The notes under the pieces are model-generated. The model made no database searches, was not told the DNA's origin, and worked only from the letters and a program-made list of their open reading frames with translations. A program made the position numbers and the translations under genes. Positions 1 through 64,000 of a stretch of 64,000 bases of DNA are shown one piece after another. Origin of the DNA: Streptomyces sp. QL37 (lineage in GTDB: Bacteria > Actinomycetota > Actinomycetes > Streptomycetales > Streptomycetaceae); assembly GCF_002941025.1 (NCBI RefSeq), contig NZ_PTJS01000001.1, positions 4,903,472-4,967,471 of the forward strand, given 5' to 3'. Position 1 is the first letter of the stretch, and each line of letters begins with the position of its first letter.

Positions 1-292
1 CCAGCAGGTCCGAGGCGATCCGGGACCGTGCGACGGCCGTGCCGACCGTGATGCCGAGGACGGCGGCCAGCGCGAAACCGGTGACGATCCGGGTCAGGCT
101 GTCGGTGAGGTCCTGCCAGTACGCGTCGCTGCCGAGCCGGTCCGCGAAGGCCCGGGCCACATCGGTGACCGTGGGGAACTGCTCGAAGCGCAGCCACACA
201 CTGACGTCGTAGGTGGTCAGTAGCTGCCAGATGCCCAGCGCGGCCACCAGTGACAGGGCCCGCAGCGCGGCCGACCACCCCCGCCCGCTCAT
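1..292 (-). CDS. ABC transporter permease, SsuC/TauC-like (3' end outside window)
   Basis: This is the N-terminal 97 residues of an inner-membrane permease; the rest lies beyond the left edge. It opens with a short cytoplasmic stretch, one membrane segment (ALRALSLVAALGIWQLL), and then a periplasmic stretch with the FPTVTDVARAFADRL motif typical of nitrate/sulfonate/taurine permeases. A second membrane segment (IVTGFALAAVLGITVGTAVA) follows. The ATG overlaps the stop of the upstream substrate-binding gene in an ATGA junction, so the two are translationally coupled. The substrate cannot be told from this part. Confidence 0.85.
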   Translation of the reverse strand, partial: MSGRGWSAALRALSLVAALGIWQLLTTYDVSVWLRFEQFPTVTDVARAFADRLGSDAYWQDLTDSLTRIVTGFALAAVLGITVGTAVARSRIASDLL

Positions 293-1659
293 GAGGCGCG
301 GGCCAGTTCGAGCGCGGTGGCGTACGGGACGATACGTGCGCCGGGGTGTGCGGCGGCGTCCGCGCGGGCCGCGGACCCGGTGACGTACGGCCTCAGCTCC
401 GGGCCGTCCGACACCCAGACGGCCCGGTCCGCGAACCACAGGGTCCCGGTGGCCGCGTCGGGGACGTACGCGGCGCGGACCCTGCCCCTGTGCCCGGCGG
501 TGTGGCGCAGGACCTCGGCGGGAGTGGCGAACGCCGACGTGGTGTCCTCGCCCTTCAGCCAGACCTCCCCGCCCCGTGCGGCGGGCGGGCCGGCGGCCCG
601 TGCCTCGGCGTAGGCGGAGCCGTACACCCGCTTCACGTACCGCTCGTCGACGAAGTCGTCGACGTCGACGTCCCCGACCAGCTTCGCCGAACGCAGCACC
701 GGGACGTCCTTCTTGAGCGCCGCGACCAGGGCGGGCTTCACCGTGGTGTCGAAGGTGGCGATGCCCTGGGCGCCGTTGTAGAGGTGGACGACCTCGGCGG
801 GGAGCCCGGTCGCCTTCGCCACCGACTCGGAGGCCGCCACCGGGTGCTCGTGCAGATACTCCGTCGCCCGGCCCTGCGCCCGGAGGAAGTCCTCCAGCAC
901 GGCGGGCCTCCTCTTCGCGAAGTCCTCGACGACGGTGACCCCGTGGAAGGTCGGAAGATTCAGCTCCGCCCCGTCGTAGAGGGCCTTCGCCCTGCCCTGG
1001 AAGGCCAGCAGCCCGGGCCACGCCACGAACTGCGACAGTGCGTCGGCGCTGCCGGCCTGGAGCGCCGACGCCCCCACGGCGGGCTGCTGGTTGAGCTTGC
1101 GGATGTCCTTCTCGGGGTCGAGCCCGGCCTGCTGGAGCGCCCGGACGAGCGTCCCGTCGGCGGCCGAACCGACGCTCGTGGAGACCTTCTTCCCGCGCAG
1201 GTCCTCCAGGGAGCGGAGCCCGGAATCCGGCCCGGTCACCACGGTGTTGAGGCCGCCGCGCAGGTTGTAGCCGGTCACCGAGACCATCTTGGTCGGACGG
1301 TTCAGCTGCTTCCCGCGCGCCGCGTTGATCAGCAGCGGGAAGTCGCCCATCGAGCCGATGTCGATCTTTCCCGCGGTCATCTGGGCGGTGATCGGGGCGC
1401 CGGTCGCGTAGTCCTGCCACTTCACCTCGTACGTGACGCCGTCCCGCTCGCCGCGGGCGCGCAGCTCGTCCTCGAAGTAGCCGAGCGAGCGCAGCAGGGT
1501 GCCCGCCGTGACGGTGTTGATGGTCCTGGACTGATAGCCGACGGTCACCGTGACCGTGTCGTCGTCACCCGCGCTCGCCTCGCCGCCGCAGCCCGCCGTG
1601 AGCGGGACGAGCAGGGCGGAGGTCAGCAGGGCGCCGGCGCGGATTGCCGTGCGTCGCAT
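289..1659 (-). CDS. ABC transporter substrate-binding lipoprotein, SsuA/NMT1-like, with extra C-terminal domain
   Basis: A 456-residue exported solute-binding protein. The N-terminus has a basic start, a hydrophobic core and a lipobox (LTAGC, Cys24), so it should be a membrane-anchored lipoprotein. Residues about 35-340 have the type-2 periplasmic-binding fold pattern of sulfonate/nitrate/thiamine-precursor binders (GYQSRTINTVTAG near the start, LRGKKVSTSVGSAADGTLV in the middle). It is about 100 residues longer than usual. The tail (about 365-456) contains LWFADRAVWVSD and ARIVPYATALELA and faintly resembles NosL-type domains; that resemblance is tentative. It follows a ferredoxin gene by 15 bp and overlaps the permease gene. 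The ligand is unknown. Confidence 0.85.
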   Translation of the reverse strand: MRRTAIRAGALLTSALLVPLTAGCGGEASAGDDDTVTVTVGYQSRTINTVTAGTLLRSLGYFEDELRARGERDGVTYEVKWQDYATGAPITAQMTAGKIDIGSMGDFPLLINAARGKQLNRPTKMVSVTGYNLRGGLNTVVTGPDSGLRSLEDLRGKKVSTSVGSAADGTLVRALQQAGLDPEKDIRKLNQQPAVGASALQAGSADALSQFVAWPGLLAFQGRAKALYDGAELNLPTFHGVTVVEDFAKRRPAVLEDFLRAQGRATEYLHEHPVAASESVAKATGLPAEVVHLYNGAQGIATFDTTVKPALVAALKKDVPVLRSAKLVGDVDVDDFVDERYVKRVYGSAYAEARAAGPPAARGGEVWLKGEDTTSAFATPAEVLRHTAGHRGRVRAAYVPDAATGTLWFADRAVWVSDGPELRPYVTGSAARADAAAHPGARIVPYATALELARAS

Positions 1660-1674
1660 GGGAGGAGGGGCCTT

Positions 1675-1902
1675 TCACCGGAGGAGGTAGGGCATGTTGA
1701 CCGTGACCGCGTCGGTGGGACACCGGGCCGCGCACGGGCCGCAGTACCAGCACTCGTCGACGTGCATGTACGCCTTGCCGCTGTCCGGGTGGATGGCCAG
1801 GGAGTCGAGCGGACACATGTCGACGCAGAGGGTGCAGCCGTCGATGCACTTGGACTCGTCGATGGTCACGGGCACGTCGGCCCGCTGGGGCGCCAGAGGC
1901 AT
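1675..1902 (-). CDS. Two-cluster [4Fe-4S] ferredoxin-like protein
   Basis: A 75-residue electron-transfer protein with two cysteine clusters. The first is Cys19-x3-Cys23-x2-Cys26-x3-Cys30-Pro and the second is Cys51-x2-Cys54-x2-Cys57-x3-Cys61-Pro. The extra residue in the first spacing is unusual against the standard CxxCxxCxxxCP. Similar small ferredoxins accompany flavoprotein oxidoreductases in actinobacterial sulfonate/nitrate-type ABC operons, so a flavoprotein partner may lie beyond the left edge; that is an inference. A good ribosome site (TTTCCTGGAG) precedes the ATG, and the gene lies between the GntR and binding-protein genes in one operon. Confidence 0.88.
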   Translation of the reverse strand: MPLAPQRADVPVTIDESKCIDGCTLCVDMCPLDSLAIHPDSGKAYMHVDECWYCGPCAARCPTDAVTVNMPYLLR

Positions 1903-1935
1903 GGCGGTCTCCAGGAAAGAGGGGGAGGAAGGGGT

Positions 1936-2706
1936 TCAGTCGGCCCTGTGCAGCAGGCCGCTCATGCTGATGCGGTCACCGCGGAACCGGATGAACTCCA
2001 GGTCCACGGGCCGCCCGTCACAGAGATGGGTGAGGCGTTCCAGCATCAGGACGGCGGCGCCGTGCGGGGTCTCCAGGACGGCGGCGGAGTGCGCGTCGGC
2101 GTTGACGGCCTCCATGGTGATCTCGGCGGTGCCGAGCGGCCGGCCGGTCAGGGACTCCAGCAGCCGGAAGACGTCGGTGTTCTCCAGGTCGCACCCCAGC
2201 AGCCCGGCCCCGATGTCCATCGGGATGTACGTGAGGTCGAGCGACAGCGGCAGCCCGTTCAGCAGCCGGCGCCGCTCGATGTAGAGCACATCCGTGTGTT
2301 CGGCGATCCCGAGCCGCCGGGCGACCGGCCCGGGGGCGGCCACGGGGCCGACGGTACGGACCTCGTTGGTGACCCTGCCGTGTTCGCGGAGGGTCTCGGC
2401 CAGGCCCTGGAGCCGGTCCAGGCGGTGCGGGTACCTCTCGCCGGCGACGACGGTGCCGACGCCCGGCTGCCGTTCCACCAGGCCTTCGGCGCGGAGCAGG
2501 GCCAGGGCCTGGCGGACGGTGTTGCGGGAGACGCGGTAGTCCCTGCCGATGGCGTCCTCGAAGGGCAGTACCCCGCCGGGGAAGCCGCCCGTACGCACCT
2601 GATGGCGCAGCAGGTCGGCCAGCAGCCGGGCATGGTCCGCGCGCAGCCGGCGCCGGCGGGCGGCGGCGACGGGCACGGTGTGCTCACGGGTGCGTTCGGC
2701 TGGCAT
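1936..2706 (-). CDS. GntR-family transcriptional regulator (HutC/UTRA type)
   Basis: A 256-residue DNA-binding repressor or activator. The N-terminal winged helix (about 15-85) contains the family signature FEDAIGRDYRVSRNTVRQAL. The C-terminal part (about 100-250) reads as a UTRA ligand-binding domain, with YIERRRLLNGLPLSLDLTYIP and VLMLERLTHL. The start was set at MPAERT (2706). The open frame extends upstream to 2838, but that extension is low-quality arginine-rich sequence with no ribosome site. As first gene of the run ahead of the ferredoxin/ABC genes it probably regulates that operon. Direct GTGTTGC repeats at 2740-2746 and 2751-2757 upstream are possible contacts. Confidence 0.88.
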   Translation of the reverse strand: MPAERTREHTVPVAAARRRRLRADHARLLADLLRHQVRTGGFPGGVLPFEDAIGRDYRVSRNTVRQALALLRAEGLVERQPGVGTVVAGERYPHRLDRLQGLAETLREHGRVTNEVRTVGPVAAPGPVARRLGIAEHTDVLYIERRRLLNGLPLSLDLTYIPMDIGAGLLGCDLENTDVFRLLESLTGRPLGTAEITMEAVNADAHSAAVLETPHGAAVLMLERLTHLCDGRPVDLEFIRFRGDRISMSGLLHRAD

Positions 2707-2859
2707 GCGCTGGACCATACCGACGGGGTCCCCGCGATGGTGTTGCCGCAGTGTTGCGCCACCTGCGGACGCCGGGCGTACCGCCGTGACCAGGCGTTCT
2801 CCGCCCCGCCGGCGAAGATCTGCCACCCGGGGGACCACCCCTCGGACACCAGGGGGACG

Positions 2860-3531
2860 TCAGTCGCCGCCGCCCCCGCCCCCGCCGTCCCCGCCACCGG
2901 ACGCCGCGGCCTTGTCCTGGCGCACATTGCGGTGCACGGCCTGCGCGAACCACTCCTCGCGGGCCAGGGACCGCGCCGCCGCGCGCGTGCGGCGGTCGCC
3001 CCGCTTCACCACGGACGGCAGCTCCACCGCCGCGGCCAGCGCCGCGAGCAGACGTGCCCCGCGGTCGGGGAAGCCCGCCGCACGCGACTCCTCGAAGCGT
3101 TGCCGCACCTCCCGCGCCGGGGAGGCGGGACCCGCCGGGTGCCGGTGGAACGGCAACAGGCCGAGGAAGCGGCGGGACTCCCGGCGCAGGACGCCGCGCT
3201 CCACCAGGGCGTCCAGATACAGCCCTTCGGCACGCCGCCCCGACTGCCGCACCCACCGCCGGGCCGAGACCCCGGAGCCGAACCCGCTCTTGCCCGGCGG
3301 AGGAAGGGTCCGCAGGAAGACCGCGAGCAGCGGATCCGGCGGGTCCAGCGGATTCACGACGGCCACCCGGCCGCGCTCCTCGGCGATCCGACCCTGGAGC
3401 TCCAGCTCCGCCAGGACCGCGCCGGCGACGCCGTACTCCAGGAACCTGCCCCGGCAGTACGGCTTGCCGCGTACGGGATCCAGGGCGAGCAGCAGCAGCT
3501 GCTCGGGGAGCGTCGGCACGGTGCCGGTCAC
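2860..3531 (-). CDS. GOLPH3/VPS74 (GPP34-domain) family protein
   Basis: A 223-residue protein of the GPP34 family, whose eukaryotic members bind phosphatidylinositol-4-phosphate on the Golgi; the bacterial role is not established. Recognisable family features are LPEQLLLLALDPVRGKP at the N-terminus, the EYGVAGAVLAELELQGRI helix, LDALVERGVLRRESRR, and an ARLLAALAAAVELP segment near the end. The C-terminus is a Gly/Asp run (last ~15 residues). It starts with GTG overlapping the fumarylacetoacetase stop by 4 bp (GTGA), so translation is probably coupled to that gene. No membrane segment is evident. Confidence 0.8.
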   Translation of the reverse strand: MTGTVPTLPEQLLLLALDPVRGKPYCRGRFLEYGVAGAVLAELELQGRIAEERGRVAVVNPLDPPDPLLAVFLRTLPPPGKSGFGSGVSARRWVRQSGRRAEGLYLDALVERGVLRRESRRFLGLLPFHRHPAGPASPAREVRQRFEESRAAGFPDRGARLLAALAAAVELPSVVKRGDRRTRAAARSLAREEWFAQAVHRNVRQDKAAASGGGDGGGGGGGD

Positions 3532-4757
3532 GGTGCGGCCGTGATCCGTCCGGTGACCTCGCCGAGCCCGACCCGCGTGCCGTGCGGTCCTGGAGCCCAG
3601 GCGGTCAGGGTGACCGTGTCGCCGTCCTCCAGGAACGTCCGCTTGCCGTCGGACAGGTCCAGCGGATCGCGGCCGTTCCAGGTGAGTTCGAGCAGGGAGC
3701 CGCGCTGCTCCGGCTCCGCACCGCTGACGGTGCCGGAGCCGTAGAGGTCGCCCGTGCGCAGCGACGCGCCGTTCACCGTCATCTGCGCCAGCTGCTGGGC
3801 CGCCGTCCAGTACATGGAGGCGAACGGGGGCTCGGAGACGGTCTGTCCGTTGATCTCCACCGAGATCCGGATGTCGAAGCCGCCCGGCTCCTCGTCGTCC
3901 GCGTCCTCCAGATAGGGGAGAAGCTCGGCATCCCGGGCAGGCGGCGCCGTGCGGGCCGCGTCGAGGGCCTCCAGCGGAGTCACCCAGGCCGAGACGGACG
4001 TGGCGAAGGACTTGCCGAGGAACGGGCCGAGCGGCACGTACTCCCAGGCCTGGATGTCCCGCGCCGACCAGTCGTTGAGCAGGGAGAGCCCGAAGACGTG
4101 GTCGCGGAAGTCGCCGAGCGCCACGGGGGAGCCCTGCTCCGAGGGGACACCGACGACGAAACCGACCTCGGCCTCGATGTCCAGCTTCACCGAGGGGCCG
4201 AAGACGGGGGCGGGGTCGGCCGGCGCCTTGCGCTGTCCGGAGGGGCGGACCACGTCCGTGCCGGAGACGACGACCGTGCCGGCCCGCCCGTGGTAACCGA
4301 TCGGCAGGTGCTTCCAGTTGGGGGTGAGGGCCGCGCCGTCGGGACGGAAGATCCGCCCCACGTTGGTGGCGTGGTGCTCGCTGGCGTAGAAGTCGACGTA
4401 GTCCGCGACCTCGTACGGCAGGTGCAGGGTCACCGAGTCGAGCGGGTACAGCAGTGGTTCCAGGTCCGGGCGGTGGGACGGGACCGTCACCCACGCCGTC
4501 AGTGCCCGCCGTACGTCCCGCCACGCGGTGCGCCCCGCCGCCAGCAGCGGCATCAGGCTCGGCTGCGCCAGCAGCCGGGCGTACGGGGAACCCAGCGCGT
4601 GGGCCGCCGCCCCGGCGTCCAGCACGTGATTCCCCACACGGACCCCGACCCTTCGGTCCTCGGGGTGTCCAGGGGTGGAGAACACGCCGTACGGAAGGTT
4701 GTGCGGACCGAAGGGATCGCCCTCGGCCAGGTCGAGCGGGCTGCTCTGCTCGGGCAT
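3528..4757 (-). CDS. fahA: Fumarylacetoacetase
   Basis: A 409-residue hydrolase for the last step of tyrosine/homogentisate degradation (fumarylacetoacetate to fumarate and acetoacetate). It has the full two-domain layout: an N-terminal SH3-like domain starting FGPHNLPYGVFST, then the catalytic fold. Visible motifs include DYVDFYASEHHATNVG, the metal-site region LDIEAEVGFVVG, and NDWSARDIQAWEYVPLGPF. The start is MPEQSS at 4757, preceded by GGGGCAG; the frame runs further upstream without merit. It overlaps the downstream GPP34 gene by 4 bp. No other tyrosine-pathway gene is visible nearby. Confidence 0.95.
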   Translation of the reverse strand: MPEQSSPLDLAEGDPFGPHNLPYGVFSTPGHPEDRRVGVRVGNHVLDAGAAAHALGSPYARLLAQPSLMPLLAAGRTAWRDVRRALTAWVTVPSHRPDLEPLLYPLDSVTLHLPYEVADYVDFYASEHHATNVGRIFRPDGAALTPNWKHLPIGYHGRAGTVVVSGTDVVRPSGQRKAPADPAPVFGPSVKLDIEAEVGFVVGVPSEQGSPVALGDFRDHVFGLSLLNDWSARDIQAWEYVPLGPFLGKSFATSVSAWVTPLEALDAARTAPPARDAELLPYLEDADDEEPGGFDIRISVEINGQTVSEPPFASMYWTAAQQLAQMTVNGASLRTGDLYGSGTVSGAEPEQRGSLLELTWNGRDPLDLSDGKRTFLEDGDTVTLTAWAPGPHGTRVGLGEVTGRITAAP

Positions 4758-4867
4758 CTGTCGCTGCCCCTTTCCAGTCGCTTGAGGAACACGGTACGTG
4801 GCCGCCGCCGGCCGACGGCAGCGCCTCAAGTAGGCGTAATGCCCGGAAAGTTACGCGATAACCCTGG

Positions 4868-6862
4868 TCAGCCCGCCGTGCGGGGGATCCGTTTCTCCCA
4901 GGTCCGGTGGAAGACGATCTCCTCTCCGTCCCTGCACACGACCTCGTTGGACGTGATGAAGTCGTCCGCGTCCGCGCTCGTCTCCGAACGTGTCTCGATC
5001 CGCACGTCCCAGGCCATCTCCGGCCGGTGCAGCCGGATCGTCCAGTCCGAACGGGCCTTCGCGGACAGCGGGTCGTCCTCCTGGATCGTGTACGTCTCCA
5101 GGGCGTCCTCGGTGAACTCCAGCCCGTCGGGGTAGACACGCGTGCCGCCGTAGCGCGGGTCGACCTCCAGGCGCCACTCGCCCTTGGCGACGTCCCGGAC
5201 CACCAGACGCTCCGGGCGCTGCTCGTCGAGTGTGACCGGGTACACGACGCCGAGCGGCTCCGACTGCTCCGGTTCGCCGAAGGTGATCGCGGGGTCCTCG
5301 GTGTGCCGGCGCACCGGGAGCTCGACGAGGCTGCCCTCCGCCTCCAGCGTGAAGCCCGCCGAACCGGCCTGGGGCCAGATCCACGGCCAGTACGAGGAGG
5401 AGAGGGCGACCCTGATCCGGTGGCCGGGCGGGAAGGTGTGCCCGATGCCGTTCAGCTCGAAGGTCACGTACTCGGTCTCGCCGACGGGCCAGTCCTCCGC
5501 GCGGTCGCGCCCGTGCCGGGTGGCCAGGTTGAGGGCCCCGCGGGTCACCAGGGTGGAGGCCCCGTCCGGGGCCACGTCGCAGAGCCGGGCGATCACCTGG
5601 CCGCGCGGTACGTCCATCCGGACCAGGAGGGTCACCCGGGGACGGCCGAGGATCTCGATCGGGGCGTCCTCGACCGGGAACTCGAAGCACACCGACTTGG
5701 CGTCCTCGTCCCGCTGGTCGGGCGGCAGGTCGGCGTCGTTGCCGAACGGGAAGAAGCGCCCGGCGTCCAGCCCGGTCTGCTGCGGCGAGCGGACGGTCTG
5801 CGGTCCGCCCTCCAGGGCGTACGTCACCGGGGCGACGTTCTCGGACGGCCAGGCCGCGTCGCCGACCCAGCGGCCGGGCAGCGTCTCGTAGACCGTGGCG
5901 GGGCGGTGCGAGCCGCTGATCCAGGACCGCAGCAGGGGCTCGTTCATCACCCCGGTGTCCTCGTCCTTGAGGTGCTGGTCCCACCAGCGCAGCGTCTCCT
6001 GGAGGAAGCCGATCGCGGGCCCCGGGGGGAGACCCCGGTCCGGGTACTGGTGCGACCAGGGGCCGATCAGCCCGCGTACCTGCCCCGGGTCCAGGTGCTC
6101 GACGAGCCTCAGGACCGTGTCGCGGTACGGGTCGTGCCAGCCGCCCACCGCCAGGACCTTCGCCTTGATCGCGCCGTAGTCCTCGCAGACGCTGCCGTGC
6201 TTCCAGTAGTCGTCGCGGGTCTGGTGCGCCAGCCACGTGTGGATGAACGGCTCCACCTTCTCGAGCCGCCGCAGCCACATCTCCCGCCAGTCGTCGCCCA
6301 CGTCCGCCGGGTCCGGGGGCCGGGAGACGAAGGCCAGCATGGTGGAGGCCCAGGCGTGCATGTCCACACCGAGGACGGATCCGCCCATGTAGTGGACGTC
6401 GTTGTCGTAGCGGTCGTCGGCCGAGCACACGGTGACGACCGCCTTCAGGGGCTCCGGCGCGAGCGCGGCGATCTGGAGCGAGTTGAAGCCGCCCCAGGAG
6501 ATGCCGAACATGCCGACCTTCCCGGAGCACCACTCCTGCTGGGCCAGCCAGTGCACGACGGCGACCCCGTCCGCGAGCTCCGTCGCGTCGTACTCGTCGC
6601 CCGGCATGCCCTCGCTGTTGCCGTGCCCGCGGACATCGACGCGTACGGAGGCGTAGCCGTGGCCCGCGTACCAGGGGTGGCGCTGCCAGTCGCGCGGCGC
6701 CGTCCAGTCGCTGAGCCGGTAGGGCAGGTACTCCAGCAGCGCGGGCACCGGTTCGTCGGTGACCGGCCGCCAGATCCTGGCGTACAGCTGGGTGCCGTCC
6801 GCCAGGGGGATGTAGAGGTCCTCGTGGGTGGTCTCGTACGGGAAATCGGTGCGGATGTGCAT
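4868..6862 (-). CDS. CocE/NonD family serine hydrolase (X-Pro dipeptidyl-peptidase type)
   Basis: A 664-residue alpha/beta-hydrolase. The nucleophile elbow is GISWGG (Ser122), preceded by RVDVRGHGNSEG as in cocaine esterase and S15-type peptidases. The C-terminal third (from about 420) is the beta-rich X-Pro dipeptidyl-peptidase C-terminal domain, with FELNGIGHTFPPGHRIRVALSSS. There is no signal peptide, so it should be cytosolic. Likely activity is amide or ester hydrolysis, perhaps of proline-containing peptides. Its stop-to-start neighbour upstream is a POT peptide transporter 9 bp away, which fits uptake followed by hydrolysis of small peptides. Confidence 0.9.
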   Translation of the reverse strand: MHIRTDFPYETTHEDLYIPLADGTQLYARIWRPVTDEPVPALLEYLPYRLSDWTAPRDWQRHPWYAGHGYASVRVDVRGHGNSEGMPGDEYDATELADGVAVVHWLAQQEWCSGKVGMFGISWGGFNSLQIAALAPEPLKAVVTVCSADDRYDNDVHYMGGSVLGVDMHAWASTMLAFVSRPPDPADVGDDWREMWLRRLEKVEPFIHTWLAHQTRDDYWKHGSVCEDYGAIKAKVLAVGGWHDPYRDTVLRLVEHLDPGQVRGLIGPWSHQYPDRGLPPGPAIGFLQETLRWWDQHLKDEDTGVMNEPLLRSWISGSHRPATVYETLPGRWVGDAAWPSENVAPVTYALEGGPQTVRSPQQTGLDAGRFFPFGNDADLPPDQRDEDAKSVCFEFPVEDAPIEILGRPRVTLLVRMDVPRGQVIARLCDVAPDGASTLVTRGALNLATRHGRDRAEDWPVGETEYVTFELNGIGHTFPPGHRIRVALSSSYWPWIWPQAGSAGFTLEAEGSLVELPVRRHTEDPAITFGEPEQSEPLGVVYPVTLDEQRPERLVVRDVAKGEWRLEVDPRYGGTRVYPDGLEFTEDALETYTIQEDDPLSAKARSDWTIRLHRPEMAWDVRIETRSETSADADDFITSNEVVCRDGEEIVFHRTWEKRIPRTAG

Positions 6863-6871
6863 GGCGGTACC

Positions 6872-8371
6872 TCAGTGGACGGGGTGCATGGTGCGCTTGA
6901 GCCAGGGAGCGGCGGCGATGACGGCCACACCGGCCGCCACCGCGATAGCGCCATTGACACCGAAGTAGGCGGGGTTGGAGACCTCGCCGTAGAGCTTCAC
7001 GATCTGTGCCTGGATGCCGTTGGCGAGGGCCAGTGACAGGAACCACAGCGCCATCGTCTGGCTGGCGAACGCCTTGGGGGCGAGCTTGGTGGTGGCGGAC
7101 ATGCCGGAGGTCTCCAGCAGGATGTCGCCGAGGCCGAGCAGCAGGTAGGAGCCGACGATCCACCAGGCGGCCATCTTGTACGTGTCGTCGGCGTGGCCCG
7201 AGGTGGGGATGACCATCAGCAGGAAGGACAGCCCGCCGAGGATCACCCCGATCGCGATCTTGTTCGAGGCATGCGGCTGGCGCGGTCCCATCCGGGCCCA
7301 GACGGCTGCCACGACGGGCGCCAGCGCGACCTCGAAGGCGCCCAGCGCGGAGGCGTACCAGCTCGCCGGGAAGTGGAAGCCGAAGATCTCCGTACGCGCG
7401 TTCGTCGAGGCCAGCAGCATCATCGTCGAGTACGCCTGGAAGAGGATGAAGTTGAAGACGACGGAGGCCAGGAACAGCACGACGTACGGCCGGAGCCTGC
7501 CGCGCTCCTCCGGGGTGACCCGGGGGCTCCTGAACATCACGACGAAGTACACGACGGGTGCGATCACCGAGACGAGGGTGAGGACGTCGACGAAACGGTC
7601 CATCGTGAGCCAGCCGGCCAGCACCAGGGCGGTCGCCACCAGGGCGGCCGCCACGACGCCGGCCGCGATCGTCAGCACGGCCCTGCGCATCGGGCCGGGA
7701 GCGAGGGCGTACTCGGCCGCGTGCTTTCGCCCGGCCAGGTGACGCCGGCCCGCGACGTACTGGATCAGGCCGAGCGTCATCCCGATCGCGGCGGCCGAGA
7801 ACCCCCAGTGCCAGCCCGCGTGCTCGCCGAGCCATCCGGTGACCAGGGGGCCGGCGAAGGCGCCGATGTTGATGCCCATGTAGTAGAGCGCGAAGCCCGC
7901 GTCGCGGCGCTGGTCCTCCGTGCGGTAGAGCTTGCCGACCATCGAGGCGACATTGGGCTTGAGCAGGCCCGTCCCGGCGCTGATCAGGCCGAGACCCACC
8001 CAGGTCATCGTGGCGGTCGGCACCGCCATGGCGTAGTGGCCGCAGGCGATGAGAATGCCGCCGTACAGCACGGCGCGGTACGAACCGAGGATCCGGTCGG
8101 CCAGCCAGCCGCCCGCGACGGACACCAGGTAGACGAGGGTGCCGTAGGCGGCGGACACGGAGGCGGCGGTGCCCGGGTCCATGCCCATGCCGCCGTCGGA
8201 GACCGTGTCGGCGAAGAAGAGGACCAGGATGGCCTGCATCCCGAGGAAGGAGAAACGCTCCCAGACCTCCAGCCCGGACAGGGTCATCAGACCCCGTGGC
8301 TGGCCGAAGAAGGCGTGATCGTCTCCGGGCGGTGGCTGGGCCGGTTCGGTACCGGTCGGGGCGTGGGACAA
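6872..8371 (-). CDS. Proton-dependent oligopeptide transporter (POT/PTR2 family)
   Basis: A 499-residue polytopic membrane protein importing di- or tripeptides (or related compounds) with protons. It shows the POT hallmark LEVWERFSFLGMQA in the first membrane segment, the conserved AGTGLLKPNV loop and the PTR2 signature FALYYMGINIGAFAGPL. Around a dozen hydrophobic helices follow. The start was set at TTG 8371 because AGGAG lies 8 nt upstream and no in-frame ATG or GTG precedes the conserved region. It is probably co-transcribed with the CocE-type hydrolase 9 bp downstream and is divergent from the polyprenyl synthase. Confidence 0.92.
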   Translation of the reverse strand: MSHAPTGTEPAQPPPGDDHAFFGQPRGLMTLSGLEVWERFSFLGMQAILVLFFADTVSDGGMGMDPGTAASVSAAYGTLVYLVSVAGGWLADRILGSYRAVLYGGILIACGHYAMAVPTATMTWVGLGLISAGTGLLKPNVASMVGKLYRTEDQRRDAGFALYYMGINIGAFAGPLVTGWLGEHAGWHWGFSAAAIGMTLGLIQYVAGRRHLAGRKHAAEYALAPGPMRRAVLTIAAGVVAAALVATALVLAGWLTMDRFVDVLTLVSVIAPVVYFVVMFRSPRVTPEERGRLRPYVVLFLASVVFNFILFQAYSTMMLLASTNARTEIFGFHFPASWYASALGAFEVALAPVVAAVWARMGPRQPHASNKIAIGVILGGLSFLLMVIPTSGHADDTYKMAAWWIVGSYLLLGLGDILLETSGMSATTKLAPKAFASQTMALWFLSLALANGIQAQIVKLYGEVSNPAYFGVNGAIAVAAGVAVIAAAPWLKRTMHPVH

Positions 8372-8527
8372 AGCGACAACTCCTGATCGTATGAGCTGAT
8401 GTCGAACATACCGGCGGTGGCGGGAAGGCGCCCACGGTGATCCAAAGGGGACCGGATACGCTGACTTGAGTGAGGACAGCGACACATCGACATTCCGTGT
8501 GATCGTCAGCAGACAGGAGATCCCCTC

Positions 8528-9538
8528 GTGACCGTCGTCGGGCCGTTCGGACTGAGCGTGCGGGACCAGGCACTTGAGGCCGATGTCCAGGCCGGTTTGG
8601 CCGCTGTCGAGGCGGGGCTGCTGGACGCCACCAAAAGTGAGGTCCCGTTCATCACGGAGGCCGCACAGCACCTCGTCAGCGCGGGGGGCAAGCGGTTCCG
8701 GCCGCTGCTGGTGATGCTCGCGGCACAGTTCGGCGACCCCGACGCGCCGGGCGTCGTCCCCTCGGCCGTGGTCGTGGAGCTGACGCACCTGGCGACGCTG
8801 TACCACGACGACGTGATGGACGAGGCCGACGTACGCCGCGGGGTGGACAGCGCCAACACCCGCTGGGGCAACTCCGTCGCCGTCCTGACGGGCGACTTCC
8901 TCTTCGCCCGCGCCTCTCACATCCTGGCCGACCTCGGGCCCGAGGCCGTCCGCATCCAGGCGGAGGCGTTCGAACGCCTGGTCACCGGTCAGATCCTGGA
9001 GACCGCCGGCCCGCGCGGCGGACGCGACCCCGTCGACCACTACATGGACGTGCTGGGCGGCAAGACCGGCTCGCTGGTCGCCGTGTCCGGCCGCTTCGGC
9101 GCCCTGATGGCCGGGGCCGACGAGTCGGTCGTGGACATCCTCACCCAGTACGGCGAACGCCTCGGCATCGCCTTCCAGCTCGCCGACGACGTCCTGGACA
9201 TCGCCTCCGACTCCCACGAGTCGGGCAAGACGCCGGGCACCGACCTGCGCGAGGGCATCCCCACCCTGCCGGTCCTCCACCTGCGCGCCAGGGCGGAGGC
9301 CGAGGGCCGTCCGGAGGACAAGGAGCTCGTGGAGCTGCTGGACGGCGACCTCTCCGACGACGCCGGTCTCGCGGAGGCGCTGCGCAGGCTGCGCGCCCAC
9401 CCGGCGCTGGAGCAGGCGAGGCGCGACACCGTCCGGTACGCCCAGGAGGCACGGGCGACGCTGGCGCCGCTGCCCGAGTGCTACGCGAAGGCCGCACTCG
9501 AGGAGCTGTGCGACGCCGTGGTGCACCGGGCCGGCTGA
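8528..9538 (+). CDS. Long-chain polyprenyl diphosphate synthase
   Basis: A 336-residue trans-prenyltransferase that condenses isopentenyl diphosphate units. Both aspartate-rich motifs are clear: first DDVMD within LYHDDVMDEAD, second DDVLD within QLADDVLDIASD. The GGKRFRP substrate loop is near residue 57. In Streptomyces such enzymes make the side chain of menaquinone, which would feed the respiratory complexes encoded further right; that role is inferred. GTG start preceded by AGGAG at 8516-8520. It is divergent from the POT transporter across 156 bp. Confidence 0.93.
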   Translation: MTVVGPFGLSVRDQALEADVQAGLAAVEAGLLDATKSEVPFITEAAQHLVSAGGKRFRPLLVMLAAQFGDPDAPGVVPSAVVVELTHLATLYHDDVMDEADVRRGVDSANTRWGNSVAVLTGDFLFARASHILADLGPEAVRIQAEAFERLVTGQILETAGPRGGRDPVDHYMDVLGGKTGSLVAVSGRFGALMAGADESVVDILTQYGERLGIAFQLADDVLDIASDSHESGKTPGTDLREGIPTLPVLHLRARAEAEGRPEDKELVELLDGDLSDDAGLAEALRRLRAHPALEQARRDTVRYAQEARATLAPLPECYAKAALEELCDAVVHRAG

Positions 9539-9739
9539 CCCCTAAGGGCTGGGTGGGCCGTGCGATCCCGGGGTCATCCCGGAGAGGTACGCACAGTTGC
9601 TCCCGAGGGCTGACGCTTGTCCTCGGCCGATTTGGTCAGATGGATGACAACCACTCCTGACCACATCGGGTGAGAATGGCGGCGGGGAGTGGACACGTGC
9701 AACGGGATGGCAGCCGCCGACCACGGAGGTAGAGCACAC

Positions 9740-10978
9740 ATGGCACCGAACGACAGCGCAGAGACCAACGGCGAGGCCACGGGCACTGTCGTGGGCCGCC
9801 GGAAGGCGGCGCGCTACATCGTCCCGTTCGCGGTGGCGGGAGTGGCGGCCGCGACGATCGGACTCGTCCCGGCGCTCGCGGACTCCGGAGACCCGGAGCT
9901 CCCGGACATCACCGCGCAGGAACTCATCGAGAAGATCGCCGCATCGGACCAGGAGCAGCTCTCCGGCACGGTGAAGGTCAGCACCGACCTCGGCATCCCG
10001 TCGCTCGGCGGGCTCGCGGGCTCCTTCGCGCCGGACGCCGGACCGGGGGCGGGGGAGTCGAGCGCGTCCCCCGACGCCAAGCTGATGGAGCTCGCCTCCG
10101 GGACCCACACGCTCCGGGTCGCGGCCGACGGCCCCGACAAGCAGCGTCTCTCGATCCTCGGCGAGGGCTCCGAATACAGCCTCGTCCACAACGGGGACGA
10201 CATCTGGGGATACGACAGCGAGAGCAACGAGGTCTACCACGCCGAGTCCGACGGGAACGGACGTCCGGGCGGCAAGGCCGGGGAGCACAAGGCGCCGGAG
10301 GGCGTCCCGGCCACTCCGAAGGAGCTCGCCGAGGAGGCGCTCGCCGCCGCGGACGACACCACGTCCGTCACCGTCGACGGCACCGCGCAGGTCGCGGGGC
10401 GCGACGCCTACAAGCTCGTGATCAAGCCGAAGCAGTCCGGTTCGACCATCGGCTCCGTCACCGTCGCGGTCGACGCCTCGACCGGCGTACCCCTGAAGTT
10501 CACGCTGGCCCCGAGCAGCGGCGGCAAGGCGGCGGTCGACGCCGGCTTCACGAAGGTCGACTTCGGGAAGCCCGACGCCTCCTCCTTCACCTTCACCCCT
10601 CCCAAGGGCGCGAAGGTGACCGAGGCCGACGAGCTGAAGACCGAGGCGGAGAAGAAGGGCGCGGCTGACAAGGCGCGGAAGGACCTGGGCGCGCTGGAGG
10701 GCTTCAAGGGCCTCGACGTCATCGGCGAGGGCTGGAACGCCGTCGCCGAGATCGAGGTACCGGGCGGGGCGGGCCTGCCCGCCCCGGGCTCCGGCGGCGC
10801 CCCCGCGGAGGCGCAGCAGTTCCTGGAGGCGCTCGGCGACAAGGTCACCGGCGACTTCGGCTCGGGCACGGTCTTCAAGACGCGCCTGGTCAACGCGCTG
10901 CTGACGGAAGACGGCAAGGTCTACGTCGGCGCGGTCACCAAGGACGCGCTGGTGAAGGCGGCCGACACCGCCAAGTAG
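9740..10978 (+). CDS. LolA/RseB-like exported protein
   Basis: A 412-residue protein with one N-terminal membrane segment or signal (about 28-50, RYIVPFAVAGVAAATIGLVPALA) and a long extracytoplasmic domain. The body resembles the LolA/MucB-RseB half-barrel fold: repeated SGTVKVSTDLG, HTLRVAADGPDKQRLSILG, YSLVHNGDDIWGYDS, and DAYKLVIKPK elements. The start ATG at 9740 has GGAGG 13 bp upstream; an in-frame GTG at 9689 is less convincing. Gram-positives have no outer-membrane Lol pathway, so it may bind lipids or sense envelope state. It sits ahead of an ABC exporter pair, separated by a hairpin. Confidence 0.85.
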   Translation: MAPNDSAETNGEATGTVVGRRKAARYIVPFAVAGVAAATIGLVPALADSGDPELPDITAQELIEKIAASDQEQLSGTVKVSTDLGIPSLGGLAGSFAPDAGPGAGESSASPDAKLMELASGTHTLRVAADGPDKQRLSILGEGSEYSLVHNGDDIWGYDSESNEVYHAESDGNGRPGGKAGEHKAPEGVPATPKELAEEALAAADDTTSVTVDGTAQVAGRDAYKLVIKPKQSGSTIGSVTVAVDASTGVPLKFTLAPSSGGKAAVDAGFTKVDFGKPDASSFTFTPPKGAKVTEADELKTEAEKKGAADKARKDLGALEGFKGLDVIGEGWNAVAEIEVPGGAGLPAPGSGGAPAEAQQFLEALGDKVTGDFGSGTVFKTRLVNALLTEDGKVYVGAVTKDALVKAADTAK

Positions 10979-10990
10979 GACGCACCGTAC

Positions 10991-11024
10991 GCCCCGCCCC
11001 GTCGTACCCTCCGTACGGCGGGGC
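10991..11024 (+). terminator. Hairpin after the LolA-like gene
   Basis: GCCCCGCC at 10991-10998 pairs with GGCGGGGC at 11017-11024 around an 18-nt loop, starting 13 bp after the stop. There is no U-tract, as is common for Streptomyces terminators. Confidence 0.5.
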
Positions 11025-11097
11025 GGTCCGCGCGACGGGGCCCTGCGGACACGGGTCGCGGGGCGCCGGACACGGCGGGACAGGACCGGGAGTGCGT

Positions 11098-12084
11098 ATG
11101 ACCGACACAGCGGCCGCCACGGCCGGACCGGAGACGGGGCGCGAGTCCGGCGCGGTGATCGAGACGCGGGGGCTCACCAAGCGCTACCGCGGCGGGCAGT
11201 TGGCCGTCGACGGCCTCGACCTCGCCGTCCCCGCCGGCAGCGTCTTCGGCTTCCTGGGGCCCAACGGCTCCGGCAAGACCACCACGATCCGGATGCTCAT
11301 GGGGCTCATCGACCCGACCTCCGGCACCGCACAGGTACTGGGCCGCCCCATGCCGGCCGCCGCCCGGGCGGTGCTCCCGCAGGTCGGCGCGCTCATCGAA
11401 GGACCCGCGCTGTACGGCTTCCTGACGGGCCGCGACAATCTCGTGCGCTTCGACTCCGCCGACCCGGCCGCCGACCCACGTACCCGGCGGGCGCGTGTGG
11501 GCCACGCCCTGGAGCGGGTCGGGCTCACCGCCGCGGCAGGCAAGAAGGCCAAGGCGTACTCACTCGGGATGAAGCAGCGGCTCGGGCTGGCCGCCGCTCT
11601 CCTCCAGCCGCGCAGACTGCTCGTGCTGGACGAACCGACCAACGGCCTCGACCCGCAGGGCATGCGCGAGATCCGCACCCTGATGCGGGAGCTGGCGGGC
11701 GAGGGCACCACCGTCTTCCTCTCCTCGCACCTGCTCGACGAGATCGAGCAGGTCTGCACCCACGCCGCGGTGATGGCCCGCGGCCGGCTCCTCGTGCAGG
11801 GCCCGGTCGCCACCCTCGCCGCGGGCGCCCGGGGCCGGCTCGCCGTGACCACGCCCGACCCGGGTGACGCGGCCCGCGTCCTCGCGGAACACGGGGCGAC
11901 GGGGATCGTGACCGACGGGGACCGGGTGAGCGCCGACGCGCCGCCGGGCGAGGTGGAACTCGCGGACCTCAACGCGGCCCTGGTGCGCGGCGGTGTCCGC
12001 GTACGCGCCTTCGGCGTCGAACGGGCCTCGCTGGAGGACGCCTTCGTCGCGCTCACCGGAGAGGGATTCGATGTCGCAGGCTGA
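11098..12084 (+). CDS. ABC exporter ATP-binding protein (DrrA/CcmA-like)
   Basis: A 328-residue cytosolic ATPase that drives an ABC-2 type exporter. It has Walker A (GPNGSGKTT), an ABC signature variant (YSLGMKQRLGL), Walker B plus D-loop (LLVLDEPTNGLDPQG), and the switch His in FLSSHLLDEIEQV. A C-terminal ~80-residue extension is typical of drug or lipid exporter ATPases. GGGAG lies 5 nt before ATG 11098; an in-frame GTG at 11092 is an alternative. It overlaps the permease gene by 14 bp. The substrate is unknown. Confidence 0.93.
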   Translation: MTDTAAATAGPETGRESGAVIETRGLTKRYRGGQLAVDGLDLAVPAGSVFGFLGPNGSGKTTTIRMLMGLIDPTSGTAQVLGRPMPAAARAVLPQVGALIEGPALYGFLTGRDNLVRFDSADPAADPRTRRARVGHALERVGLTAAAGKKAKAYSLGMKQRLGLAAALLQPRRLLVLDEPTNGLDPQGMREIRTLMRELAGEGTTVFLSSHLLDEIEQVCTHAAVMARGRLLVQGPVATLAAGARGRLAVTTPDPGDAARVLAEHGATGIVTDGDRVSADAPPGEVELADLNAALVRGGVRVRAFGVERASLEDAFVALTGEGFDVAG

Positions 12085-12949
12085 ACTCACGGCGCCCCCG
12101 GCCGCGCCCCGTGCGCTGTGGACCCTCGGGATCCTCCGCTCCGAACTGACCACCACGCTCCGCCGGTGGCGGACCCTGGCCCTGCTCGGGGTCCTGGCCG
12201 CCGTCCCCGTCCTCATCGGGATCGCCGTCCGCATCGAGACGGGCGACGGTTCCCAGACCGGTCCCGGCGGCGGGGGCGGACCCGCCTTCCTCTCCCAGGT
12301 CACCAACAACGGACTGTTCCTGGTCTTCGTGGCCCTCTCCGCGACGCTGCCCGTCTTCCTCCCGATGGCCGTCGGCGTCATCGCGGGGGACTCCGTCGCG
12401 GGCGAGGCGAGCGGCGGCACCCTGCGCTATCTGCTGGTGGCTCCGGCGGGCCGCACCCGGCTGCTGCTCGCGAAGTACGCGTCCGTGCTGGTGTTCTGCC
12501 TGGTCGCCACCCTGGTCGTGGCGGCATCGGCGCTCGCGGCCGGGGCGCTGCTCTTCCCCGTAGGGGAGGTCACGACGATCTCGGGCACCCGGATCGGCTT
12601 CGGCGAGGGGCTCCTGCGGGCCGGACTGATCGCGGTCGCGGTGGCGGTGTCCCTCGTCGGCTTCGCGGCACTGGGCCTCTTCGTCTCGACGCTCACCAAC
12701 AGCGGGATCGCGGCGATGGCGGCCACCGTCGGCGTGCTGATCACCGTGCAGATCCTGGACACGATGCCGCAGCTGCACGGGATTCATCCGTATCTCTTCC
12801 CGCACTACTGGCTGTCCTTCACGGACCTGCTGCGGGACCCCGTCTACTGGGACGAGATGGCCAGGAACCTGGGCCTGCAGGCGGTGTACGCGGCGGTGTT
12901 CGGCTCCGCGGCCTGGGCGCGCTTCACCACGAGGGACGTCACCGTCTGA
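12071..12949 (+). CDS. ABC-2 type exporter permease
   Basis: A 292-residue membrane partner for the upstream ATPase. After a short N-terminus there are about six hydrophobic segments, including LALLGVLAAVPVLIGIAV, NNGLFLVFVALSATLPVFLP and AALGLFVSTLTNSGIAAMAA. The periplasmic loop has the DSVAGEASGGTLRYLL motif seen in ABC-2 (NatB/YhgE-like) permeases. The ATG at 12071 lies inside the 3' end of the ATPase gene. A putative weak hairpin follows at 12986-13008. Confidence 0.9.
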   Translation: MSQAELTAPPAAPRALWTLGILRSELTTTLRRWRTLALLGVLAAVPVLIGIAVRIETGDGSQTGPGGGGGPAFLSQVTNNGLFLVFVALSATLPVFLPMAVGVIAGDSVAGEASGGTLRYLLVAPAGRTRLLLAKYASVLVFCLVATLVVAASALAAGALLFPVGEVTTISGTRIGFGEGLLRAGLIAVAVAVSLVGFAALGLFVSTLTNSGIAAMAATVGVLITVQILDTMPQLHGIHPYLFPHYWLSFTDLLRDPVYWDEMARNLGLQAVYAAVFGSAAWARFTTRDVTV

Positions 12950-12985
12950 GGGGCCCGGCACGGGCCGTCCGTACCGTCGGCCGGT

Positions 12986-13008
12986 CGAGCCGTCCCCCGA
13001 TCGGCTCG
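12986..13008 (+). terminator. Possible terminator after the ABC exporter
   Basis: CGAGCCG at 12986-12992 pairs with CGGCTCG at 13002-13008 around a 9-nt loop, 36 bp after the permease stop. There is no U-tract. Confidence 0.4.
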
Positions 13009-13146
13009 TCGCGGCACGAACGGCACGAACGGTGTGCTGCACAGAACGTCACGACACGGTACGTTCCGTTTCCAGCCTGGTCATTGTTCGACTTTTGGCG
13101 ACGACCTGTCAATAAGCGGTGGGCGGAATCCCCCTATGCTCACCGA

Positions 13147-13788
13147 ATGATCACATCGCCGAGTTCCCTGCGCCGCAGCGAGAGGTCACGACGGGCGACG
13201 CTGGACGCCGCCCTGGAGCTGTGTACGGAGAAGGGGTACGGCCGCGTCACCGTCGAGGCCATCGCGGCCCGCGCCGGCGTGAGCAAGAAGACGATCTACC
13301 GCTGGTGGCCGTCGAAGGGCGCGGTGATGCTGGAGGCGTTCGCCGAGGTGTTCGTCGGCTCCACGCCGTTCGTCGACACCGGTGACATCGAGGCCGATCT
13401 GCGGACGCACATCAACAGTGCGGTGAAGCTGGTGTCCACGGCGCCGTACGGCCCGGCCTACGCCGGGATCCTGTCCGAGATGCATCACGACGACGCACTC
13501 GCGCGGGCCGTGCGCGAACAACTGGTCGATCCGCGCTTCGAGGCCGCCGTGGGGCGCATGCGGCGCGCCCAGGAGCAGGGGCAGATACCGCACGGCGCCG
13601 ATCTGCCGCTCGCGGTGGAGATGCTCTACGGCCCCGTCTACTACCGCCATGTGCTGCGGAAGCCGGCGCAGGACGAGGCGACGGTCGCCACGCTGGTGGC
13701 CCATGTCCTGCGGTCCCTGACCGGCGCCGGCGCACCCGGGGACGCCACCGGCGGCGGGGGCGTCCACGGGCCGGGGCGCGTCAGCTGA
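13147..13788 (+). CDS. TetR-family transcriptional regulator
   Basis: A 213-residue repressor-type protein. The N-terminal helix-turn-helix (about 12-58) is clear: TLDAALELCTEKGYGRVTVEAIAARAGVSKK is followed by the TIYRWWPSKGAVMLEAF recognition region. The C-terminal ligand domain matches the TetR_C class with YGPVYYRHVL near the end. It starts at the ATG inside CCGAATGATC. Its 3' end overlaps the convergent FMN reductase by 8 bp. The target is unknown; the ABC exporter just upstream is a candidate. Confidence 0.9.
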   Translation: MITSPSSLRRSERSRRATLDAALELCTEKGYGRVTVEAIAARAGVSKKTIYRWWPSKGAVMLEAFAEVFVGSTPFVDTGDIEADLRTHINSAVKLVSTAPYGPAYAGILSEMHHDDALARAVREQLVDPRFEAAVGRMRRAQEQGQIPHGADLPLAVEMLYGPVYYRHVLRKPAQDEATVATLVAHVLRSLTGAGAPGDATGGGGVHGPGRVS

Positions 13789-14326
13789 AGAAGACCTTCG
13801 CCCGGGTCACGGCCTCGGTGTCGGTCAGCACGTCGCCGGGCCTGCTGCCGTTGCCCAGCAGCACCCCGCCCCACCGCATGCCGAGGTAGCGCGCCGAATT
13901 CCGCAGGGTACCCGCGAGCGGTTCGGCGACCGCCGGGTCGTCGTCCGCCAGCGCGGTGACCCCCCACAGCGTCTTCCCGGCCATCCGCCGCCGGAAGTCC
14001 GCGCCGGGGGCCTCCAGCCAGCCCGACCAGTGGTCGAGGTAGCGCTTGGTGGAGGTGGAGACGGAGTACCAGTACAGCGGCGAGGCGATGACCACGTCGG
14101 TGGCGGCGAGTGTCGCCTCCAGCAGGGCCGCGGAGTTGCCCGTGGGGGCGGGATGGCCGTCCGCGTGCCGCCGGTCCTCGAAGTCGGGCAGCGGGAGGTC
14201 CCGCAGGTCCAGCCATCGCTGCCCCGTTCCGGCCGGGAGCTGCTCGGCCGCGAGCCGGGCCAGTGTCTCGGTGTTGCCGCCGGTGCGGCTGCTGCCGAGC
14301 AGGAAGAGGAAGTCGCGCGTGGTCAT
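13781..14326 (-). CDS. NAD(P)H-dependent FMN reductase / flavodoxin-fold oxidoreductase
   Basis: A 181-residue flavodoxin-fold protein. The FMN phosphate loop is GSSRTGGNTETLA at residues about 11-23, and the second flavin contact is IASPLYWYSVSTSTKRYLD. It lacks a signal peptide and should be cytosolic. Likely activity is NAD(P)H-dependent reduction of quinones or free flavin. A perfect 12-bp inverted repeat lies 15 bp upstream of the ATG and is probably its operator. It is convergent with and overlaps the TetR gene. Confidence 0.88.
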   Translation of the reverse strand: MTTRDFLFLLGSSRTGGNTETLARLAAEQLPAGTGQRWLDLRDLPLPDFEDRRHADGHPAPTGNSAALLEATLAATDVVIASPLYWYSVSTSTKRYLDHWSGWLEAPGADFRRRMAGKTLWGVTALADDDPAVAEPLAGTLRNSARYLGMRWGGVLLGNGSRPGDVLTDTEAVTRAKVFFS

Positions 14327-14340
14327 GCCATGCCCCCAAT

Positions 14341-14375
14341 TGATTGCGTACGGCTTTTACCGGCGTACGCAATCA
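14341..14375. promoter_or_regulatory. Perfect 12-bp inverted repeat, probable operator
   Basis: TGATTGCGTACG at 14341-14352 and CGTACGCAATCA at 14364-14375 are exact reverse complements separated by 11 bp. The element is AT-rich against its surroundings and lies just upstream of the FMN reductase start (14326). The arm spacing (two helical turns) suits a dimeric regulator. It is also 68 bp beyond the HAD gene stop, so a terminator role is possible but no U-tract follows. Confidence 0.65.
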
Positions 14376-14442
14376 TATGCATGTGCATGAAGTTTTGGGA
14401 GGTACTTTTCGGCCGCGCGGTCCCGGCCGGGCACGTGCGGTC

Positions 14443-15252
14443 TCAGGCGAACAGCCGCTCAAGGACCACCGCGACGCCGTCCTCCTCGTTCGAGAGCGTG
14501 ATCTCGTCGGCGACGGCCCGCAGCTCCGCATGTGCGTCGGCCATCGCCACCCGGTGGCCGACGAGGCGGAACATGGGCAGGTCGTTGGGCATGTCGCCGA
14601 ACGCCACCGCGCCGGCGAGGTCGAGGCCGAGCAGCCCGGCGGCCAGGGTGACCCCCGTGCCCTTGTCCACGCCGAAGGGCGCCAGTTCGACCGTGGCGGG
14701 GCCCGCTACGGTGACGGACGCCAGATCACCCACCGCGCCGCGGGCGGCGGCGGCCAGCTCGTCGTCCGTCAGCTCCGGGTGGCGGATCAGAACCTTGATG
14801 ACGGGCGCCGCCCACAGCTCCGACCGCCGCCCGGCGCGCTGTGCGGGGAGGGAGGGGTGCGGCATGCGGTAGCCCGGCTCGATCAGGGTCCGGCCGTCGG
14901 CGCCGTCCTGGTCCACCGCGGCGAACACCTGCCCCACCTCGGCCTCGATCTTGCCGAGCGCCGTGTCGGCCAGCTCCCGGTCCAGGGTGACCGAGCTCAG
15001 CATGCGGGCCGACCCGGCGTCGTACACCTGGGCGCCCTGGCCGCAGACCACGAGCCCGTCGTAGCCGAGGTCCGCGAGCAGGGCGCGTATGCCGGGCACC
15101 GGCCGGCCCGTGACGATCAGATGCCGTGCGCCGGCCGACGTGGCGCGGGCGAGGGCGGCACGGGAACGGGCGCTCACGGTGTCGTCGGAACGCAGCAGGG
15201 TGCCGTCCAGATCCGTGGCGACAAGGGTGTGTGCGGCGGGTGGCGTGAACAT
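14443..15252 (-). CDS. HAD-superfamily hydrolase (Cof-type sugar/nucleotide phosphatase)
   Basis: A 269-residue cytosolic phosphatase. Motif I is DLDGTLL (nucleophile Asp in VATDLDGT), motif II is LIVTGRP, the catalytic Lys is in APFGVDKGTGV, and the metal motif is AFGDMPNDLPMF. The large cap domain between motifs II and III (about 85-185) assigns it to the Cof/type IIB group, which act on phosphosugars, nucleotides or pyridoxal phosphate. No neighbour narrows the substrate. Confidence 0.92.
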   Translation of the reverse strand: MFTPPAAHTLVATDLDGTLLRSDDTVSARSRAALARATSAGARHLIVTGRPVPGIRALLADLGYDGLVVCGQGAQVYDAGSARMLSSVTLDRELADTALGKIEAEVGQVFAAVDQDGADGRTLIEPGYRMPHPSLPAQRAGRRSELWAAPVIKVLIRHPELTDDELAAAARGAVGDLASVTVAGPATVELAPFGVDKGTGVTLAAGLLGLDLAGAVAFGDMPNDLPMFRLVGHRVAMADAHAELRAVADEITLSNEEDGVAVVLERLFA

Positions 15253-15365
15253 GGGGTCAGCCTAGAGAGATCGGCTTCCCGCCGTACGTCGCTGACCTGC
15301 GGGGACGGTCGGCTCCGTCGGCGGAGGCCGGATTCGTCACCCTCCGGGCCCGGCCGCCGCCGCTC

Positions 15366-15794
15366 TCACCGTGGCGGGCAGGCAGAACAGACGTGTCCGG
15401 TGCACGCGGTCAGCAGGACGCCGGCCGCGGAGCTCACCGCCGGATCGCCGTCCGCGGCGAGCCGCTCGGCCGTCGCCCGGCCGGCCAGCACGGCCAGATG
15501 CGCGTCCCTGATCCACTCCGGATGGTGCGCGTGGCCATGGGCGAGGATCGTCCCCAGCAGGCCGAGCACCCCCACGCGGTCCTTCACGGTCTCCATGGCG
15601 GCGAGCTCCCAGAGGAACGGCACCGTGGCGACCGTCGCGTCGAACACGGCCATGGCGCCGATCCACTGCCCCAGGTCACTCAGGGCGTCCTCGGCCGACT
15701 CGCTGTCGCCCCAGGCGATCCGTGACAGCACCCCGGGGACCTGGGAAGCGGAGCCCTGGGCATGGCGCAGCTCATGCCACTGAACGTGCCTCAT
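15366..15794 (-). CDS. Hypothetical protein, HEAT-like helical
   Basis: A 142-residue protein of unknown function. The sequence is nearly all helical with repeated short amphipathic helices such as ALSDLGQWIGAMA, FLWELAAMETVKDRVGVLGLLGTIL, RDAHLAVLAGRATAERL, resembling HEAT/ARM-type repeats seen in small Streptomyces proteins. His residues cluster in LAHGHAHHPEW. Start chosen at ATG 15794 with GAGG just upstream; in-frame starts at 15815 (ATG) and 15827 (TTG) exist and the latter would abut the upstream monooxygenase stop. No catalytic motif or membrane segment was recognised. Confidence 0.65.
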   Translation of the reverse strand: MRHVQWHELRHAQGSASQVPGVLSRIAWGDSESAEDALSDLGQWIGAMAVFDATVATVPFLWELAAMETVKDRVGVLGLLGTILAHGHAHHPEWIRDAHLAVLAGRATAERLAADGDPAVSSAAGVLLTACTGHVCSACPPR

Positions 15795-15827
15795 GTCCCT
15801 CAGGATCGTCCCCATCCGGGCACTCAA

Positions 15828-17444
15828 TCAGCCTTTGCGGGTGCCGTCCACCATGCCTGCCACACTCATCCGATCCGGCTCCCGCACCCCGTCCAGCGCG
15901 TCGAGACACCGCCGTACCGCGTCCCGGTCGCGGGCGTCCGCGATCAGTCCCACATGGTTGTCGGGCCGGACCACGACGACGGTGTCGCCGTCGACCCCGT
16001 AGGCCGCGTGGGCGAGTCCCTCCCGGTCGTGCAGCGCGTCCGGAGCGGCGGCGCCGGTCCGGGGCCCGGAGGCCCCGGCCCCGTACACGCGGAAGGTCCG
16101 TACCGCGTCGCCATGGGTGTCGGCCGCCTCCCGCAGCGCCCGCTCCGCGCCCGCCCCGAAGCCCAGCACCGTGATGTGCGGACCGGCGAAGACGCGGAAC
16201 AGGCGGGTGGGCGTCCCGGTCGCGGCCTCGGTGCAGGGGGCGTCCGGCGCACGGTCGCCGGACCGTACGCCGGCCCCGCCGCCGGGCAGGGCGAGCGAGC
16301 TCCACCGGTAACCGCTGTCGAGTCCCGCCGTCGACGGGGTGACCGCGGTGTCCAGCCCGCCGCCGGGTTCCCTGATCGCCTCCAGTGTGGCCCGCAGCCG
16401 CTCCGAGGTGAGGTCCAGCGTCCAGGCCGCGACCGGCAGCCGCTCCTCCTCGTAGGTGTCCAGCAGCCCCGGTCCGCCACGCCCCCGCAGCACCTGGGCG
16501 AGCTTCCAGCCGAGGTTGTAGGCGTCCTGGATGCCGGTGTTCATGCCCAGCCCGCCCGCGATGGCGTGCACATGGGCGGCGTCCCCGGCCAGGAGGACCC
16601 GGCCCACCCGGTAGCGGTCGGCCATGCGGACGTTGACGCGGTACGTCGAGAGCAGCGTGGCCCCGGTGAGGCTGTCCGCGGGCAGCCGGGTGTGCCGGGC
16701 GAAGAGCCGCCTGAAACCGTCGAGAGCGGGGGCGAGGGGGCGGCCCTCCGGGTCGCGCTCCGGACCCGACTGGAACCACCAGACCGTCCGCGTGCCGGGG
16801 ACGGGGCAGAGCATGACGGCTCCGTCCTCGTCGAACCACTGGTGCCAGATGCCCCGGTCCAGGACGCCCGGGGTGATCTCGACGTCGCCGCAGACCATCA
16901 TCTGCTCCTCGTCCGTCTCCCCGTCGAACGGGACGCCGAGCAGTTTCCGTACCCGGCTGTGGGCACCGTCGCAGCCCACCACGTACCGCGCGCCGGCGGT
17001 GGAGCCGTCGGCGAGGGTGACGGTCACCGAGGAACCGTCGTCGACGAGGCCCACGACCTCGGTGCCGGTCTCCACCGCCACGCCGTACCCGGCGAGACGG
17101 TCGCGCAGGATCTCCTCCAGCTTCCACTGGGCGATCAGCCTGCCCCGGTCGTACGGGGCGTCCGGCGTCGGGGAGGAACCGGCGTACGGATCGGCCTCCG
17201 CGACCGGCACGCCGTCGCGGTACTTGCGCATCGGAAGCGGCGGTGAACCCGCCGCCAGCACCGCCTCGACGACCCCCAGGTCCTCCAGCACCTCCAGGGA
17301 GCGCGCGTTCGGGCCCTTCGACCGCGAACTGCGCGGATACTCCGGCGACCTGTCCACGATCCGGACCGCGATGCCACGTCTGGCCAGATCGCAGGCCAGT
17401 GTCAGTCCGGTGGGGCCCGCGCCCACGATCAGTACGTCGGTCAT
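15828..17444 (-). CDS. FAD-dependent monooxygenase (PheA/TfdB/aromatic hydroxylase family)
   Basis: A 538-residue class A flavoprotein hydroxylase. It has the N-terminal dinucleotide motif GAGPTGL, the DG motif region YVVGCDGAHSRVRKLLG, and the FAD ribityl-binding GDAAHVHAIAGGLGMNTGIQDAYNLGWKLA. The C-terminal ~150 residues fit the thioredoxin-like domain of phenol hydroxylases and aromatic polyketide oxygenases, ending near VVVVRPDNHVGLIA. The likely reaction is NAD(P)H-dependent hydroxylation of an aromatic substrate. It is not in a recognisable biosynthetic cluster; neighbours are RarD and a small helical protein. Confidence 0.92.
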   Translation of the reverse strand: MTDVLIVGAGPTGLTLACDLARRGIAVRIVDRSPEYPRSSRSKGPNARSLEVLEDLGVVEAVLAAGSPPLPMRKYRDGVPVAEADPYAGSSPTPDAPYDRGRLIAQWKLEEILRDRLAGYGVAVETGTEVVGLVDDGSSVTVTLADGSTAGARYVVGCDGAHSRVRKLLGVPFDGETDEEQMMVCGDVEITPGVLDRGIWHQWFDEDGAVMLCPVPGTRTVWWFQSGPERDPEGRPLAPALDGFRRLFARHTRLPADSLTGATLLSTYRVNVRMADRYRVGRVLLAGDAAHVHAIAGGLGMNTGIQDAYNLGWKLAQVLRGRGGPGLLDTYEEERLPVAAWTLDLTSERLRATLEAIREPGGGLDTAVTPSTAGLDSGYRWSSLALPGGGAGVRSGDRAPDAPCTEAATGTPTRLFRVFAGPHITVLGFGAGAERALREAADTHGDAVRTFRVYGAGASGPRTGAAAPDALHDREGLAHAAYGVDGDTVVVVRPDNHVGLIADARDRDAVRRCLDALDGVREPDRMSVAGMVDGTRKG

Positions 17445-17513
17445 GCCTGCTCCTCGGTCGCGTCGTCCTGCCGTACAGGAAAACGCAACCGAGTTAAAAA
17501 GGCAACCCGGTAA

Positions 17514-18500
17514 TTATTTTATGACCGGGGTGTCCGTGTCCGGCGTGGAGGCGGAAGCCGTGCCGACGGGGGCCGAGGCCTGCGCCGCCCGTACGGCCAG
17601 GCGCAGGGCCTCGGCCCTCGTGCGGCGTGCCGTACGCAGCGCGTCCCAGGTCAGCAGCATCAGGGCCACCCAGACCAGTGCGAATCCGGCCCACCGCTCG
17701 GGCGGCATCTCCTCGTGGAAGTACAGGATGCCGAGCGCGAACTGGAACACCGGCGCCAGGTACTGCAGCAGGCCCAGGACCGACAGCGGCACCCGGATCG
17801 CGGCGGCGCCGAAGCAGACGAGGGGGATCGCGGTGACGAGTCCCGTCGCGGCGAGCAGGGCCCCGTGGCCCGCGCCCCCGGCCAGGAACGTCGCGTCGCC
17901 GCTCGCCCCGAGCCACAGCAGGAACCCGAGCGCGGGCACGAACAGGACGGCGGTCTCTGCGGCCAGGGACTCCAGGCCGCCCATGTTGACCTTCTTCTTC
18001 ACCAGGCCGTACGTCGCGAAGGAGAACGCCAGCACCAGCGAGATCCACGGCGGCTGCCCGTAGCCGATCGCCAGCACGAGCACCGCGGCGAAGCCGGTCG
18101 CCACCGCGGTCCACTGCACCGGTCTCAGCCGCTCGCCGAGCAGCAGGACGCCCATGGCGATGGTGACCAGCGGATTGATGAAGTAGCCGAGCGACGCCTC
18201 GACGACGTGACCGTTGTTCACGGACCAGATGTAGAGACCCCAGTTGACCGAGATCACCGTCGCCGCGATCGCGATCAGTCCCAGCCGCCGGGGCTGCCGG
18301 AGCAGCTCCCCGATCCACGCCCAGCGGCGCAGGAACAGCAGGGCGATGCCGACGACCCCCAGCGACCACACCATCCGGTGGGCGAGGATCTCCACCGCCC
18401 CCGACGGTTCGAGCAGCGGCCAGAAGAGGGGCACGAGGCCCCACATCCCGTACGCGCCGATTCCGTACAGCAGGCCTGCCCGCTGTTCGTTCTTCCCCTT
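17514..18500 (-). CDS. rarD: EamA-family transporter RarD
   Basis: A 328-residue protein with about ten membrane segments from the drug/metabolite transporter superfamily. The N-terminus YGIGAYGMWGLVPLFWPLL and SVNWGLYIWSVNNGHVVEASLGYFINPLV match RarD proteins closely. The substrate of RarD is not firmly known. The GTG at 18500 has GGGAGG directly upstream and is preferred over a GTG at 18518, which would have its AGGAG too close. The C-terminal ~35 residues are an Ala/Arg-rich tail. Confidence 0.9.
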   Translation of the reverse strand, partial: KGKNEQRAGLLYGIGAYGMWGLVPLFWPLLEPSGAVEILAHRMVWSLGVVGIALLFLRRWAWIGELLRQPRRLGLIAIAATVISVNWGLYIWSVNNGHVVEASLGYFINPLVTIAMGVLLLGERLRPVQWTAVATGFAAVLVLAIGYGQPPWISLVLAFSFATYGLVKKKVNMGGLESLAAETAVLFVPALGFLLWLGASGDATFLAGGAGHGALLAATGLVTAIPLVCFGAAAIRVPLSVLGLLQYLAPVFQFALGILYFHEEMPPERWAGFALVWVALMLLTWDALRTARRTRAEALRLAVRAAQASAPVGTASASTPDTDTPVIK

Positions 18501-18621
18501 CACGGGCCCTCCCGGCACTCCTGGGTCGGCGGACGGCCGACTGCACGACGGTAGCGCCGGGGAGAGCCCTCTGTCATTGCCGTCTCAGGGAAACGGTCGT
18601 GACAGCCGCGGGCGTGCCCGT

Positions 18622-19482
18622 TCAGGCGGCGGCGACCGCCTCCGCGACCGTCTCGGCCAGCGGGGTGGTCGGCCGGCCGATCAGGCGGGCCAGGTCGCCG
18701 CTCGTGCCGGCGAGCAGGCCGCGCGCGACGGCCTCGTCGACGTCGACGAGGATCGCGGCGAAGGGCTCGGGCAGCCCGGCGCCGACGAGGACCTCCTGGT
18801 GCACGGCGGCCGGGACCCGGTTGTACGTGATCTCCTTGCCGGCGGCCTCTGCGACCGTCGCCGCGTACTCGTCCAGCGACCAGGCGGTGTCACCGCTCAG
18901 CTCGTACGCCGCGCCGAGGTGGCCCTCGCCGGTGAGGACGGCGACGGCTGCGGCGGCGTAGTCCGCCCGGGTGGCGGAGGCGATGCGCCCGTCACCCGCG
19001 TTGCCGATGACGGCGCCGTGTTCCAGGACCGGGCCCAGGTTCGCCGTGTAGTTCTCGGTGTACCAGCCGTTGCGCAGGAAGGTGTGGGGGAGACCCGAGT
19101 CGAGGATCAGCTGCTCGGTGGCCTTGTGCTCCTCGGCCAGCAGGAAATCGGCGTCGGGCCCGCCCAGCACCCCGGTGTACGCGAGCTGCGCGACCCCGGC
19201 CGCCTTCGCGGCGTCGATCACCGCGGTGTGCTGCGCGACCCGCTTGCCGACCTCGCTGCCCGAGATCAGCAGGACGCGGTCACCGGACCGGAACGTGCCG
19301 GCGAGCGTCTCGGGGCGGTCGTAGTCGGCGATGCGGAGTTCGACACCCCGGGCGGCGAGCGGGGCGGCCTTCTCCTTGTCGCGGACGACGGCGACGACCT
19401 GGTCGGCCGGGACCGCGTCGAGCAGCTGCTCGATGACGAGGCGGCCGAGGGCTCCGGTGGCTCCGGTGACGACGATGCTCAT
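18622..19482 (-). CDS. NmrA-like NAD(P)-binding oxidoreductase (quinone oxidoreductase 2-like)
   Basis: A 286-residue atypical short-chain dehydrogenase. The nucleotide motif is TGATGALG at residues 6-13, then VVAVVRDKEKA as in NmrA/YtfG proteins. YTENYTANLGPVLEHG and AYELSGDTAWSLDEYAA are typical of QOR2-like enzymes. It probably reduces quinones or senses NAD(P)H. It is divergent from an HxlR regulator whose palindrome lies between them, so it is the probable regulated gene. Confidence 0.9.
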   Translation of the reverse strand: MSIVVTGATGALGRLVIEQLLDAVPADQVVAVVRDKEKAAPLAARGVELRIADYDRPETLAGTFRSGDRVLLISGSEVGKRVAQHTAVIDAAKAAGVAQLAYTGVLGGPDADFLLAEEHKATEQLILDSGLPHTFLRNGWYTENYTANLGPVLEHGAVIGNAGDGRIASATRADYAAAAVAVLTGEGHLGAAYELSGDTAWSLDEYAATVAEAAGKEITYNRVPAAVHQEVLVGAGLPEPFAAILVDVDEAVARGLLAGTSGDLARLIGRPTTPLAETVAEAVAAA

Positions 19483-19559
19483 GGGGTTCTCTCCTGGGGG
19501 CGCTGATCATGCTGCGAGTGGAACAGTGCTCACCCTAGGAGGTGTACTAACTCTGCGAA

Positions 19560-19584
19560 AGTACCCACTTTGAAGTAAGGTACT
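19560..19584. promoter_or_regulatory. Probable HxlR operator
   Basis: AGTACC at 19560-19565 and GGTACT at 19579-19584 form a perfect 6-bp inverted repeat with 13 bp between, just upstream of the HxlR start. GTAC-type half-sites with this spacing are usual for HxlR/YodB regulators. A further GTAC core occurs at 19543-19546. Confidence 0.6.
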
Positions 19585-19587
19585 GGC

Positions 19588-20010
19588 ATGACCGTAAGCA
19601 TCCTGGACGAAGTGGGCGGCCGCCGCCCGGACGTCAACCAGCAGAACTGTCCCTCCCGGCTGGTCCTCGAACACGTCACCAGCCGGTGGGGGGTGCTGGT
19701 GCTGGCCGCGCTGCTGGAACGCTCCTACAGGTTCAGCGAACTGCGCCGCACGGTCGGCGGCGTCAGCGAGAAGATGCTGGCCCAGACCCTCCAGACGCTG
19801 GAGCGCGACGGCTTCGTGCACCGGGACGCGAAGCCGGTGATCCCGCCCCGCGTGGACTACTCGCTGACCCCCCTCGGCAGGGAGGCCGCCGACCAGGTCT
19901 GGGCGCTGGCCCGCTGGGCGGAGCAGCGGCTGGACACGGTGGAGGACTCCCGCCGGGCATACGACGAGGCCCGGAACCAGTCGGCTCCGGGCCCCGGCGT
20001 GCGCGTGTGA
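19588..20010 (+). CDS. HxlR-family transcriptional regulator
   Basis: A 140-residue winged-helix dimer. It has the family signature CPSRLVLEHVTSRWGVLVLAAL and FSELRRTVGGVSEKMLAQTL, followed by the wing PRVDYSLTPLG. A single Cys near residue 20 (NCPSR) sits where redox-sensing HxlR proteins carry their reactive cysteine. Members commonly sense quinones or aldehydes and control adjacent reductases. The divergent NmrA-like oxidoreductase and the palindrome between them fit that pattern. Confidence 0.92.
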   Translation: MTVSILDEVGGRRPDVNQQNCPSRLVLEHVTSRWGVLVLAALLERSYRFSELRRTVGGVSEKMLAQTLQTLERDGFVHRDAKPVIPPRVDYSLTPLGREAADQVWALARWAEQRLDTVEDSRRAYDEARNQSAPGPGVRV

Positions 20011-20017
20011 CGGCGGA

Positions 20018-21068
20018 TCAGCCGACCACGGTCCAGGTGTCGCTGCCCGCCAGCAGGGTGCTCAGGTCACCCTTGCCGTGCCGCTCGATCGCGGCGTCGA
20101 GCTGGTCGGACATGAGCGCGTCGTAGACCGGGCGCTCCACACTGCGCAGCACGCCGATCGGTGTGTGGTGCAGAGTGTCGGCGTCGGCCAGCCGGGACAG
20201 CGCGAACGCCGTCGTCGGGCTGGGGTTGTGGGCGTCGTGGACGAGGACCTGCGACTGGTTCTCCTCGGTGACGGCGACCACGCTCAGGTCGCCCGTGATC
20301 GCGTCGCGCACGACCCCCTTGGAGTTGTCCACGCCGAAGAGGATCGGCCGTCCGTGCTCCAGGCGGATGACCGCCTCTTCGGCCCGTTCCTTGTCCTTGA
20401 GCACCTCGAAGGCGCCGTCGTTGAAGATGTTGCAGTTCTGGTAGATCTCCACCAGCGCGGTGCCCGGATGATCGGCGGCCGCGCGCAGCACGCTCGTGAG
20501 GTGCTTGCGGTCGGAGTCCACCGTGCGGGCGACGAAGGAGGCTTCGGCGCCCAGGGCGAGGGAGACCGGGTTGAAGGGGGCGTCGAGCGAGCCCATCGGC
20601 GTCGACTTGGTGATCTTGCCGACCTCGGAGGTGGGGCTGTACTGCCCCTTGGTGAGCCCGTAGATCCGGTTGTTGAACAGCAGGATCTTGAGGTTGACGT
20701 TGCGGCGCAGGGCGTGGATCAGGTGGTTCCCGCCGATCGACAGCGCGTCGCCGTCTCCGGTGACGACCCAGACGGACAGGTCGCGCCGGGAGGTGGCCAG
20801 GCCCGTCGCGATGGACGGGGCGCGGCCGTGGATGGAGTGCATCCCGTACGTGTTCATGTAGTACGGGAAGCGGGACGAGCAGCCGATGCCGGAGACGAAC
20901 GTGATGTTCTCCTTGGCCAGCCCCAGTTCGGGCATGAAGCCCTGCACCGCCGCGAGGACCGCGTAGTCACCGCAGCCCGGGCACCAGCGCACCTCCTGGT
21001 CGGACTTGAAGTCCTTCATGGACTGCTTGCCCTCGGCCTTGGGGACCAGCTGGAGGAGTTCGTTGGCG

Positions 21069-21076
<8 letters not shown>
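20018..21076 (-). CDS. korB: 2-oxoacid:ferredoxin oxidoreductase, beta subunit
   Basis: A 352-residue thiamine-diphosphate subunit. Cysteines for the [4Fe-4S] cluster are visible in WCPGCGDYAVL, GIGCSSRFPYYMNT and QNCNIFNDG. The thiamine motif runs from GDGDALSIGGNHLIHALRRN to the NNRIYGLTKGQ segment. With the alpha subunit it decarboxylates 2-oxoglutarate (or a related acid) to the acyl-CoA and reduces ferredoxin. It starts inside the last 8 bp of the alpha gene, so the two are coupled. It is convergent with the HxlR gene across 7 bp. Confidence 0.95.
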
Positions 21077-23024
<1,948 letters not shown>

Positions 23025-23295
23025 TGAACTGGACCTCCCTCGGGGCGGCGGCTCGGGACCGGCCGACCCGCCGGCGGTCCAGGCCCCACCCTACTTCTGT
23101 AAGGGTCGCCTTCCTCGGACCGGTCATATGGTGGACGCGTTTTCGAGACAGGAATGCGTCACGTTTTGCCATATTTTTCCCGGACCTTTCGATTACTGGA
23201 CGAAGCCCCCGGTCCTCATCCTTTCGTCCTGGTCCCGAGGTCTCACCGGGCTACGGGTGGATCATCCAGATCATCGCGAGTAGATCATCGCGTTG

Positions 23296-23955
23296 TCACG
23301 AGTTCAGATAAGTGAGAACAGCGAGAACACGCCGGTGATCCCCGTCACTGGGTGACAGGCCGAGTTTCAGGAAGATGTTGCTGACGTGCTTCTCCACCGC
23401 TCCGTCGCTGACCACCAGCTGCCGGGCGACGGCTGAATTCGTACGCCCCTCCGCCATCAGGCCCAGGACCTCCCGCTCGCGCGGCGTGAGCCCCGCCAGC
23501 ACGTCCTGCTTGCGGCTGCGGCCCAGCAGCTGAGCCACCACCTCCGGGTCCAGCGCGGTCCCGCCCTGCGCCACCCGGACCACGGCGTCCACGAACTCCC
23601 TGACCTCGGCGACCCGGTCCTTCAGCAGATAGCCCACCCCGCGGCTGCTGCCGGCCAGCAGCTCGGTGGCGTACTGCTCCTCGACGTACTGCGAGAGCAC
23701 CAGCACCCCGATGTCCGGGTAGTCCTTGCGCAGCCGCACCGCCGCCCGCACGCCCTCGTCGGTGTGGGTCGGCGGCATCCGCACATCGGCGACCACCACG
23801 TCCGGCAGCGCGTCCTGCCCCGCGAGGTCGCTCACCGTCTTGATCAGCGCCTCGGCGTCCCCGACCCCCGCGACGACGTCGTGCCCCAGATCGGTCAGCA
23901 GCCGGGTGAGTCCCTCCCGGAGCAGCACCGAATCCTCGGCGATGACGACCCGCAC
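23296..23955 (-). CDS. Response regulator, NarL/LuxR family
   Basis: A 219-residue transcription factor. The receiver domain has the acidic pair in VVIAEDS, phospho-acceptor Asp in [16 protein letters not shown] and Lys in YLLKDRV. The LuxR helix-turn-helix is [43 protein letters not shown] 23955 was chosen because GGAGG lies 5 nt upstream and the length then equals the family norm; longer in-frame starts reach 24006. It is the only regulator beside two kinase genes, but a strong hairpin separates it from them, so it may have its own promoter. Confidence 0.92.
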
Positions 23956-24102
23956 TCTTTCCTCCACGACGTTGTGTCCCCCACTGTCGGTGTTCCGTGT
24001 GTTCACGTGTTCGCCGCTGCCACGCGGCCGCTCGTGCGTCCAGCATCCCAGCTCCCGCGCCCGGATGGGCCGTACACCAGCGCTTCCGTGACACCGGACG
24101 CG

Positions 24103-24145
24103 CCGCAGTGCCCCGGCCGCCGTGATGGCGGCCGGGGCACTGCGG
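24103..24145 (-). terminator. Perfect 19-bp hairpin between kinase and regulator genes
   Basis: The arms at 24103-24121 and 24127-24145 are exact complements with a 5-nt loop. No U-tract follows on the minus strand, typical of Streptomyces. It starts 21 bp after the kinase stop and should end or attenuate the kinase transcript before the response-regulator gene. Confidence 0.8.
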
Positions 24146-24166
24146 CTCCGGTCAGGAGGCGGACAC

Positions 24167-25519
24167 TCAGCCCCGCCAGGGCAGCTCGGCCGTGACGGTC
24201 GTCGGTCCGCCGGCGGGGGAGTCGACGACGAGGATGCCGTCCACCGCGTCCAGCCGCTCCGTCAGCCCGGCGAGACCGCTGCCCGTCGACACACCGGCTC
24301 CGCCGCGCCCGTCATCGCCGACCTGGAGCATCAGCCGGTCGCCGGCCCGCCACACGTCGACCGAGGCACGGGTGGCCCGGGCGTGCTTGCTGACGTTCTG
24401 GAGGAGTTCGGAGACCGTGAAGTAGGCGATGCCCTCGATGGCCTGCGCGGGGCGCGACTCCAGGTCCACCACGACCTTCACGGGGACGGTGCAGCGGGAG
24501 GCGATGGCGGAGAGCGCCGCGTCGAGTCCGCGGTCGGTGAGGACGGCGGGGTGGATGCCGCGGGCGAGGTCGCGGAGTTCCTGGAGGGCGACCTTGACCT
24601 CGCCGTGGGCCTCGTCGACCATGCGCGCGGCGGCCTCGGGGTCCTTGTCGAGCTTCTCCTTCGCCAGCCCCAGATCCATGGCGAGGGCGACGAGGCGGGC
24701 CTGTGCGCCGTCGTGGAGGTCGCGTTCGATGCGGCGCAGGTCCGCGGCGGCCGTGTCCACGACCACTCCCCGGTCCGACTCCAGCTCCGAGACCCTCGTG
24801 GCCAGCCGGGAGGGGCCGAGCAGACCCGCGACCATGACCCGGTCCACGGTCGCCAGGCCCCGGATGATCCACGGCGTGATCAGCACGAGAGCCAGGCCGA
24901 GCGCGGCGGTGACCCCCAGCTCGAAGGACGAGTCGAGGAAGAACTGGTGCGTCCCGTCCCCGTACAACTGGATGCCGTCGACACCCACGTACGTGGGGAA
25001 GACCCAGTGCCACAGCGGGTACGTGAACGCGGCCCAGCCGTAGAACCAGAAGGTCGCCGCCACGGTGAACGCGAACACCGCCCACGGCATGTGCAGCACC
25101 GCGTAGAGGAGATGCCGCCAGGACACCCCGCTCTTCAGCGTCGCGCCGACCCAGGACATCAGGCCGCCCTTGCCGCGGACCGGCGCGGGATCCGCGATGT
25201 CCAGCCCCAGCAGTCCGCGCGCCCGGCCGCGTTCCATGACACCGAAGCCGCGGCACATGACGAGGCCGGCGGCGAGTATCGGAATGCCGAGGAAGGTGAT
25301 CAGCATGCCGAGGCCGAGCGACACCATCGTCACCGCGAAGGAGAACAGCACCACGCTGATCGGCAGGCTCAGGAGCAGATAGGCCAGCTCGCGCCACGTA
25401 CGCGCCTCGAAGGGCGCGCGGAGCGCCGTGGGGAAGAAGTGCTTCGCCGGCGGGTAGCTCCCCGCCCCGGTGCCGGGCCTGTGCTGGTCCCGGGTGTCCG
25501 GTCCGTATGCCGTGGCCAT
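24167..25519 (-). CDS. Sensor histidine kinase (HisKA_3 type), paralogue B
   Basis: A 450-residue membrane kinase. Residues about 30-240 are a sensor region with two pairs of membrane segments ([39 protein letters not shown], then ~115-210). The dimerisation/phosphorylation helix holds the His in [19 protein letters not shown]. The ATPase domain has [16 protein letters not shown] (N box) and [10 protein letters not shown] (G1). Its partner is most likely the LuxR-type regulator downstream. A 300-bp stretch is almost identical to the upstream kinase gene. Start ATG 25519. Confidence 0.92.
24481..24787 (-). repeat. Near-identical DNA block shared by the two kinases (copy B)
   Basis: It aligns without gaps to 26057-26363 at a fixed offset of 1576 bp. 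By eye about a dozen bases differ, half of them in one short patch. It encodes the phospho-acceptor helix and the start of the ATPase domain. Flanking sequence of the two genes is much more divergent. Confidence 0.85.
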
Positions 25520-25706
25520 CAGTGGCGTCCGTCCGTTTCTTCTGAGCGGGAACTCCCCGCGGACCGATACAACGGCTGATATCTCAAGAGTGCTGTGCCG
25601 GGAGCCGCCTCACCATGAGGGCCGTATCCGTATCCGGCCGGGGGTTTTCCCCACCACGGGGCCGCCCCGTCCCGTGCCCGGGACGGTAGCCCTCGGCGTC
25701 GCTGTG

Positions 25707-26906
25707 TCACGCCGCACCGGCGCGGTCGGCCCCGGAGGCGAGGCGGTCGCGCCAGGGCAGCTCGGCGGTGACCGTGGTCGGGCCGCCCTCGGGGGAGTCC
25801 AGGACGAACATCCCGTCGACCGCTCCCAGCCGCTCCGCCAGCCCCGACATGCCCGTACCGCCGTCGAGCCGGGCGCCGCCCCTCCCGTCGTCCCGGACCT
25901 GGAGCATCAGCCGGTCACCGGACCGCCACACGTCGACGGAGGCCCGACCGGCGCGGCTGTGCTTGCTGACGTTCTGGAGGAGCTCGGAGACCGTGAAGTA
26001 GGCGATGCCCTCGATGGCCTCGGCCGGCCGGGCCCGCAGCTCGACCGAGACGGTCACGGGGACGGTGCAGCGGGAGGCGATGGCGGAGAGTGCCGCGTCG
26101 AGTCCGCGGTCGGTGAGGACGGCGGGGTGGATGCCGCGGGCGAGGTCGCGGAGTTCCTGGAGGGCGACCTTGACCTCGCCGTGGGCCTCGTCGACCATGC
26201 GGGCGGCGGCCTCGGGATCGTCCGTGAGCTTCTCCTTCGCCAGCCCCAGGCCCATGGCGAGGGCGACGAGGCGGGCCTGTGCGCCGTCGTGGAGGTCGCG
26301 TTCGATGCGGCGCAGGTCCGCGGCGGCCGTGTCCACGACCACACCCCGGTCCGACTCCAGCTCGGCGATCCTGCGCTCCAGCTCGTCGGAGGGGGAGAGC
26401 AGCCCTCGCACCATCGCCCGGTCCGCGTTCGTCAGCCCGCGCGCGAGGTACGGGAGCACGGGCCAGAGGACGAACAGGCTCACCAGCGTCACGGCGAACG
26501 TCGCCACACCCCACGGCAGCCGGATGAACGAATACAGCAACGCCCGCCAGCCGACCGGGTCCTTCAGACCCGACCACAGCCAGGTGAAGAAGCCCTGGTC
26601 CCGACGCCCGCGCGCCATCGGGCTCGGCTCCTCGACGCGGACCCCGAGCATCCTCCGCGCCCGGCCGCGCTCGGCCCGGCCGAGACCGCGCGCGCCCTGC
26701 AGTCCCAGGGCGAGCAGGGGCAGCCCGATCACGGTGACGGAGAGCCCGGCACCCACGCCGACCAGGAACACGGTGTAGACGAACCCGACGATCGCCATCG
26801 GCAGATTGGCCAGGAGATACGCGATCTCCTTCCAGGTCCACCGGTCGAAGGCGAAGCGCGCGGGCGGCGGCCGGTCGTTGTCCGGCGGGGAGGGGCTCAT
26901 GGTCAT
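25707..26906 (-). CDS. Sensor histidine kinase (HisKA_3 type), paralogue A
   Basis: A 399-residue membrane kinase with the same plan as the downstream one. It has a hydrophobic sensor region (EIAYLLANLPMAIVGFVYTVFLVGVG, LSVTVIGLPLLALGL, then two segments near 125-165), the phospho-His in [19 protein letters not shown], and ATPase motifs [16 protein letters not shown] and VRDDGRGGAR. The start at MTMSPSPP (26906) is preferred; the frame extends to 26942 without a ribosome site. It is 187 bp upstream of paralogue B and divergent from the nuoA2 operon. Confidence 0.92.
   Translation of the reverse strand: MTMSPSPPDNDRPPPARFAFDRWTWKEIAYLLANLPMAIVGFVYTVFLVGVGAGLSVTVIGLPLLALGLQGARGLGRAERGRARRMLGVRVEEPSPMARGRRDQGFFTWLWSGLKDPVGWRALLYSFIRLPWGVATFAVTLVSLFVLWPVLPYLARGLTNADRAMVRGLLSPSDELERRIAELESDRGVVVDTAAADLRRIERDLHDGAQARLVALAMGLGLAKEKLTDDPEAAARMVDEAHGEVKVALQELRDLARGIHPAVLTDRGLDAALSAIASRCTVPVTVSVELRARPAEAIEGIAYFTVSELLQNVSKHSRAGRASVDVWRSGDRLMLQVRDDGRGGARLDGGTGMSGLAERLGAVDGMFVLDSPEGGPTTVTAELPWRDRLASGADRAGAA
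26057..26363 (-). repeat. Near-identical DNA block shared by the two kinases (copy A)
   Basis: Partner of 24481-24787. Identity persists at synonymous positions, which points to recent duplication or gene conversion rather than protein-level constraint alone. Confidence 0.85.
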
Positions 26907-26996
26907 GCGACCAGCCTGCCGGGCCGGGCGGGCCCACGCCATGGGGTTCGTGGGTGAGGCCCAGTAGGGATAACCCCACCTCGCGCCGGCCCTCCC

Positions 26997-27086
26997 CTGT
27001 CACCTCCGCCCCACCGTCTGTCACCTGCTGCCTCACCCGCCTGTCACCTCCTGCCTCACCCGCCTGTCACCTCCTGTCCCACCCGT
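26997..27086. repeat. Four tandem ~23-bp repeats upstream of nuoA2
   Basis: Units lie at 26997-27017 (21 bp, degenerate), 27018-27040, 27041-27063 and 27064-27086 (23 bp each). The core is CTGTCACCTCCTGCCTCACC. Units 2 and 3 differ at one base. The array fills the divergent region between the kinase and the nuo2 operon, ending about 40 bp before a TAGACT -10-like hexamer (27125-27130). A repeat period close to two helical turns suggests cooperative protein binding on one face. Confidence 0.85.
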
Positions 27087-27177
27087 TGTGCGACGGGGCT
27101 GCTTACCCTCTCTTTAACAGGGCCTAGACTCCCGTGCGTACAGACCGTCGAACAGGTTGAGGGAGCGAGGGGCGGAC

Positions 27178-27579
27178 GTGGCGGACGTGCCGGGACCGAC
27201 CGTTCTCGCGTCGGACTACTTCCAGAGCTACTCAGTGGTCGGACTGCTCGCCCTGGTGGGCGTGGTGTTCGTCGCCGTCGCCTTCGGGGCCGGCCGGCTG
27301 CTGAGGCCCGTGGTCCCAACGCCGGAGAAACTCCTCACGTACGAGTGCGGCGTGGACCCCGTGGGCGAGGGCTGGGCCCACACCCAGGTTCGCTATTACG
27401 TGTACGCCTTCCTGTACGTGATCTTCGCCGTCGACTCGATCTTCCTGTTCCCGTGGGCGACGGTCTTCGCGGCCCCCGGTTACGGGGCGACGACGCTGGT
27501 GGAGATGTTCATCTTCCTCGGTTTCCTGGCCGTGGGACTGCTCTACGCATGGAAGAAGGGCGTCCTCGAATGGGCGTGA
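27178..27579 (+). CDS. nuoA2: NADH-quinone oxidoreductase subunit A (second copy)
   Basis: A 133-residue membrane subunit with three segments, including [41 protein letters not shown] and [19 protein letters not shown]. The conserved loop [23 protein letters not shown] is the NuoA signature, with Cys in the YECG position. GTG 27178 is preceded by GAGGGG at 5 nt; a TTG at 27157 is an alternative. It is the first gene of a ten-gene operon and overlaps nuoB2 by 10 bp. Confidence 0.93.
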
Positions 27580-28205
27580 CGAGCCGGCCGAACCCCGAAC
27601 CCCCCGTGTCGCTGCCCGACCCGACGCCGCTGCCCGAGCCGAAGAGGCTCGGCGTGCTGTCCCGGCTCGCGCCCGAACCGATGAAGGTGGTCCTCAACTG
27701 GGGCCGCCGCTACAGCCTGTGGGTCTTCAACTTCGGACTCGCCTGCTGCGCCATCGAATTCATCGCCGCCTCCATGGCGCGGCACGACTTCATCCGGCTC
27801 GGCGTCATCCCCTTCGCGCCCGGCCCCCGGCAGGCCGACCTGATGGTGGTGTCCGGCACGGTGACGGACAAGATGGCCCCCGCCGTGAAGCGGCTCTACG
27901 AGCAGATGCCCGAGCCGAAGTACGTCATCTCCTTCGGCGCCTGCTCCAACTGCGGCGGACCGTACTGGGATTCGTACTCCGTGACGAAGGGCGTCGACCA
28001 GATCATCCCCGTCGACGTCTACGTACCCGGCTGCCCGCCCCGGCCCGAGGCGCTCCTGCAGGGCATCCTCAAGCTGCAGGAGAAGATCGCCCGCGAATCG
28101 CTGGCCGAGCGGTACAGCACCGAGGGCACGGCCCGCCCGTCGGCCGCCGCCCTGCGCAGCGGTCTCGTCGAGGCCCCGAAGGCGCCGGGGGAGGAGGGGA
28201 AGTGA
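27570..28205 (+). CDS. nuoB2: NADH-quinone oxidoreductase subunit B (second copy)
   Basis: A 211-residue subunit that carries cluster N2, the last iron-sulfur centre before quinone. All four ligands are present: the Cys pair C59-C60 ([10 protein letters not shown]), C125 (FGACSNCGG) and C155 ([12 protein letters not shown]). The N-terminal ~35 residues are a Pro-rich extension and the C-terminus has a short Ala/Glu tail. N2 in known complexes sits against NuoD, which is absent from this operon. It overlaps nuoC2 by 4 bp (GTGA). Confidence 0.95.
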
Positions 28206-29389
28206 CCGCCCCGGACCTCTACAGCACGCTGCCCGATGCCGTCACCGACGTCTTCGGCCCGGACGCCACCGCCGCGCACGCGTACGACCTGCTGACCGTC
28301 GACGTCCCGGCCGCCTCCTGGACCGCCGCCCTCGAAACGGCCCGCGACGAGCTGGGCTGCACCTACTTCGACTGGCTGAGCGCCGTCGACGAACCGGGCA
28401 CCGGCTTCCGTGTCTGCGCCCATGTCGCGGCCGTCGGCGGGGGCACGGTCCGGCGCCTGCTGGTCCGCACGACCGTCCCGCACGACGCGGCCACCCTGCC
28501 CACCGCCGTCGGCGTCTACGCGGGCGCCGCGTGGCACGAGCGCGAGACGCACGAGATGTTCGGCATCGGCTTCGAGGACCACCCCCATCTGGTCCCGCTG
28601 CTGCTGCCCGAGAGTTTCGAGGGCCACCCGCTGCGCAAGGACTTCGTCCTGGCGGCCAGGGTCGCCAAGGCCTGGCCGGGGGCGAAGGAGCCGGGAGAGT
28701 CCGAACACGGCGGGCCCAAGCGGCGGACCATGCTGCCGCCCGGGGTGCCCGATCCCAACGAATGGGGCCCGCTCAAGGGACAGCTCCCGCCCGCACCCGC
28801 CCGCCCCGCCCGAGGGGCCCGCGCGGCGGGCGACCGCCCGGTGCGCCGGACCCGCAGTGCGAGCGAGGGCTCGGCGGGCCGGCGGCCGGACGCGGCGGAG
28901 ACCCCGCAGCCGGCGGCGCCACCACGCCGTACCCGCAGCGTCTCCCAGGGCTCGGCGAGCCAGACCGCAGGCCCTGCGGCCGCACCTCCGGCCGGTGCGG
29001 GGGACGACGGCGGCACGGCGCCCGCGAAGGGTGCGGCCGGCGGCGCGGACGCGCCCTGGCACGACGCGCGCCCCGCCTTCGACGACACCCCGAAGCGGCC
29101 TGCCCCGGAACAGCCCGCCCCGGAACAACCCGCCCCGGAACCGCCTGCCCCTGAACCGCCGACGCCGTCGACGGAGGCCGCGCAGCCGAGCGAGCCCGAG
29201 CCGTCGTCCGAGACCCCCGCGCAGCCGAGCGAGCCCGAGCCGTCGTCCGAGACCCCCGCGCAGGACGACGCCGACCCTGCTCCGGACAGCGCCGGCGAGC
29301 GTAAGGACACCTCCGACTCCTCATCCCGCACCGACCGCACCGACCGTTCCGCCGGTCCCGACCGTCCCGCCGGAGGCGATACCGCGTGA
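28202..29389 (+). CDS. nuoC2: NADH-quinone oxidoreductase subunit C (second copy) with long disordered tail
   Basis: A 395-residue protein, of which only the first ~190 residues are the 30-kDa subunit fold. The signature [18 protein letters not shown] is at 113-130, followed by [14 protein letters not shown]. From about residue 195 the chain becomes a ~200-residue Pro/Ser/Glu/Ala-rich tail with [10 protein letters not shown] repeats and a perfect 13-residue duplication, ending in Asp/Arg/Ser-rich sequence. Usual subunit C is near 150-240 residues. There is no NuoD domain fused to it. It overlaps nuoB2 and nuoH2 by 4 bp each. Confidence 0.93.
29181..29258 (+). repeat. Perfect 39-bp tandem duplication inside nuoC2
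   Basis: Two exact 39-bp copies, 29181-29219 and 29220-29258, encode the repeated segment [13 protein letters not shown]. They sit in the low-complexity tail, just after degenerate 15-bp CCCGCCCCGGAACA-type repeats (about 29101-29160). Such repeats suggest the tail grows and shrinks by slippage. Confidence 0.9.
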
Positions 29390-30354
29390 ACGACGTACTC
29401 GACGTCGCCCTGCGCCTCGTCATCGTCTTCGCCGTGTTCATGGTCGTCCCGCTGATCGTGGGACAGGCCGAACACAAGGTGATGGCCCACATGCAGGGCC
29501 GCCTCGGTCCGATGTACGCGGGCGGTTTCCACGGCTGGGCGCAGCTCGTCGCGGACGGGGTGAAGTTCGCGCAGAAGGAAGACGTCGTACCGGCCGAAGC
29601 GGACCGCCGCATCTTCCAACTGGCACCCGCCGTCGCCCTGCTCCCGTACCTCCTCGTGATCGTCGCCATCCCGATCGGTCCCAGCGAGGGGGCGGTCGGT
29701 CAGGTCGTCGACGCGGGCATCTTCTTCGTGCTGGCCGTCATGGGCGTCGGCGTGCTCGGCTCGCTGATGGCGGGGTGGGCCTCGGCCAACAAGTTCTCCC
29801 TCCTCGGCGGTCTCCGCACCGCCGCGCAGCTCCTCGCCTACGAGCTGCCCATGCTGCTCGCCGCCGCCTCCGTGGCCATGGCGGCAGGCACCGTCTCGCT
29901 CCCCGGCATCCTCAACGCCTTCGAGTGGTGGTGGCTGCCCTGGCAGATCGTCGGCGCACTCGTCTTCTTCGTGGCAGGGCTCGCCGAACTCCAGCGCCCG
30001 CCCTTCGACATGCCGGTCGCCGACTCGGAGATCATCTTCGGGGCGTACACCGAGTACACGGGCCTCCGGTTCGCGTTGTTCCTGCTCGCGGAGTACGCGG
30101 GGATCGTCGTCCTGTGCGGTCTGACGACCGTCCTGTTCCTCGGCGGGTGGCACGGGCCGCTCGGCGCGGACGGGCTCGGCTGGGTCTGGACCCTCCTCAA
30201 GACCGGCGTTCTCGCGTTCGTCGTCATCTGGCTCCGGGTCACCTACCCCCGTCTGCGCGAGGACCAGCTGCAGAAGCTCGCCTGGACCACGCTCATCCCC
30301 CTCGCTCTCGCGCAGATCGCGCTCACCGGCATCGTGAAGGTGGCGATCAACTAG
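29386..30354 (+). CDS. nuoH2: NADH-quinone oxidoreductase subunit H (second copy)
   Basis: A 322-residue membrane subunit that forms the quinone-cavity floor and joins the peripheral arm to the membrane arm. Family signatures are [21 protein letters not shown] (ERK..QxRxGP variant, here starting AEHK), the acidic loop region [17 protein letters not shown] ([17 protein letters not shown]) and [19 protein letters not shown]. About eight membrane segments are visible. GTG start overlaps the nuoC2 stop by 4 bp. It is followed by nuoI2 with a 1-bp overlap (TAGTG). Confidence 0.94.
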
Positions 30355-30983
30355 TGCCCCCGATCCCCGGCTCAGGCCTGGCCAAGGGTCTTGCCGTCAC
30401 CCTGCGGACCATGACGAAGCGCACGGTCACCGCGCAGTACCCGGACGTCCAGCCCGAACTGCCGCCCCGCACCCGGGGCGTCATCGGGCTGTTCGAGGAG
30501 AACTGCACGGTCTGCATGCTCTGCGCCCGTGAATGCCCCGACTGGTGCATCTACATCGACTCCCACAAGGAGACGGTGCCGCCGGCCGCCCCCGGTGGCC
30601 GTGAGCGCAGCCGCAACGTCCTGGACCGTTTCGCGATCGACTTCGCCCTGTGCATGTACTGCGGTATCTGCATCGAGGTCTGTCCTTTCGACGCGCTGTT
30701 CTGGTCGCCCGAGTTCGAGTACGCGGAGACGGACATCCACGAACTCACCCACGAGCGCGACAAGCTCCGCGAGTGGATGTGGACCGTTCCCGAGCCACCC
30801 GCGCTCGACCCGGCAGCCGAGGAGCCCAAGGAGATCGCCGCCGCCCGCAAGACGGCCGACAAACTCCAGGCCCAGGAAGCCCAGGAAGCCCAGGAAGCCC
30901 AGGCGGCTCAGGAGGCCCGGGCGGCGCAGGAAGCCGAGCAGGCCCGGCCGGGGCAGGCACCGGAAGCGGAGGGCCAGGAATGA
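30354..30983 (+). CDS. nuoI2: NADH-quinone oxidoreductase subunit I (second copy), two [4Fe-4S] clusters
   Basis: A 209-residue iron-sulfur subunit carrying clusters N6a and N6b. Ligands are C51, C54, C57, C61 ([12 protein letters not shown]) and C100, C103, C106, C110 ([12 protein letters not shown]). These clusters pass electrons to N2 in NuoB. The C-terminal ~45 residues are a coil of AQE repeats, encoded partly by three exact 9-bp GCCCAGGAA units at 30870-30896. GTG start overlaps the nuoH2 stop by one base; the stop overlaps nuoJ2 as ATGA. Confidence 0.95.
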
Positions 30984-31603
30984 CCCTCGCGGCTACAGCC
31001 GGCCACCCGGGCTTCCTCTCACCCACCGGCGTCGAGATCGCCTTCCTCCTGGTCGGGCTCGCCACCTTCGGCGCGGCTCTCATCACCGTCACGACCAAGC
31101 AACTCGTGCACGCGGCCCTCTGGCTCGTCGTCGCACTCGGCGGCATAGCGGTGGAGTACCTCCTCCTCACGGCCGAGTTCATCGCATGGGTGCAGGTGCT
31201 GATCTACGTCGGCTCCATCGTGGTCCTCCTCCTCTTCGGGCTGATGCTCACGAGGGCTCCCATCGGCCGCTCCCCGGACGCCGACTCGGGCAACCGGTGG
31301 ATCGCACTCGGCGCCTCCGTCGCCGCCGCAGGCGCCCTCGTCTGGGTCGTCGTGGACGCCTTCCGCACGACCTGGATCGATCTGGACGGTCCCGCCCAGG
31401 GCTCCACCAAGGCCTCGGGGGAGTTCCTCTTCCGGAACTGGGTGCTCCCCTTCGAAGCGCTCTCCGTCCTGCTGCTCGCCGCCCTCGTGGGCGCGATCGT
31501 CCTGTCCCGCAAGGACCGCCAGGACCGAGAGGGCAAGCAGGACCGAGAGGGCAAGCAAGACCGGCCGGAACGACCGGGCGCGAACCGGGAGGACAAGAGC
31601 TGA
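30980..31603 (+). CDS. nuoJ2: NADH-quinone oxidoreductase subunit J (second copy)
   Basis: A 207-residue membrane subunit with five segments. Diagnostic parts are [41 protein letters not shown] and the [21 protein letters not shown] segment. The last ~30 residues are a charged tail with a duplicated QDREGK unit, from two exact 18-bp repeats at 31520-31537 and 31538-31555. It is coupled to nuoI2 (4-bp overlap) and nuoK2 (1-bp overlap). Confidence 0.93.
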
Positions 31604-32019
31604 TGCACCTCGCCTATCCCGCGGTCCTCGCCGTCCTCCTCTTCTGCACCGGCCTGTACGGCGTACTCGCCCGCCGCAACGCGATCCTCGTCCTGATGTC
31701 CGTCGAGCTCATGCTCAACGCCGTCAACCTCAACCTGGTCGCCTTCGACGTCTGGCTCCGCGACGCACTCCACGCCGGCCAGGCCCTCACCCTCTTCACG
31801 ATCGCCATCGCCGCCGCCGAGATCGGCATCGGCCTCGCGATCGTCCTGGCCGTCCACCGCAACCGCGGCAGCTCGGACGTCGACCGCCTCCGCGACACCG
31901 CGGAGACCGACGAGGCCGAGACGCTCCCCGACGAAGCGGCCGACGACGCCCGGGACAACACCGCAGACCAGGCCACTGCTCCGGCAGGGAAGGCAAAGAA
32001 GGCAGAGGCCACCGCGTGA
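31603..32019 (+). CDS. nuoK2: NADH-quinone oxidoreductase subunit K (second copy)
   Basis: A 138-residue proton-channel subunit with three membrane segments. The channel glutamates are in [17 protein letters not shown] and [20 protein letters not shown], as in other NuoK/MrpC proteins. NuoK is usually about 100 residues; here a ~45-residue tail rich in Asp/Glu/Ala and Lys at the end follows [16 protein letters not shown] sits 12 nt before the ATG. It overlaps nuoL2 by 4 bp. Confidence 0.93.
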
Positions 32020-34016
32020 CCACCACGACCCTCGCCGTCCTCGTCCCCCTCCTCCCCTTCCTGGGCGCCGCCGCAGGGCTTCTCCTGGGCCGGTCCGCGC
32101 CCGGCTTCGTCCGCCCCCTCGCCGTCCTGCCGACCCTCACCGCAGCTGTCCTCGCCGTCGTGGTCGCCGCACGCCAGGGAGGCGGCCGGCCCATCGACGC
32201 CGCGACCCAGCTGACCCCCACCGGCTCGGTCCCGATCGACCTGGCCCTGCACCTGGACGGCTTCGCCGTCCTCGTCGCCGTCCTCGTCGGACTCGTGGCC
32301 ACCTGCGTGCAGATCTACTCGACGGCGTATCTCAAGGACGACGTCCGCTACCCGTCGTACGCGGCCCTCGTCTCCCTCTTCACCTCCGCGATGCTGCTCG
32401 TCGTCTACTCCGGCGACCTCATGGTGCTCCTGGTCGGCTGGGAGATCATGGGCATCTGCTCGTACTTCCTCGTCGGGCACTACTGGGAGACCCCCGAGGC
32501 GCGTGCGGCCTCGCTCAAAGCCTTCCTCGTCACCAAGCTCGGCGACGTGCCCTTCCTCATCGGCCTGTTCGCGCTCGCCGCCGACACCGGCACCTTCCGC
32601 ATCACCGGAATCCTGGCCGCCGTCACCAACGGCGGACTCGACCACCCCACCCTCGTCGCCCTGCTGCTCCTCGCCGGCGTCGCGGGCAAGTCCGCGCAGT
32701 TCCCCCTGCACACCTGGCTGCCCGACGCGATGGCAGGCCCCACCCCCGTCTCCGCGCTCATCCACGCCGCGACGATGGTCGCCGCCGGCATCTACTTCGT
32801 GGCCCGGCTCCTCCCCGTCTTCGCAGCCTCCGGCGCCGCCCTGGTCGTCCTCGCCGTCATGGCGGCCGTCACGATGATCGGCTCCGGACTCGCCGCACTC
32901 GCCCAGGACGACATCAAGCGCGTCCTCGCCTACTCGACGATCGGCCAGCTGGGCTACATGTCCGGCGCCCTGGCCGTCGGCGACCGCGGGGCCGCCGTCT
33001 TCCACCTCCTGTCGCACGGTGCGTTCAAAGCCGTCCTCTTCCTCGCGGCGGGCGTCGTCATCCACGCGGCGGGAACCAACTCACTGGCCGCCATGTCCCG
33101 CATGGGCGGGCTGGCCAAGCGCATCCCCGACGCCTACTGGACGATGACCGTCGCCCTCCTCGCGCTTGCCGCGATCCCGCCGTTCGCCGGCTTCTTCTCC
33201 AAGGAAGCCGTCCTCGTCGCCGCCGAGCACACCGCCTTCGGGGACCGTGACGTCGCCCCAGCCGCGGCCGGCTGGACGATCCTCGTCGCCGGCCTCGCCG
33301 CCGCGGTCCTCACCGCGGCCTACGCCACCCGGCTGTGGCTCCTCGCCTTCCGCGGGCGCGGGCAGGAGGCCCCCGACCACGGCAAACAGCCCGTCGCGAT
33401 GACCTCCGTCCTCTGGGTCCTCGCCGTCCCGACCATCGCCTTCGGCCTCACGACCGGCGTCCTCGCCGACTGGTTCGACGGACACGGCCTCACTCCCTCC
33501 CTCACGACCGCCGTCCTCTCCACCGGCGTCGGCCTCGTCGGCGGACTCGTCACCTACGGGGTCTGGCGCCACACCACGGCGCTCGCCGACCGTCCCCCGG
33601 TCGGCGCGGTGGCCGCCCACCCCGACGCCGAGCCCGCCCTCGTTGAGGCCGAGGCGATGACCTCGCACACCGCGGCGTACGGCACCATCGCGGACGCCCA
33701 GGACCCGTCGGACCCCGGCAGGCTCCTGCTGGGTCCGCTGCACCGGCACGCGGTCACCGGATTCCACCTCGACGCCCTGTACACGGTGCTGTTCGTCCGT
33801 CCCGTGGGGGCCGCCGCACGACTCGTCCGCTTCCTGGACCGCGAGGTCGTCGACACCTACGTACACGGCTCGGGCAGCATCGCCCGCGGACTCGGCACAC
33901 TGATCCGCCGCGCCCAGACCGGCAACGTGCAGACCTACCTCGGCGCGCTGCTCGCCGGAACCCTTGTCCTGGCGATCGCCGCCGTCGTCTTTGCCAACGT
34001 CTACGCCGGGGCGTGA
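32016..34016 (+). CDS. nuoL2: NADH-quinone oxidoreductase subunit L (second copy)
   Basis: A 666-residue antiporter-like proton pump subunit. The conserved proton-path residues are in [20 protein letters not shown] (Glu) and [31 protein letters not shown]. Further on come [20 protein letters not shown] and [19 protein letters not shown]-terminal hydrophobic helix ([19 protein letters not shown]) follows the amphipathic lateral helix region. GTG start overlaps nuoK2 by 4 bp; nuoM2 follows after 3 bp. Confidence 0.96.
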
Positions 34017-34019
34017 GCC

Positions 34020-35591
34020 GTGTTCGATATCAGCGCATCCGTGATGCAGTTCCTTCTGGCGTTCATCGTCGTCGTCCCGCTCCTGGGCGCGGCCGCCGCG
34101 CTCCTGCCCGCCCCGCCCGGTCTCAAGGGAAGGAACCCCGACCAGGCCGTGCTCCGCCACGGCGTGACCGTCACCGGCGCCGTGCTCCTCGCCGCGCTCG
34201 TCCTGGCCGCGGGCTTCGACCACGACCACCCGTCGAAGATGCAGGCCACCACGGACATCAGCTGGATCCCGGCACTCGACGTCCGGATCCACCTCGGCAC
34301 CGACGGCATCTCGCTCCCCCTTCTCGTGCTGACCGCGCTGCTGACCTTCCTCTGCGCGCTCCACAGCTACTTCAAGCTCCCCGCAGGCCCCTCCCCGAAG
34401 GCCTTCGTCGCCCTGGTCCTCGTCCTCGAGTCCGGCACCCTCGCGACCTTCGCCGTCCTCGACCTGATGCTGTTCTTCCTGGCCTTCGAGATGGTGCTCA
34501 TCCCGATGTACTTCCTCATCGCCCGCTGGGGCGGCGACCGGAAGCAGCCCGCCGCCTGGAAATTCATCCTCTACACGCTGCTCGGGTCCGTGGTCATGCT
34601 GCTCGGGCTGCTCCTCATCGGACTGAAGAGCGGCACTTTCGACATGGTGGCACTCGCCACTGACAACGGCCGGGGCCTCACCACATCCGTGCAGGTCATC
34701 GCCGTACTGGCCGTCGGTATCGGGCTCGCCGTGAAGACCCCGATGTGGCCCCTGCACAGCTGGCTCCCCGACGCCCACACCGCGGCGCCGACCGTCGGCT
34801 CCGTGCTCCTCGCCGGCGTACTGCTGAAGATGGGCACGTACGGATTCGTCCGCATCCTGCTCCCCGTCACCCCCGACGGGATGCAGACCTTCGCGCCCTA
34901 CCTCGCGGCGTTCGCCGTCGTCGGGATCATCTACGGCTCCCTCGCCTGCCTGGCCCTCGCGCGCCCCGGCGCCAAGGGGGACCTCAAGCGCCTGATCGCC
35001 TACTCCTCCGTGGGCCACATGGGCTTCGTGCTCCTCGGCATCGCGACCATGACCCCCACCGGTGTGAACGGCGCGCTCTTCGCGAACATCGCCCACGGCC
35101 TCATCACAGGGCTGCTGTTCTTCCTGGTCGGCGCCGTGAAGGACCGCTACGGCACCGCGGACCTCGACACCCTGTCCGGGGCCACCGGAGCCGCTCTCTA
35201 CGGCCGGGCGCCCCGCCTCGGCGGCCTCCTCGCCTTCGCCGCCGTCGCGTCGCTCGGACTCCCCGGCCTCGCCGGGTTCTGGGGCGAGATGCTCACCCTG
35301 TTCGGCGCCTTCGACCCCGCCGAAGGACTCAGCCGCCCCGCCTTTCTCACCTTCATGTCCATCGGCGCCCTCGGCACCCTGCTCACGGCCGCGTACATGC
35401 TGGTCGTCGTACGCCGCGTCTGCATGGGCGAGCACCGTGAGCAGCAGCCGGTCGCCGACATCCAGCGCTACGAATTCGCCGCCTGGACCCCGCTCGCCGC
35501 CCTGACCGTCCTCGCCGGCCTCTGGCCCGCCGTCCTCCTCGGCCTCACCGACCCGGCCGTGCAGAAGCTCCTCGCAGGAGGCAAGTCGTGA
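34020..35591 (+). CDS. nuoM2: NADH-quinone oxidoreductase subunit M (second copy)
   Basis: A 523-residue antiporter-like subunit with 14 or so membrane segments. Key motifs are FFLAFEMVLIPMYFLIARWGG (channel Glu), KTPMWPLHSWLPDAHTAAPTV and KRLIAYSSVGHMGFVLLGI. A further ANIAHGLITGLLFFLVGAV segment holds the conserved His. GTG start 3 bp after the nuoL2 stop. It overlaps nuoN2 by 4 bp. Confidence 0.96.
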   Translation: MFDISASVMQFLLAFIVVVPLLGAAAALLPAPPGLKGRNPDQAVLRHGVTVTGAVLLAALVLAAGFDHDHPSKMQATTDISWIPALDVRIHLGTDGISLPLLVLTALLTFLCALHSYFKLPAGPSPKAFVALVLVLESGTLATFAVLDLMLFFLAFEMVLIPMYFLIARWGGDRKQPAAWKFILYTLLGSVVMLLGLLLIGLKSGTFDMVALATDNGRGLTTSVQVIAVLAVGIGLAVKTPMWPLHSWLPDAHTAAPTVGSVLLAGVLLKMGTYGFVRILLPVTPDGMQTFAPYLAAFAVVGIIYGSLACLALARPGAKGDLKRLIAYSSVGHMGFVLLGIATMTPTGVNGALFANIAHGLITGLLFFLVGAVKDRYGTADLDTLSGATGAALYGRAPRLGGLLAFAAVASLGLPGLAGFWGEMLTLFGAFDPAEGLSRPAFLTFMSIGALGTLLTAAYMLVVVRRVCMGEHREQQPVADIQRYEFAAWTPLAALTVLAGLWPAVLLGLTDPAVQKLLAGGKS

Positions 35592-37123
35592 CCGTGGCAG
35601 CCGACAGCGCAACCGGGGCGGCGAGCCTCGTCCAGTCCGTCGACTGGCTCGCGATCGCGCCTCCCGTCATCGCGGCGTCCGTGGCCCTGCTCGTCCTCGT
35701 CGCCGACCTCTTCACCGGCGAACGGCACAAGCCGCTCCTCGGCTACGGGGCCGTGGCCGGGCTCGTAGCCGCGCTCGCCATGCTCGTCCCGCTGCGCGCC
35801 GGGGACCGCTCCACCTTCTGCCTCACCGGCGGGGCACAGGCCTGCAGCTACACCGCCGACCACTTCGCCCTCGTCATCCAGGCCCTCGTGCTCGGCGGAG
35901 CCCTGCTCACCGCGCTGCTCTCGATCGGCGACACCCGCAAGCTCCCCGCGGGCGAGTTCTGGTTCCTGCTGCTGTCCTCCGCCGCCGGAGCCGCGCTCCT
36001 GCCCGCCGCCCGGGACCTCGCCACCCTCGTCGTCGCCCTGGAAGTCGCGTCGCTCCCCGCCTTCGCCCTCGTCGGCATCAAGCGCGGCGACCGCCGGTCC
36101 TCCGAAGCGGCCCTGAAGTTCTTCCTGTCCTCCGTCGTGGCCACCGCAGTGATGCTCCTGGGCGTCAGCTTCGTCTACGCGACCACCGGCACGATGCACC
36201 TCACGGAGATCGCCGCCCGCCTCGACGACGTACCGGGCAGGTTCTCCACGCTCGCCGAGGCGGGAGTCGTCCTCACACTCGTCGGCTTCGCCTTCAAGAC
36301 GGCCGCCGCGCCGTTCCACTTCTGGGTGCCCGACACCTATGTGGGAGCCCCGCTCCCCATCGCCGCCTACCTCTCCGTCGTCGGCAAGGCCGTCGGCTTC
36401 TCCGGCCTCATCCTCGTGACGGTGATCGGCTTCCCGTCGTACGCCGACGTCTGGGGCCCCGCCCTGGCCGTCCTAGCCGCGCTCACCATGACCGTCGGCA
36501 ACGTCGCCGCCCTCCGGCAGAACACCACCCGCGCCCGCAGCGCCGTACGCCTCCTCGCCTGGTCGTCCGTCGGGCAGGCGGGCTACCTCCTCGTCCCGAT
36601 CGCCGCCGCCGCGTACTCCAGCGACGCCCAGATCGGCTCCACCGTCGCCTACGCGCTCATGTACGCCGTGGTGAACCTCGGGGCCTTCGCGGTGGCCGCC
36701 CTGGTCGCCCGCAGCCGCCCCGGCAACCGCCTGAGCGACTACCGCGGCCTGTACGCCACCCGCCCCCTGGCCGCGCTCGCCATGGGCTTCTTCCTGCTCT
36801 GCCTGGCAGGCCTGCCGCCCGGCATCATCGGCCTCTTCGCCAAGGTCACCGTCTTCTCCTCGGCCGTCGACGCCGGGCTCGGCTGGCTCGCCGTCGTCAT
36901 GGCCGTCAACGTGGTGATCGCGCTGTACTACTACCTCCGGTGGACCGCCGCGCTCTTCAGCGCCCCGGAGCCGGCCCCGGCCTCCGAGGAGGCGCCCAAG
37001 GCGCCGGCGCACCGGATCCCCGCCCCGCTCACCCTGGCGATCGCCCTCACCGCCGTAGCCGGAATCACACTGTCCGGCGCCCCCCAGCTCATCCTCCGTT
37101 TCGCCACCCTCAGCCTCTTCTGA
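35588..37123 (+). CDS. nuoN2: NADH-quinone oxidoreductase subunit N (second copy)
   Basis: A 511-residue antiporter-like subunit, last gene of the operon. Motifs include VALEVASLPAFALVGIKRGD, FKTAAAPFHFWVPDTYVGAPLP, and SAVRLLAWSSVGQAGYLLVP. The C-terminus has MAVNVVIALYYYLRWTAALF as in NuoN. An Ala/Pro/Glu-rich loop (SAPEPAPASEEAPKAPAH) lies before the final membrane segment. No strong terminator was seen before mscL, 117 bp downstream, so read-through is possible. Confidence 0.96.
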   Translation: MTVAADSATGAASLVQSVDWLAIAPPVIAASVALLVLVADLFTGERHKPLLGYGAVAGLVAALAMLVPLRAGDRSTFCLTGGAQACSYTADHFALVIQALVLGGALLTALLSIGDTRKLPAGEFWFLLLSSAAGAALLPAARDLATLVVALEVASLPAFALVGIKRGDRRSSEAALKFFLSSVVATAVMLLGVSFVYATTGTMHLTEIAARLDDVPGRFSTLAEAGVVLTLVGFAFKTAAAPFHFWVPDTYVGAPLPIAAYLSVVGKAVGFSGLILVTVIGFPSYADVWGPALAVLAALTMTVGNVAALRQNTTRARSAVRLLAWSSVGQAGYLLVPIAAAAYSSDAQIGSTVAYALMYAVVNLGAFAVAALVARSRPGNRLSDYRGLYATRPLAALAMGFFLLCLAGLPPGIIGLFAKVTVFSSAVDAGLGWLAVVMAVNVVIALYYYLRWTAALFSAPEPAPASEEAPKAPAHRIPAPLTLAIALTAVAGITLSGAPQLILRFATLSLF

Positions 37124-37240
37124 CCGGCTACGACCGGCTTGCCCGTGCGGCCACGCACAGGGCATGGTCATGCGTGCACGCGTCACGTATCGGAGCGCGC
37201 GGGACGAGCACACACTGAAGAGCACAGAGGAGCCAGAGCG

Positions 37241-37705
37241 GTGCTGAACGGGTTCAAGGACTTCATCCTTCGCGGGAACGTCATCTCCATGGCCATCGGC
37301 CTCGCCGTGGGAGCCGCCTTCACCGCGGTCGTCACCGGCTTCAGCAACGCGTTCATCGTGCCGCTCATCGGCCTCTTCACCCGCGGCACCGGCGACTTCA
37401 GCAAGGCCTCCTACAGCGTCGACGGCGTGACGTTCCCCTACGGGCTCTTCGTCAGCGCCGCCATCGCCTTCCTGATCACCGCCGCGGTCCTCTACTTCCT
37501 GGTCGTCCTCCCCATGGCCAAGGTCCAGAACCGCTTCACCACCAAGGAAGAAGAGCAGAAGGCGGACATCAAGGCCGCCCTCCGGGACTGCCCCCACTGC
37601 TTCAGCGAGATCCCCTCCATCGCCTCCCGCTGCGCCCACTGCACCAGCGAGGTCGAGCCGGACGCGGAGGCCCGCGCGCTCGCCGACCTCCCGGCCCAGC
37701 GCTGA
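37241..37705 (+). CDS. mscL: Large-conductance mechanosensitive channel with C-terminal zinc-ribbon-like motif
   Basis: A 154-residue pore protein that releases solutes on hypo-osmotic shock. The pore helix FILRGNVISMAIGLAVGAAFTAVVTG and second helix LFVSAAIAFLITAAVLYFLVVLP are clear. The cytoplasmic tail is longer than in E. coli MscL and contains C117-x2-C120 and C131-x2-C134 (CPHC...CAHC), a four-cysteine pattern that looks metal-binding. GTG start at 37241 has GAGGAG upstream. A 13-bp hairpin terminator follows. Confidence 0.93.
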   Translation: MLNGFKDFILRGNVISMAIGLAVGAAFTAVVTGFSNAFIVPLIGLFTRGTGDFSKASYSVDGVTFPYGLFVSAAIAFLITAAVLYFLVVLPMAKVQNRFTTKEEEQKADIKAALRDCPHCFSEIPSIASRCAHCTSEVEPDAEARALADLPAQR

Positions 37706-37759
37706 CACCGCCTTCGCAGGGCCCCCGGCGCCCGCGCAGGCACACCCACCCGTACGGCC

Positions 37760-37789
37760 CAGGGGCGGATCCATCCGGATCCGCCCCTG
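37760..37789 (+). terminator. Terminator after mscL
   Basis: CAGGGGCGGATCC at 37760-37772 pairs exactly with GGATCCGCCCCTG at 37777-37789 around a 4-nt loop. It lies 55 bp after the mscL stop. No U-tract. Confidence 0.8.
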
Positions 37790-37843
37790 CTGCCTGTGCC
37801 CCCGGCCACCTCGCACAAGGGAACTAGCTTCCGTCGCCTCGCG

Positions 37844-37879
37844 TTGACCTGTACGGGAGGCTCCACTGGGGAGTGGAGC
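37844..37879 (+). promoter_or_regulatory. htpX upstream region: -35-like box and hairpin
   Basis: TTGACC at 37844-37849 resembles a -35 box. Just downstream GCTCCACT (37860-37867) and AGTGGAGC (37872-37879) form a perfect 8-bp inverted repeat with a GGGG loop. It may be an operator for an htpX stress regulator or a leader hairpin; the two cannot be told apart here. Confidence 0.45.
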
Positions 37880-37925
37880 ACCACCGAGCAAGGGTTCCCC
37901 TGCTGCACCACTTGGAGGGCGTACC

Positions 37926-38789
37926 GTGCACCGCCGGCACAACGGGCTGAAAACCGCTGTACTCCTCGGGGGCCTCTCGGCCCTCATCATCGTCATCGGC
38001 AGTTTCTTCGGCCGGACCGGTCTGATCGTGGCCCTCCTGGTCGCGCTCGCCACCAACGCCTACGCGTACTGGAACAGCGACAAGCTCGCCCTGCGCGCCA
38101 TGCGGGCACGCCCGGTCAGCGAATTCGAGGCGCCACAGCTCTACCGCACCGTCCGCGAGCTCTCGACGGCGGCCCGCCAGCCCATGCCCCGGCTCTACAT
38201 CTCCCCGACCCAGGCACCCAACGCCTTCGCCACCGGGCGCAACCCGCGCAACGCCGCGGTGTGCTGCACCGAGGGGATCCTCCAGATCCTCGACGAGCGC
38301 GAGCTGCGTGGGGTCCTCGGCCACGAGCTGAGCCACGTCTACAACCGCGACATCCTCATCTCGTCGGTCGCGGGCGCCCTCGCCTCGGTGGTCATGTTCC
38401 TGGTCAACTTCGCGTGGCTCATCCCCGTCGGCAGGTCCGACGACGACGACGGCCCCGGCCTCCTCGGGATGCTCCTGATCATGATCCTCGGCCCGCTCGC
38501 CGCCTCCGTGATCCAGCTCGCCGTGAGCCGCTCCCGGGAGTACCAGGCCGACGCGTCCGGGGCCCAGCTCACCGGGGACCCGCTCGCCCTGGCGTCCGCG
38601 CTGCGCAAGCTCGACGCCGGTACGAAACAGCTTCCGCTTCCACCCGAACCACGGATCGAGACCGCGAGCCACATGATGATCGCGAACCCGTTCCGCCCCG
38701 GTCAGGGCATGTCCAAGATGTTCTCCACCCACCCGCCCATGGCCGAACGCATCGCCCGACTCGAGCAGATGGCAGGGTACCGACCATGA
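37926..38789 (+). CDS. htpX: Membrane zinc metalloprotease HtpX
   Basis: A 287-residue M48B protease that degrades damaged membrane proteins. Two N-terminal membrane segments (about 10-28 and 30-46) precede the catalytic domain. The zinc site is HELSH at 133-137 within [12 protein letters not shown]; the third ligand Glu is in [11 protein letters not shown]. Another hydrophobic hairpin lies near 148-198. GTG start with GGAGG upstream. Its stop overlaps the YccF gene as ATGA, so both are probably expressed together under envelope stress. Confidence 0.95.
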
Positions 38790-39178
38790 ACGCAATCCTG
38801 AACGTCATTTGGCTGGTCCTGTGCGGACTGTGGATGTTCCTCGGCTACATCGCCGCGGGGCTCCTGCTCTGCATCACGATCATCGGCATCCCCTTCGGCG
38901 TGGCCGCGTTCCGTATCGGCGTCTACGCACTCTGGCCCTTCGGCCGCACCGTCGTCGACCGTCGCGACGCGGGCGGCGGTTCCCTCATCGGCAACGTCCT
39001 CTGGGTGATCCTGGCCGGCTGGTGGCTCGCGCTCGGCCACATCTTCACCGGCATCGCCCTGTGCGTCACGATCATCGGCATCCCCCTGGGCATCGCGAAC
39101 TTCAAGCTCATCCCGGTCTCGCTGATGCCCTTCGGCAAGGAGATCGTCCCCACGGACCAGCCGTTCGCCACCCGCTAG
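38786..39178 (+). CDS. YccF-domain inner-membrane protein
   Basis: A 130-residue membrane protein of unknown function. It consists of two similar halves, each with a [19 protein letters not shown] segment (second copy [15 protein letters not shown]) and a [17 protein letters not shown] or [17 protein letters not shown] helix. This duplicated pattern defines the YccF family. It is translationally coupled to htpX by a 4-bp overlap, which suggests an envelope-stress role; that is an inference. Confidence 0.9.
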
Positions 39179-39255
39179 AAGTCGCCCCGGGCAACCGCAC
39201 CCGTCCCCGCAAGCGTCCTGGCTTGCAGGAACAAGTGACGGGTAGGTACGCGAAC

Positions 39256-39528
39256 ATGAGCATCATCAGTTGGATCATCCTCGGGCTGCTGGCCGGAGCA
39301 ATAGCCAAGTTTCTTCTGCCGGGCCGCGATCCCGGGGGCATCATCGGCACGACCGTCATCGGCATCGTGGGCGCCTTCCTCGGGGGCTGGCTGTCGTCCC
39401 GCTTCCTCGACCGCCCGATCAGCACGGACTTCTACGACACGGCCACCTGGGTGGCGGCCATCGCCGGATCCCTCGTCCTGCTGATCGCCTACCGCCTGCT
39501 CTTCGGCAACTCCCGCGACCGCCGCTGA
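39256..39528 (+). CDS. GlsB/YeaQ/YmgE-family stress-response membrane protein
   Basis: A 90-residue protein with three membrane segments and Gly-zipper features (IISWIILGLLAGAIAKFLLPG, GGIIGTTVIGIVGAFLGGWL). The opening SIISWIILGLLAGAIAK is the family signature. Function is unknown beyond stress association in other bacteria. It follows htpX and YccF genes on the same strand and may be part of the same stress set. It is convergent with yajQ. Confidence 0.9.
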   Translation: MSIISWIILGLLAGAIAKFLLPGRDPGGIIGTTVIGIVGAFLGGWLSSRFLDRPISTDFYDTATWVAAIAGSLVLLIAYRLLFGNSRDRR

Positions 39529-39563
39529 TCCGGCGCCCGCACAGCCCCTGCGGACACGGCTAC

Positions 39564-39597
39564 GGGGCGGGCCATGCCGACCGGCACGCCCCGCCCC
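39564..39597. terminator. Possible bidirectional terminator between the GlsB-like gene and yajQ
   Basis: GGGGCGGG at 39564-39571 pairs with CCCGCCCC at 39590-39597 in the gap between two convergent genes. The 18-nt loop makes it a modest candidate. Confidence 0.4.
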
Positions 39598-39630
39598 GCC
39601 CACGACCCGCTGCACACAGCAGCGAACCGT

Positions 39631-40119
39631 CTACCGGTAGTTGGCGAACTGCACCGCGAAGTCGAGGTCCTTGCCCTTGATCAGCGCCTGCACCGCCTGC
39701 AGGTCGTCCCGGCTCTTGGAGCTGACCCGCAGCTCCTCGCCCTGAACCTGCGCCTTGACGCCCTTCGGGCCCTCATCGCGAATGATCTTCGCCACCTTCT
39801 TGGCGTTCTCCTGGGAGATGCCCTCCTCGATCGTGGCGAAGATCTTGTACTCCTTGCCGGAAAGCTGCGGCTCACCCGCGTCCAGCGACTTCAGCGAGAT
39901 CCCGCGCTTGATCAGCTTGGACTGGAAGATGTCGAGGATCGCCTTGACCCGCTCCTCGCCGTTCGCCTCCATCAGGATCTTCTCGCCGGACCAGGAGATC
40001 GACGCGCCCGTCCCCTTGAAGTCGTAGCGCTGGGAGATCTCCTTGGCGGCCTGGTTGAGGGCGTTGTCGACCTCCTGCCGCTCGACCTTCGAGACGATGT
40101 CGAAACTGGAGTCGGCCAT
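39631..40119 (-). CDS. yajQ: YajQ-family nucleotide (cyclic di-GMP) binding protein
   Basis: A 162-residue cytosolic protein with the duplicated ferredoxin-like fold of YajQ. It begins [21 protein letters not shown] and has the conserved [14 protein letters not shown] and [19 protein letters not shown] segments. Some family members bind cyclic di-GMP and act with transcription factors; whether this one does is unknown. ATG 40119 was chosen from alignment with the family start; the frame extends to 40197. It is divergent from tRNA-Tyr. Confidence 0.94.
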
Positions 40120-40281
40120 GACGTGTGGCTCCTTGCGTCGTATGCGTTGGGGTACGGCACAAAGCCTAGCCACCCGGGCGCGTCCGGTGCTGATCAATCA
40201 GGTGGCGTAGCACCCCTGGGCATCAGGTATCGTTTACGACGTCGCCAAGGAGCCCCGAAGGGGATCCGACGCGTCGTTCCA

Positions 40282-40363
<82 letters not shown>

Positions 40364-40371
40364 CAGGACGG

Positions 40372-40416
40372 GAAACCCCGTCCGACCTGCTTAAACCGCA
40401 GGTCGGGCGGGGTTTC
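40372..40416. terminator. 19-bp hairpin terminator after tRNA-Tyr
   Basis: Arms 40372-40390 and 40398-40416 pair along 19 bp (one G-U) with a 7-nt loop. The arms start GAAA and end TTTC, so on either strand a short U-run closes the stem. It can serve both tRNA-Tyr and the convergent membrane-protein gene. Confidence 0.88.
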
Positions 40417-40442
40417 TGCATGTGGGCGGGACGGCGTGGGGA

Positions 40443-41267
40443 TCAGGGCCGCTCGTAGAACTGCAGCACCCCTCCGACGGAGAAGCACGCCGCGCCCGTG
40501 AGCGTGCCCCAGTTGGCGATGTCGACGTTCAGGACGCTTCCCGTGGCGGGGCGGGTGAAGTCGGCCAGTGCCGAGGCCATGAAGAGCACCGATCCGAGCT
40601 GGTTGACCGCGACGATCCACCAGCCGAGATCGCGCGTACGGAGGCCTGGCCGGCCGTGGCAGACCTCGACCAGGGCGAGATGCCCCGAGACGAGGAACAG
40701 CGTGCACCCGATCAGGTCGGGGGACCAGATCAGCGCGTTCGCCTGCCGTACGGAGAGCCCTTGCATCAGGGAGCCGAGCAGGTTGATCCCGAACACCAGC
40801 GTTCCCACGAACAGCAGAAGGGTGCTGAGCCAGTCGATCCGGCCGGGCTCGTAGCTCCACCATCTCCAGCGCCGTGCGGAGAGCGCCCCGATGCGGCTGT
40901 CCTGGCGTGGAGCGTTGATCACCTGGAGCAGGGACGCGTAGCCGCCCGTGTTGAAGAACAGGCCTCCGACGAAGTAGATCCAGGCGCTCGTCGCATCGCC
41001 CGTGCCGAACTGGGCCCTCGCGGCCCCGGCCGCGAACAGACCCCCACCGACCGTGAACGCCCCCGCCGCGATGGCGTTCAGCCGGCTGAGGCGGCCGAGC
41101 GATTCGCTGTCCGCGCTTCGTGGCCGGGGCTCCGATTCGCCTACGGGCCGCACGGTGAGCAGGCCGCGCTTGCGTGCCGGTCGCGACTCCCAGACGGCGG
41201 TGGCCCCGTCGCCGAGGCGCCAGGTCAGCCGGGTCGTGAACGGCCCCGTGCCCTCGGTTCGGCTCAC
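40443..41267 (-). CDS. Uncharacterised multi-pass membrane protein (YrhK-like)
   Basis: A 274-residue protein with about six membrane segments after a ~60-residue basic N-terminus. Recurrent short motifs such as GGGLFAAGAA, VGGLFFNTGGYASLLQV, GTLVFGINLLGSL and GCTLFLVSGHLALVEV resemble the repeated hairpins of YrhK-domain proteins. The resemblance is moderate and the function is unknown. GTG 41267 was chosen because the upstream frame is poor; no strong ribosome site is present. It is downstream of an MFS gene on the same strand. Confidence 0.7.
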   Translation of the reverse strand: MSRTEGTGPFTTRLTWRLGDGATAVWESRPARKRGLLTVRPVGESEPRPRSADSESLGRLSRLNAIAAGAFTVGGGLFAAGAARAQFGTGDATSAWIYFVGGLFFNTGGYASLLQVINAPRQDSRIGALSARRWRWWSYEPGRIDWLSTLLLFVGTLVFGINLLGSLMQGLSVRQANALIWSPDLIGCTLFLVSGHLALVEVCHGRPGLRTRDLGWWIVAVNQLGSVLFMASALADFTRPATGSVLNVDIANWGTLTGAACFSVGGVLQFYERP

Positions 41268-41340
41268 CCGTCGACCCCGGCCTTCCGGTTCGTGTTCATC
41301 CCGCTTGCCGCTCCTGTCCGGATCGCCGGGCGAGCCGTAT

Positions 41341-42537
41341 TCAGGCCTTCCTCCCCGCCGGGCGCCGCAACAGGTAGACACCGGCGCACGACACCAGGAC
41401 GGCCATGCACGCGATGAAGACCAGGCCCGCGTCCTGGAGCCCGATGTGGCCCGAGAGGATGCCGACGCCGATCACCGGCAGCGAGATGCCCGCGTACGCC
41501 ACCACGAACAGCGTCGAGATCACCGCTGCCCGGCTGCCCGCGGGCGACGCCGCCGCCACCTGGGACAGGGCCGCCCGGAACGCCAGCCCCTGGCCTCCGC
41601 CGCCGAGGAGCGCGCTCAGCACGATCAGGGGCAGCAGCTGCCACCAGAGCGCGGCCGCGAGCAGCGCCAGACCGCCCAGGAGGCCGGCGCAGCCCAGCGG
41701 CAGGGACCGCTGCTCTCCGATCCGGCCCACCGCCGACTGACCCGCCACCGAGGCGAAGAAGGCCAGCGCGACGATCAGCCCGCTCACGGCGTGGTCGTCC
41801 ACGTCCAGGAACTCGGCGAGGAACGCGGGGCTGACCGACGTGAACACCCCGAACAGGGCGAACCCCACGAAGGAGGCGAGCGCCGCGGGTCCGAACACCT
41901 TCCGGACCTCGGGCGGCAGACCGGGGCGCTGCGGGCGGACGGTGCTCAGGGGGCGTCGGTCGCCCACCGTCTCCTTCAGGCCGAGCAGGACGATCGCGGA
42001 GACGGCCAGCAGCACCAGGTGCACGACGAACGGCAGATGCAGCGGCCAGGGGGCGTACTGCGCGAGGATTCCGGCCAGCAGCGGCCCGCAGCCCAGACCG
42101 CCCATGTTGGCGGCCGTCGCCACGAACGAGGCCCTGGGTGAGCCCTTGCCGGGCGCCAGCTCCATGACGTACGCGGTGGCCGCCCCGGTGAACAGTCCGG
42201 CCGACAGGCCCGACAGCAGCCGGCCCGCGAAGAGCCAGCCCAGGGCGGTGGCGCACAGGAAGCAGACGGCGCTCGCCGCCGCGCAGCCCAGGCCCCACAG
42301 CAGCACAGGCCGTCTGCCCACCGCGTCGGAGGCGTTTCCGGCCAGGAGCAGCACCCCGATGACACCGAAGGCGTAGACGGCGTAGACGACCGTCACCGTG
42401 AGCTCGGAGAACCCGAGTTCGTCCTGATAGAGGCTGTAGAGCGGGGTCGGCAGAGTCGTCCCCGCCATGCATACGGCGAACACCGCCCCACTGAGACAGC
42501 AGGGGAGCCAGCCTCGGCCGTCCGGGCCACCGTTCAT
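41341..42537 (-). CDS. MFS transporter, 12-segment (drug efflux type)
   Basis: A 398-residue major-facilitator protein. The N-terminal segment GAVFAVCMAGTTLPTPLYSLY and the loop 2-3 motif GNASDAVGRRPVLLWGL (motif A) are clear; ATAYVMELAPGKGSPRAS follows. Twelve hydrophobic segments are visible. The substrate is unknown; the family usually exports small drugs. It lies 52 bp from a two-component response regulator on the same strand. Confidence 0.9.
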   Translation of the reverse strand: MNGGPDGRGWLPCCLSGAVFAVCMAGTTLPTPLYSLYQDELGFSELTVTVVYAVYAFGVIGVLLLAGNASDAVGRRPVLLWGLGCAAASAVCFLCATALGWLFAGRLLSGLSAGLFTGAATAYVMELAPGKGSPRASFVATAANMGGLGCGPLLAGILAQYAPWPLHLPFVVHLVLLAVSAIVLLGLKETVGDRRPLSTVRPQRPGLPPEVRKVFGPAALASFVGFALFGVFTSVSPAFLAEFLDVDDHAVSGLIVALAFFASVAGQSAVGRIGEQRSLPLGCAGLLGGLALLAAALWWQLLPLIVLSALLGGGGQGLAFRAALSQVAAASPAGSRAAVISTLFVVAYAGISLPVIGVGILSGHIGLQDAGLVFIACMAVLVSCAGVYLLRRPAGRKA

Positions 42538-42589
42538 GTGCCCGACGGTAGCCCGCGGACGTTCCCGCGAGCCGCAACGCCTCGCGGGC

Positions 42590-43234
42590 CTACGACTCCA
42601 GATACCTCAGGACCGCGAGGATCCGCCTGCTGTGACCGGTGGTGTGCGACAGCTCCAGCTTGTCGAAGATCGCGTTGAGGTTCTTCTCCACCGCGCTCAC
42701 GGAGATGTGCAATTGCCTCGCGATCGCCGTGTTGGTGAGCCCCTGGGCCAGGGGTTCGAGCACACTGCGCTCGCGGGGCGTGAGGCGGGCCAGGGGGTCC
42801 CCGTGCGTGGAGCGGATGACCAACTGCCGGACCACCTCGGGATCGATGGCGGCGCCACCCGCCTGGATGCGCTCCAACGCGTCCAGGAACTCGTCGACCT
42901 GTGCGACCCGGTCCTTGAGGAGATAACCCACCCGTTCCGCGCTGGAGGCCAGCAACTGGGCCGCGTAGTGGCGTTCGATGTGCTGGGACAGCACCAGCAC
43001 ACCGGTTTCCGGCCACCGCTCGCGGATCTCCAGGGCCGCGCGCAGACCCTCGGTGGTGTGCGTCGGAGGCATCCGGATGTCGAGGACGACGATGTCCGGC
43101 CGCCGCGTCTCCATCTCCTTCAGCAGGGACACGGCGTCCCCGAACGAGGCCAGGACCTCGTGCCCTTCCTCGACGAGGAGCCGTACCAGGCCCTCCCGCA
43201 GCAGCGTCGAGTCCTCGGCGAGCATCAGGCGCAT
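42590..43234 (-). CDS. Response regulator, NarL/LuxR family
   Basis: A 214-residue regulator. Acidic pair in LMLAEDS, phospho-acceptor in IVVLDIRMPPTHTTEG, Lys in YLLKDRV. The LuxR domain is LTPRERSVLEPLAQGLTNTAIARQLHISVSAVEKNLNAIF. The unusual Asn in VEKNLNAIF replaces the commoner His/Tyr. Its start overlaps the 3' end of the kinase gene by 10 bp, so the two form a coupled pair. The MFS gene downstream may be a target. Confidence 0.93.
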   Translation of the reverse strand: MRLMLAEDSTLLREGLVRLLVEEGHEVLASFGDAVSLLKEMETRRPDIVVLDIRMPPTHTTEGLRAALEIRERWPETGVLVLSQHIERHYAAQLLASSAERVGYLLKDRVAQVDEFLDALERIQAGGAAIDPEVVRQLVIRSTHGDPLARLTPRERSVLEPLAQGLTNTAIARQLHISVSAVEKNLNAIFDKLELSHTTGHSRRILAVLRYLES

Positions 43235-44463
43235 GGAAGCTCCGCGGTCACCATGGTGGGTCCCCCCTCGGGGCTGTCGATGCGCAGAGCGCCGTCCAGC
43301 GCGTCCACCCTGCTGCGCAGGCCGCTCAGCCCGATGCCCGCGGGATCCGCGCCGCCCTTGCCGTTGTCCTCGGTGCGCACCGTGAGCACACTCCCGCTCA
43401 GGACCACGCGTACGGACACCGCCGTGGCGCCCGAGTGTTTGGCGGCGTTGGTCACGCACTCCGACACCACGAAGTACGCGGCGGTCTCCACCGGCCGGGG
43501 CAGAGGCCGGCTGACGTCGAACACCGTACGGACAGGTATGGAGCACCGCTCGGACACCCCTCCCAGGGCCTCCTCGAGCCCCAGGCTGTCGAGCGCCGAC
43601 GGATAGACCCGCCAGGCCACTTCACGCAGCTCCGCGAGTACGTCCCTCGACTCCTGGTGCGCCTGGCGCAGCAGGGCGTCCGCCTGCCCGGGCTCGCGCC
43701 CCCTGCGGGCCCGGCCGAGCAGCATGCCGAGGGCCACCAGCCGCTGCTGGATCCCGTCGTGGATGTCCCGCTCGATGCGCCGGCGTTCGGCGTCCACCGC
43801 CTGCACGACCGCCGCCCGGCTGCTGGCCAGTTCGTCGATGCGCCGGCGCAACAGCTCCTGCTCGGAGGGGCCGAAGCACTCGCCGGCCAGCCGGGAGTCC
43901 AGGGTGACGAGCGAGCGGAGACCCTGGAGGCCGAGGAAGAGCAGCACCCCGCCGAGGAGTACCTGCACGAGCAGTTCGTCCCACCGGAGCGAGCCCTGGA
44001 CCGCCCCCCTGCACAGCAGTCCCGCCAGGACGACACCGAAACCCAGCAGCCCGATGACGAGGGCGCACAACAGGCCGGTGCAGCTGCGGACCGCGAGGTA
44101 GCGCAGGACCCTCCGGCCGGACACCTCGTAGTGCTCCGGGAAGCGGTCGTCGAAGAAGAAGGACCTCCGCGCCCGTTCCACGCCCGTCAGCCGCAGGGCT
44201 CCCGCAACCAGGACGCCGAGGGCGCGGGCCCGGGTGAGCGGCCACAGCAGGAAGGGGCCGAGAGCGGTGCCGGCCACGAGGAAGTAGAGAGATCCGGCCG
44301 AGGCGGTCGCGCAGCCGAGGACCGTGCCCAGCCCCTGGCGCGACCAGGAGAACGTCCGACCGCCCACGACGGCGGAGCCTAGTGGGGTCGCGGGGGCGCG
44401 GCAAGATCGACCGGGCCGGGGTGGAGGCGGGGCCGCCGCCCGTGGATGCCCGGGGCCGCTCAT
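43225..44463 (-). CDS. Sensor histidine kinase (HisKA_3 type)
   Basis: A 412-residue membrane kinase partnered with the adjacent regulator. It has membrane segments near 50-85 (LGTVLGCATASAGSLYFLVAG, ALGPFLLWPL) and about 125-175. The phospho-His is in RIERDIHDGIQQRLVALGM and the ATPase has ECVTNAAKHSGATAVSV and EDNGKGGADPAGIGLSGL. ATG 44463 overlaps the DedA stop as ATGA, hence the start choice; an internal GTG near 44366 is possible. Upstream extension of the frame is only a shadow of dedA. Confidence 0.88.
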   Translation of the reverse strand: MSGPGHPRAAAPPPPRPGRSCRAPATPLGSAVVGGRTFSWSRQGLGTVLGCATASAGSLYFLVAGTALGPFLLWPLTRARALGVLVAGALRLTGVERARRSFFFDDRFPEHYEVSGRRVLRYLAVRSCTGLLCALVIGLLGFGVVLAGLLCRGAVQGSLRWDELLVQVLLGGVLLFLGLQGLRSLVTLDSRLAGECFGPSEQELLRRRIDELASSRAAVVQAVDAERRRIERDIHDGIQQRLVALGMLLGRARRGREPGQADALLRQAHQESRDVLAELREVAWRVYPSALDSLGLEEALGGVSERCSIPVRTVFDVSRPLPRPVETAAYFVVSECVTNAAKHSGATAVSVRVVLSGSVLTVRTEDNGKGGADPAGIGLSGLRSRVDALDGALRIDSPEGGPTMVTAELPCA

Positions 44464-45134
44464 GAACTGCGGCGGTGCTGGGCCCGGTCGGTGGAGCGCA
44501 GCCTCCGGACGACGTACGTCACGACGGCCACGACCACCAGGGCCAGCACGGCCTTGGAGGCGAACCCGACGTAGGTCTCCACCGTCTCCCACCGGTCGCC
44601 CAGCCAGTAACCGGCCATGACCAGGACGGAGTTCCAGATCAGGCTGCCGAGCGCGGTCAGCGCGACGAAGACCTGGAGCGGCATGCGCTCCACACCGGCG
44701 GGGACGGAGATGAGGCTGCGGAAGATCGGCACCATACGGCCGAAGAAGACCGCCTTGGTGCCGTGCTTCGCGAACCACTCCTCCGTGCGCCCCAGGTCGG
44801 AGGCCTTCACCAGCGGCAGCTTCCCCCAGATGGTGTGCATGCGTTCACGGCCGAAGGCCGCGCCGATCCAGTAGAGGACCACGGCCCCCACGACCGAGCC
44901 GAGCGTGGTCCAGAACAGCGCGGAGGCCAGGCTGAGGACGCCCTGCCCGGCGGCGAACCCGGTCAGCGGCAGGATCACTTCGCTCGGCAGCGGCGGGAAC
45001 AGGTTCTCCAGCGCGATGGCCAGGCCGGCTCCGGGACCGCCCATGGTGTCGACGAGCTCCGTGGCCCAGCCCGCGATACCACCCGAGGGCTCCTGCGACG
45101 AAGCCGAGTACATGAGATGCATATGAGTCTCCAA
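44460..45134 (-). CDS. DedA-family membrane protein
   Basis: A 224-residue membrane protein of the DedA/SNARE-associated family, linked to lipid flipping and envelope homeostasis. Family features are ALENLFPPLPSEVILPLTGFAA, the GRMVPIFRSLISVPAGVERMP motif and the YWLGDRW region. About five to six membrane stretches are seen. The ATG at 45134 or 45122 are both possible. It overlaps the downstream kinase gene by 4 bp, which couples it to that two-component system. Confidence 0.93.
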   Translation of the reverse strand: METHMHLMYSASSQEPSGGIAGWATELVDTMGGPGAGLAIALENLFPPLPSEVILPLTGFAAGQGVLSLASALFWTTLGSVVGAVVLYWIGAAFGRERMHTIWGKLPLVKASDLGRTEEWFAKHGTKAVFFGRMVPIFRSLISVPAGVERMPLQVFVALTALGSLIWNSVLVMAGYWLGDRWETVETYVGFASKAVLALVVVAVVTYVVRRLRSTDRAQHRRSS

Positions 45135-45308
45135 GGCGGCGGGTCGTTACCCCGGGGCGTGTACCCCCGATCACCCTCCACGTTAGAAACCGCAGCTCAA
45201 CGGCCGGTATGCGGATGGCCGTCCGGTCCGCTGCGGAAGCCCGCAGGACCCGGACCTGCGGAAAACCGCACCCCTCGCGCGCACAGGGGGTCCGGGACGG
45301 CCCCGCGT

Positions 45309-45965
45309 TCAGTTCCCGGCGACGTCCTTCACCGCGACCGCCACCGGCTTGCTCCCGCTGATCAGCTCCAGCGTCAGACCCGCCGTCGCCGAGGTGTCCA
45401 GCAGCTCCGTCAGCACCGCGGCCACGTCGTCGCGGGGGATCGGGCCGCGGCCCGTCGAGGCGGCGAGCAGGACCTGGCCGGTCCCTGCGTCGTTCGTGAG
45501 CATTCCGGGGCGCAGGATCGTCCAGTCCAGACCGCTCCTGGAACGTACGTACGCGTCGGCCTCGCCCTTGGCCCGCTGGTAGACGTCGAAGACCTCGTCG
45601 CCGGTGTGATGCGGGTCGGCGCCCATGGAGGACACCACGACGTAGCGCCGCACCCCCGCCCGTTCCGCCGCGTCCGCGAAGAGCACGGCAGCTCCGCGGT
45701 CCACCGTGTCCTTGCGAGCCGAACCGCTGTTCGGGCCGGCACCGGCCGCGAAGACCGCGGCGTCCGCGCCCCGCAGGACCTCCGCCGCCTCCTCGACGGA
45801 GGCCGATTCGAGGTCGAGGACGACGGGCTCGGCGCCCGCCGCCCTCAGGTCGTCACTCTGCTCCGGATTCCGGATGACGCCCACCGCTTCGTCACCGCGC
45901 GCGGCGAGCAGCCGCTCGAGCCGCAGCGCGATCTGACCATGTCCACCTGCAATGACAATGCGCAT
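45309..45965 (-). CDS. NAD(P)-binding Rossmann protein (atypical SDR, YwnB/Ycf39-like)
   Basis: A 218-residue atypical short-chain dehydrogenase. The N-terminal nucleotide motif is IVIAGGHGQIAL, then VIRNPEQSDDL. YVVVSSMGAD and YQRAKGEADAYVRSRSGLDWTILRPGML give the SDR fold with a Tyr-x3-Lys-like pair (YQRAK). The substrate is unknown. The frame extends upstream to 46097, but MRIVIAGG at 45965 is the natural start. The amidohydrolase gene ends 34 bp upstream on the same strand. Confidence 0.88.
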   Translation of the reverse strand: MRIVIAGGHGQIALRLERLLAARGDEAVGVIRNPEQSDDLRAAGAEPVVLDLESASVEEAAEVLRGADAAVFAAGAGPNSGSARKDTVDRGAAVLFADAAERAGVRRYVVVSSMGADPHHTGDEVFDVYQRAKGEADAYVRSRSGLDWTILRPGMLTNDAGTGQVLLAASTGRGPIPRDDVAAVLTELLDTSATAGLTLELISGSKPVAVAVKDVAGN

Positions 45966-45999
45966 GCTTCCGACCGTACGCCGCGGGGAGCGCTCGTGC

Positions 46000-47220
46000 T
46001 CAAGGCCCGCCGCCGGGGCCGGAATCGGTGCGGCCCTGCCGCGGGAGGTCGAGGGCCGAGGCGGCGGCTCCGGAGTCGCGGTATTCGCGTACGGCACTGG
46101 TCCGCGCCACCACGCGCCCCCGGTGCACGACGATCCTGCTGTACGCGAGGGAGAGCGCTCCGGAGAGCCCGTCCCCGCGCACGGCGAGGAGCTCGGCCGG
46201 GAAGCCGGCCTCGACGCGCACCCCGGGCAGGCCCAGGGCCGCTCTGGCGGTGCCGGAGACGGCGTCGTAGGCGTGTTCGGGGCGGAGACTCTCCTGCGAG
46301 GCCAGCAGGTACGCCGCCTCCAGGGGGTCGCCCCGGCCGACGGGATTGAAGGCGTCGCGCAGCGCCCCGCTCCCCGCGGCCACCCGCACCCCGGCGTCCC
46401 GCAGCAGCCGTACGGGCGGGATGCCGCGGAGCCGGGCCTCGGAGCAGCCGCCCTGCGGGAGGCAGACCACGGTCACGGACGCGGCGGCCAGCCGGTCGGC
46501 GGCGCGGGCCGCCTCGTCGCCGGGAAGCCGCGAGAGGCCCGCGCAGGGGCCGACGCAGACGTCCGGGCGGAGCCCGTCGGCCATGGCGGACAGCCGGGCG
46601 AGCCGGCCCGGGTCGTCACCGTCCGTGTGCAGATCGACGGGGAGCCCGTGTGCGGCGGCGAGATCCAGGACGGCCTCGGCGTGACCGGCCGGATCGGGGT
46701 CGAGGTCCGGGCAGCCGCCGATCACGCCGGCCCCCATGTCCACGGCGTCACGGAGCACGGCGAGGCCGTCGGCGCCCGCCACCCCGGTGAGGAGCCGGGG
46801 CACGGCGACGGCGGTCAGGTCGGTGAGGCCCCGCAGGGACCGGCGGGCCGCCAGCACGCCCTCCAGCAGGCCGAGCCCTTCTGCGCCGCCGACGCGCACA
46901 TGGGCGCGCAACGCGGTCGCCCCGTGGCTGAGCTGGAGCAGCGCCGCCTCGGTGGCACGGCGCCGGACGTCTTCGGGGAGGGACGGCGAACCCCCTGTGG
47001 TGGCGGTGAGCGCCGTGCCGGGGTGGGCGTGGGGCTCGCAGGGGGCGGGCAGCAGGAGGTATCCGCGCAGGTCCAGGCGGACCCCCGGAGCCGTGAGGCT
47101 GCCCGCCGTCCCGACGGCCTCGATGCGCTGCCCGCCGATCCGCACGTCGACGGAGCGCCCGTCCGTGAGCCGTGCCCCGCTGAGGAGGAGGCCGGGGGCC
47201 TCGCCGGGACTTTCGGGCAT
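46000..47220 (-). CDS. Amidohydrolase-family deaminase/hydrolase
   Basis: A 406-residue metal-dependent hydrolase of the cytosine deaminase-like branch. The composite N-terminal sheet (LLLSGARLTDGRSVDVRIGG) is followed by the metal motif PCEPHAHPGTAL, HVRVGGAEGLG, and PVDLHTDGDDPGRLARL. A later SGALRDAFNPVGRGDPLEAAYL resembles the conserved Asp region of cytosine deaminases (D in RDAFNP). The substrate is probably a nucleobase or related amide, but this is not certain. It is divergent from the tRNA genes. Confidence 0.85.
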   Translation of the reverse strand: MPESPGEAPGLLLSGARLTDGRSVDVRIGGQRIEAVGTAGSLTAPGVRLDLRGYLLLPAPCEPHAHPGTALTATTGGSPSLPEDVRRRATEAALLQLSHGATALRAHVRVGGAEGLGLLEGVLAARRSLRGLTDLTAVAVPRLLTGVAGADGLAVLRDAVDMGAGVIGGCPDLDPDPAGHAEAVLDLAAAHGLPVDLHTDGDDPGRLARLSAMADGLRPDVCVGPCAGLSRLPGDEAARAADRLAAASVTVVCLPQGGCSEARLRGIPPVRLLRDAGVRVAAGSGALRDAFNPVGRGDPLEAAYLLASQESLRPEHAYDAVSGTARAALGLPGVRVEAGFPAELLAVRGDGLSGALSLAYSRIVVHRGRVVARTSAVREYRDSGAAASALDLPRQGRTDSGPGGGP

Positions 47221-47526
47221 CGCACCGCTCCTGGAAGTCCTGGACGAAACGCAAGATCACGCAGAGTGCGCCGAGCCTAGGCCGGGGCCCGGTGCGCTCC
47301 GAGGAGGAGCGAATTAGTCGTACGAATGTGGCCTTGTGGGGCGGGTGGTGGCAGCGCCGCAACGGTGGCCCGTGAGCCGGCCCGCGGAGGTGGCGTACGG
47401 GCTGATCAAGGGCCTGATCAGGGGGGCGGCCAGCGGGGTCGCCCGGGGGCCGGGAGGGGGCCCGGTGCGGGCCGCGGAAACGGATTTGGGCGATCGGCGA
47501 CAGAGCGTGTAATGTCTTCCTCGCTC
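47221..47526. other. Intergenic region upstream of the tRNA pair
   Basis: This 306-bp gap lies between the divergent amidohydrolase gene and tRNA-Thr. A promoter candidate for the tRNAs is TTGGGC (47486-47491) with TAATGT (47510-47515) at 18-bp spacing, ending 11 bp before tRNA-Thr. No convincing gene was found; open frames here run through the tRNA genes. Confidence 0.55.
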
Positions 47527-47599
47527 GCCCCAATAGCTCAGTCGGTAGAGCGTCTCCATGGTAAGGAGAAGGTCTGCGGTTCGATTCCGCATTGGGGCT
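47527..47599 (+). tRNA. tRNA-Thr (GGT)
   Basis: Acceptor GCCCCAA pairs with TTGGGGC (47592-47598), discriminator T. The anticodon stem TCTCC/GGAGA encloses ATGGTAA, anticodon GGT. T loop GGTTCGATTCC is intact. 73 nt, no encoded CCA. Confidence 0.96.
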
Positions 47600-47644
47600 C
47601 TGGTGATCGGGTAACCCCGCTTCGGCGGGGAAGCTCGTCATCAA

Positions 47645-47717
47645 AGCGGTGTAGCTCAGTCGGTAGAGCAAGCGGCTCATAATCGCTGTGTCACCGGTTC
47701 AAGTCCGGTCACCGCTA
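47645..47717 (+). tRNA. tRNA-Met (CAT), elongator type
   Basis: Acceptor AGCGGTG pairs with CACCGCT (47710-47716), discriminator A. The anticodon stem AGCGG/TCGCT encloses CTCATAA, anticodon CAT. The fully paired acceptor end argues against initiator tRNA. Confidence 0.94.
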
Positions 47718-47723
47718 CTAACG

Positions 47724-47767
47724 GTAGCCGATTGTGGGGTCGGTCCTTCGATCGGCTACTCTTTTTT
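47724..47767 (+). terminator. Terminator after tRNA-Met
   Basis: GTAGCCGAT at 47724-47732 pairs with ATCGGCTAC at 47751-47759 and is followed by TCTTTTTT. This is one of the few classical U-tract terminators in the window. Confidence 0.85.
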
Positions 47768-47806
47768 GCGTTCATCCGTCCATCCGTCCGTCCAAGGAGC
47801 ACTCAC

Positions 47807-47971
47807 GTGGCTGCCACCGACGTCCGCCCGAAGATCACGCTGGCCTGCGTGGAGTGCAAGGAGCGGAACTACATCACCAAGAAGAACCGGCGTAACAACC
47901 CGGACCGTCTTGAGATGAAGAAGCACTGCCCGCGCTGCAACTCGCACACCGCGCACCGCGAAACGCGCTGA
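47807..47971 (+). CDS. rpmG: 50S ribosomal protein L33
   Basis: A 54-residue ribosomal protein. It keeps both zinc-ribbon pairs (CVEC and CPRC), so it is the zinc-binding C+ form. GTG start with AAGGAG 8 nt upstream. The final HRETR is standard. It heads the rpmG-hadA-hadB gene string and is followed by a strong hairpin. Confidence 0.97.
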
Positions 47972-47982
47972 AACAGGCTCGT

Positions 47983-48017
47983 ACACGAGGCCGTCCCCAC
48001 TGGGGGCGGCCTCGTGT
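47983..48017 (+). terminator. Terminator after rpmG
   Basis: Arms 47983-47998 and 48002-48017 form a 16-bp stem with a 3-nt loop, followed by CGTTTATCTT. It lies 11 bp after the stop. Confidence 0.85.
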
Positions 48018-48081
48018 CGTTTATCTTGATGACTCGGGTGGTCAACGCCCCATTCGACTTTCACCAGGAGGTACCGGGCTC

Positions 48082-48534
48082 ATGGCGCTCGACCAGTCCT
48101 TCGTGGGGCGGACCTATCCGCCCACCCCGGCGTACGAGGTCGGCCGGGAGAAGATCCGGGAGTTCGCGGAGGCGGTGGGTGACACCAATCCCGCGTACGT
48201 GGATCCGGAGGCCGCCAAGGCCTTGGGGTACTCGGATGTGATCGCCCCGCCCACGTTCGTGTTCTCCATCACCTTCAAGGCCGCGGGCCAGGTGGTGCGG
48301 GACCCGCAGCTGGGCCTGGACTACAGCCGCGTGGTGCACGGTGACCAGAAGTTCGCCTATGTGCGTCCCGTGCGGGCGGGGGACCGGCTCACGGTCACCT
48401 CGACGATCGAGGCCATCAAGACGATGGCGGGCAACGACATCGTGGACGTCCGCGGTGAGGTGCACGACGAGTCCGGTGAGCACGTGGTGACCGCGTGGAC
48501 CAAGCTGGTGGCGCGCGGCGCCGAGGAGGCGTGA
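48082..48534 (+). CDS. hadA: MaoC-like dehydratase, HadA-type subunit
   Basis: A 150-residue hot-dog-fold protein. It opens LDQSFVGRTYPPTPAYEVGREKI, as in the non-catalytic HadA subunit of mycobacterial (3R)-hydroxyacyl-ACP dehydratase. The helix region GDTNPAYVDPEAAKALG lacks the catalytic Asp/His pair of MaoC enzymes, so it should need a catalytic partner. AGGAG precedes the ATG. Its stop overlaps hadB by one base. Streptomyces makes no mycolic acids, so the physiological substrate is unclear. Confidence 0.9.
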   Translation: MALDQSFVGRTYPPTPAYEVGREKIREFAEAVGDTNPAYVDPEAAKALGYSDVIAPPTFVFSITFKAAGQVVRDPQLGLDYSRVVHGDQKFAYVRPVRAGDRLTVTSTIEAIKTMAGNDIVDVRGEVHDESGEHVVTAWTKLVARGAEEA

Positions 48535-48962
48535 TGACGGCGAGCATCGCCTACGGGGCGGTCGAGGTCGGTACGGAGCTGCCGGCGCAGTCGTTCCCGG
48601 TGACCCGGGCGACGCTGGTGCAGTACGCGGGCGCCTCCGGCGACTTCAACCCGATCCACTGGAACGAGAAGTTCGCGCGCGAGGTCGGTCTGCCCGACGT
48701 GATCGCGCACGGCATGTTCACCATGGCCGAAGCGATCCGGGTCGTCACGGACTGGGCCGGTGACCCGGGCGCGGTCGTCGAGTACGGCGTGCGGTTCACC
48801 AAGCCGGTCGTCGTGCCGAACGACGACACCGGGGCGCTGATCGAGGTCAGCGGCAAAGTCGCCGCGAAGCTGGACGACAACACGGTCCGGGTCGACCTGG
48901 TCGCCATGAGCGACGGCAAGAAGGTGCTGGGCATGTCCCGCGCCGTCGTCCGCCTCGCCTGA
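48534..48962 (+). CDS. hadB: MaoC-like dehydratase, HadB-type catalytic subunit
   Basis: A 142-residue hot-dog hydratase. The hydratase-2 motif is present in YAGASGDFNPIHWNEKFA, with catalytic Asp and His five residues apart, followed by VIAHGMFTMAE. It should form a heterodimer with HadA and dehydrate (3R)-hydroxyacyl thioesters. ATG 48534 overlaps the hadA stop (TGATG) with GAGG upstream. No hadC follows. A hairpin terminator lies 18 bp downstream. Confidence 0.92.
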   Translation: MTASIAYGAVEVGTELPAQSFPVTRATLVQYAGASGDFNPIHWNEKFAREVGLPDVIAHGMFTMAEAIRVVTDWAGDPGAVVEYGVRFTKPVVVPNDDTGALIEVSGKVAAKLDDNTVRVDLVAMSDGKKVLGMSRAVVRLA

Positions 48963-48979
48963 GCGGCACAGCCACCGAG

Positions 48980-49008
48980 CGGAGGGGTGCCCACGCGGCG
49001 CCCCTCCG
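48980..49008 (+). terminator. Terminator after hadB
   Basis: CGGAGGGGTGCC (48980-48991) pairs with GGCGCCCCTCCG (48997-49008) around a 5-nt loop. No U-tract. Confidence 0.75.
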
Positions 49009-49035
49009 CCGCCGGTTTCCCCGAACACACCGCCC

Positions 49036-49066
49036 TTGACATGTTAGTGAGTGGCCAATAACTTAC
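49036..49066 (+). promoter_or_regulatory. tetR promoter with overlapping operator
   Basis: TTGACA (49036-49041) and TAACTT (49059-49064) are spaced 17 bp. The imperfect 24-bp palindrome 49043-49066 (GTTAGT...ACTTAC, 9 of 12 positions symmetric) fills the spacer and -10 box. It should allow autorepression. Transcription would begin about at the ATG (49071). Confidence 0.75.
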
Positions 49067-49070
49067 AGGC

Positions 49071-49625
49071 ATGGCAAGGATGAGCGCAGAGGACAGGCGG
49101 GAGAGTGTCGTTCGGGCGGCGGTCGCCGAGTTCGCCCGCAGCGGGTACAACGGCACCTCGACGGAGGCGATCGCCAAGCGCGTCGGCGTCTCGCAGCCGT
49201 ATCTGTTCCGGCTCTTCCCCGGCAAGCAGGCCATCTTCCTCGCCGCGTCCGAGCGGTGCCTCGCTGACACCCGGGAGGTGTTCATGAAGGCGGCCGAGGG
49301 GCTGGAGGGTGAGGAGCTGTCGCAGGCCCTGGCCCGGGCGTATCAGCGGCTGATCGTGGACGACCCCGACAAGCTGCTGATGCAGATGCAGATGTACGCG
49401 GCCGTCGCGGCGGCCGAAGCGGCGGGTGACCACGAGTTCGGTGAGCGCCTGCGGCTCGGCTGGGTGGCGATGTGGGACGAGATCCACCTCCTGCTGGGGG
49501 CGGACCAGGACGAGACCACGTCGTTCCTGGCCTACGGCATGCTCATCAACACGCTGGCCTCGATGGGCTTTCCGGCCGGCCATCGCGTGTGGTCCGGCTT
49601 CCGTCTCGCAACCAGGCCGAGCTGA
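49071..49625 (+). CDS. TetR-family regulator of the adjacent efflux pump
   Basis: A 184-residue repressor. The helix-turn-helix is FARSGYNGTSTEAIAKRVGVSQPYLFRLFPGKQAIF. The C-terminal domain includes DDPDKLLMQMQMYAAVAAAEAAG. There is no ribosome site before the ATG and the promoter spacing predicts transcription starting at or next to it, so the mRNA is probably leaderless. The same half-site (GTTAGT) recurs in front of the MFS gene downstream, which it therefore likely represses. Confidence 0.92.
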   Translation: MARMSAEDRRESVVRAAVAEFARSGYNGTSTEAIAKRVGVSQPYLFRLFPGKQAIFLAASERCLADTREVFMKAAEGLEGEELSQALARAYQRLIVDDPDKLLMQMQMYAAVAAAEAAGDHEFGERLRLGWVAMWDEIHLLLGADQDETTSFLAYGMLINTLASMGFPAGHRVWSGFRLATRPS

Positions 49626-49701
49626 CCGGGCGGCGCCGCCCGTCCGGAGGCCGGCGGGGCGGGGGTCCCGCCGGGACCCGTCCTTTCTTCTGTCCGCTTA
49701 A

Positions 49702-49721
49702 GTTAGTCATTGATAACTAAC
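49702..49721. promoter_or_regulatory. TetR operator in front of the MFS gene
   Basis: GTTAGT (49702-49707) and ACTAAC (49716-49721) form a perfect 6-bp inverted repeat with an 8-bp spacer. The half-site equals that in the tetR promoter palindrome. Confidence 0.7.
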
Positions 49722-49736
49722 CCTTGGGGGGTAGCA

Positions 49737-51167
49737 GTGAAGCAGCAAGCGTCCAGCCGCGGGGGAGCCGTCTGGGCCCTCGTCATCACGAGCGTCGCCG
49801 GATTCATGGCGGCACTCGACAACCTCGTCGTCACCACCGCACTGCCGTCCATCCGCGAAAGCCTCGGCGGCCGCCTGGAGGAGCTCGAGTGGACGGTGAA
49901 CGCCTACACCCTCACCTTCGCGGTGCTGCTCATGACGGGCGCCGCACTCGGTGACCGCTTCGGCAGGCGCCGGCTCTTCCTCGCCGGCCTCACGGTCTTC
50001 ACCGGCGCCTCCGCGGCCGCCGCCCTCTCGCCGGGGATCAACGAACTCATCGCCTTCCGGGCCGTCCAGGGCGTCGGGGCCGCGGTCATGATGCCGCTCA
50101 CCCTCACGCTGCTCACCGCCGCGGTCCCGCCCGCCAGGCGCGGCATGGCGCTCGGATTCTTCGGCGCGGTCACCGGACTCGCGGTCGCCAGCGGCCCCCT
50201 GATCGGCGGGAGCCTCACCGAACACATCTCCTGGCAGTGGATCTTCTGGCTCAACGTCCCGGTCGGCCTGATCCTGCTGCCCCTGGCGCGGTTGCGGCTG
50301 ACCGAGTCCTACGCCCCCGAGGCGCGGCTCGACGTACCCGGCACCGTCCTGGTCAGCGGAGGCCTCTTCGGCGTCGTCTACGCGCTGGTCAGCAGCACGA
50401 GCGACGGCTGGACCGACCCCCTCGTGCTGACCGGGCTGATCGCGGGAACGCTCCTCCTCGGTGTCTTCGTCCGCCACGGGTTCCGGGCGAAGAACCCCGT
50501 CCTGCCCATGCGGCTCTTCCGCGACCGGGCCTTCTTCGGGATCAACATGGCGAGCCTGCTGATGTTCCTGGGCATGTTCGGCTCGATCTTCCTGCTCAGC
50601 CAGTTCCTCCAGAACGCCCTGGGCTACTCGCCGACCGAGGCGGGCCTGCGGATGCTGCCGTGGACCGGAATGCCGATGCTCGTGGCGCCCGTCGCCGGAT
50701 ATCTGGCCGACCGGTTCGGCGGCCGTCCCGTGGTGGTGACCGGCCTCGCCCTCCAGGCGGTGGGTCTCGGCCTCTTCGCGGCGGTCCTGGAACCTGACGT
50801 CGCCTACGCGGCCCAGCTGCCCGGTCTGATCGTCGGCGGCATAGGCATGGCCCTGTACTTCGCTCCCGCCGCCAGCCTCGTGATGTCCAGCGTCAGGCCG
50901 GGGGAGCAGGGCATCGCCTCCGGGGCCAACAACGCCCTGCGCGAGGTCGGCGGGGCCCTCGGGGTCGCCGTGCTGGCCGCGGTCTTCTCCGCCCAGGGCG
51001 GATACGGCTCCCCGCAGGCCTTCTCCGACGGGACCGTGCCGGCCCTGTGGATCGGAGCCGGTGTGGTGGCCGTCGCCGCGCTCACGGCCCTGCTGATCCC
51101 GCGCCGCGGGCCGGTGACCGGCCCGGCGCCCGAGTCCTCCGAGGAACGTGTGTCCGTCGCCGCCTGA
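49737..51167 (+). CDS. MFS multidrug efflux transporter, DHA2 (14-segment) type
   Basis: A 476-residue drug:proton antiporter. It begins VWALVITSVAGFMAALDNLVVTTALP, the DHA2 motif D1 with the conserved Asp. Motif A is GAALGDRFGRRRLFL, and motif C-like GAVTGLAVASGPLIGG follows. Fourteen membrane segments can be traced. GTG 49737 is chosen for the GGGGGG ahead of it; TTG 49710 is in frame but sits inside the operator. Control by the upstream TetR is inferred from shared half-sites. Confidence 0.93.
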   Translation: MKQQASSRGGAVWALVITSVAGFMAALDNLVVTTALPSIRESLGGRLEELEWTVNAYTLTFAVLLMTGAALGDRFGRRRLFLAGLTVFTGASAAAALSPGINELIAFRAVQGVGAAVMMPLTLTLLTAAVPPARRGMALGFFGAVTGLAVASGPLIGGSLTEHISWQWIFWLNVPVGLILLPLARLRLTESYAPEARLDVPGTVLVSGGLFGVVYALVSSTSDGWTDPLVLTGLIAGTLLLGVFVRHGFRAKNPVLPMRLFRDRAFFGINMASLLMFLGMFGSIFLLSQFLQNALGYSPTEAGLRMLPWTGMPMLVAPVAGYLADRFGGRPVVVTGLALQAVGLGLFAAVLEPDVAYAAQLPGLIVGGIGMALYFAPAASLVMSSVRPGEQGIASGANNALREVGGALGVAVLAAVFSAQGGYGSPQAFSDGTVPALWIGAGVVAVAALTALLIPRRGPVTGPAPESSEERVSVAA

Positions 51168-51231
51168 CCTCCCGTCCTCGTCCGTACGGTCCATGGCCCG
51201 CTCCCGGGACGTGGACCGTACTCTTGTCCCC

Positions 51232-52287
<1,056 letters not shown>

Positions 52288-52307
52288 CCCGGCCCGGGGC
52301 CACCGGC

Positions 52308-52943
52308 TCAGTAGGCGACCCCCACGCCCTGCTTCAGCGCGGCCGGCTCGTCGATCAGCGCCAGCATCGCGTGGGCCACATCGGCCCGCGCGATGGACCG
52401 GCCGCTCCGCGGGGTACCGCCCACGACCGTCCGGTACACCCCCGTCAGCGGGCCGTTCGTCAGCTTCGGCGGCCGCACCGACGTCCAGTCCGTCGCGCTC
52501 GCGGCCAGCGCGGCCTCCATGCGCGTCAGATCCGCGTACACCTCCTTGAGGACCACGCCGATCACCCTGCGGACCGCCCGGTCGAGCAGCGGGTCGTCCG
52601 CCGGCTCCGGACCGACCGGGGCCGCGCTCACGACCAGCAGCCGCCGGACCCCCTCCGCCTCCATCGCCTCCAGCACCAGCCCGGTGAGCCGCTCCGCGAC
52701 GTCACCCGCCTTCCGGCCCCGGGCCCCGAGCCCGGAGAGCACCACGTCCCGGCCCGCGACCGCCGCGCGCACCGCCGCCGCGTCGCCCAGCGGCACGACC
52801 GCGTGGAGGGCGGCGCCGCCGAGCCCGTCCGGGAGCCGGGCGGGATCGCGGACCACCGCCGTCACCTCGTGCCCCGCCGCCAGCGCCTGCCGCACGACCT
52901 CCTGACCGACGGCCCCCGTCGCCCCGAACACTGTGAGCCTCAT
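52308..52943 (-). CDS. NAD(P)-binding oxidoreductase (NmrA/YwnB-like)
   Basis: A 211-residue atypical SDR. The nucleotide motif FGATGAVGQEVV is at residues 5-16, then VTAVVRDPARL. GLGARGRKAGDVAE and LTRMEAALAASATDWTSVRPPKL follow the family order. It is convergent with murB and divergent from a TetR gene, with two palindromes in the shared gap. The likely role is a TetR-controlled reductase of unknown substrate. Confidence 0.9.
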   Translation of the reverse strand: MRLTVFGATGAVGQEVVRQALAAGHEVTAVVRDPARLPDGLGGAALHAVVPLGDAAAVRAAVAGRDVVLSGLGARGRKAGDVAERLTGLVLEAMEAEGVRRLLVVSAAPVGPEPADDPLLDRAVRRVIGVVLKEVYADLTRMEAALAASATDWTSVRPPKLTNGPLTGVYRTVVGGTPRSGRSIARADVAHAMLALIDEPAALKQGVGVAY

Positions 52944-52964
52944 CGCGCACGCCCCTCCTGAGTG

Positions 52965-53006
52965 GGTGAGTATTCACTTACCCATAGGGTGAGTGGACGC
53001 TCACCT
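52965..53006. promoter_or_regulatory. Two adjacent palindromes between divergent oxidoreductase and tetR
   Basis: Site 1 spans 52965-52984 (GGGTGAGT...ACTTACCC-like, imperfect). Site 2 has GGTGAG at 52989-52994 and CTCACC at 53001-53006, a perfect 6-bp repeat with a 6-bp spacer. Both share GGTGAGT half-sites, fitting one TetR dimer each. Confidence 0.7.
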
Positions 53007-53032
53007 CTTCGTCAAGCCTTGCTGGAGCATCC

Positions 53033-53614
53033 ATGGAGCAGAAGCCGGCCCGCGTCCGCATCGTCGATGCGGCTCATGAGCTCATGCTCGGCATCGGTCT
53101 CGCACGGACGACGACGAAGGAGATCGCCAAGGCGGCGGGCTGCTCCGAAGCGGCGCTGTACAAGTACTTCGCGAGCAAGGAAGAGCTCTTCGTGACCGTC
53201 CTCGGCGAACGCATGCCGAGGCTCGGCCCGCTCCTGGGGGACCTGAAGGCGGGCGAAGGGGATCTGGAACAGAACCTCACCGAGGTCGCCCGCCAGGCCG
53301 CGCTCTTCTACGAGCAGACCTTCCCGGTGCTCGCCTCGCTGTACGCCGAGCCCCGGCTCAAGCACCGTCACGAAGCGGCGATGCGGGAGATGGGCACCGG
53401 TCCGCACAAGCCCATCCAGGGCCTCGACGCCTATCTCGCCGCCGAACAGCGGGCGGGCCGCGTCGTCCCCGGGGCCGACACCTACGCGGCGGCCTCGCTC
53501 CTGCTCGGCGCCTGCGCCCAGCGTGCCTTCGCCTACGAGATGGGCGGAGCCCCGCAGTCGCTGGACGACTTCGCCGCGTCCCTCGCCCGCACCCTGCTGG
53601 GCGGCATCAGCTAG
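53033..53614 (+). CDS. TetR-family transcriptional regulator
   Basis: A 193-residue repressor. The helix-turn-helix runs RIVDAAHELMLGIGLARTTTKEIAKAAGCSEAALYKYFASKEELF. The C-terminal effector domain shows QAALFYEQTFPVLASLYAEPRL and LLLGACAQRAFAYEM. It is divergent from the NAD(P)-binding oxidoreductase with matching palindromes between. Its 3' end overlaps the convergent adenosine deaminase gene by 8 bp. Confidence 0.92.
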   Translation: MEQKPARVRIVDAAHELMLGIGLARTTTKEIAKAAGCSEAALYKYFASKEELFVTVLGERMPRLGPLLGDLKAGEGDLEQNLTEVARQAALFYEQTFPVLASLYAEPRLKHRHEAAMREMGTGPHKPIQGLDAYLAAEQRAGRVVPGADTYAAASLLLGACAQRAFAYEMGGAPQSLDDFAASLARTLLGGIS

Positions 53615-54620
53615 CCAGCCACGCGTCGATCCCGCCCAGCAGCTTCTCCCGCACCTCGACGGGCGCCACCGATCCCCGCACGGACTGCCGCGCCAGCTCG
53701 GCCAGCTCCTCGTCGGTGAAGGCGTGATGACGGCGTACGAGGTCGTACTGCGCGGCCAGCCGGGAACCGAAGAGCAGCGGGTCGTCCGCGCCGAGCGCCA
53801 TCGGCACCCCGGCCTCGAACAGAGTGCGCAGGGGTACGTCGGCGGGCTTCTCGTAGACGCCGAGCGCCACATTGGACGCGGGGCAGACCTCGCAGGTCAC
53901 CCCCCGCTCCGCGAGCTTGCGCAGCAGCCTCGGGTCCTCGGCCGCCCGCACGCCGTGCCCCACCCGGACCGCGTCGAGGTCGTCCAGGCAGTCCCGGACG
54001 CTGGAAGGGCCCGACAGCTCGCCGCCGTGCGGGGCCGCGATGAGCCCGCCCTCGCGGGCGATGGCGAAGGCGCGGTCGAAGTCGCGGGCCATCCCGCGGC
54101 GTTCGTCGTTGGAGAGTCCGAAACCGATGACGCCCCGGTCCGCGTACCGCACGGCGAGCCGGGCCAGCGTCCGGGCGTCCAGCGGATGCTTCATCCGGTT
54201 CGCCGCGATCACCACCCGGATCCCGAGCCCGGTCTCGCGGGCCGCACGGTCCACGGCGTCCAGGATGATCTCGATCGCCGGGATGAGCCCTCCGAGCAGC
54301 GGGGCGTACGACGTCGGGTCGACCTGGATCTCCAGCCACCCCGAGCCGTCCGCGACGTCCTCCATGGCGGTCTCGCGGACGAGCCGCTGGATGTCCTCCG
54401 GCGAGCGGAGGCAGGACCGGGCGATGTCGTACAGGCGCTGGAAACGGAACCAGCCGCGCTCGTCGGTGGCCCGCAGCTCGGGCGGCTCACCGCCCGTCAG
54501 CGCATCGGGCAGGTGCACGCCGTACTTGTCCGCGAGTTCGAGCAGGGTCGTGGGCCGCATCGACCCGGTGAAGTGCAGGTGCAGGTGGGCCTTGGGCAAC
54601 AGCCGTACGTCACGCTCCAT
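53607..54620 (-). CDS. Adenosine deaminase-like protein
   Basis: A 337-residue zinc aminohydrolase. Metal ligands are in KAHLHLHFTGSM, catalytic Glu in PHGGELSGPSSV, His in VRVGHGV and the Asp pair in LGADDPLLFGS. Classical adenosine deaminases have HLDG and S/NTDDP at two of these places; here they read HFTGS and GADDP. It is therefore a divergent member and the true substrate may differ from adenosine. ATG 54620 chosen over 54638. It is downstream of the aminotransferase but separated by a terminator. Confidence 0.87.
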   Translation of the reverse strand: MERDVRLLPKAHLHLHFTGSMRPTTLLELADKYGVHLPDALTGGEPPELRATDERGWFRFQRLYDIARSCLRSPEDIQRLVRETAMEDVADGSGWLEIQVDPTSYAPLLGGLIPAIEIILDAVDRAARETGLGIRVVIAANRMKHPLDARTLARLAVRYADRGVIGFGLSNDERRGMARDFDRAFAIAREGGLIAAPHGGELSGPSSVRDCLDDLDAVRVGHGVRAAEDPRLLRKLAERGVTCEVCPASNVALGVYEKPADVPLRTLFEAGVPMALGADDPLLFGSRLAAQYDLVRRHHAFTDEELAELARQSVRGSVAPVEVREKLLGGIDAWLAS

Positions 54621-54686
54621 CGATCGATCTTGCCGCACCCGAGGGGCGCGGCGGTAGCGGGATGCCCATGTGAGTTACCCGTCGAA

Positions 54687-54721
54687 CAAAAAAGTGGCCC
54701 CCGGCCGGAGCCGAGGGCCAC
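54687..54721 (-). terminator. Rho-independent terminator after the aminotransferase gene
   Basis: On the minus strand GTGGCCC (54721-54715) and GGGCCAC (54700-54694) close a GC-rich stem, followed by six Ts. It lies 23 bp after the stop. Confidence 0.92.
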
Positions 54722-54743
54722 ACCGCTCAGGTGGGCTTCCGCG

Positions 54744-55970
54744 TCAGTCGCGGGCCTCGCCCAGCAGCTTCTGGAGCCGGGAGATGCCCTCGACGAGGTC
54801 GTCGTCGCCCAGCGCGTAGGAGAGCCGCAGGTAACCCGGTGTGCCGAACGCCTCGCCCGGCACCACGGCGACCTCGGCCTCGTCCAGGATGAGGGCCGCG
54901 AGCTCGACGGAGTCCGCGGGGCGCTTGCCGCGGATCTCCTTGCCCAGCAGGCCCTTCACCGAGGGGTACGCGTAGAACGCGCCCTCGGGCTCGGGGCAGA
55001 GGACGCCGTTGATCTCGTTGAGCATGTGCACGATCGTCTTGCGGCGGCGGTCGAAGGCCGTCCGCATCTCGGCGACCGCGTCCAGGCTCCCCGTGAGCGC
55101 GGCCAGCGCGGCGGCCTGCGCGACGTTGTTGACGTTGGAGGTGGCGTGCGACTGCAGGTTGGTCGCGGCCTTCACGATGTCCTTCGGGCCGATGATCCAG
55201 CCCACCCGCCAGCCGGTCATGGCGTACGTCTTGGCGACACCGTTGACCACGATGCACTTGTCGCGCAGCTCGGGCACGACCGCGGGGAGCGAGGCGGCGG
55301 CCGCGCCCCCGTAGACCAGGTGCTCGTAGATCTCGTCAGTCATCACCCAGAGGCCGTGCTCGACGGCCCAGCGGCCGATCGCCTCGGTCTCGGCCTCGCT
55401 GTAGACCGCGCCCGTGGGGTTGGACGGGGACACGAACAGGACGACCTTCGTGCGCTCGGTGCGCGCGGCCTCGAGCTGCTCGACCGAGACCCGGTAGCCG
55501 GTGGTCTCGTCGGCCACGACCTCGACCGGGACACCACCGGCGAGACGGATGGACTCGGGGTACGTCGTCCAGTACGGCGCGGGGACGATGACCTCGTCGC
55601 CCGGGTCGAGGACCGCGGCGAAGGCCTCGTAGATCGCCTGCTTGCCGCCGTTGGTCACCAGGACCTGGGAGGCGTCGACCTCGTACCCGGAGTCGCGCAG
55701 CGTCTTCGCCACGATGGCGGCCTTGAGCTCGGGGAGCCCGCCCGCCGGGGTGTAGCGGTGGTACTTCGGGTTTCGGCACGCCTCGATCGCGGCGTCCACG
55801 ATGTAACCGGGGGTCGGGAAGTCGGGCTCGCCGGCGCCGAAGCCGATCACCGGACGCCCGGCGGCCTTGAGGGCCTTGGCCTTGGCGTCGACGGCGAGGG
55901 TGGCGGACTCGGAGATCGCACCGATGCGGGCCGAAACCCGGCGCTCGGACGGAGAAGTTGCAGCGCTCAT
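54744..55970 (-). CDS. aspC: Class I aminotransferase (aspartate aminotransferase)
   Basis: A 408-residue pyridoxal-phosphate enzyme, type Ib aspartate aminotransferase. The phosphate cup is [19 protein letters not shown], the Asn/Asp/Tyr region is [12 protein letters not shown] and [14 protein letters not shown], and the Schiff-base Lys is in [16 protein letters not shown]. The conserved Arg for the substrate carboxylate is in LRLSYAL. Start at MSAATS (55970) is favoured over 55979 because GGGAG is well spaced only for it. It is divergent from tRNA-Trp. Confidence 0.94.
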
Positions 55971-56184
55971 GGCCCCCATGCTCCCAGACGGGAAAACCCC
56001 TCGGCACAGGGGTTTCAGGGACCGGACAGGACTCGGACAGCATCCGGACAGGACCGGTCGGTTGTTGTCTGTTCGACGCGGCGCCCCTGAGCACGTACAC
56101 TCACCTGTCGTTGGCCTTCATCAGCCACACCGTTTTCCCAACCGGGCCACCGGGGAAGATGCGGTAGGTTGGTGGAATCCACAA

Positions 56185-56257
56185 AGGGTCGTAGCTCAAT
56201 TGGTAGAGCACTGGTCTCCAAAACCAGCGGTTGGGGGTTCAAGTCCCTCCGGCCCTG
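56185..56257 (+). tRNA. trpT: tRNA-Trp (CCA)
   Basis: Acceptor AGGGTCG pairs with CGGCCCT (56250-56256), discriminator G. The anticodon stem CTGGT/ACCAG encloses CTCCAAA, anticodon CCA. Its place before secE-nusG is conserved across actinobacteria. Confidence 0.97.
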
Positions 56258-56363
56258 CTACACACTCCTTCGCCAGGATGTGTGCGCATGTACGTACTTC
56301 AATGCACCGCCGTGCGGCTCCACCGGGCGCGGCACGGCCACGACCCGGAATCAGGTGAGTAGC

Positions 56364-56651
56364 GTGACGGACGCCGTGGGCTCCATCGACATGCCTGATG
56401 CCGAGGACGAAGCCCCCGAGTCGGGGAAGAAGACCCGGAAGGGCGGCAAGCGCGGCAAGAAGGGCCCTCTGGGCCGTCTCGCGCTGTTCTACCGCCAGAT
56501 CGTCGCCGAGCTCCGCAAGGTCGTATGGCCCACGCGCAGCCAGCTGTCCACCTACACGGCCGTGGTGATCGTGTTCGTGGTCGTCATGATCGGTCTCGTC
56601 ACCGTGATTGACTTCGGATTTGCGCGGGTCATCAAGTACGTCTTCGGCTGA
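56364..56651 (+). CDS. secE: Preprotein translocase subunit SecE
   Basis: A 95-residue single-span membrane protein of the SecYEG channel. A ~35-residue acidic-then-basic N-terminus ([14 protein letters not shown]) precedes the amphipathic [20 protein letters not shown] helix, the family signature. The membrane span is [24 protein letters not shown] start with AGGTGAG upstream. nusG follows after 74 bp. Confidence 0.96.
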
Positions 56652-56725
56652 TCCCCGCGGAGGGCGCCTCATCGGCGCCCCTTTCGCATGTTCCACCCAT
56701 TTGTATCCAGGAAGAAGCAGCCATC

Positions 56726-57631
56726 GTGTCTGACCCGAACCTGAACGACGACGCCGAGCCCACGGCGAGCGCCGTCGAGTCCGCCGAGGACGAGCTCGAC
56801 ATCGTCGAGGCGGCGGATGCCGTGGCCCCGGACCAGGTCGACGCTGCTGACGCCGCCGCGGGCGAGCCCGCCGAGCAGGCCGCCGTGCACGCCGAGTCCG
56901 ACGAGGACGAAGAGGCCGCCCAGGACGACGTGGCCGCCGAGGAAGAAGACGAAGAGGCCGCGGACGAGTCCGACGCCGACGAGTCCGCCGAGGAGGCCGA
57001 GCCGGCCGCCCCCGTGGACGCCGTCGCCGCTCTCCGCGACGAGCTCCGTGGACTTCCCGGCGAGTGGTACGTCATCCACACGTACGCCGGTTACGAGAAG
57101 CGCGTGAAGGCCAACCTGGAGCAGCGCGCCGTCTCGCTCAACGTCGAGGACTTCATCTACCAGGCCGAGGTGCCCGAGGAAGAGATCGTCCAGATCAAGA
57201 ACGGTGAGCGGAAGAACGTCCGTCAGAACAAGCTCCCGGGATACGTCCTGGTGCGCATGGACCTGACGAACGAGTCCTGGGGTGTTGTCCGCAACACGCC
57301 CGGCGTCACCGGCTTCGTGGGCAACGCCTACGACCCGTACCCGCTGACCCTGGACGAGATCGTCAAGATGCTCGCCCCCGAGGCCGAGGAGAAGGCGGCC
57401 CGCGAGGCGGCCGAGGCCGAGGGCAAGCCGGCTCCGGCCCGCAAGGTCGAGGTCCAGGTCCTGGACTTCGAGGTGGGCGACTCCGTCACCGTCACCGACG
57501 GCCCGTTCGCGACCCTGCAGGCGACGATCAACGAGATCAACGCCGACTCGAAGAAGGTCAAGGGCCTCGTCGAGATCTTCGGTCGCGAGACCCCGGTCGA
57601 GCTCAGCTTCGACCAGATCCAGAAGAACTGA
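56726..57631 (+). CDS. nusG: Transcription termination/antitermination protein NusG with acidic extension
   Basis: A 301-residue RNA-polymerase factor. The NGN domain starts [20 protein letters not shown] near residue 112 and the KOW domain has [21 protein letters not shown]. The first ~100 residues are extremely acidic (Asp/Glu/Ala), absent from E. coli NusG (about 181 residues). A further Ala/Glu linker ([18 protein letters not shown]) lies between NGN and KOW. GTG start with GAAGAAG upstream. A 15-bp hairpin with a T-run ends the secE-nusG unit. Confidence 0.97.
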
Positions 57632-57664
57632 CGGCCTTTCGGCCCGTCTCTGGACACATGCCTA

Positions 57665-57713
57665 CCGAGCAGGTCAGACAGGCTTCGCAGCCGGTCTGAC
57701 CTGCTCGGTTTTT
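57665..57713 (+). terminator. Rho-independent terminator after nusG
   Basis: Arms 57665-57679 and 57694-57708 are perfect complements (15 bp) with a 14-nt loop, followed by TTTTT. It separates secE-nusG from rplKA. Confidence 0.95.
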
Positions 57714-57809
57714 GGTCGCGCAGCTATACCCGTTATCGTTGTGCGGTATGCCTCCATCCGGATGACCGGAATGGCGGCGAAACACTCTCACTAGGACCCG
57801 GAGAGAGCA

Positions 57810-58244
57810 ATGCCTCCCAAGAAGAAGAAGGTCACGGGGCTTATCAAGCTCCAGATCAACGCCGGTGCGGCCAACCCGGCGCCGCCGGTCGGTCCCGCAC
57901 TGGGCCAGCACGGCGTCAACATCATGGAGTTCTGCAAGGCCTACAACGCCGCGACCGAGTCGCAGCGTGGCATGGTCGTGCCGGTGGAGATCACGGTCTA
58001 CGAGGACCGCTCCTTCACCTTCATCACGAAGACTCCGCCGGCCGCCAAGCTGATCCTCAAGGCCGCGGGTGTGGACAAGGGCTCCGGCGAGCCGCACAAG
58101 ACCAAGGTCGCCAAGCTCACGGCCGACCAGGTCCGCGAGATCGCCACGACCAAGCTCCCCGACCTGAACGCCAACGACCTCGACGCCGCGTCGAAGATCA
58201 TCGCTGGCACCGCCCGTTCCATGGGCATCACGGTCGAAGGCTGA
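57810..58244 (+). CDS. rplK: 50S ribosomal protein L11
   Basis: A 144-residue ribosomal stalk-base protein, the thiostrepton target site with 23S rRNA. It has [37 protein letters not shown] and the C-terminal [16 protein letters not shown] precedes the ATG. A promoter may lie at TTGGTC (57712-57717) and TATCGT (57734-57739). rplA follows after 82 bp in the same unit. Confidence 0.98.
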
Positions 58245-58326
58245 GTCAGCCCCGTAGCCCCACAGTGGTAGGACCAAGCGCTGGTCCGCACCACGACTCC
58301 ACACTCTGAAAACCACAGGAGTAGAT

Positions 58327-59049
58327 GTGAAGCGCAGCAAGAACCTCCGCGCTGCGGACGCGAAGATCGACCGGGAGCGTACGTACGCCCCGCTCGAGGC
58401 CGTCCGTCTCGCCAAGGACACCGCCGCCACCAAGTTCGACGGCACCGTCGAGGTCGCGTTCTGCCTGGGTGTTGACCCTCGCAAGGCCGACCAGATGGTC
58501 CGTGGCACCGTGAACCTCCCGCACGGCACCGGCAAGACCGCCCGGGTCCTGGTCTTCGCGACCGGTGACCGTGCTGCGGCCGCGGAAGCCGCGGGCGCCG
58601 ACATCGTCGGCGCCGACGAGCTCATCGACGAGGTGGCGAAGGGCCGTCTGGACTTCGACGCCGTCGTCGCCACGCCGGACCTCATGGGCAAGGTCGGCCG
58701 CCTGGGCCGCGTGCTCGGTCCGCGTGGTCTGATGCCGAACCCGAAGACCGGCACCGTCACCCCGGATGTCGTCAAGGCTGTCAACGACATCAAGGGCGGA
58801 AAGATCGAGTTCCGCGTCGACAAGCACTCGAACCTGCACTTCATCATCGGAAAGACCTCTTTCGATGACACGAAGCTGGTCGAGAACTACGGCGCGGCGC
58901 TGGAGGAGATCCTCCGTCTGAAGCCGTCCGCCGCGAAGGGTCGCTTCATCAAGAAGGCGACCATGAGCACGACGATGGGCCCCGGCATCCCGCTGGACGC
59001 CAACCGCGTGCGCAACCTCCTCGTCGAGGAGGACCCGGCCGCCGTCTGA
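58327..59049 (+). CDS. rplA: 50S ribosomal protein L1
   Basis: A 240-residue rRNA-binding protein of the L1 stalk. The signature [32 protein letters not shown] is intact, as is the [10 protein letters not shown] end. GTG start with AGGAG 5 nt upstream. In other bacteria L1 also represses its own operon through a site in the rplK leader; a site was not identified here. A 20-bp hairpin follows. Confidence 0.98.
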
Positions 59050-59085
59050 GCCCCCGTGCTCACCCGGTAGCCGCGTCACGGCATG

Positions 59086-59129
59086 GGACGGGCCCCGCAG
59101 CCTCCTGAGGGAGGCTGCGGGGCCCGTCC
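59086..59129 (+). terminator. 20-bp hairpin terminator after rplA
   Basis: Arms 59086-59105 and 59110-59129 are fully complementary with a TGAG loop. No U-tract. It lies 36 bp after the rplA stop and insulates rplKA from rplJL. Confidence 0.9.
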
Positions 59130-59183
59130 TCGTACGAGAGGCGCTCCCAGGCCCCCGGTGACGGCCGTCCGACAGGCGCCCAC

Positions 59184-59216
59184 ACCTCTCGCACCAGGCC
59201 TCAAACCTCTCGCACC
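59184..59216 (+). repeat. Direct repeat in the rplJ upstream region
   Basis: ACCTCTCGCACC occurs at 59184-59195 and again at 59205-59216, exactly 21 bp apart (two helical turns). It lies just upstream of a promoter-like TTGCTC (59235-59240) and TACGCT (59259-59264), so it may be an activator or regulator site. Confidence 0.6.
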
Positions 59217-59264
59217 GGTCGAACCGGGACGGATTTGCTCCGGACGGCCCCGGTCGCGTACGCT

Positions 59265-59476
59265 CACCAGGAAGCCAAAGACCGCTGGTCGTTGCCGCGT
59301 CTCGTAAGGGAAACGGTGACCGAAGGATCCGTCAAGAACGGGCGACCTGCGCAGGTGACTGTGGAAAGCTCCCGGATTCATCCGGTCGAGCTACGCCCTG
59401 GCGCCTGCGCCGGGGCGTTTCGTCTTTCCCGGCCCCTTCTGAGCGGTCCTCATCACCCGGAAGGAGGCCGACGCTC
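59265..59476 (+). promoter_or_regulatory. rplJ leader (L10-type autoregulatory leader region)
   Basis: The ~200-nt untranslated leader before rplJ is where L10(L12)4 binds its own mRNA in other bacteria. An 11-bp stem lies at 59393-59403/59408-59418 (ACGCCCTGGCG with its partner), followed by TTCGTCTTTCC, and could act as an attenuator. Upstream, segments CCTGCGCAGG (59346-59355) and GACTGTGGAAAGCTCCC lie where a kink-turn would be expected. The L10-binding site itself is inferred, not demonstrated. Confidence 0.6.
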
Positions 59477-60040
59477 ATGGCAAGGCCCGACAAGGCTGCC
59501 GCGGTAGCCGAGCTGACGGACCAGTTCCGCAGCTCGAACGCCGCCGTGCTGACCGAGTACCGGGGTCTCACCGTGGCACAGCTCAAGGAGCTGCGCCGTT
59601 CGCTCGGTGAGAACGCCCAGTACGCCGTGGTGAAGAACACGCTGACCAAGATTGCGGCCAACGAGGCCGGGATCGACACGCTGGACGACCTGTTCTCGGG
59701 TCCGACGGCGGTTGCCTTCGTCACCGGTGACCCGGTGGAGTCGGCGAAGGGTCTTCGTGACTTCGCCAAGGACAACCCCAACCTCATCATCAAGGGCGGT
59801 GTCCTTGACGGTAAGGCGCTGTCCGCCGATGAGATCAAGAAGCTTGCGGACCTCGAGTCCCGCGAGGTTCTGCTCGCCAAGCTGGCCGGTGCCATGAAGG
59901 GCAAGCAGACTCAGGCTGCGCAGCTCTTCCAGGCTCTGCCGTCGAAGTTCGTCCGCACCGCGGAAGCGCTTCGCGCCAAGAAGGCCGAGCAGGGCGGTGC
60001 CGGTACGCCGGCTCCCGCCGACGCCGAGGTGGCGGAGTAA
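59477..60040 (+). CDS. rplJ: 50S ribosomal protein L10
   Basis: A 187-residue stalk protein that anchors L7/L12 dimers. N-terminal [32 protein letters not shown] binds rRNA; the C-terminal helix ([22 protein letters not shown] onward) carries L12 dimers. The C-terminus is a Pro/Ala-rich short tail. GAAGGAGG precedes the ATG. rplL follows after 85 bp. Confidence 0.98.
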
Positions 60041-60125
60041 CACTCCGCCCCACGGCTCGCAGCGGGCCCGTACGCCCGCCTTCATATACACCCGGCACCT
60101 GCCGACTTAGTGGAAGGACGCCATC

Positions 60126-60509
60126 ATGGCGAAGCTGTCCCAGGACGAGCTGCTCGAGCAGTTCGAGGCCCTGACCCTCATCGAGCTCTCCGAGTTCGTC
60201 AAGGCGTTCGAGGAGAAGTTCGACGTCACCGCCGCCGCCGCGGTCGCCGTCGCCGGCCCCGCCGCTGCGGGCGCCCCGGCCGAGGCCGAGGCCGAGCAGG
60301 ACGAGTTCGACGTCATCCTCACGGGTGCCGGCGAGAAGAAGATCCAGGTCATCAAGGTCGTGCGTGAGCTGACCTCGCTGGGTCTGAAGGAGGCCAAGGA
60401 CCTCGTCGACGGCACCCCGAAGCCGGTCCTCGAGAAGGTCGCCAAGGAGGCCGCTGACAAGGCTGCCGAGTCCCTCAAGGCCGCCGGCGCCTCCGTCGAG
60501 GTCAAGTGA
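60126..60509 (+). CDS. rplL: 50S ribosomal protein L7/L12
   Basis: A 127-residue stalk dimer that recruits translation GTPases. The N-terminal dimer domain ([29 protein letters not shown]), Ala-rich hinge (about 35-58) and C-terminal factor-binding domain ([26 protein letters not shown]) are all present. It is followed by a long hairpin that probably reduces read-through into rpoB. Confidence 0.98.
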
Positions 60510-60570
60510 CCCTGCGAGTCATCTGACTCCGTAAGGCGAGTCCCTGCCGCGAGGCCGGGATGTCACATCG

Positions 60571-60606
60571 CAAAGGGCGATCACCCATCCGGGTGGTCGC
60601 CCTTTG
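60571..60606 (+). terminator. Hairpin between rplL and rpoB (terminator/attenuator)
   Basis: Arms 60571-60586 and 60591-60606 give a 16-bp stem with one G-U pair and a 4-nt loop. It starts 62 bp after rplL. No U-tract. It may set the ratio of ribosomal protein to RNA polymerase transcripts. Confidence 0.8.
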
Positions 60607-61121
60607 GCGTGCCCCCGGAGGCTGCCTTGATCTTCCGTGCGCGACGAGTAGGGTGATCTTCGCCGTGCGTTCCTCCGGGGGCGCCGCGAGGCGTCAACCG
60701 GCGTCCTTCCGGCGCAGGTGAAGATCGCCGGGCGTCCGCCGGGACCCTCAGGGCCTTGACGAACCGCACGCGGCGCGCAATTCTCAGGACGCGTCGTCAT
60801 CTCGATCCGCATCCGAGGCATGGATCGAGAGCGAAGAGGGCAGTAAAGAAGAGCGCACACCGCGCGAGGGCTATTCATAGGTGTTGAGAACAGCTGTTGA
60901 GAGCAACGTGGGTCTCTGAGAACCCCGACTGGACATCAGTGTGCCGCTTGGCTACACTGACCCTTTGCGCTGCCTGTTAGCTGCCTCCTGCCCGTCACCA
61001 GGGGCATGCCCACGCCTAGCACCGATGACCGGACATTCCCTGACCTTGGGATTTCTGTCTCTGTGTGCGGCTTGGGGCCGGTACGCGCGTAGTGAGTCCG
61101 AGCCCTCGGAAGGACCCCCTC
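60607..61121 (+). promoter_or_regulatory. Long untranslated region upstream of rpoB
   Basis: About 515 bp separate the hairpin from the rpoB start. No protein gene on the plus strand was accepted here. The more AT-rich part (about 60860-60970, with TTGAGAACAGCTGTTGAG and GGCTACACTGACCC) is the best place for an rpoB promoter. Just before rpoB is the ribosome site GGAAGGA (61108-61114). Confidence 0.5.
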
Positions 61122-64000
61122 TTGGCCGCCTCGCGCAACGCCTCGACCTCGAATACGAACAACGGTGCCAGCACCGCCCCGCTGCGCATCTCTTTTGCAA
61201 AGATCAAGGAGCCCCTCGAGGTTCCGAACCTCCTCGCGCTGCAGACCGAGAGCTTTGACTGGCTCCTCGGCAATGCCGCCTGGAAGGCTCGCGTCGAGGC
61301 TGCTCTGGACAGCGGACAAGACGTCCCCACCAAGTCCGGCCTGGAGGAAATCTTCGAGGAGATCTCCCCGATCGAGGACTTCTCCGGGTCGATGTCGCTC
61401 ACCTTCCGCGACCACCGCTTCGAGCCCCCGAAGAACTCGATCGACGAGTGCAAGGAGCGCGACTTCACGTTCGCCGCGCCGCTCTTCGTCACGGCCGAGT
61501 TCACCAACAACGAGACCGGCGAGATCAAGTCCCAGACGGTCTTCATGGGCGACTTCCCGCTCATGACCAACAAGGGCACCTTCGTCATCAACGGCACCGA
61601 GCGTGTCGTCGTGTCGCAGCTCGTGCGCTCGCCGGGTGTCTACTTCGACTCCTCCATCGACAAGACGTCCGACAAGGACATCTTCTCCGCCAAGATCATC
61701 CCGTCCCGGGGTGCCTGGCTGGAGATGGAGATCGACAAGCGCGACATGGTCGGTGTCCGCATCGACCGCAAGCGCAAGCAGTCCGTCACCGTCCTCCTGA
61801 AGGCTCTCGGCTGGACCACCGAGCAGATCCTCGAGGAGTTCGGCGAGTACGAGTCGATGCGCGCCACCCTGGAGAAGGACCACACCCAGGGCCAGGACGA
61901 CGCGCTGCTCGACATCTACCGCAAGCTGCGTCCGGGCGAGCCGCCCACGCGCGAGGCCGCTCAGACGCTGCTCGAGAACCTCTACTTCAACCCGAAGCGC
62001 TACGACCTCGCGAAGGTCGGCCGCTACAAGGTGAACAAGAAGCTCGGCGCCGACGAGCCGCTCGACGCCGGTGTCCTCACCAGCGACGACATCATCGCCA
62101 CCATCAAGTACCTGGTGAAGCTGCACGCCGGTGAGGCCGAGACCGTCGGTGAGTCCGGCCGCTCGATCATGGTCGAGACCGACGACATCGACCACTTCGG
62201 CAACCGCCGCATCCGTAACGTCGGTGAGCTGATCCAGAACCAGGTCCGTACGGGTCTCGCCCGTATGGAGCGCGTCGTGCGTGAGCGCATGACCACCCAG
62301 GACGTCGAGGCGATCACGCCGCAGACCCTGATCAACATCCGGCCGGTCGTCGCCTCCATCAAGGAGTTCTTCGGCACCAGCCAGCTGTCCCAGTTCATGG
62401 ACCAGAACAACCCGCTGTCGGGCCTGACGCACAAGCGTCGTCTCAACGCCCTCGGCCCGGGTGGTCTCTCCCGTGAGCGGGCCGGCTTCGAGGTCCGTGA
62501 CGTCCACCCGTCGCACTACGGCCGCATGTGCCCGATCGAGACGCCCGAAGGCCCGAACATCGGTCTGATCGGCTCGCTGGCCTCCTACGGGCGCATCAAC
62601 CCGTTCGGCTTCATCGAGACGCCGTACCGCAAGGTCGTCGAGGGCGTCGTCACCGACGACGTCGACTACCTGACGGCCGACGAAGAGGACCGCTTCGTGA
62701 TCGCCCAGGCGAACGCGACGCTCTCCGAGGACATGCGCTTCACCGAGGCCCGCGTCCTGGTCCGCCGTCGTGGCGGCGAGATCGACTACATCCCCGGCGA
62801 CGACGTCGACTACATGGACGTCTCGCCGCGCCAGATGGTGTCGGTCGCCACCGCGATGATCCCGTTCCTCGAGCACGACGACGCCAACCGTGCCCTCATG
62901 GGCGCGAACATGATGCGTCAGGCCGTCCCGCTCATCAAGAGCGAGGCGCCGCTGGTCGGCACCGGCATGGAGTACCGCTGTGCCACCGACGCCGGTGACG
63001 TGCTCAAGGCCGAGAAGGCGGGTGTGGTCCAGGAGGTCTCCGCGGACTACATCACCGTGACGAACGACGACGGCACGTACACCACGTACCGCATCTCGAA
63101 GTTCTCGCGCTCCAACCAGGGCACCTCGGTCAACCAGAAGGTCGTCGTCTCCGAGGGCGACCGCGTGATCGAGAGCCAGGTCCTCGCCGACGGGCCCGCC
63201 ACCGAGAACGGTGAGATGGCGCTCGGCAAGAACCTGCTCGTGGCGTTCATGCCGTGGGAGGGTCACAACTACGAGGACGCGATCATCCTGTCGCAGCGCC
63301 TCGTGCAGGACGACGTCCTCTCCTCGATCCACATCGAGGAGCACGAGGTCGACGCCCGTGACACCAAGCTCGGCCCGGAGGAGATCACCCGGGACATCCC
63401 GAACGTCTCCGAGGAGGTCCTCGCCGACCTCGACGAGCGCGGCATCATCCGTATCGGTGCCGAGGTCGTCGCCGGCGACATCCTCGTCGGCAAGGTCACG
63501 CCCAAGGGTGAGACCGAGCTGACCCCGGAGGAGCGCCTGCTCCGCGCGATCTTCGGTGAGAAGGCGCGCGAGGTGCGCGACACCTCGCTGAAGGTGCCGC
63601 ACGGTGAGATCGGCAAGGTCATCGGCGTCCGCGTCTTCGACCGCGAAGAGGGCGACGAGCTGCCGCCGGGCGTGAACCAGCTGGTCCGCGTCTACGTCGC
63701 GCAGAAGCGCAAGATCACCGATGGTGACAAGCTCGCCGGCCGTCACGGCAACAAGGGCGTCATCTCGAAGATCCTCCCGATCGAGGACATGCCGTTCCTG
63801 GAGGACGGCACCCCGGTCGACATCATCCTCAACCCGCTGGGTGTCCCGTCCCGAATGAACCCGGGACAGGTCCTGGAGATCCACCTCGGCTGGCTCGCCA
63901 GCCGCGGCTGGGACGTCTCCGGCCTCGGTGACGAGTGGGCACAGCGCCTGCAGGCCATCGGCGCCGACCAGGTCGCTCCGGGCACCAACGTCGCCACGCC
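61122..64000 (+). CDS. rpoB: RNA polymerase beta subunit (3' end outside window)
   Basis: The first ~959 residues of RpoB; the gene runs off the right edge. The TTG at 61122 gives the actinobacterial start [15 protein letters not shown] (first residue read as Met) and has GGAAGGA 7 nt upstream. Recognisable parts are [19 protein letters not shown], the rifampicin region [20 protein letters not shown] (418-437) and [20 protein letters not shown]. The conserved [20 protein letters not shown] near residue 874 contributes to the active site. Residue 442 is Asn where E. coli has Ser531. Expected full length is about 1160 residues. Confidence 0.98.

Follow-up and report, generated by a model that had tools for sequence, protein, structure and literature searches.

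A relocated nuoD gene probably completes a second, eleven-subunit complex I without NADH module in Streptomyces sp. QL37

The second nuo operon (nuo2) in the 64,000-nucleotide stretch of DNA that we analysed (the window) holds no nuoD, while a second nuoD gene, nuoD2, lies 1.06 Mb away in the same genome. It is highly probable that nuo2 and nuoD2 together encode an 11-subunit complex I (A, B, C, D and H-N, without E, F and G), in which subunit D would be made from the relocated gene. We consider this reading the most likely because nuoD2-type genes are still in place in the operons of other classes of the phylum and the orphan genes nest among them in a tree, because nuoD2 and nuoI2 co-occur, and because nuoD2 is retained in genomes in which nuoH2 is not found. 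What was read from the sequences is the gene content, the kinship, the co-occurrence of nuoD2 with the operon and the cluster and pump residues; NuoD2 would assemble with the Nuo2 subunits. A complex I that has no NuoD would seem impossible; the proposed assignment of a relocated D gene takes this difficulty away.

As a previous reading of the sequence alone had described, the operon comprises ten genes in the order A-B-C-H-I-J-K-L-M-N, all open and in one direction:

27157..27579, plus strand: nuoA2, start TTG 27157 or GTG 27178 (PF00507, 2.3e-32)
27570..28205, plus strand: nuoB2 (PF01058, 3.8e-29), N2 cysteines 59, 60, 125 and 155 by comparison with NuoB1
28202..29389, plus strand: nuoC2 (PF00329, 1.8e-31, residues 33-153 of 395), long Pro/Ser-rich tail, no D domain
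29386..30354, plus strand: nuoH2 (PF00146, 7.9e-100)
30354..30983, plus strand: nuoI2 (Fer4, NCBIfam NuoI, scanned from 30378), two 4Fe-4S motifs, alternative start ATG 30411
30980..31603, plus strand: nuoJ2 (PF00499)
31603..32019, plus strand: nuoK2 (PF00420)
32016..34016, plus strand: nuoL2 (PF00361/PF00662), pump Glu/Lys retained in the alignment to NuoL1
34013..35591, plus strand: nuoM2, start 34013 or 34020 (TIGR01972, 549 bits, scanned from 34020), pump residues retained
35588..37123, plus strand: nuoN2 (PF00361, TIGR01770), pump residues retained

Each product scored above the cut-off for its expected Pfam family, and NCBIfam concurred on the family. Overlaps of 4-10 bases are found at A/B, B/C, C/H, I/J, K/L and M/N, and the start of nuoI2 is most likely GTG 30354, 1 base within the nuoH2 stop. 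Pfam and ORF reading across the operon (27157-37123 of the window) bore out the earlier claim that D, E, F and G are missing. There is indeed no space for nuoD between nuoC2, which ends at 29389, and nuoH2, which starts at 29386, nor is a D domain fused to NuoC2, in which Pfam finds the 30-kDa domain only, followed by the Pro/Ser-rich tail. The membrane subunits A, H and J-N form a full set by Pfam. The ligands for clusters N6a, N6b and N2 are present (as assessed by comparing cysteine positions with NuoB1 and NuoI1), and pump residues are retained in NuoL2, NuoM2, NuoN2 and NuoK2.

A PF00346 search showed that the genome encodes NuoD twice: nuoD1 belongs to a complete nuo1 operon about 34 kb upstream of nuo2, and nuoD2 (C1:3867417-3868559) is an orphan located behind a gene for a methyltransferase of the MidA/NDUFAF7 family. 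The orphan gene completes the Q-module set B, C, D, I, of which B2, C2 and I2 are in the window. A [NiFe] hydrogenase-type large subunit, proposed earlier as a substitute for NuoD, was rejected, since NuoD2 is a PF00346 protein with cysteines only at 265, 271 and 286 and thus no Ni-binding CxxC pairs; against PF00374 it scored 19.6 bits, below the cut-off of 25.8. In its quinone site His29 is retained and Trp78 takes the place of the quinone tyrosine. In NuoH2 the motif PFDMPE is without its Glu, and 6/6 other readable loci have V, I or L at this position; NuoA2 has FAVD instead of FDIE in 4/5 loci. A separate nuoD2 in Streptomyces already figures in passages in print by 2013.

In other classes of the phylum, a nuoD2-type gene lies between C and H in 14 of 15 Nuo2-type loci, which we picked from search matches. 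Of these, L118 has no match for I and L109 ends at a contig edge within M; L118 and L119 are deep loci that match Nuo1 about equally well. In a tree rooted with D1 as outgroup, all 33 orphan D2 rows fell into a single clade (SH-aLRT 100) lying among the rows from other classes; OP_L120, a row from the f47/f82 group described below that was labelled 'operonic' though displaced, was left unplaced. A D gene with matching phylogeny thus exists at a separate locus. Its relocation would have preceded the diversification of the class. No intermediate was seen within the class, the flanks read at 80 named D2 loci containing no second nuo2 gene. Where a genome has both D2 and H2 (51 cases), the two are on different contigs (39 genomes) or 147 kb to 1.07 Mb apart (12 genomes). 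D2 is also found off the operon in f47/f82 of another class, where none of 9 read loci showed another nuo gene and each had, at most 7 kb from D2, a MidA-like match of 28-37% identity; I2 was on another contig or 321 kb off in 10/10 such genomes checked. Given the unplaced row, this displacement may be the same event or a separate one.

Of 197 genomes from the class, 83 had both D2 and I2, 106 had neither, 3 had D2 only and 5 had I2 only; the Fisher value of 3.5e-45 is overstated, as genomes are not independent. These sets were compiled by hand from search listings, with full-length alignments for D2 (partial matches in G021 and G097 included) and cut-offs of ≥62% identity for H2 and ≥49% for I2. 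D2 stood alone in G070 (which has B2, on a KorA-bearing contig), G097 (77% complete) and G190 (94%), and I2 alone in G004, G014, G023, G042 and G108 (72-93% complete). All 53 genomes with H2 had I2, and 51 of them D2; I2 without H2 was found in 35 genomes, 32 of which retained D2. The operon can be split even with H2 present (L069, L071).

We also searched the genome for homologues of E and F (PF01512, PF01257). Outside nuo1, extra matches occurred only at two loci: L210, an operon resembling that of a formate dehydrogenase, and L211, a solitary gene with a 51K domain, both so labelled from translations read by eye. As the extra E and F matches lie at these two loci, a second N module elsewhere was rejected. 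No cognate E, F or G was found for nuo2 by Pfam in the operon or, for E and F, genome-wide. A 14-subunit complex I was likewise rejected, the NADH module being absent from the operon and the extra E/F matches being assigned to other systems.

Nuo2 might instead share NuoD1, and perhaps NuoEFG, with the complete nuo1 operon nearby, and passages of PMC9239103 propose such hybrid machinery. However, the cognate D2 groups with in-operon D genes elsewhere and tracks I2, and at 25 positions that hardly vary within D2, D1 has a different residue. We regard mixed complexes as improbable, and the borrowing of NuoD1 suggested by the sequence-only reading is not supported. That nuo2 is a dispensable remnant heading for loss appears more improbable still: H2 was not found in 32/197 genomes that have I2 and D2, but none of the ten frames is interrupted here, H2, I2 and D2 are present in every one of the 16 genomes from the window's genus, and a passage of PMC3765725 reports that the genes are expressed as an operon. 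Least probable of all is a distinct pump working without any NuoD. The operon itself indeed contains no D gene, but NuoB2 retains its N2 ligands, and an orphan nuoD2 exists that accompanies B2, C2 and I2 and is akin to operonic D, so that the earlier idea of a complex truly devoid of NuoD finds no support.

In the preferred 11-subunit complex, NuoD2 would pair with NuoB2 around cluster N2 and complete an I2-B2-C2-D2 Q module. Reduced ferredoxin would probably feed electrons at NuoI2 (N6a, N6b); these would then cross N2 and reduce what is presumably menaquinone, while H2/A2/J2/K2 and L2/M2/N2 would pump protons. The cyanobacterial and chloroplast NDH-1, which has 11 core Nuo subunits and is fed by ferredoxin, resembles the complex proposed here. 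The likeliest source of reduced ferredoxin would be a nearby 2-oxoacid:ferredoxin oxidoreductase:

20018..21076, minus strand: korB, beta-like subunit (PF02775)
21069..22859, minus strand: korA, alpha-like subunit (PF01855, PF01558, PF17147)

KorA is within 14 kb of I2 in at least 51 of the 88 I2-bearing genomes, in full and membrane-less versions alike, and divergently adjacent to I2 genes in several read loci. Inherited synteny accounts for part of this nearness: in genomes that have no D2, G038 and G085 for example, KorA is likewise found about 20 kb away from nuo1. In the 37 other I2 genomes, KorA was on another contig (20), far off on the same contig (2) or not among the matches listed (15), and the matches listed for G065 and G116, which have B2-C2-I2, include no KorA. 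A passage of PMC11238625 reports that a donor shared by the 11-subunit enzymes was not identified. It is a serious if less likely alternative that the same complex receives its electrons from a donor other than Kor-made ferredoxin (another ferredoxin, F420H2, flavodoxin or another enzyme), against which the frequent nearness of KorA argues.

The gene beside nuoD2 belongs to the MidA family (PF02636, Methyltransf_28, 2.4e-17). Counting any match with E ≤ 0.001 (weak in G078 and G166), this family was found in 78/86 D2-bearing genomes, leaving 8 with no match, versus 7/111 D2-less ones. The gene lies within 5 kb of D2 in 74/80 named loci, in varying orientation, and directly after nuoN2 in L112, L113 and L117 (30-37% identity). 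Arg55 is present in 50/50 D2 rows (49 genes) and in 15/15 rows from other classes, while 21/21 D1 have Thr. The methyltransferase would probably methylate Arg55 of NuoD2, which corresponds to Arg85 of NDUFS2. The likeness to NDUFAF7/MidA and NDUFS2, as described in passages of PMC3829151 and PMC3750175, consists in a PF02636 protein beside a NuoD with the target Arg; methylation of NuoD2 is a prediction, and would mean arginine methylation of NuoD by a MidA-family enzyme in Actinobacteria. The corresponding Arg of E. coli NuoCD is unmodified, according to a passage of PMC3750175. Our searches of the open-access literature brought up no pairing of nuoD2 with a gene of the MidA/NDUFAF7 family.

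By its description in passages of PMC3765725, PMC8388888 and PMC9239103, the Streptomyces cluster SCO4599-SCO4608 is the same as nuo2. The first two place nuoD2 elsewhere, and the third states that the cluster lacks C, D, E, F, G and L. These passages list no nuoC2, whereas both C2 and L2 are present in the window operon; no record of nuoC2 in Streptomyces was found in the open-access literature. To the published cluster we add, for nuoD2, its kinship, its MidA link and its co-occurrence; the assignment of D is a point that these passages leave open. A published complex similarly has no NADH module, with ferredoxin or PFOR as proposed donor; here, by contrast, the D gene lies 1.06 Mb off, next to a gene of the MidA family, and NuoD2 has Trp78. 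In the Chloroflexi 2M complex I (passages of PMC7117926), Q-module genes are also apart from membrane genes, but there nuoC is fused to nuoD and the entire B-C-D-I set is detached, whereas here only D stands apart.

In 32 of the 197 genomes, H2 was not found while B2-C2-I2 and D2 survive. H2 was sought genome-wide; A2 and J2-N2 were missing from the stretches that were read (24/32 B2-C2-I2 loci), some of which end at contig edges; several of the 32 assemblies are only 60-78% complete (G015, G060, G067, G083, G096). No published B-C-D-I quartets without membrane arm in Actinobacteria were found in the open-access literature. We tentatively suggest, at somewhat less than even chances, that B2-C2-D2-I2 is a self-sufficient redox enzyme, detached from the pump in three or more lineages of the class as a soluble, membrane-arm-free Q module, probably fed by ferredoxin and reducing an acceptor that is not membrane quinone, and still driving the pump in Streptomyces. 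Such natural deletions, with membrane-arm genes gone and the Q module kept, bear on the modular assembly of complex I and on a Q module working alone. A truncated NuoB2 N-terminus was discarded as a sign of membrane-arm loss, since in L069, a locus with the full operon, the alignment begins at that point too, and start codons are predicted only. For the comparison of full and Q-only NuoD2, the 50 D2 rows represent 49 genes and the 32 'full' rows 31 genomes (nuoD2 of G055 was counted twice, as L036 and L056), L033 (G070) being excluded. NuoD2 of the membrane-less lineages varies at quinone-coupling positions, with Arg55, Trp78 and His160 invariant, and the N-terminal helix of NuoI2 is missing in 9/11 read loci of these lineages.

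The sequence-only reading had described the nuo2 genes of the window (suffix 2; suffix 1 marks the complete nuo1 operon of the same genome) as a complex I operon without nuoD, nuoE, nuoF and nuoG, and its gene list was correct: Pfam and NCBIfam assigned the ten open genes as A, B, C, H, I, J, K, L, M and N. nuoH2 starts at 29386 and nuoC2 ends at 29389, and NuoC2 consists of a 30-kDa domain and a Pro/Ser-rich tail, with nothing further. nuoI2 most likely begins with GTG 30354, overlapping the nuoH2 stop by one base. The main features are:

27157-37123 of the window (contig C1:4903472-4967471): nuo2 operon, ten nuo genes in one direction
C1:3867417-3868559: nuoD2, 380 aa, orphan gene 1.06 Mb from nuo2
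20018-22859 of the window: korB and korA, 2-oxoacid:ferredoxin oxidoreductase genes

The suggestion that the complex itself might be devoid of D found no support, because a second NuoD exists, is kin to in-operon D genes and co-occurs with I2. A genome-wide search with PF00346 gave two full NuoD homologues. nuoD1 lies within the nuo1 operon, which precedes nuo2 by about 34 kb (nuo1 gene names are from reading, with E1, F1 and D1 backed by family matches). nuoD2, which has folate-synthesis genes as neighbours (names from reading), is present at 98-99% identity in the best named relatives. Its product is a NuoD by PF00346 (8.9e-71), and nearly all of its 54 PDB matches were labelled as complex I 49-kDa, NuoD or NdhH chains; the last-ranked two carried the labels formate hydrogenlyase and membrane-bound hydrogenase. 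A role as a hydrogenase subunit was rejected, PF00374 being under the cut-off and the sole cysteines being residues 265, 271 and 286.

From matches in 149 genomes of the phylum, we chose 15 loci outside the actinobacterial class that holds Streptomyces. In 14 of these, a D gene stood between C and H of a Nuo2-type operon, where the window has none. Locus L109 was cut by a contig end within M; L118 and L119 are deep branches, the genes of which match Nuo1 and Nuo2 about equally, and L118 had no NuoI match, including between J and H (~7933-9183). In a D1-rooted tree built by a quick method (a separate careful tree was made without the other-class rows), the class's 33 orphan D2 rows grouped as a single clade (SH-aLRT 100), nested within the set of other-class rows. 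Taken with the position of D between C and H elsewhere, this nesting suggests that the window operon is best read as an 11-gene operon minus a relocated D. D2 and H2 were on different contigs in 39 of the 51 class genomes having both; in the remaining 12 they were separated by 147 kb to 1.07 Mb. nuoD2 is also off the operon in families f47 and f82 of another class (L120, L122-L129), through a second or a shared relocation.

Among 197 genomes of the class, 83 contained both D2 and I2, 3 D2 only, 5 I2 only and 106 neither; the Fisher value for this association (3.5e-45) is not readable as a probability, since the sampled genomes are related. The I2-only genomes were 72-93% complete. As to D2-only genomes, G097 is 77% complete and G070 has B2, while G190, 94% complete, has no such excuse. 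H2 was found in 53 genomes, together with I2 in 53/53 and D2 in 51/53.

More surprising is a result from outside the window, the existence of B-C-D-I quartets that have no membrane-arm genes. D2 was kept in 32 of the 35 genomes with I2 and without H2; the other three (G004, G023 and G042, 80-93% complete) had neither H2 nor D2. We read 24 loci (L057-L068, L093-L104) among these 32 genomes, some assemblies of which are incomplete, H2 being the sole membrane gene sought genome-wide. In 21 of them, nuoB2, nuoC2 and nuoI2 stood together, A2, H2 and J2-N2 were absent from the stretch read, and nuoD2 was distant. The exceptions were L057, which ends at a contig edge, L058, where C2 and I2 are separated by unrelated genes, and L059, which keeps A2 and in which the nuoH2 match between C2 and I2 is broken into separate pieces (~7430-7801), apparently a nuoH2 loss in progress. 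The trees require a minimum of three transitions between full and membrane-less states. The occurrence of B2-C2-I2 with D2 and without membrane-arm genes indicates that the Q-module quartet can persist after loss of the pump, with D2 kept alongside the other three genes. The N-terminal segment or helix of NuoI2 (~25 residues) was missing in 9/11 membrane-less loci read (L060-L068) versus 0/4 full loci, the recent losers L058 and L059 keeping all or part of it. In NuoD2, Glu130, Arg165 and His29 were kept in 32/32 full rows (31 genomes) versus 7/17, 8/17 and 15/17 membrane-less rows, respectively, while Arg55, Trp78 and His160 were invariant in both.

Both 4Fe-4S motifs are present in NuoI2, as are the four N2 cysteines in NuoB2; the Lys/Glu residues of the antiporter subunits (E. 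coli positions) align with those of NuoL1, M1, N1 and K1. No cognate NADH module for nuo2 was found in the operon or on searching the genome for the E and F families. Of 88 I2-bearing genomes, 51 encoded KorA, the alpha-like subunit of the oxidoreductase, no more than 14 kb from nuoI2 (in the other 37, far on the same contig in 2, on another contig in 20, and not among the matches listed in 15); this nearness is partly inherited synteny near nuo1, and is thus support rather than proof. The best reading is that the nuo2 complex would act as a proton-pumping ferredoxin:menaquinone oxidoreductase. Most likely, the nuo2 complex I is not D-less but has 11 subunits, its D being the product of a displaced gene; this would be a known kind of complex in a new arrangement. 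The quinone Tyr position is Trp78 in NuoD2 (Tyr in 21/21 D1, Trp in 13/15 other-class rows), V, I or L replaces the Glu of PFDMPE in NuoH2 of the window and 6/6 other readable loci, and NuoA2 has FAVD instead of FDIE in the window and 4/5 other loci. These substitutions fit poorly with an ordinary quinone site.

A PF02636 gene (2.4e-17), of the MidA/NDUFAF7 family, immediately precedes nuoD2 in the same orientation. A match to this family was present in 78/86 D2-containing genomes versus 7/111 without D2, and 74 of 80 named loci had it 5 kb or less from D2 (5 of the other 6 being at contig ends), in no constant orientation. Weaker MidA matches (30-37% identity) occurred within ~330 bases after nuoN2 in the operonic loci L112, L113 and L117, and MidA-like ones (28-37%) within 7 kb of a displaced D2 in nine other-class loci. 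NuoD2 Arg55 aligns to the Arg of the HRG motif in mitochondrial chains, presumably NDUFS2 Arg85. Position 55 is Arg in 50/50 D2 and 15/15 other-class rows, and Thr in 21/21 D1 rows. NDUFAF7 dimethylates Arg85 of human NDUFS2 (PMC3829151), and the mark is present in Paracoccus, the Arg being unmodified in E. coli (PMC3750175). We predict that NuoD2 is methylated.

A second Streptomyces nuo set with nuoD2 apart is already described (PMC3765725, PMC8388888), the cluster being apparently expressed as a single operon (PMC3765725), and nuoBCDI is separate from other nuo genes in Chloroflexi (PMC7117926). PMC9239103 gives nuo2 as lacking C, D, E, F, G and L, with unclear function and a hybrid suggested, whereas C2 and L2 are present in the window. 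The open-licence literature yielded no report of nuoC2 in Streptomyces, nor, in the parts available, one pairing NuoD with MidA in Streptomyces or making the point of an actinobacterial 11-subunit complex I or of isolated B-C-(D)-I sets.

The NuoC2 tail (gene 28202-29389 of the window) is long and Pro/Ser-rich, with repeated motifs (17 residues, not shown), and an open frame between B2 and H2 at L072 (4862-7768) would give a C2 of ~970 aa. In some H2-bearing genomes (L069, L071) the nuo2 genes are scattered. At 23296-26906 of the window, a response regulator and two sensor-kinase-like genes (names from reading) diverge from nuo2; their place matches AbrC1/C2/C3 (SCO4596-4598), which are divergent from nuo2 genes according to PMC9739823. 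A 51K-domain gene (PF01512) adjoins a membrane protein outside the nuo operons at L211 (4833-7651), and a small protein with two 4Fe-4S motifs is encoded at 1675-1902 of the window, beside transporter-like genes (names from reading).
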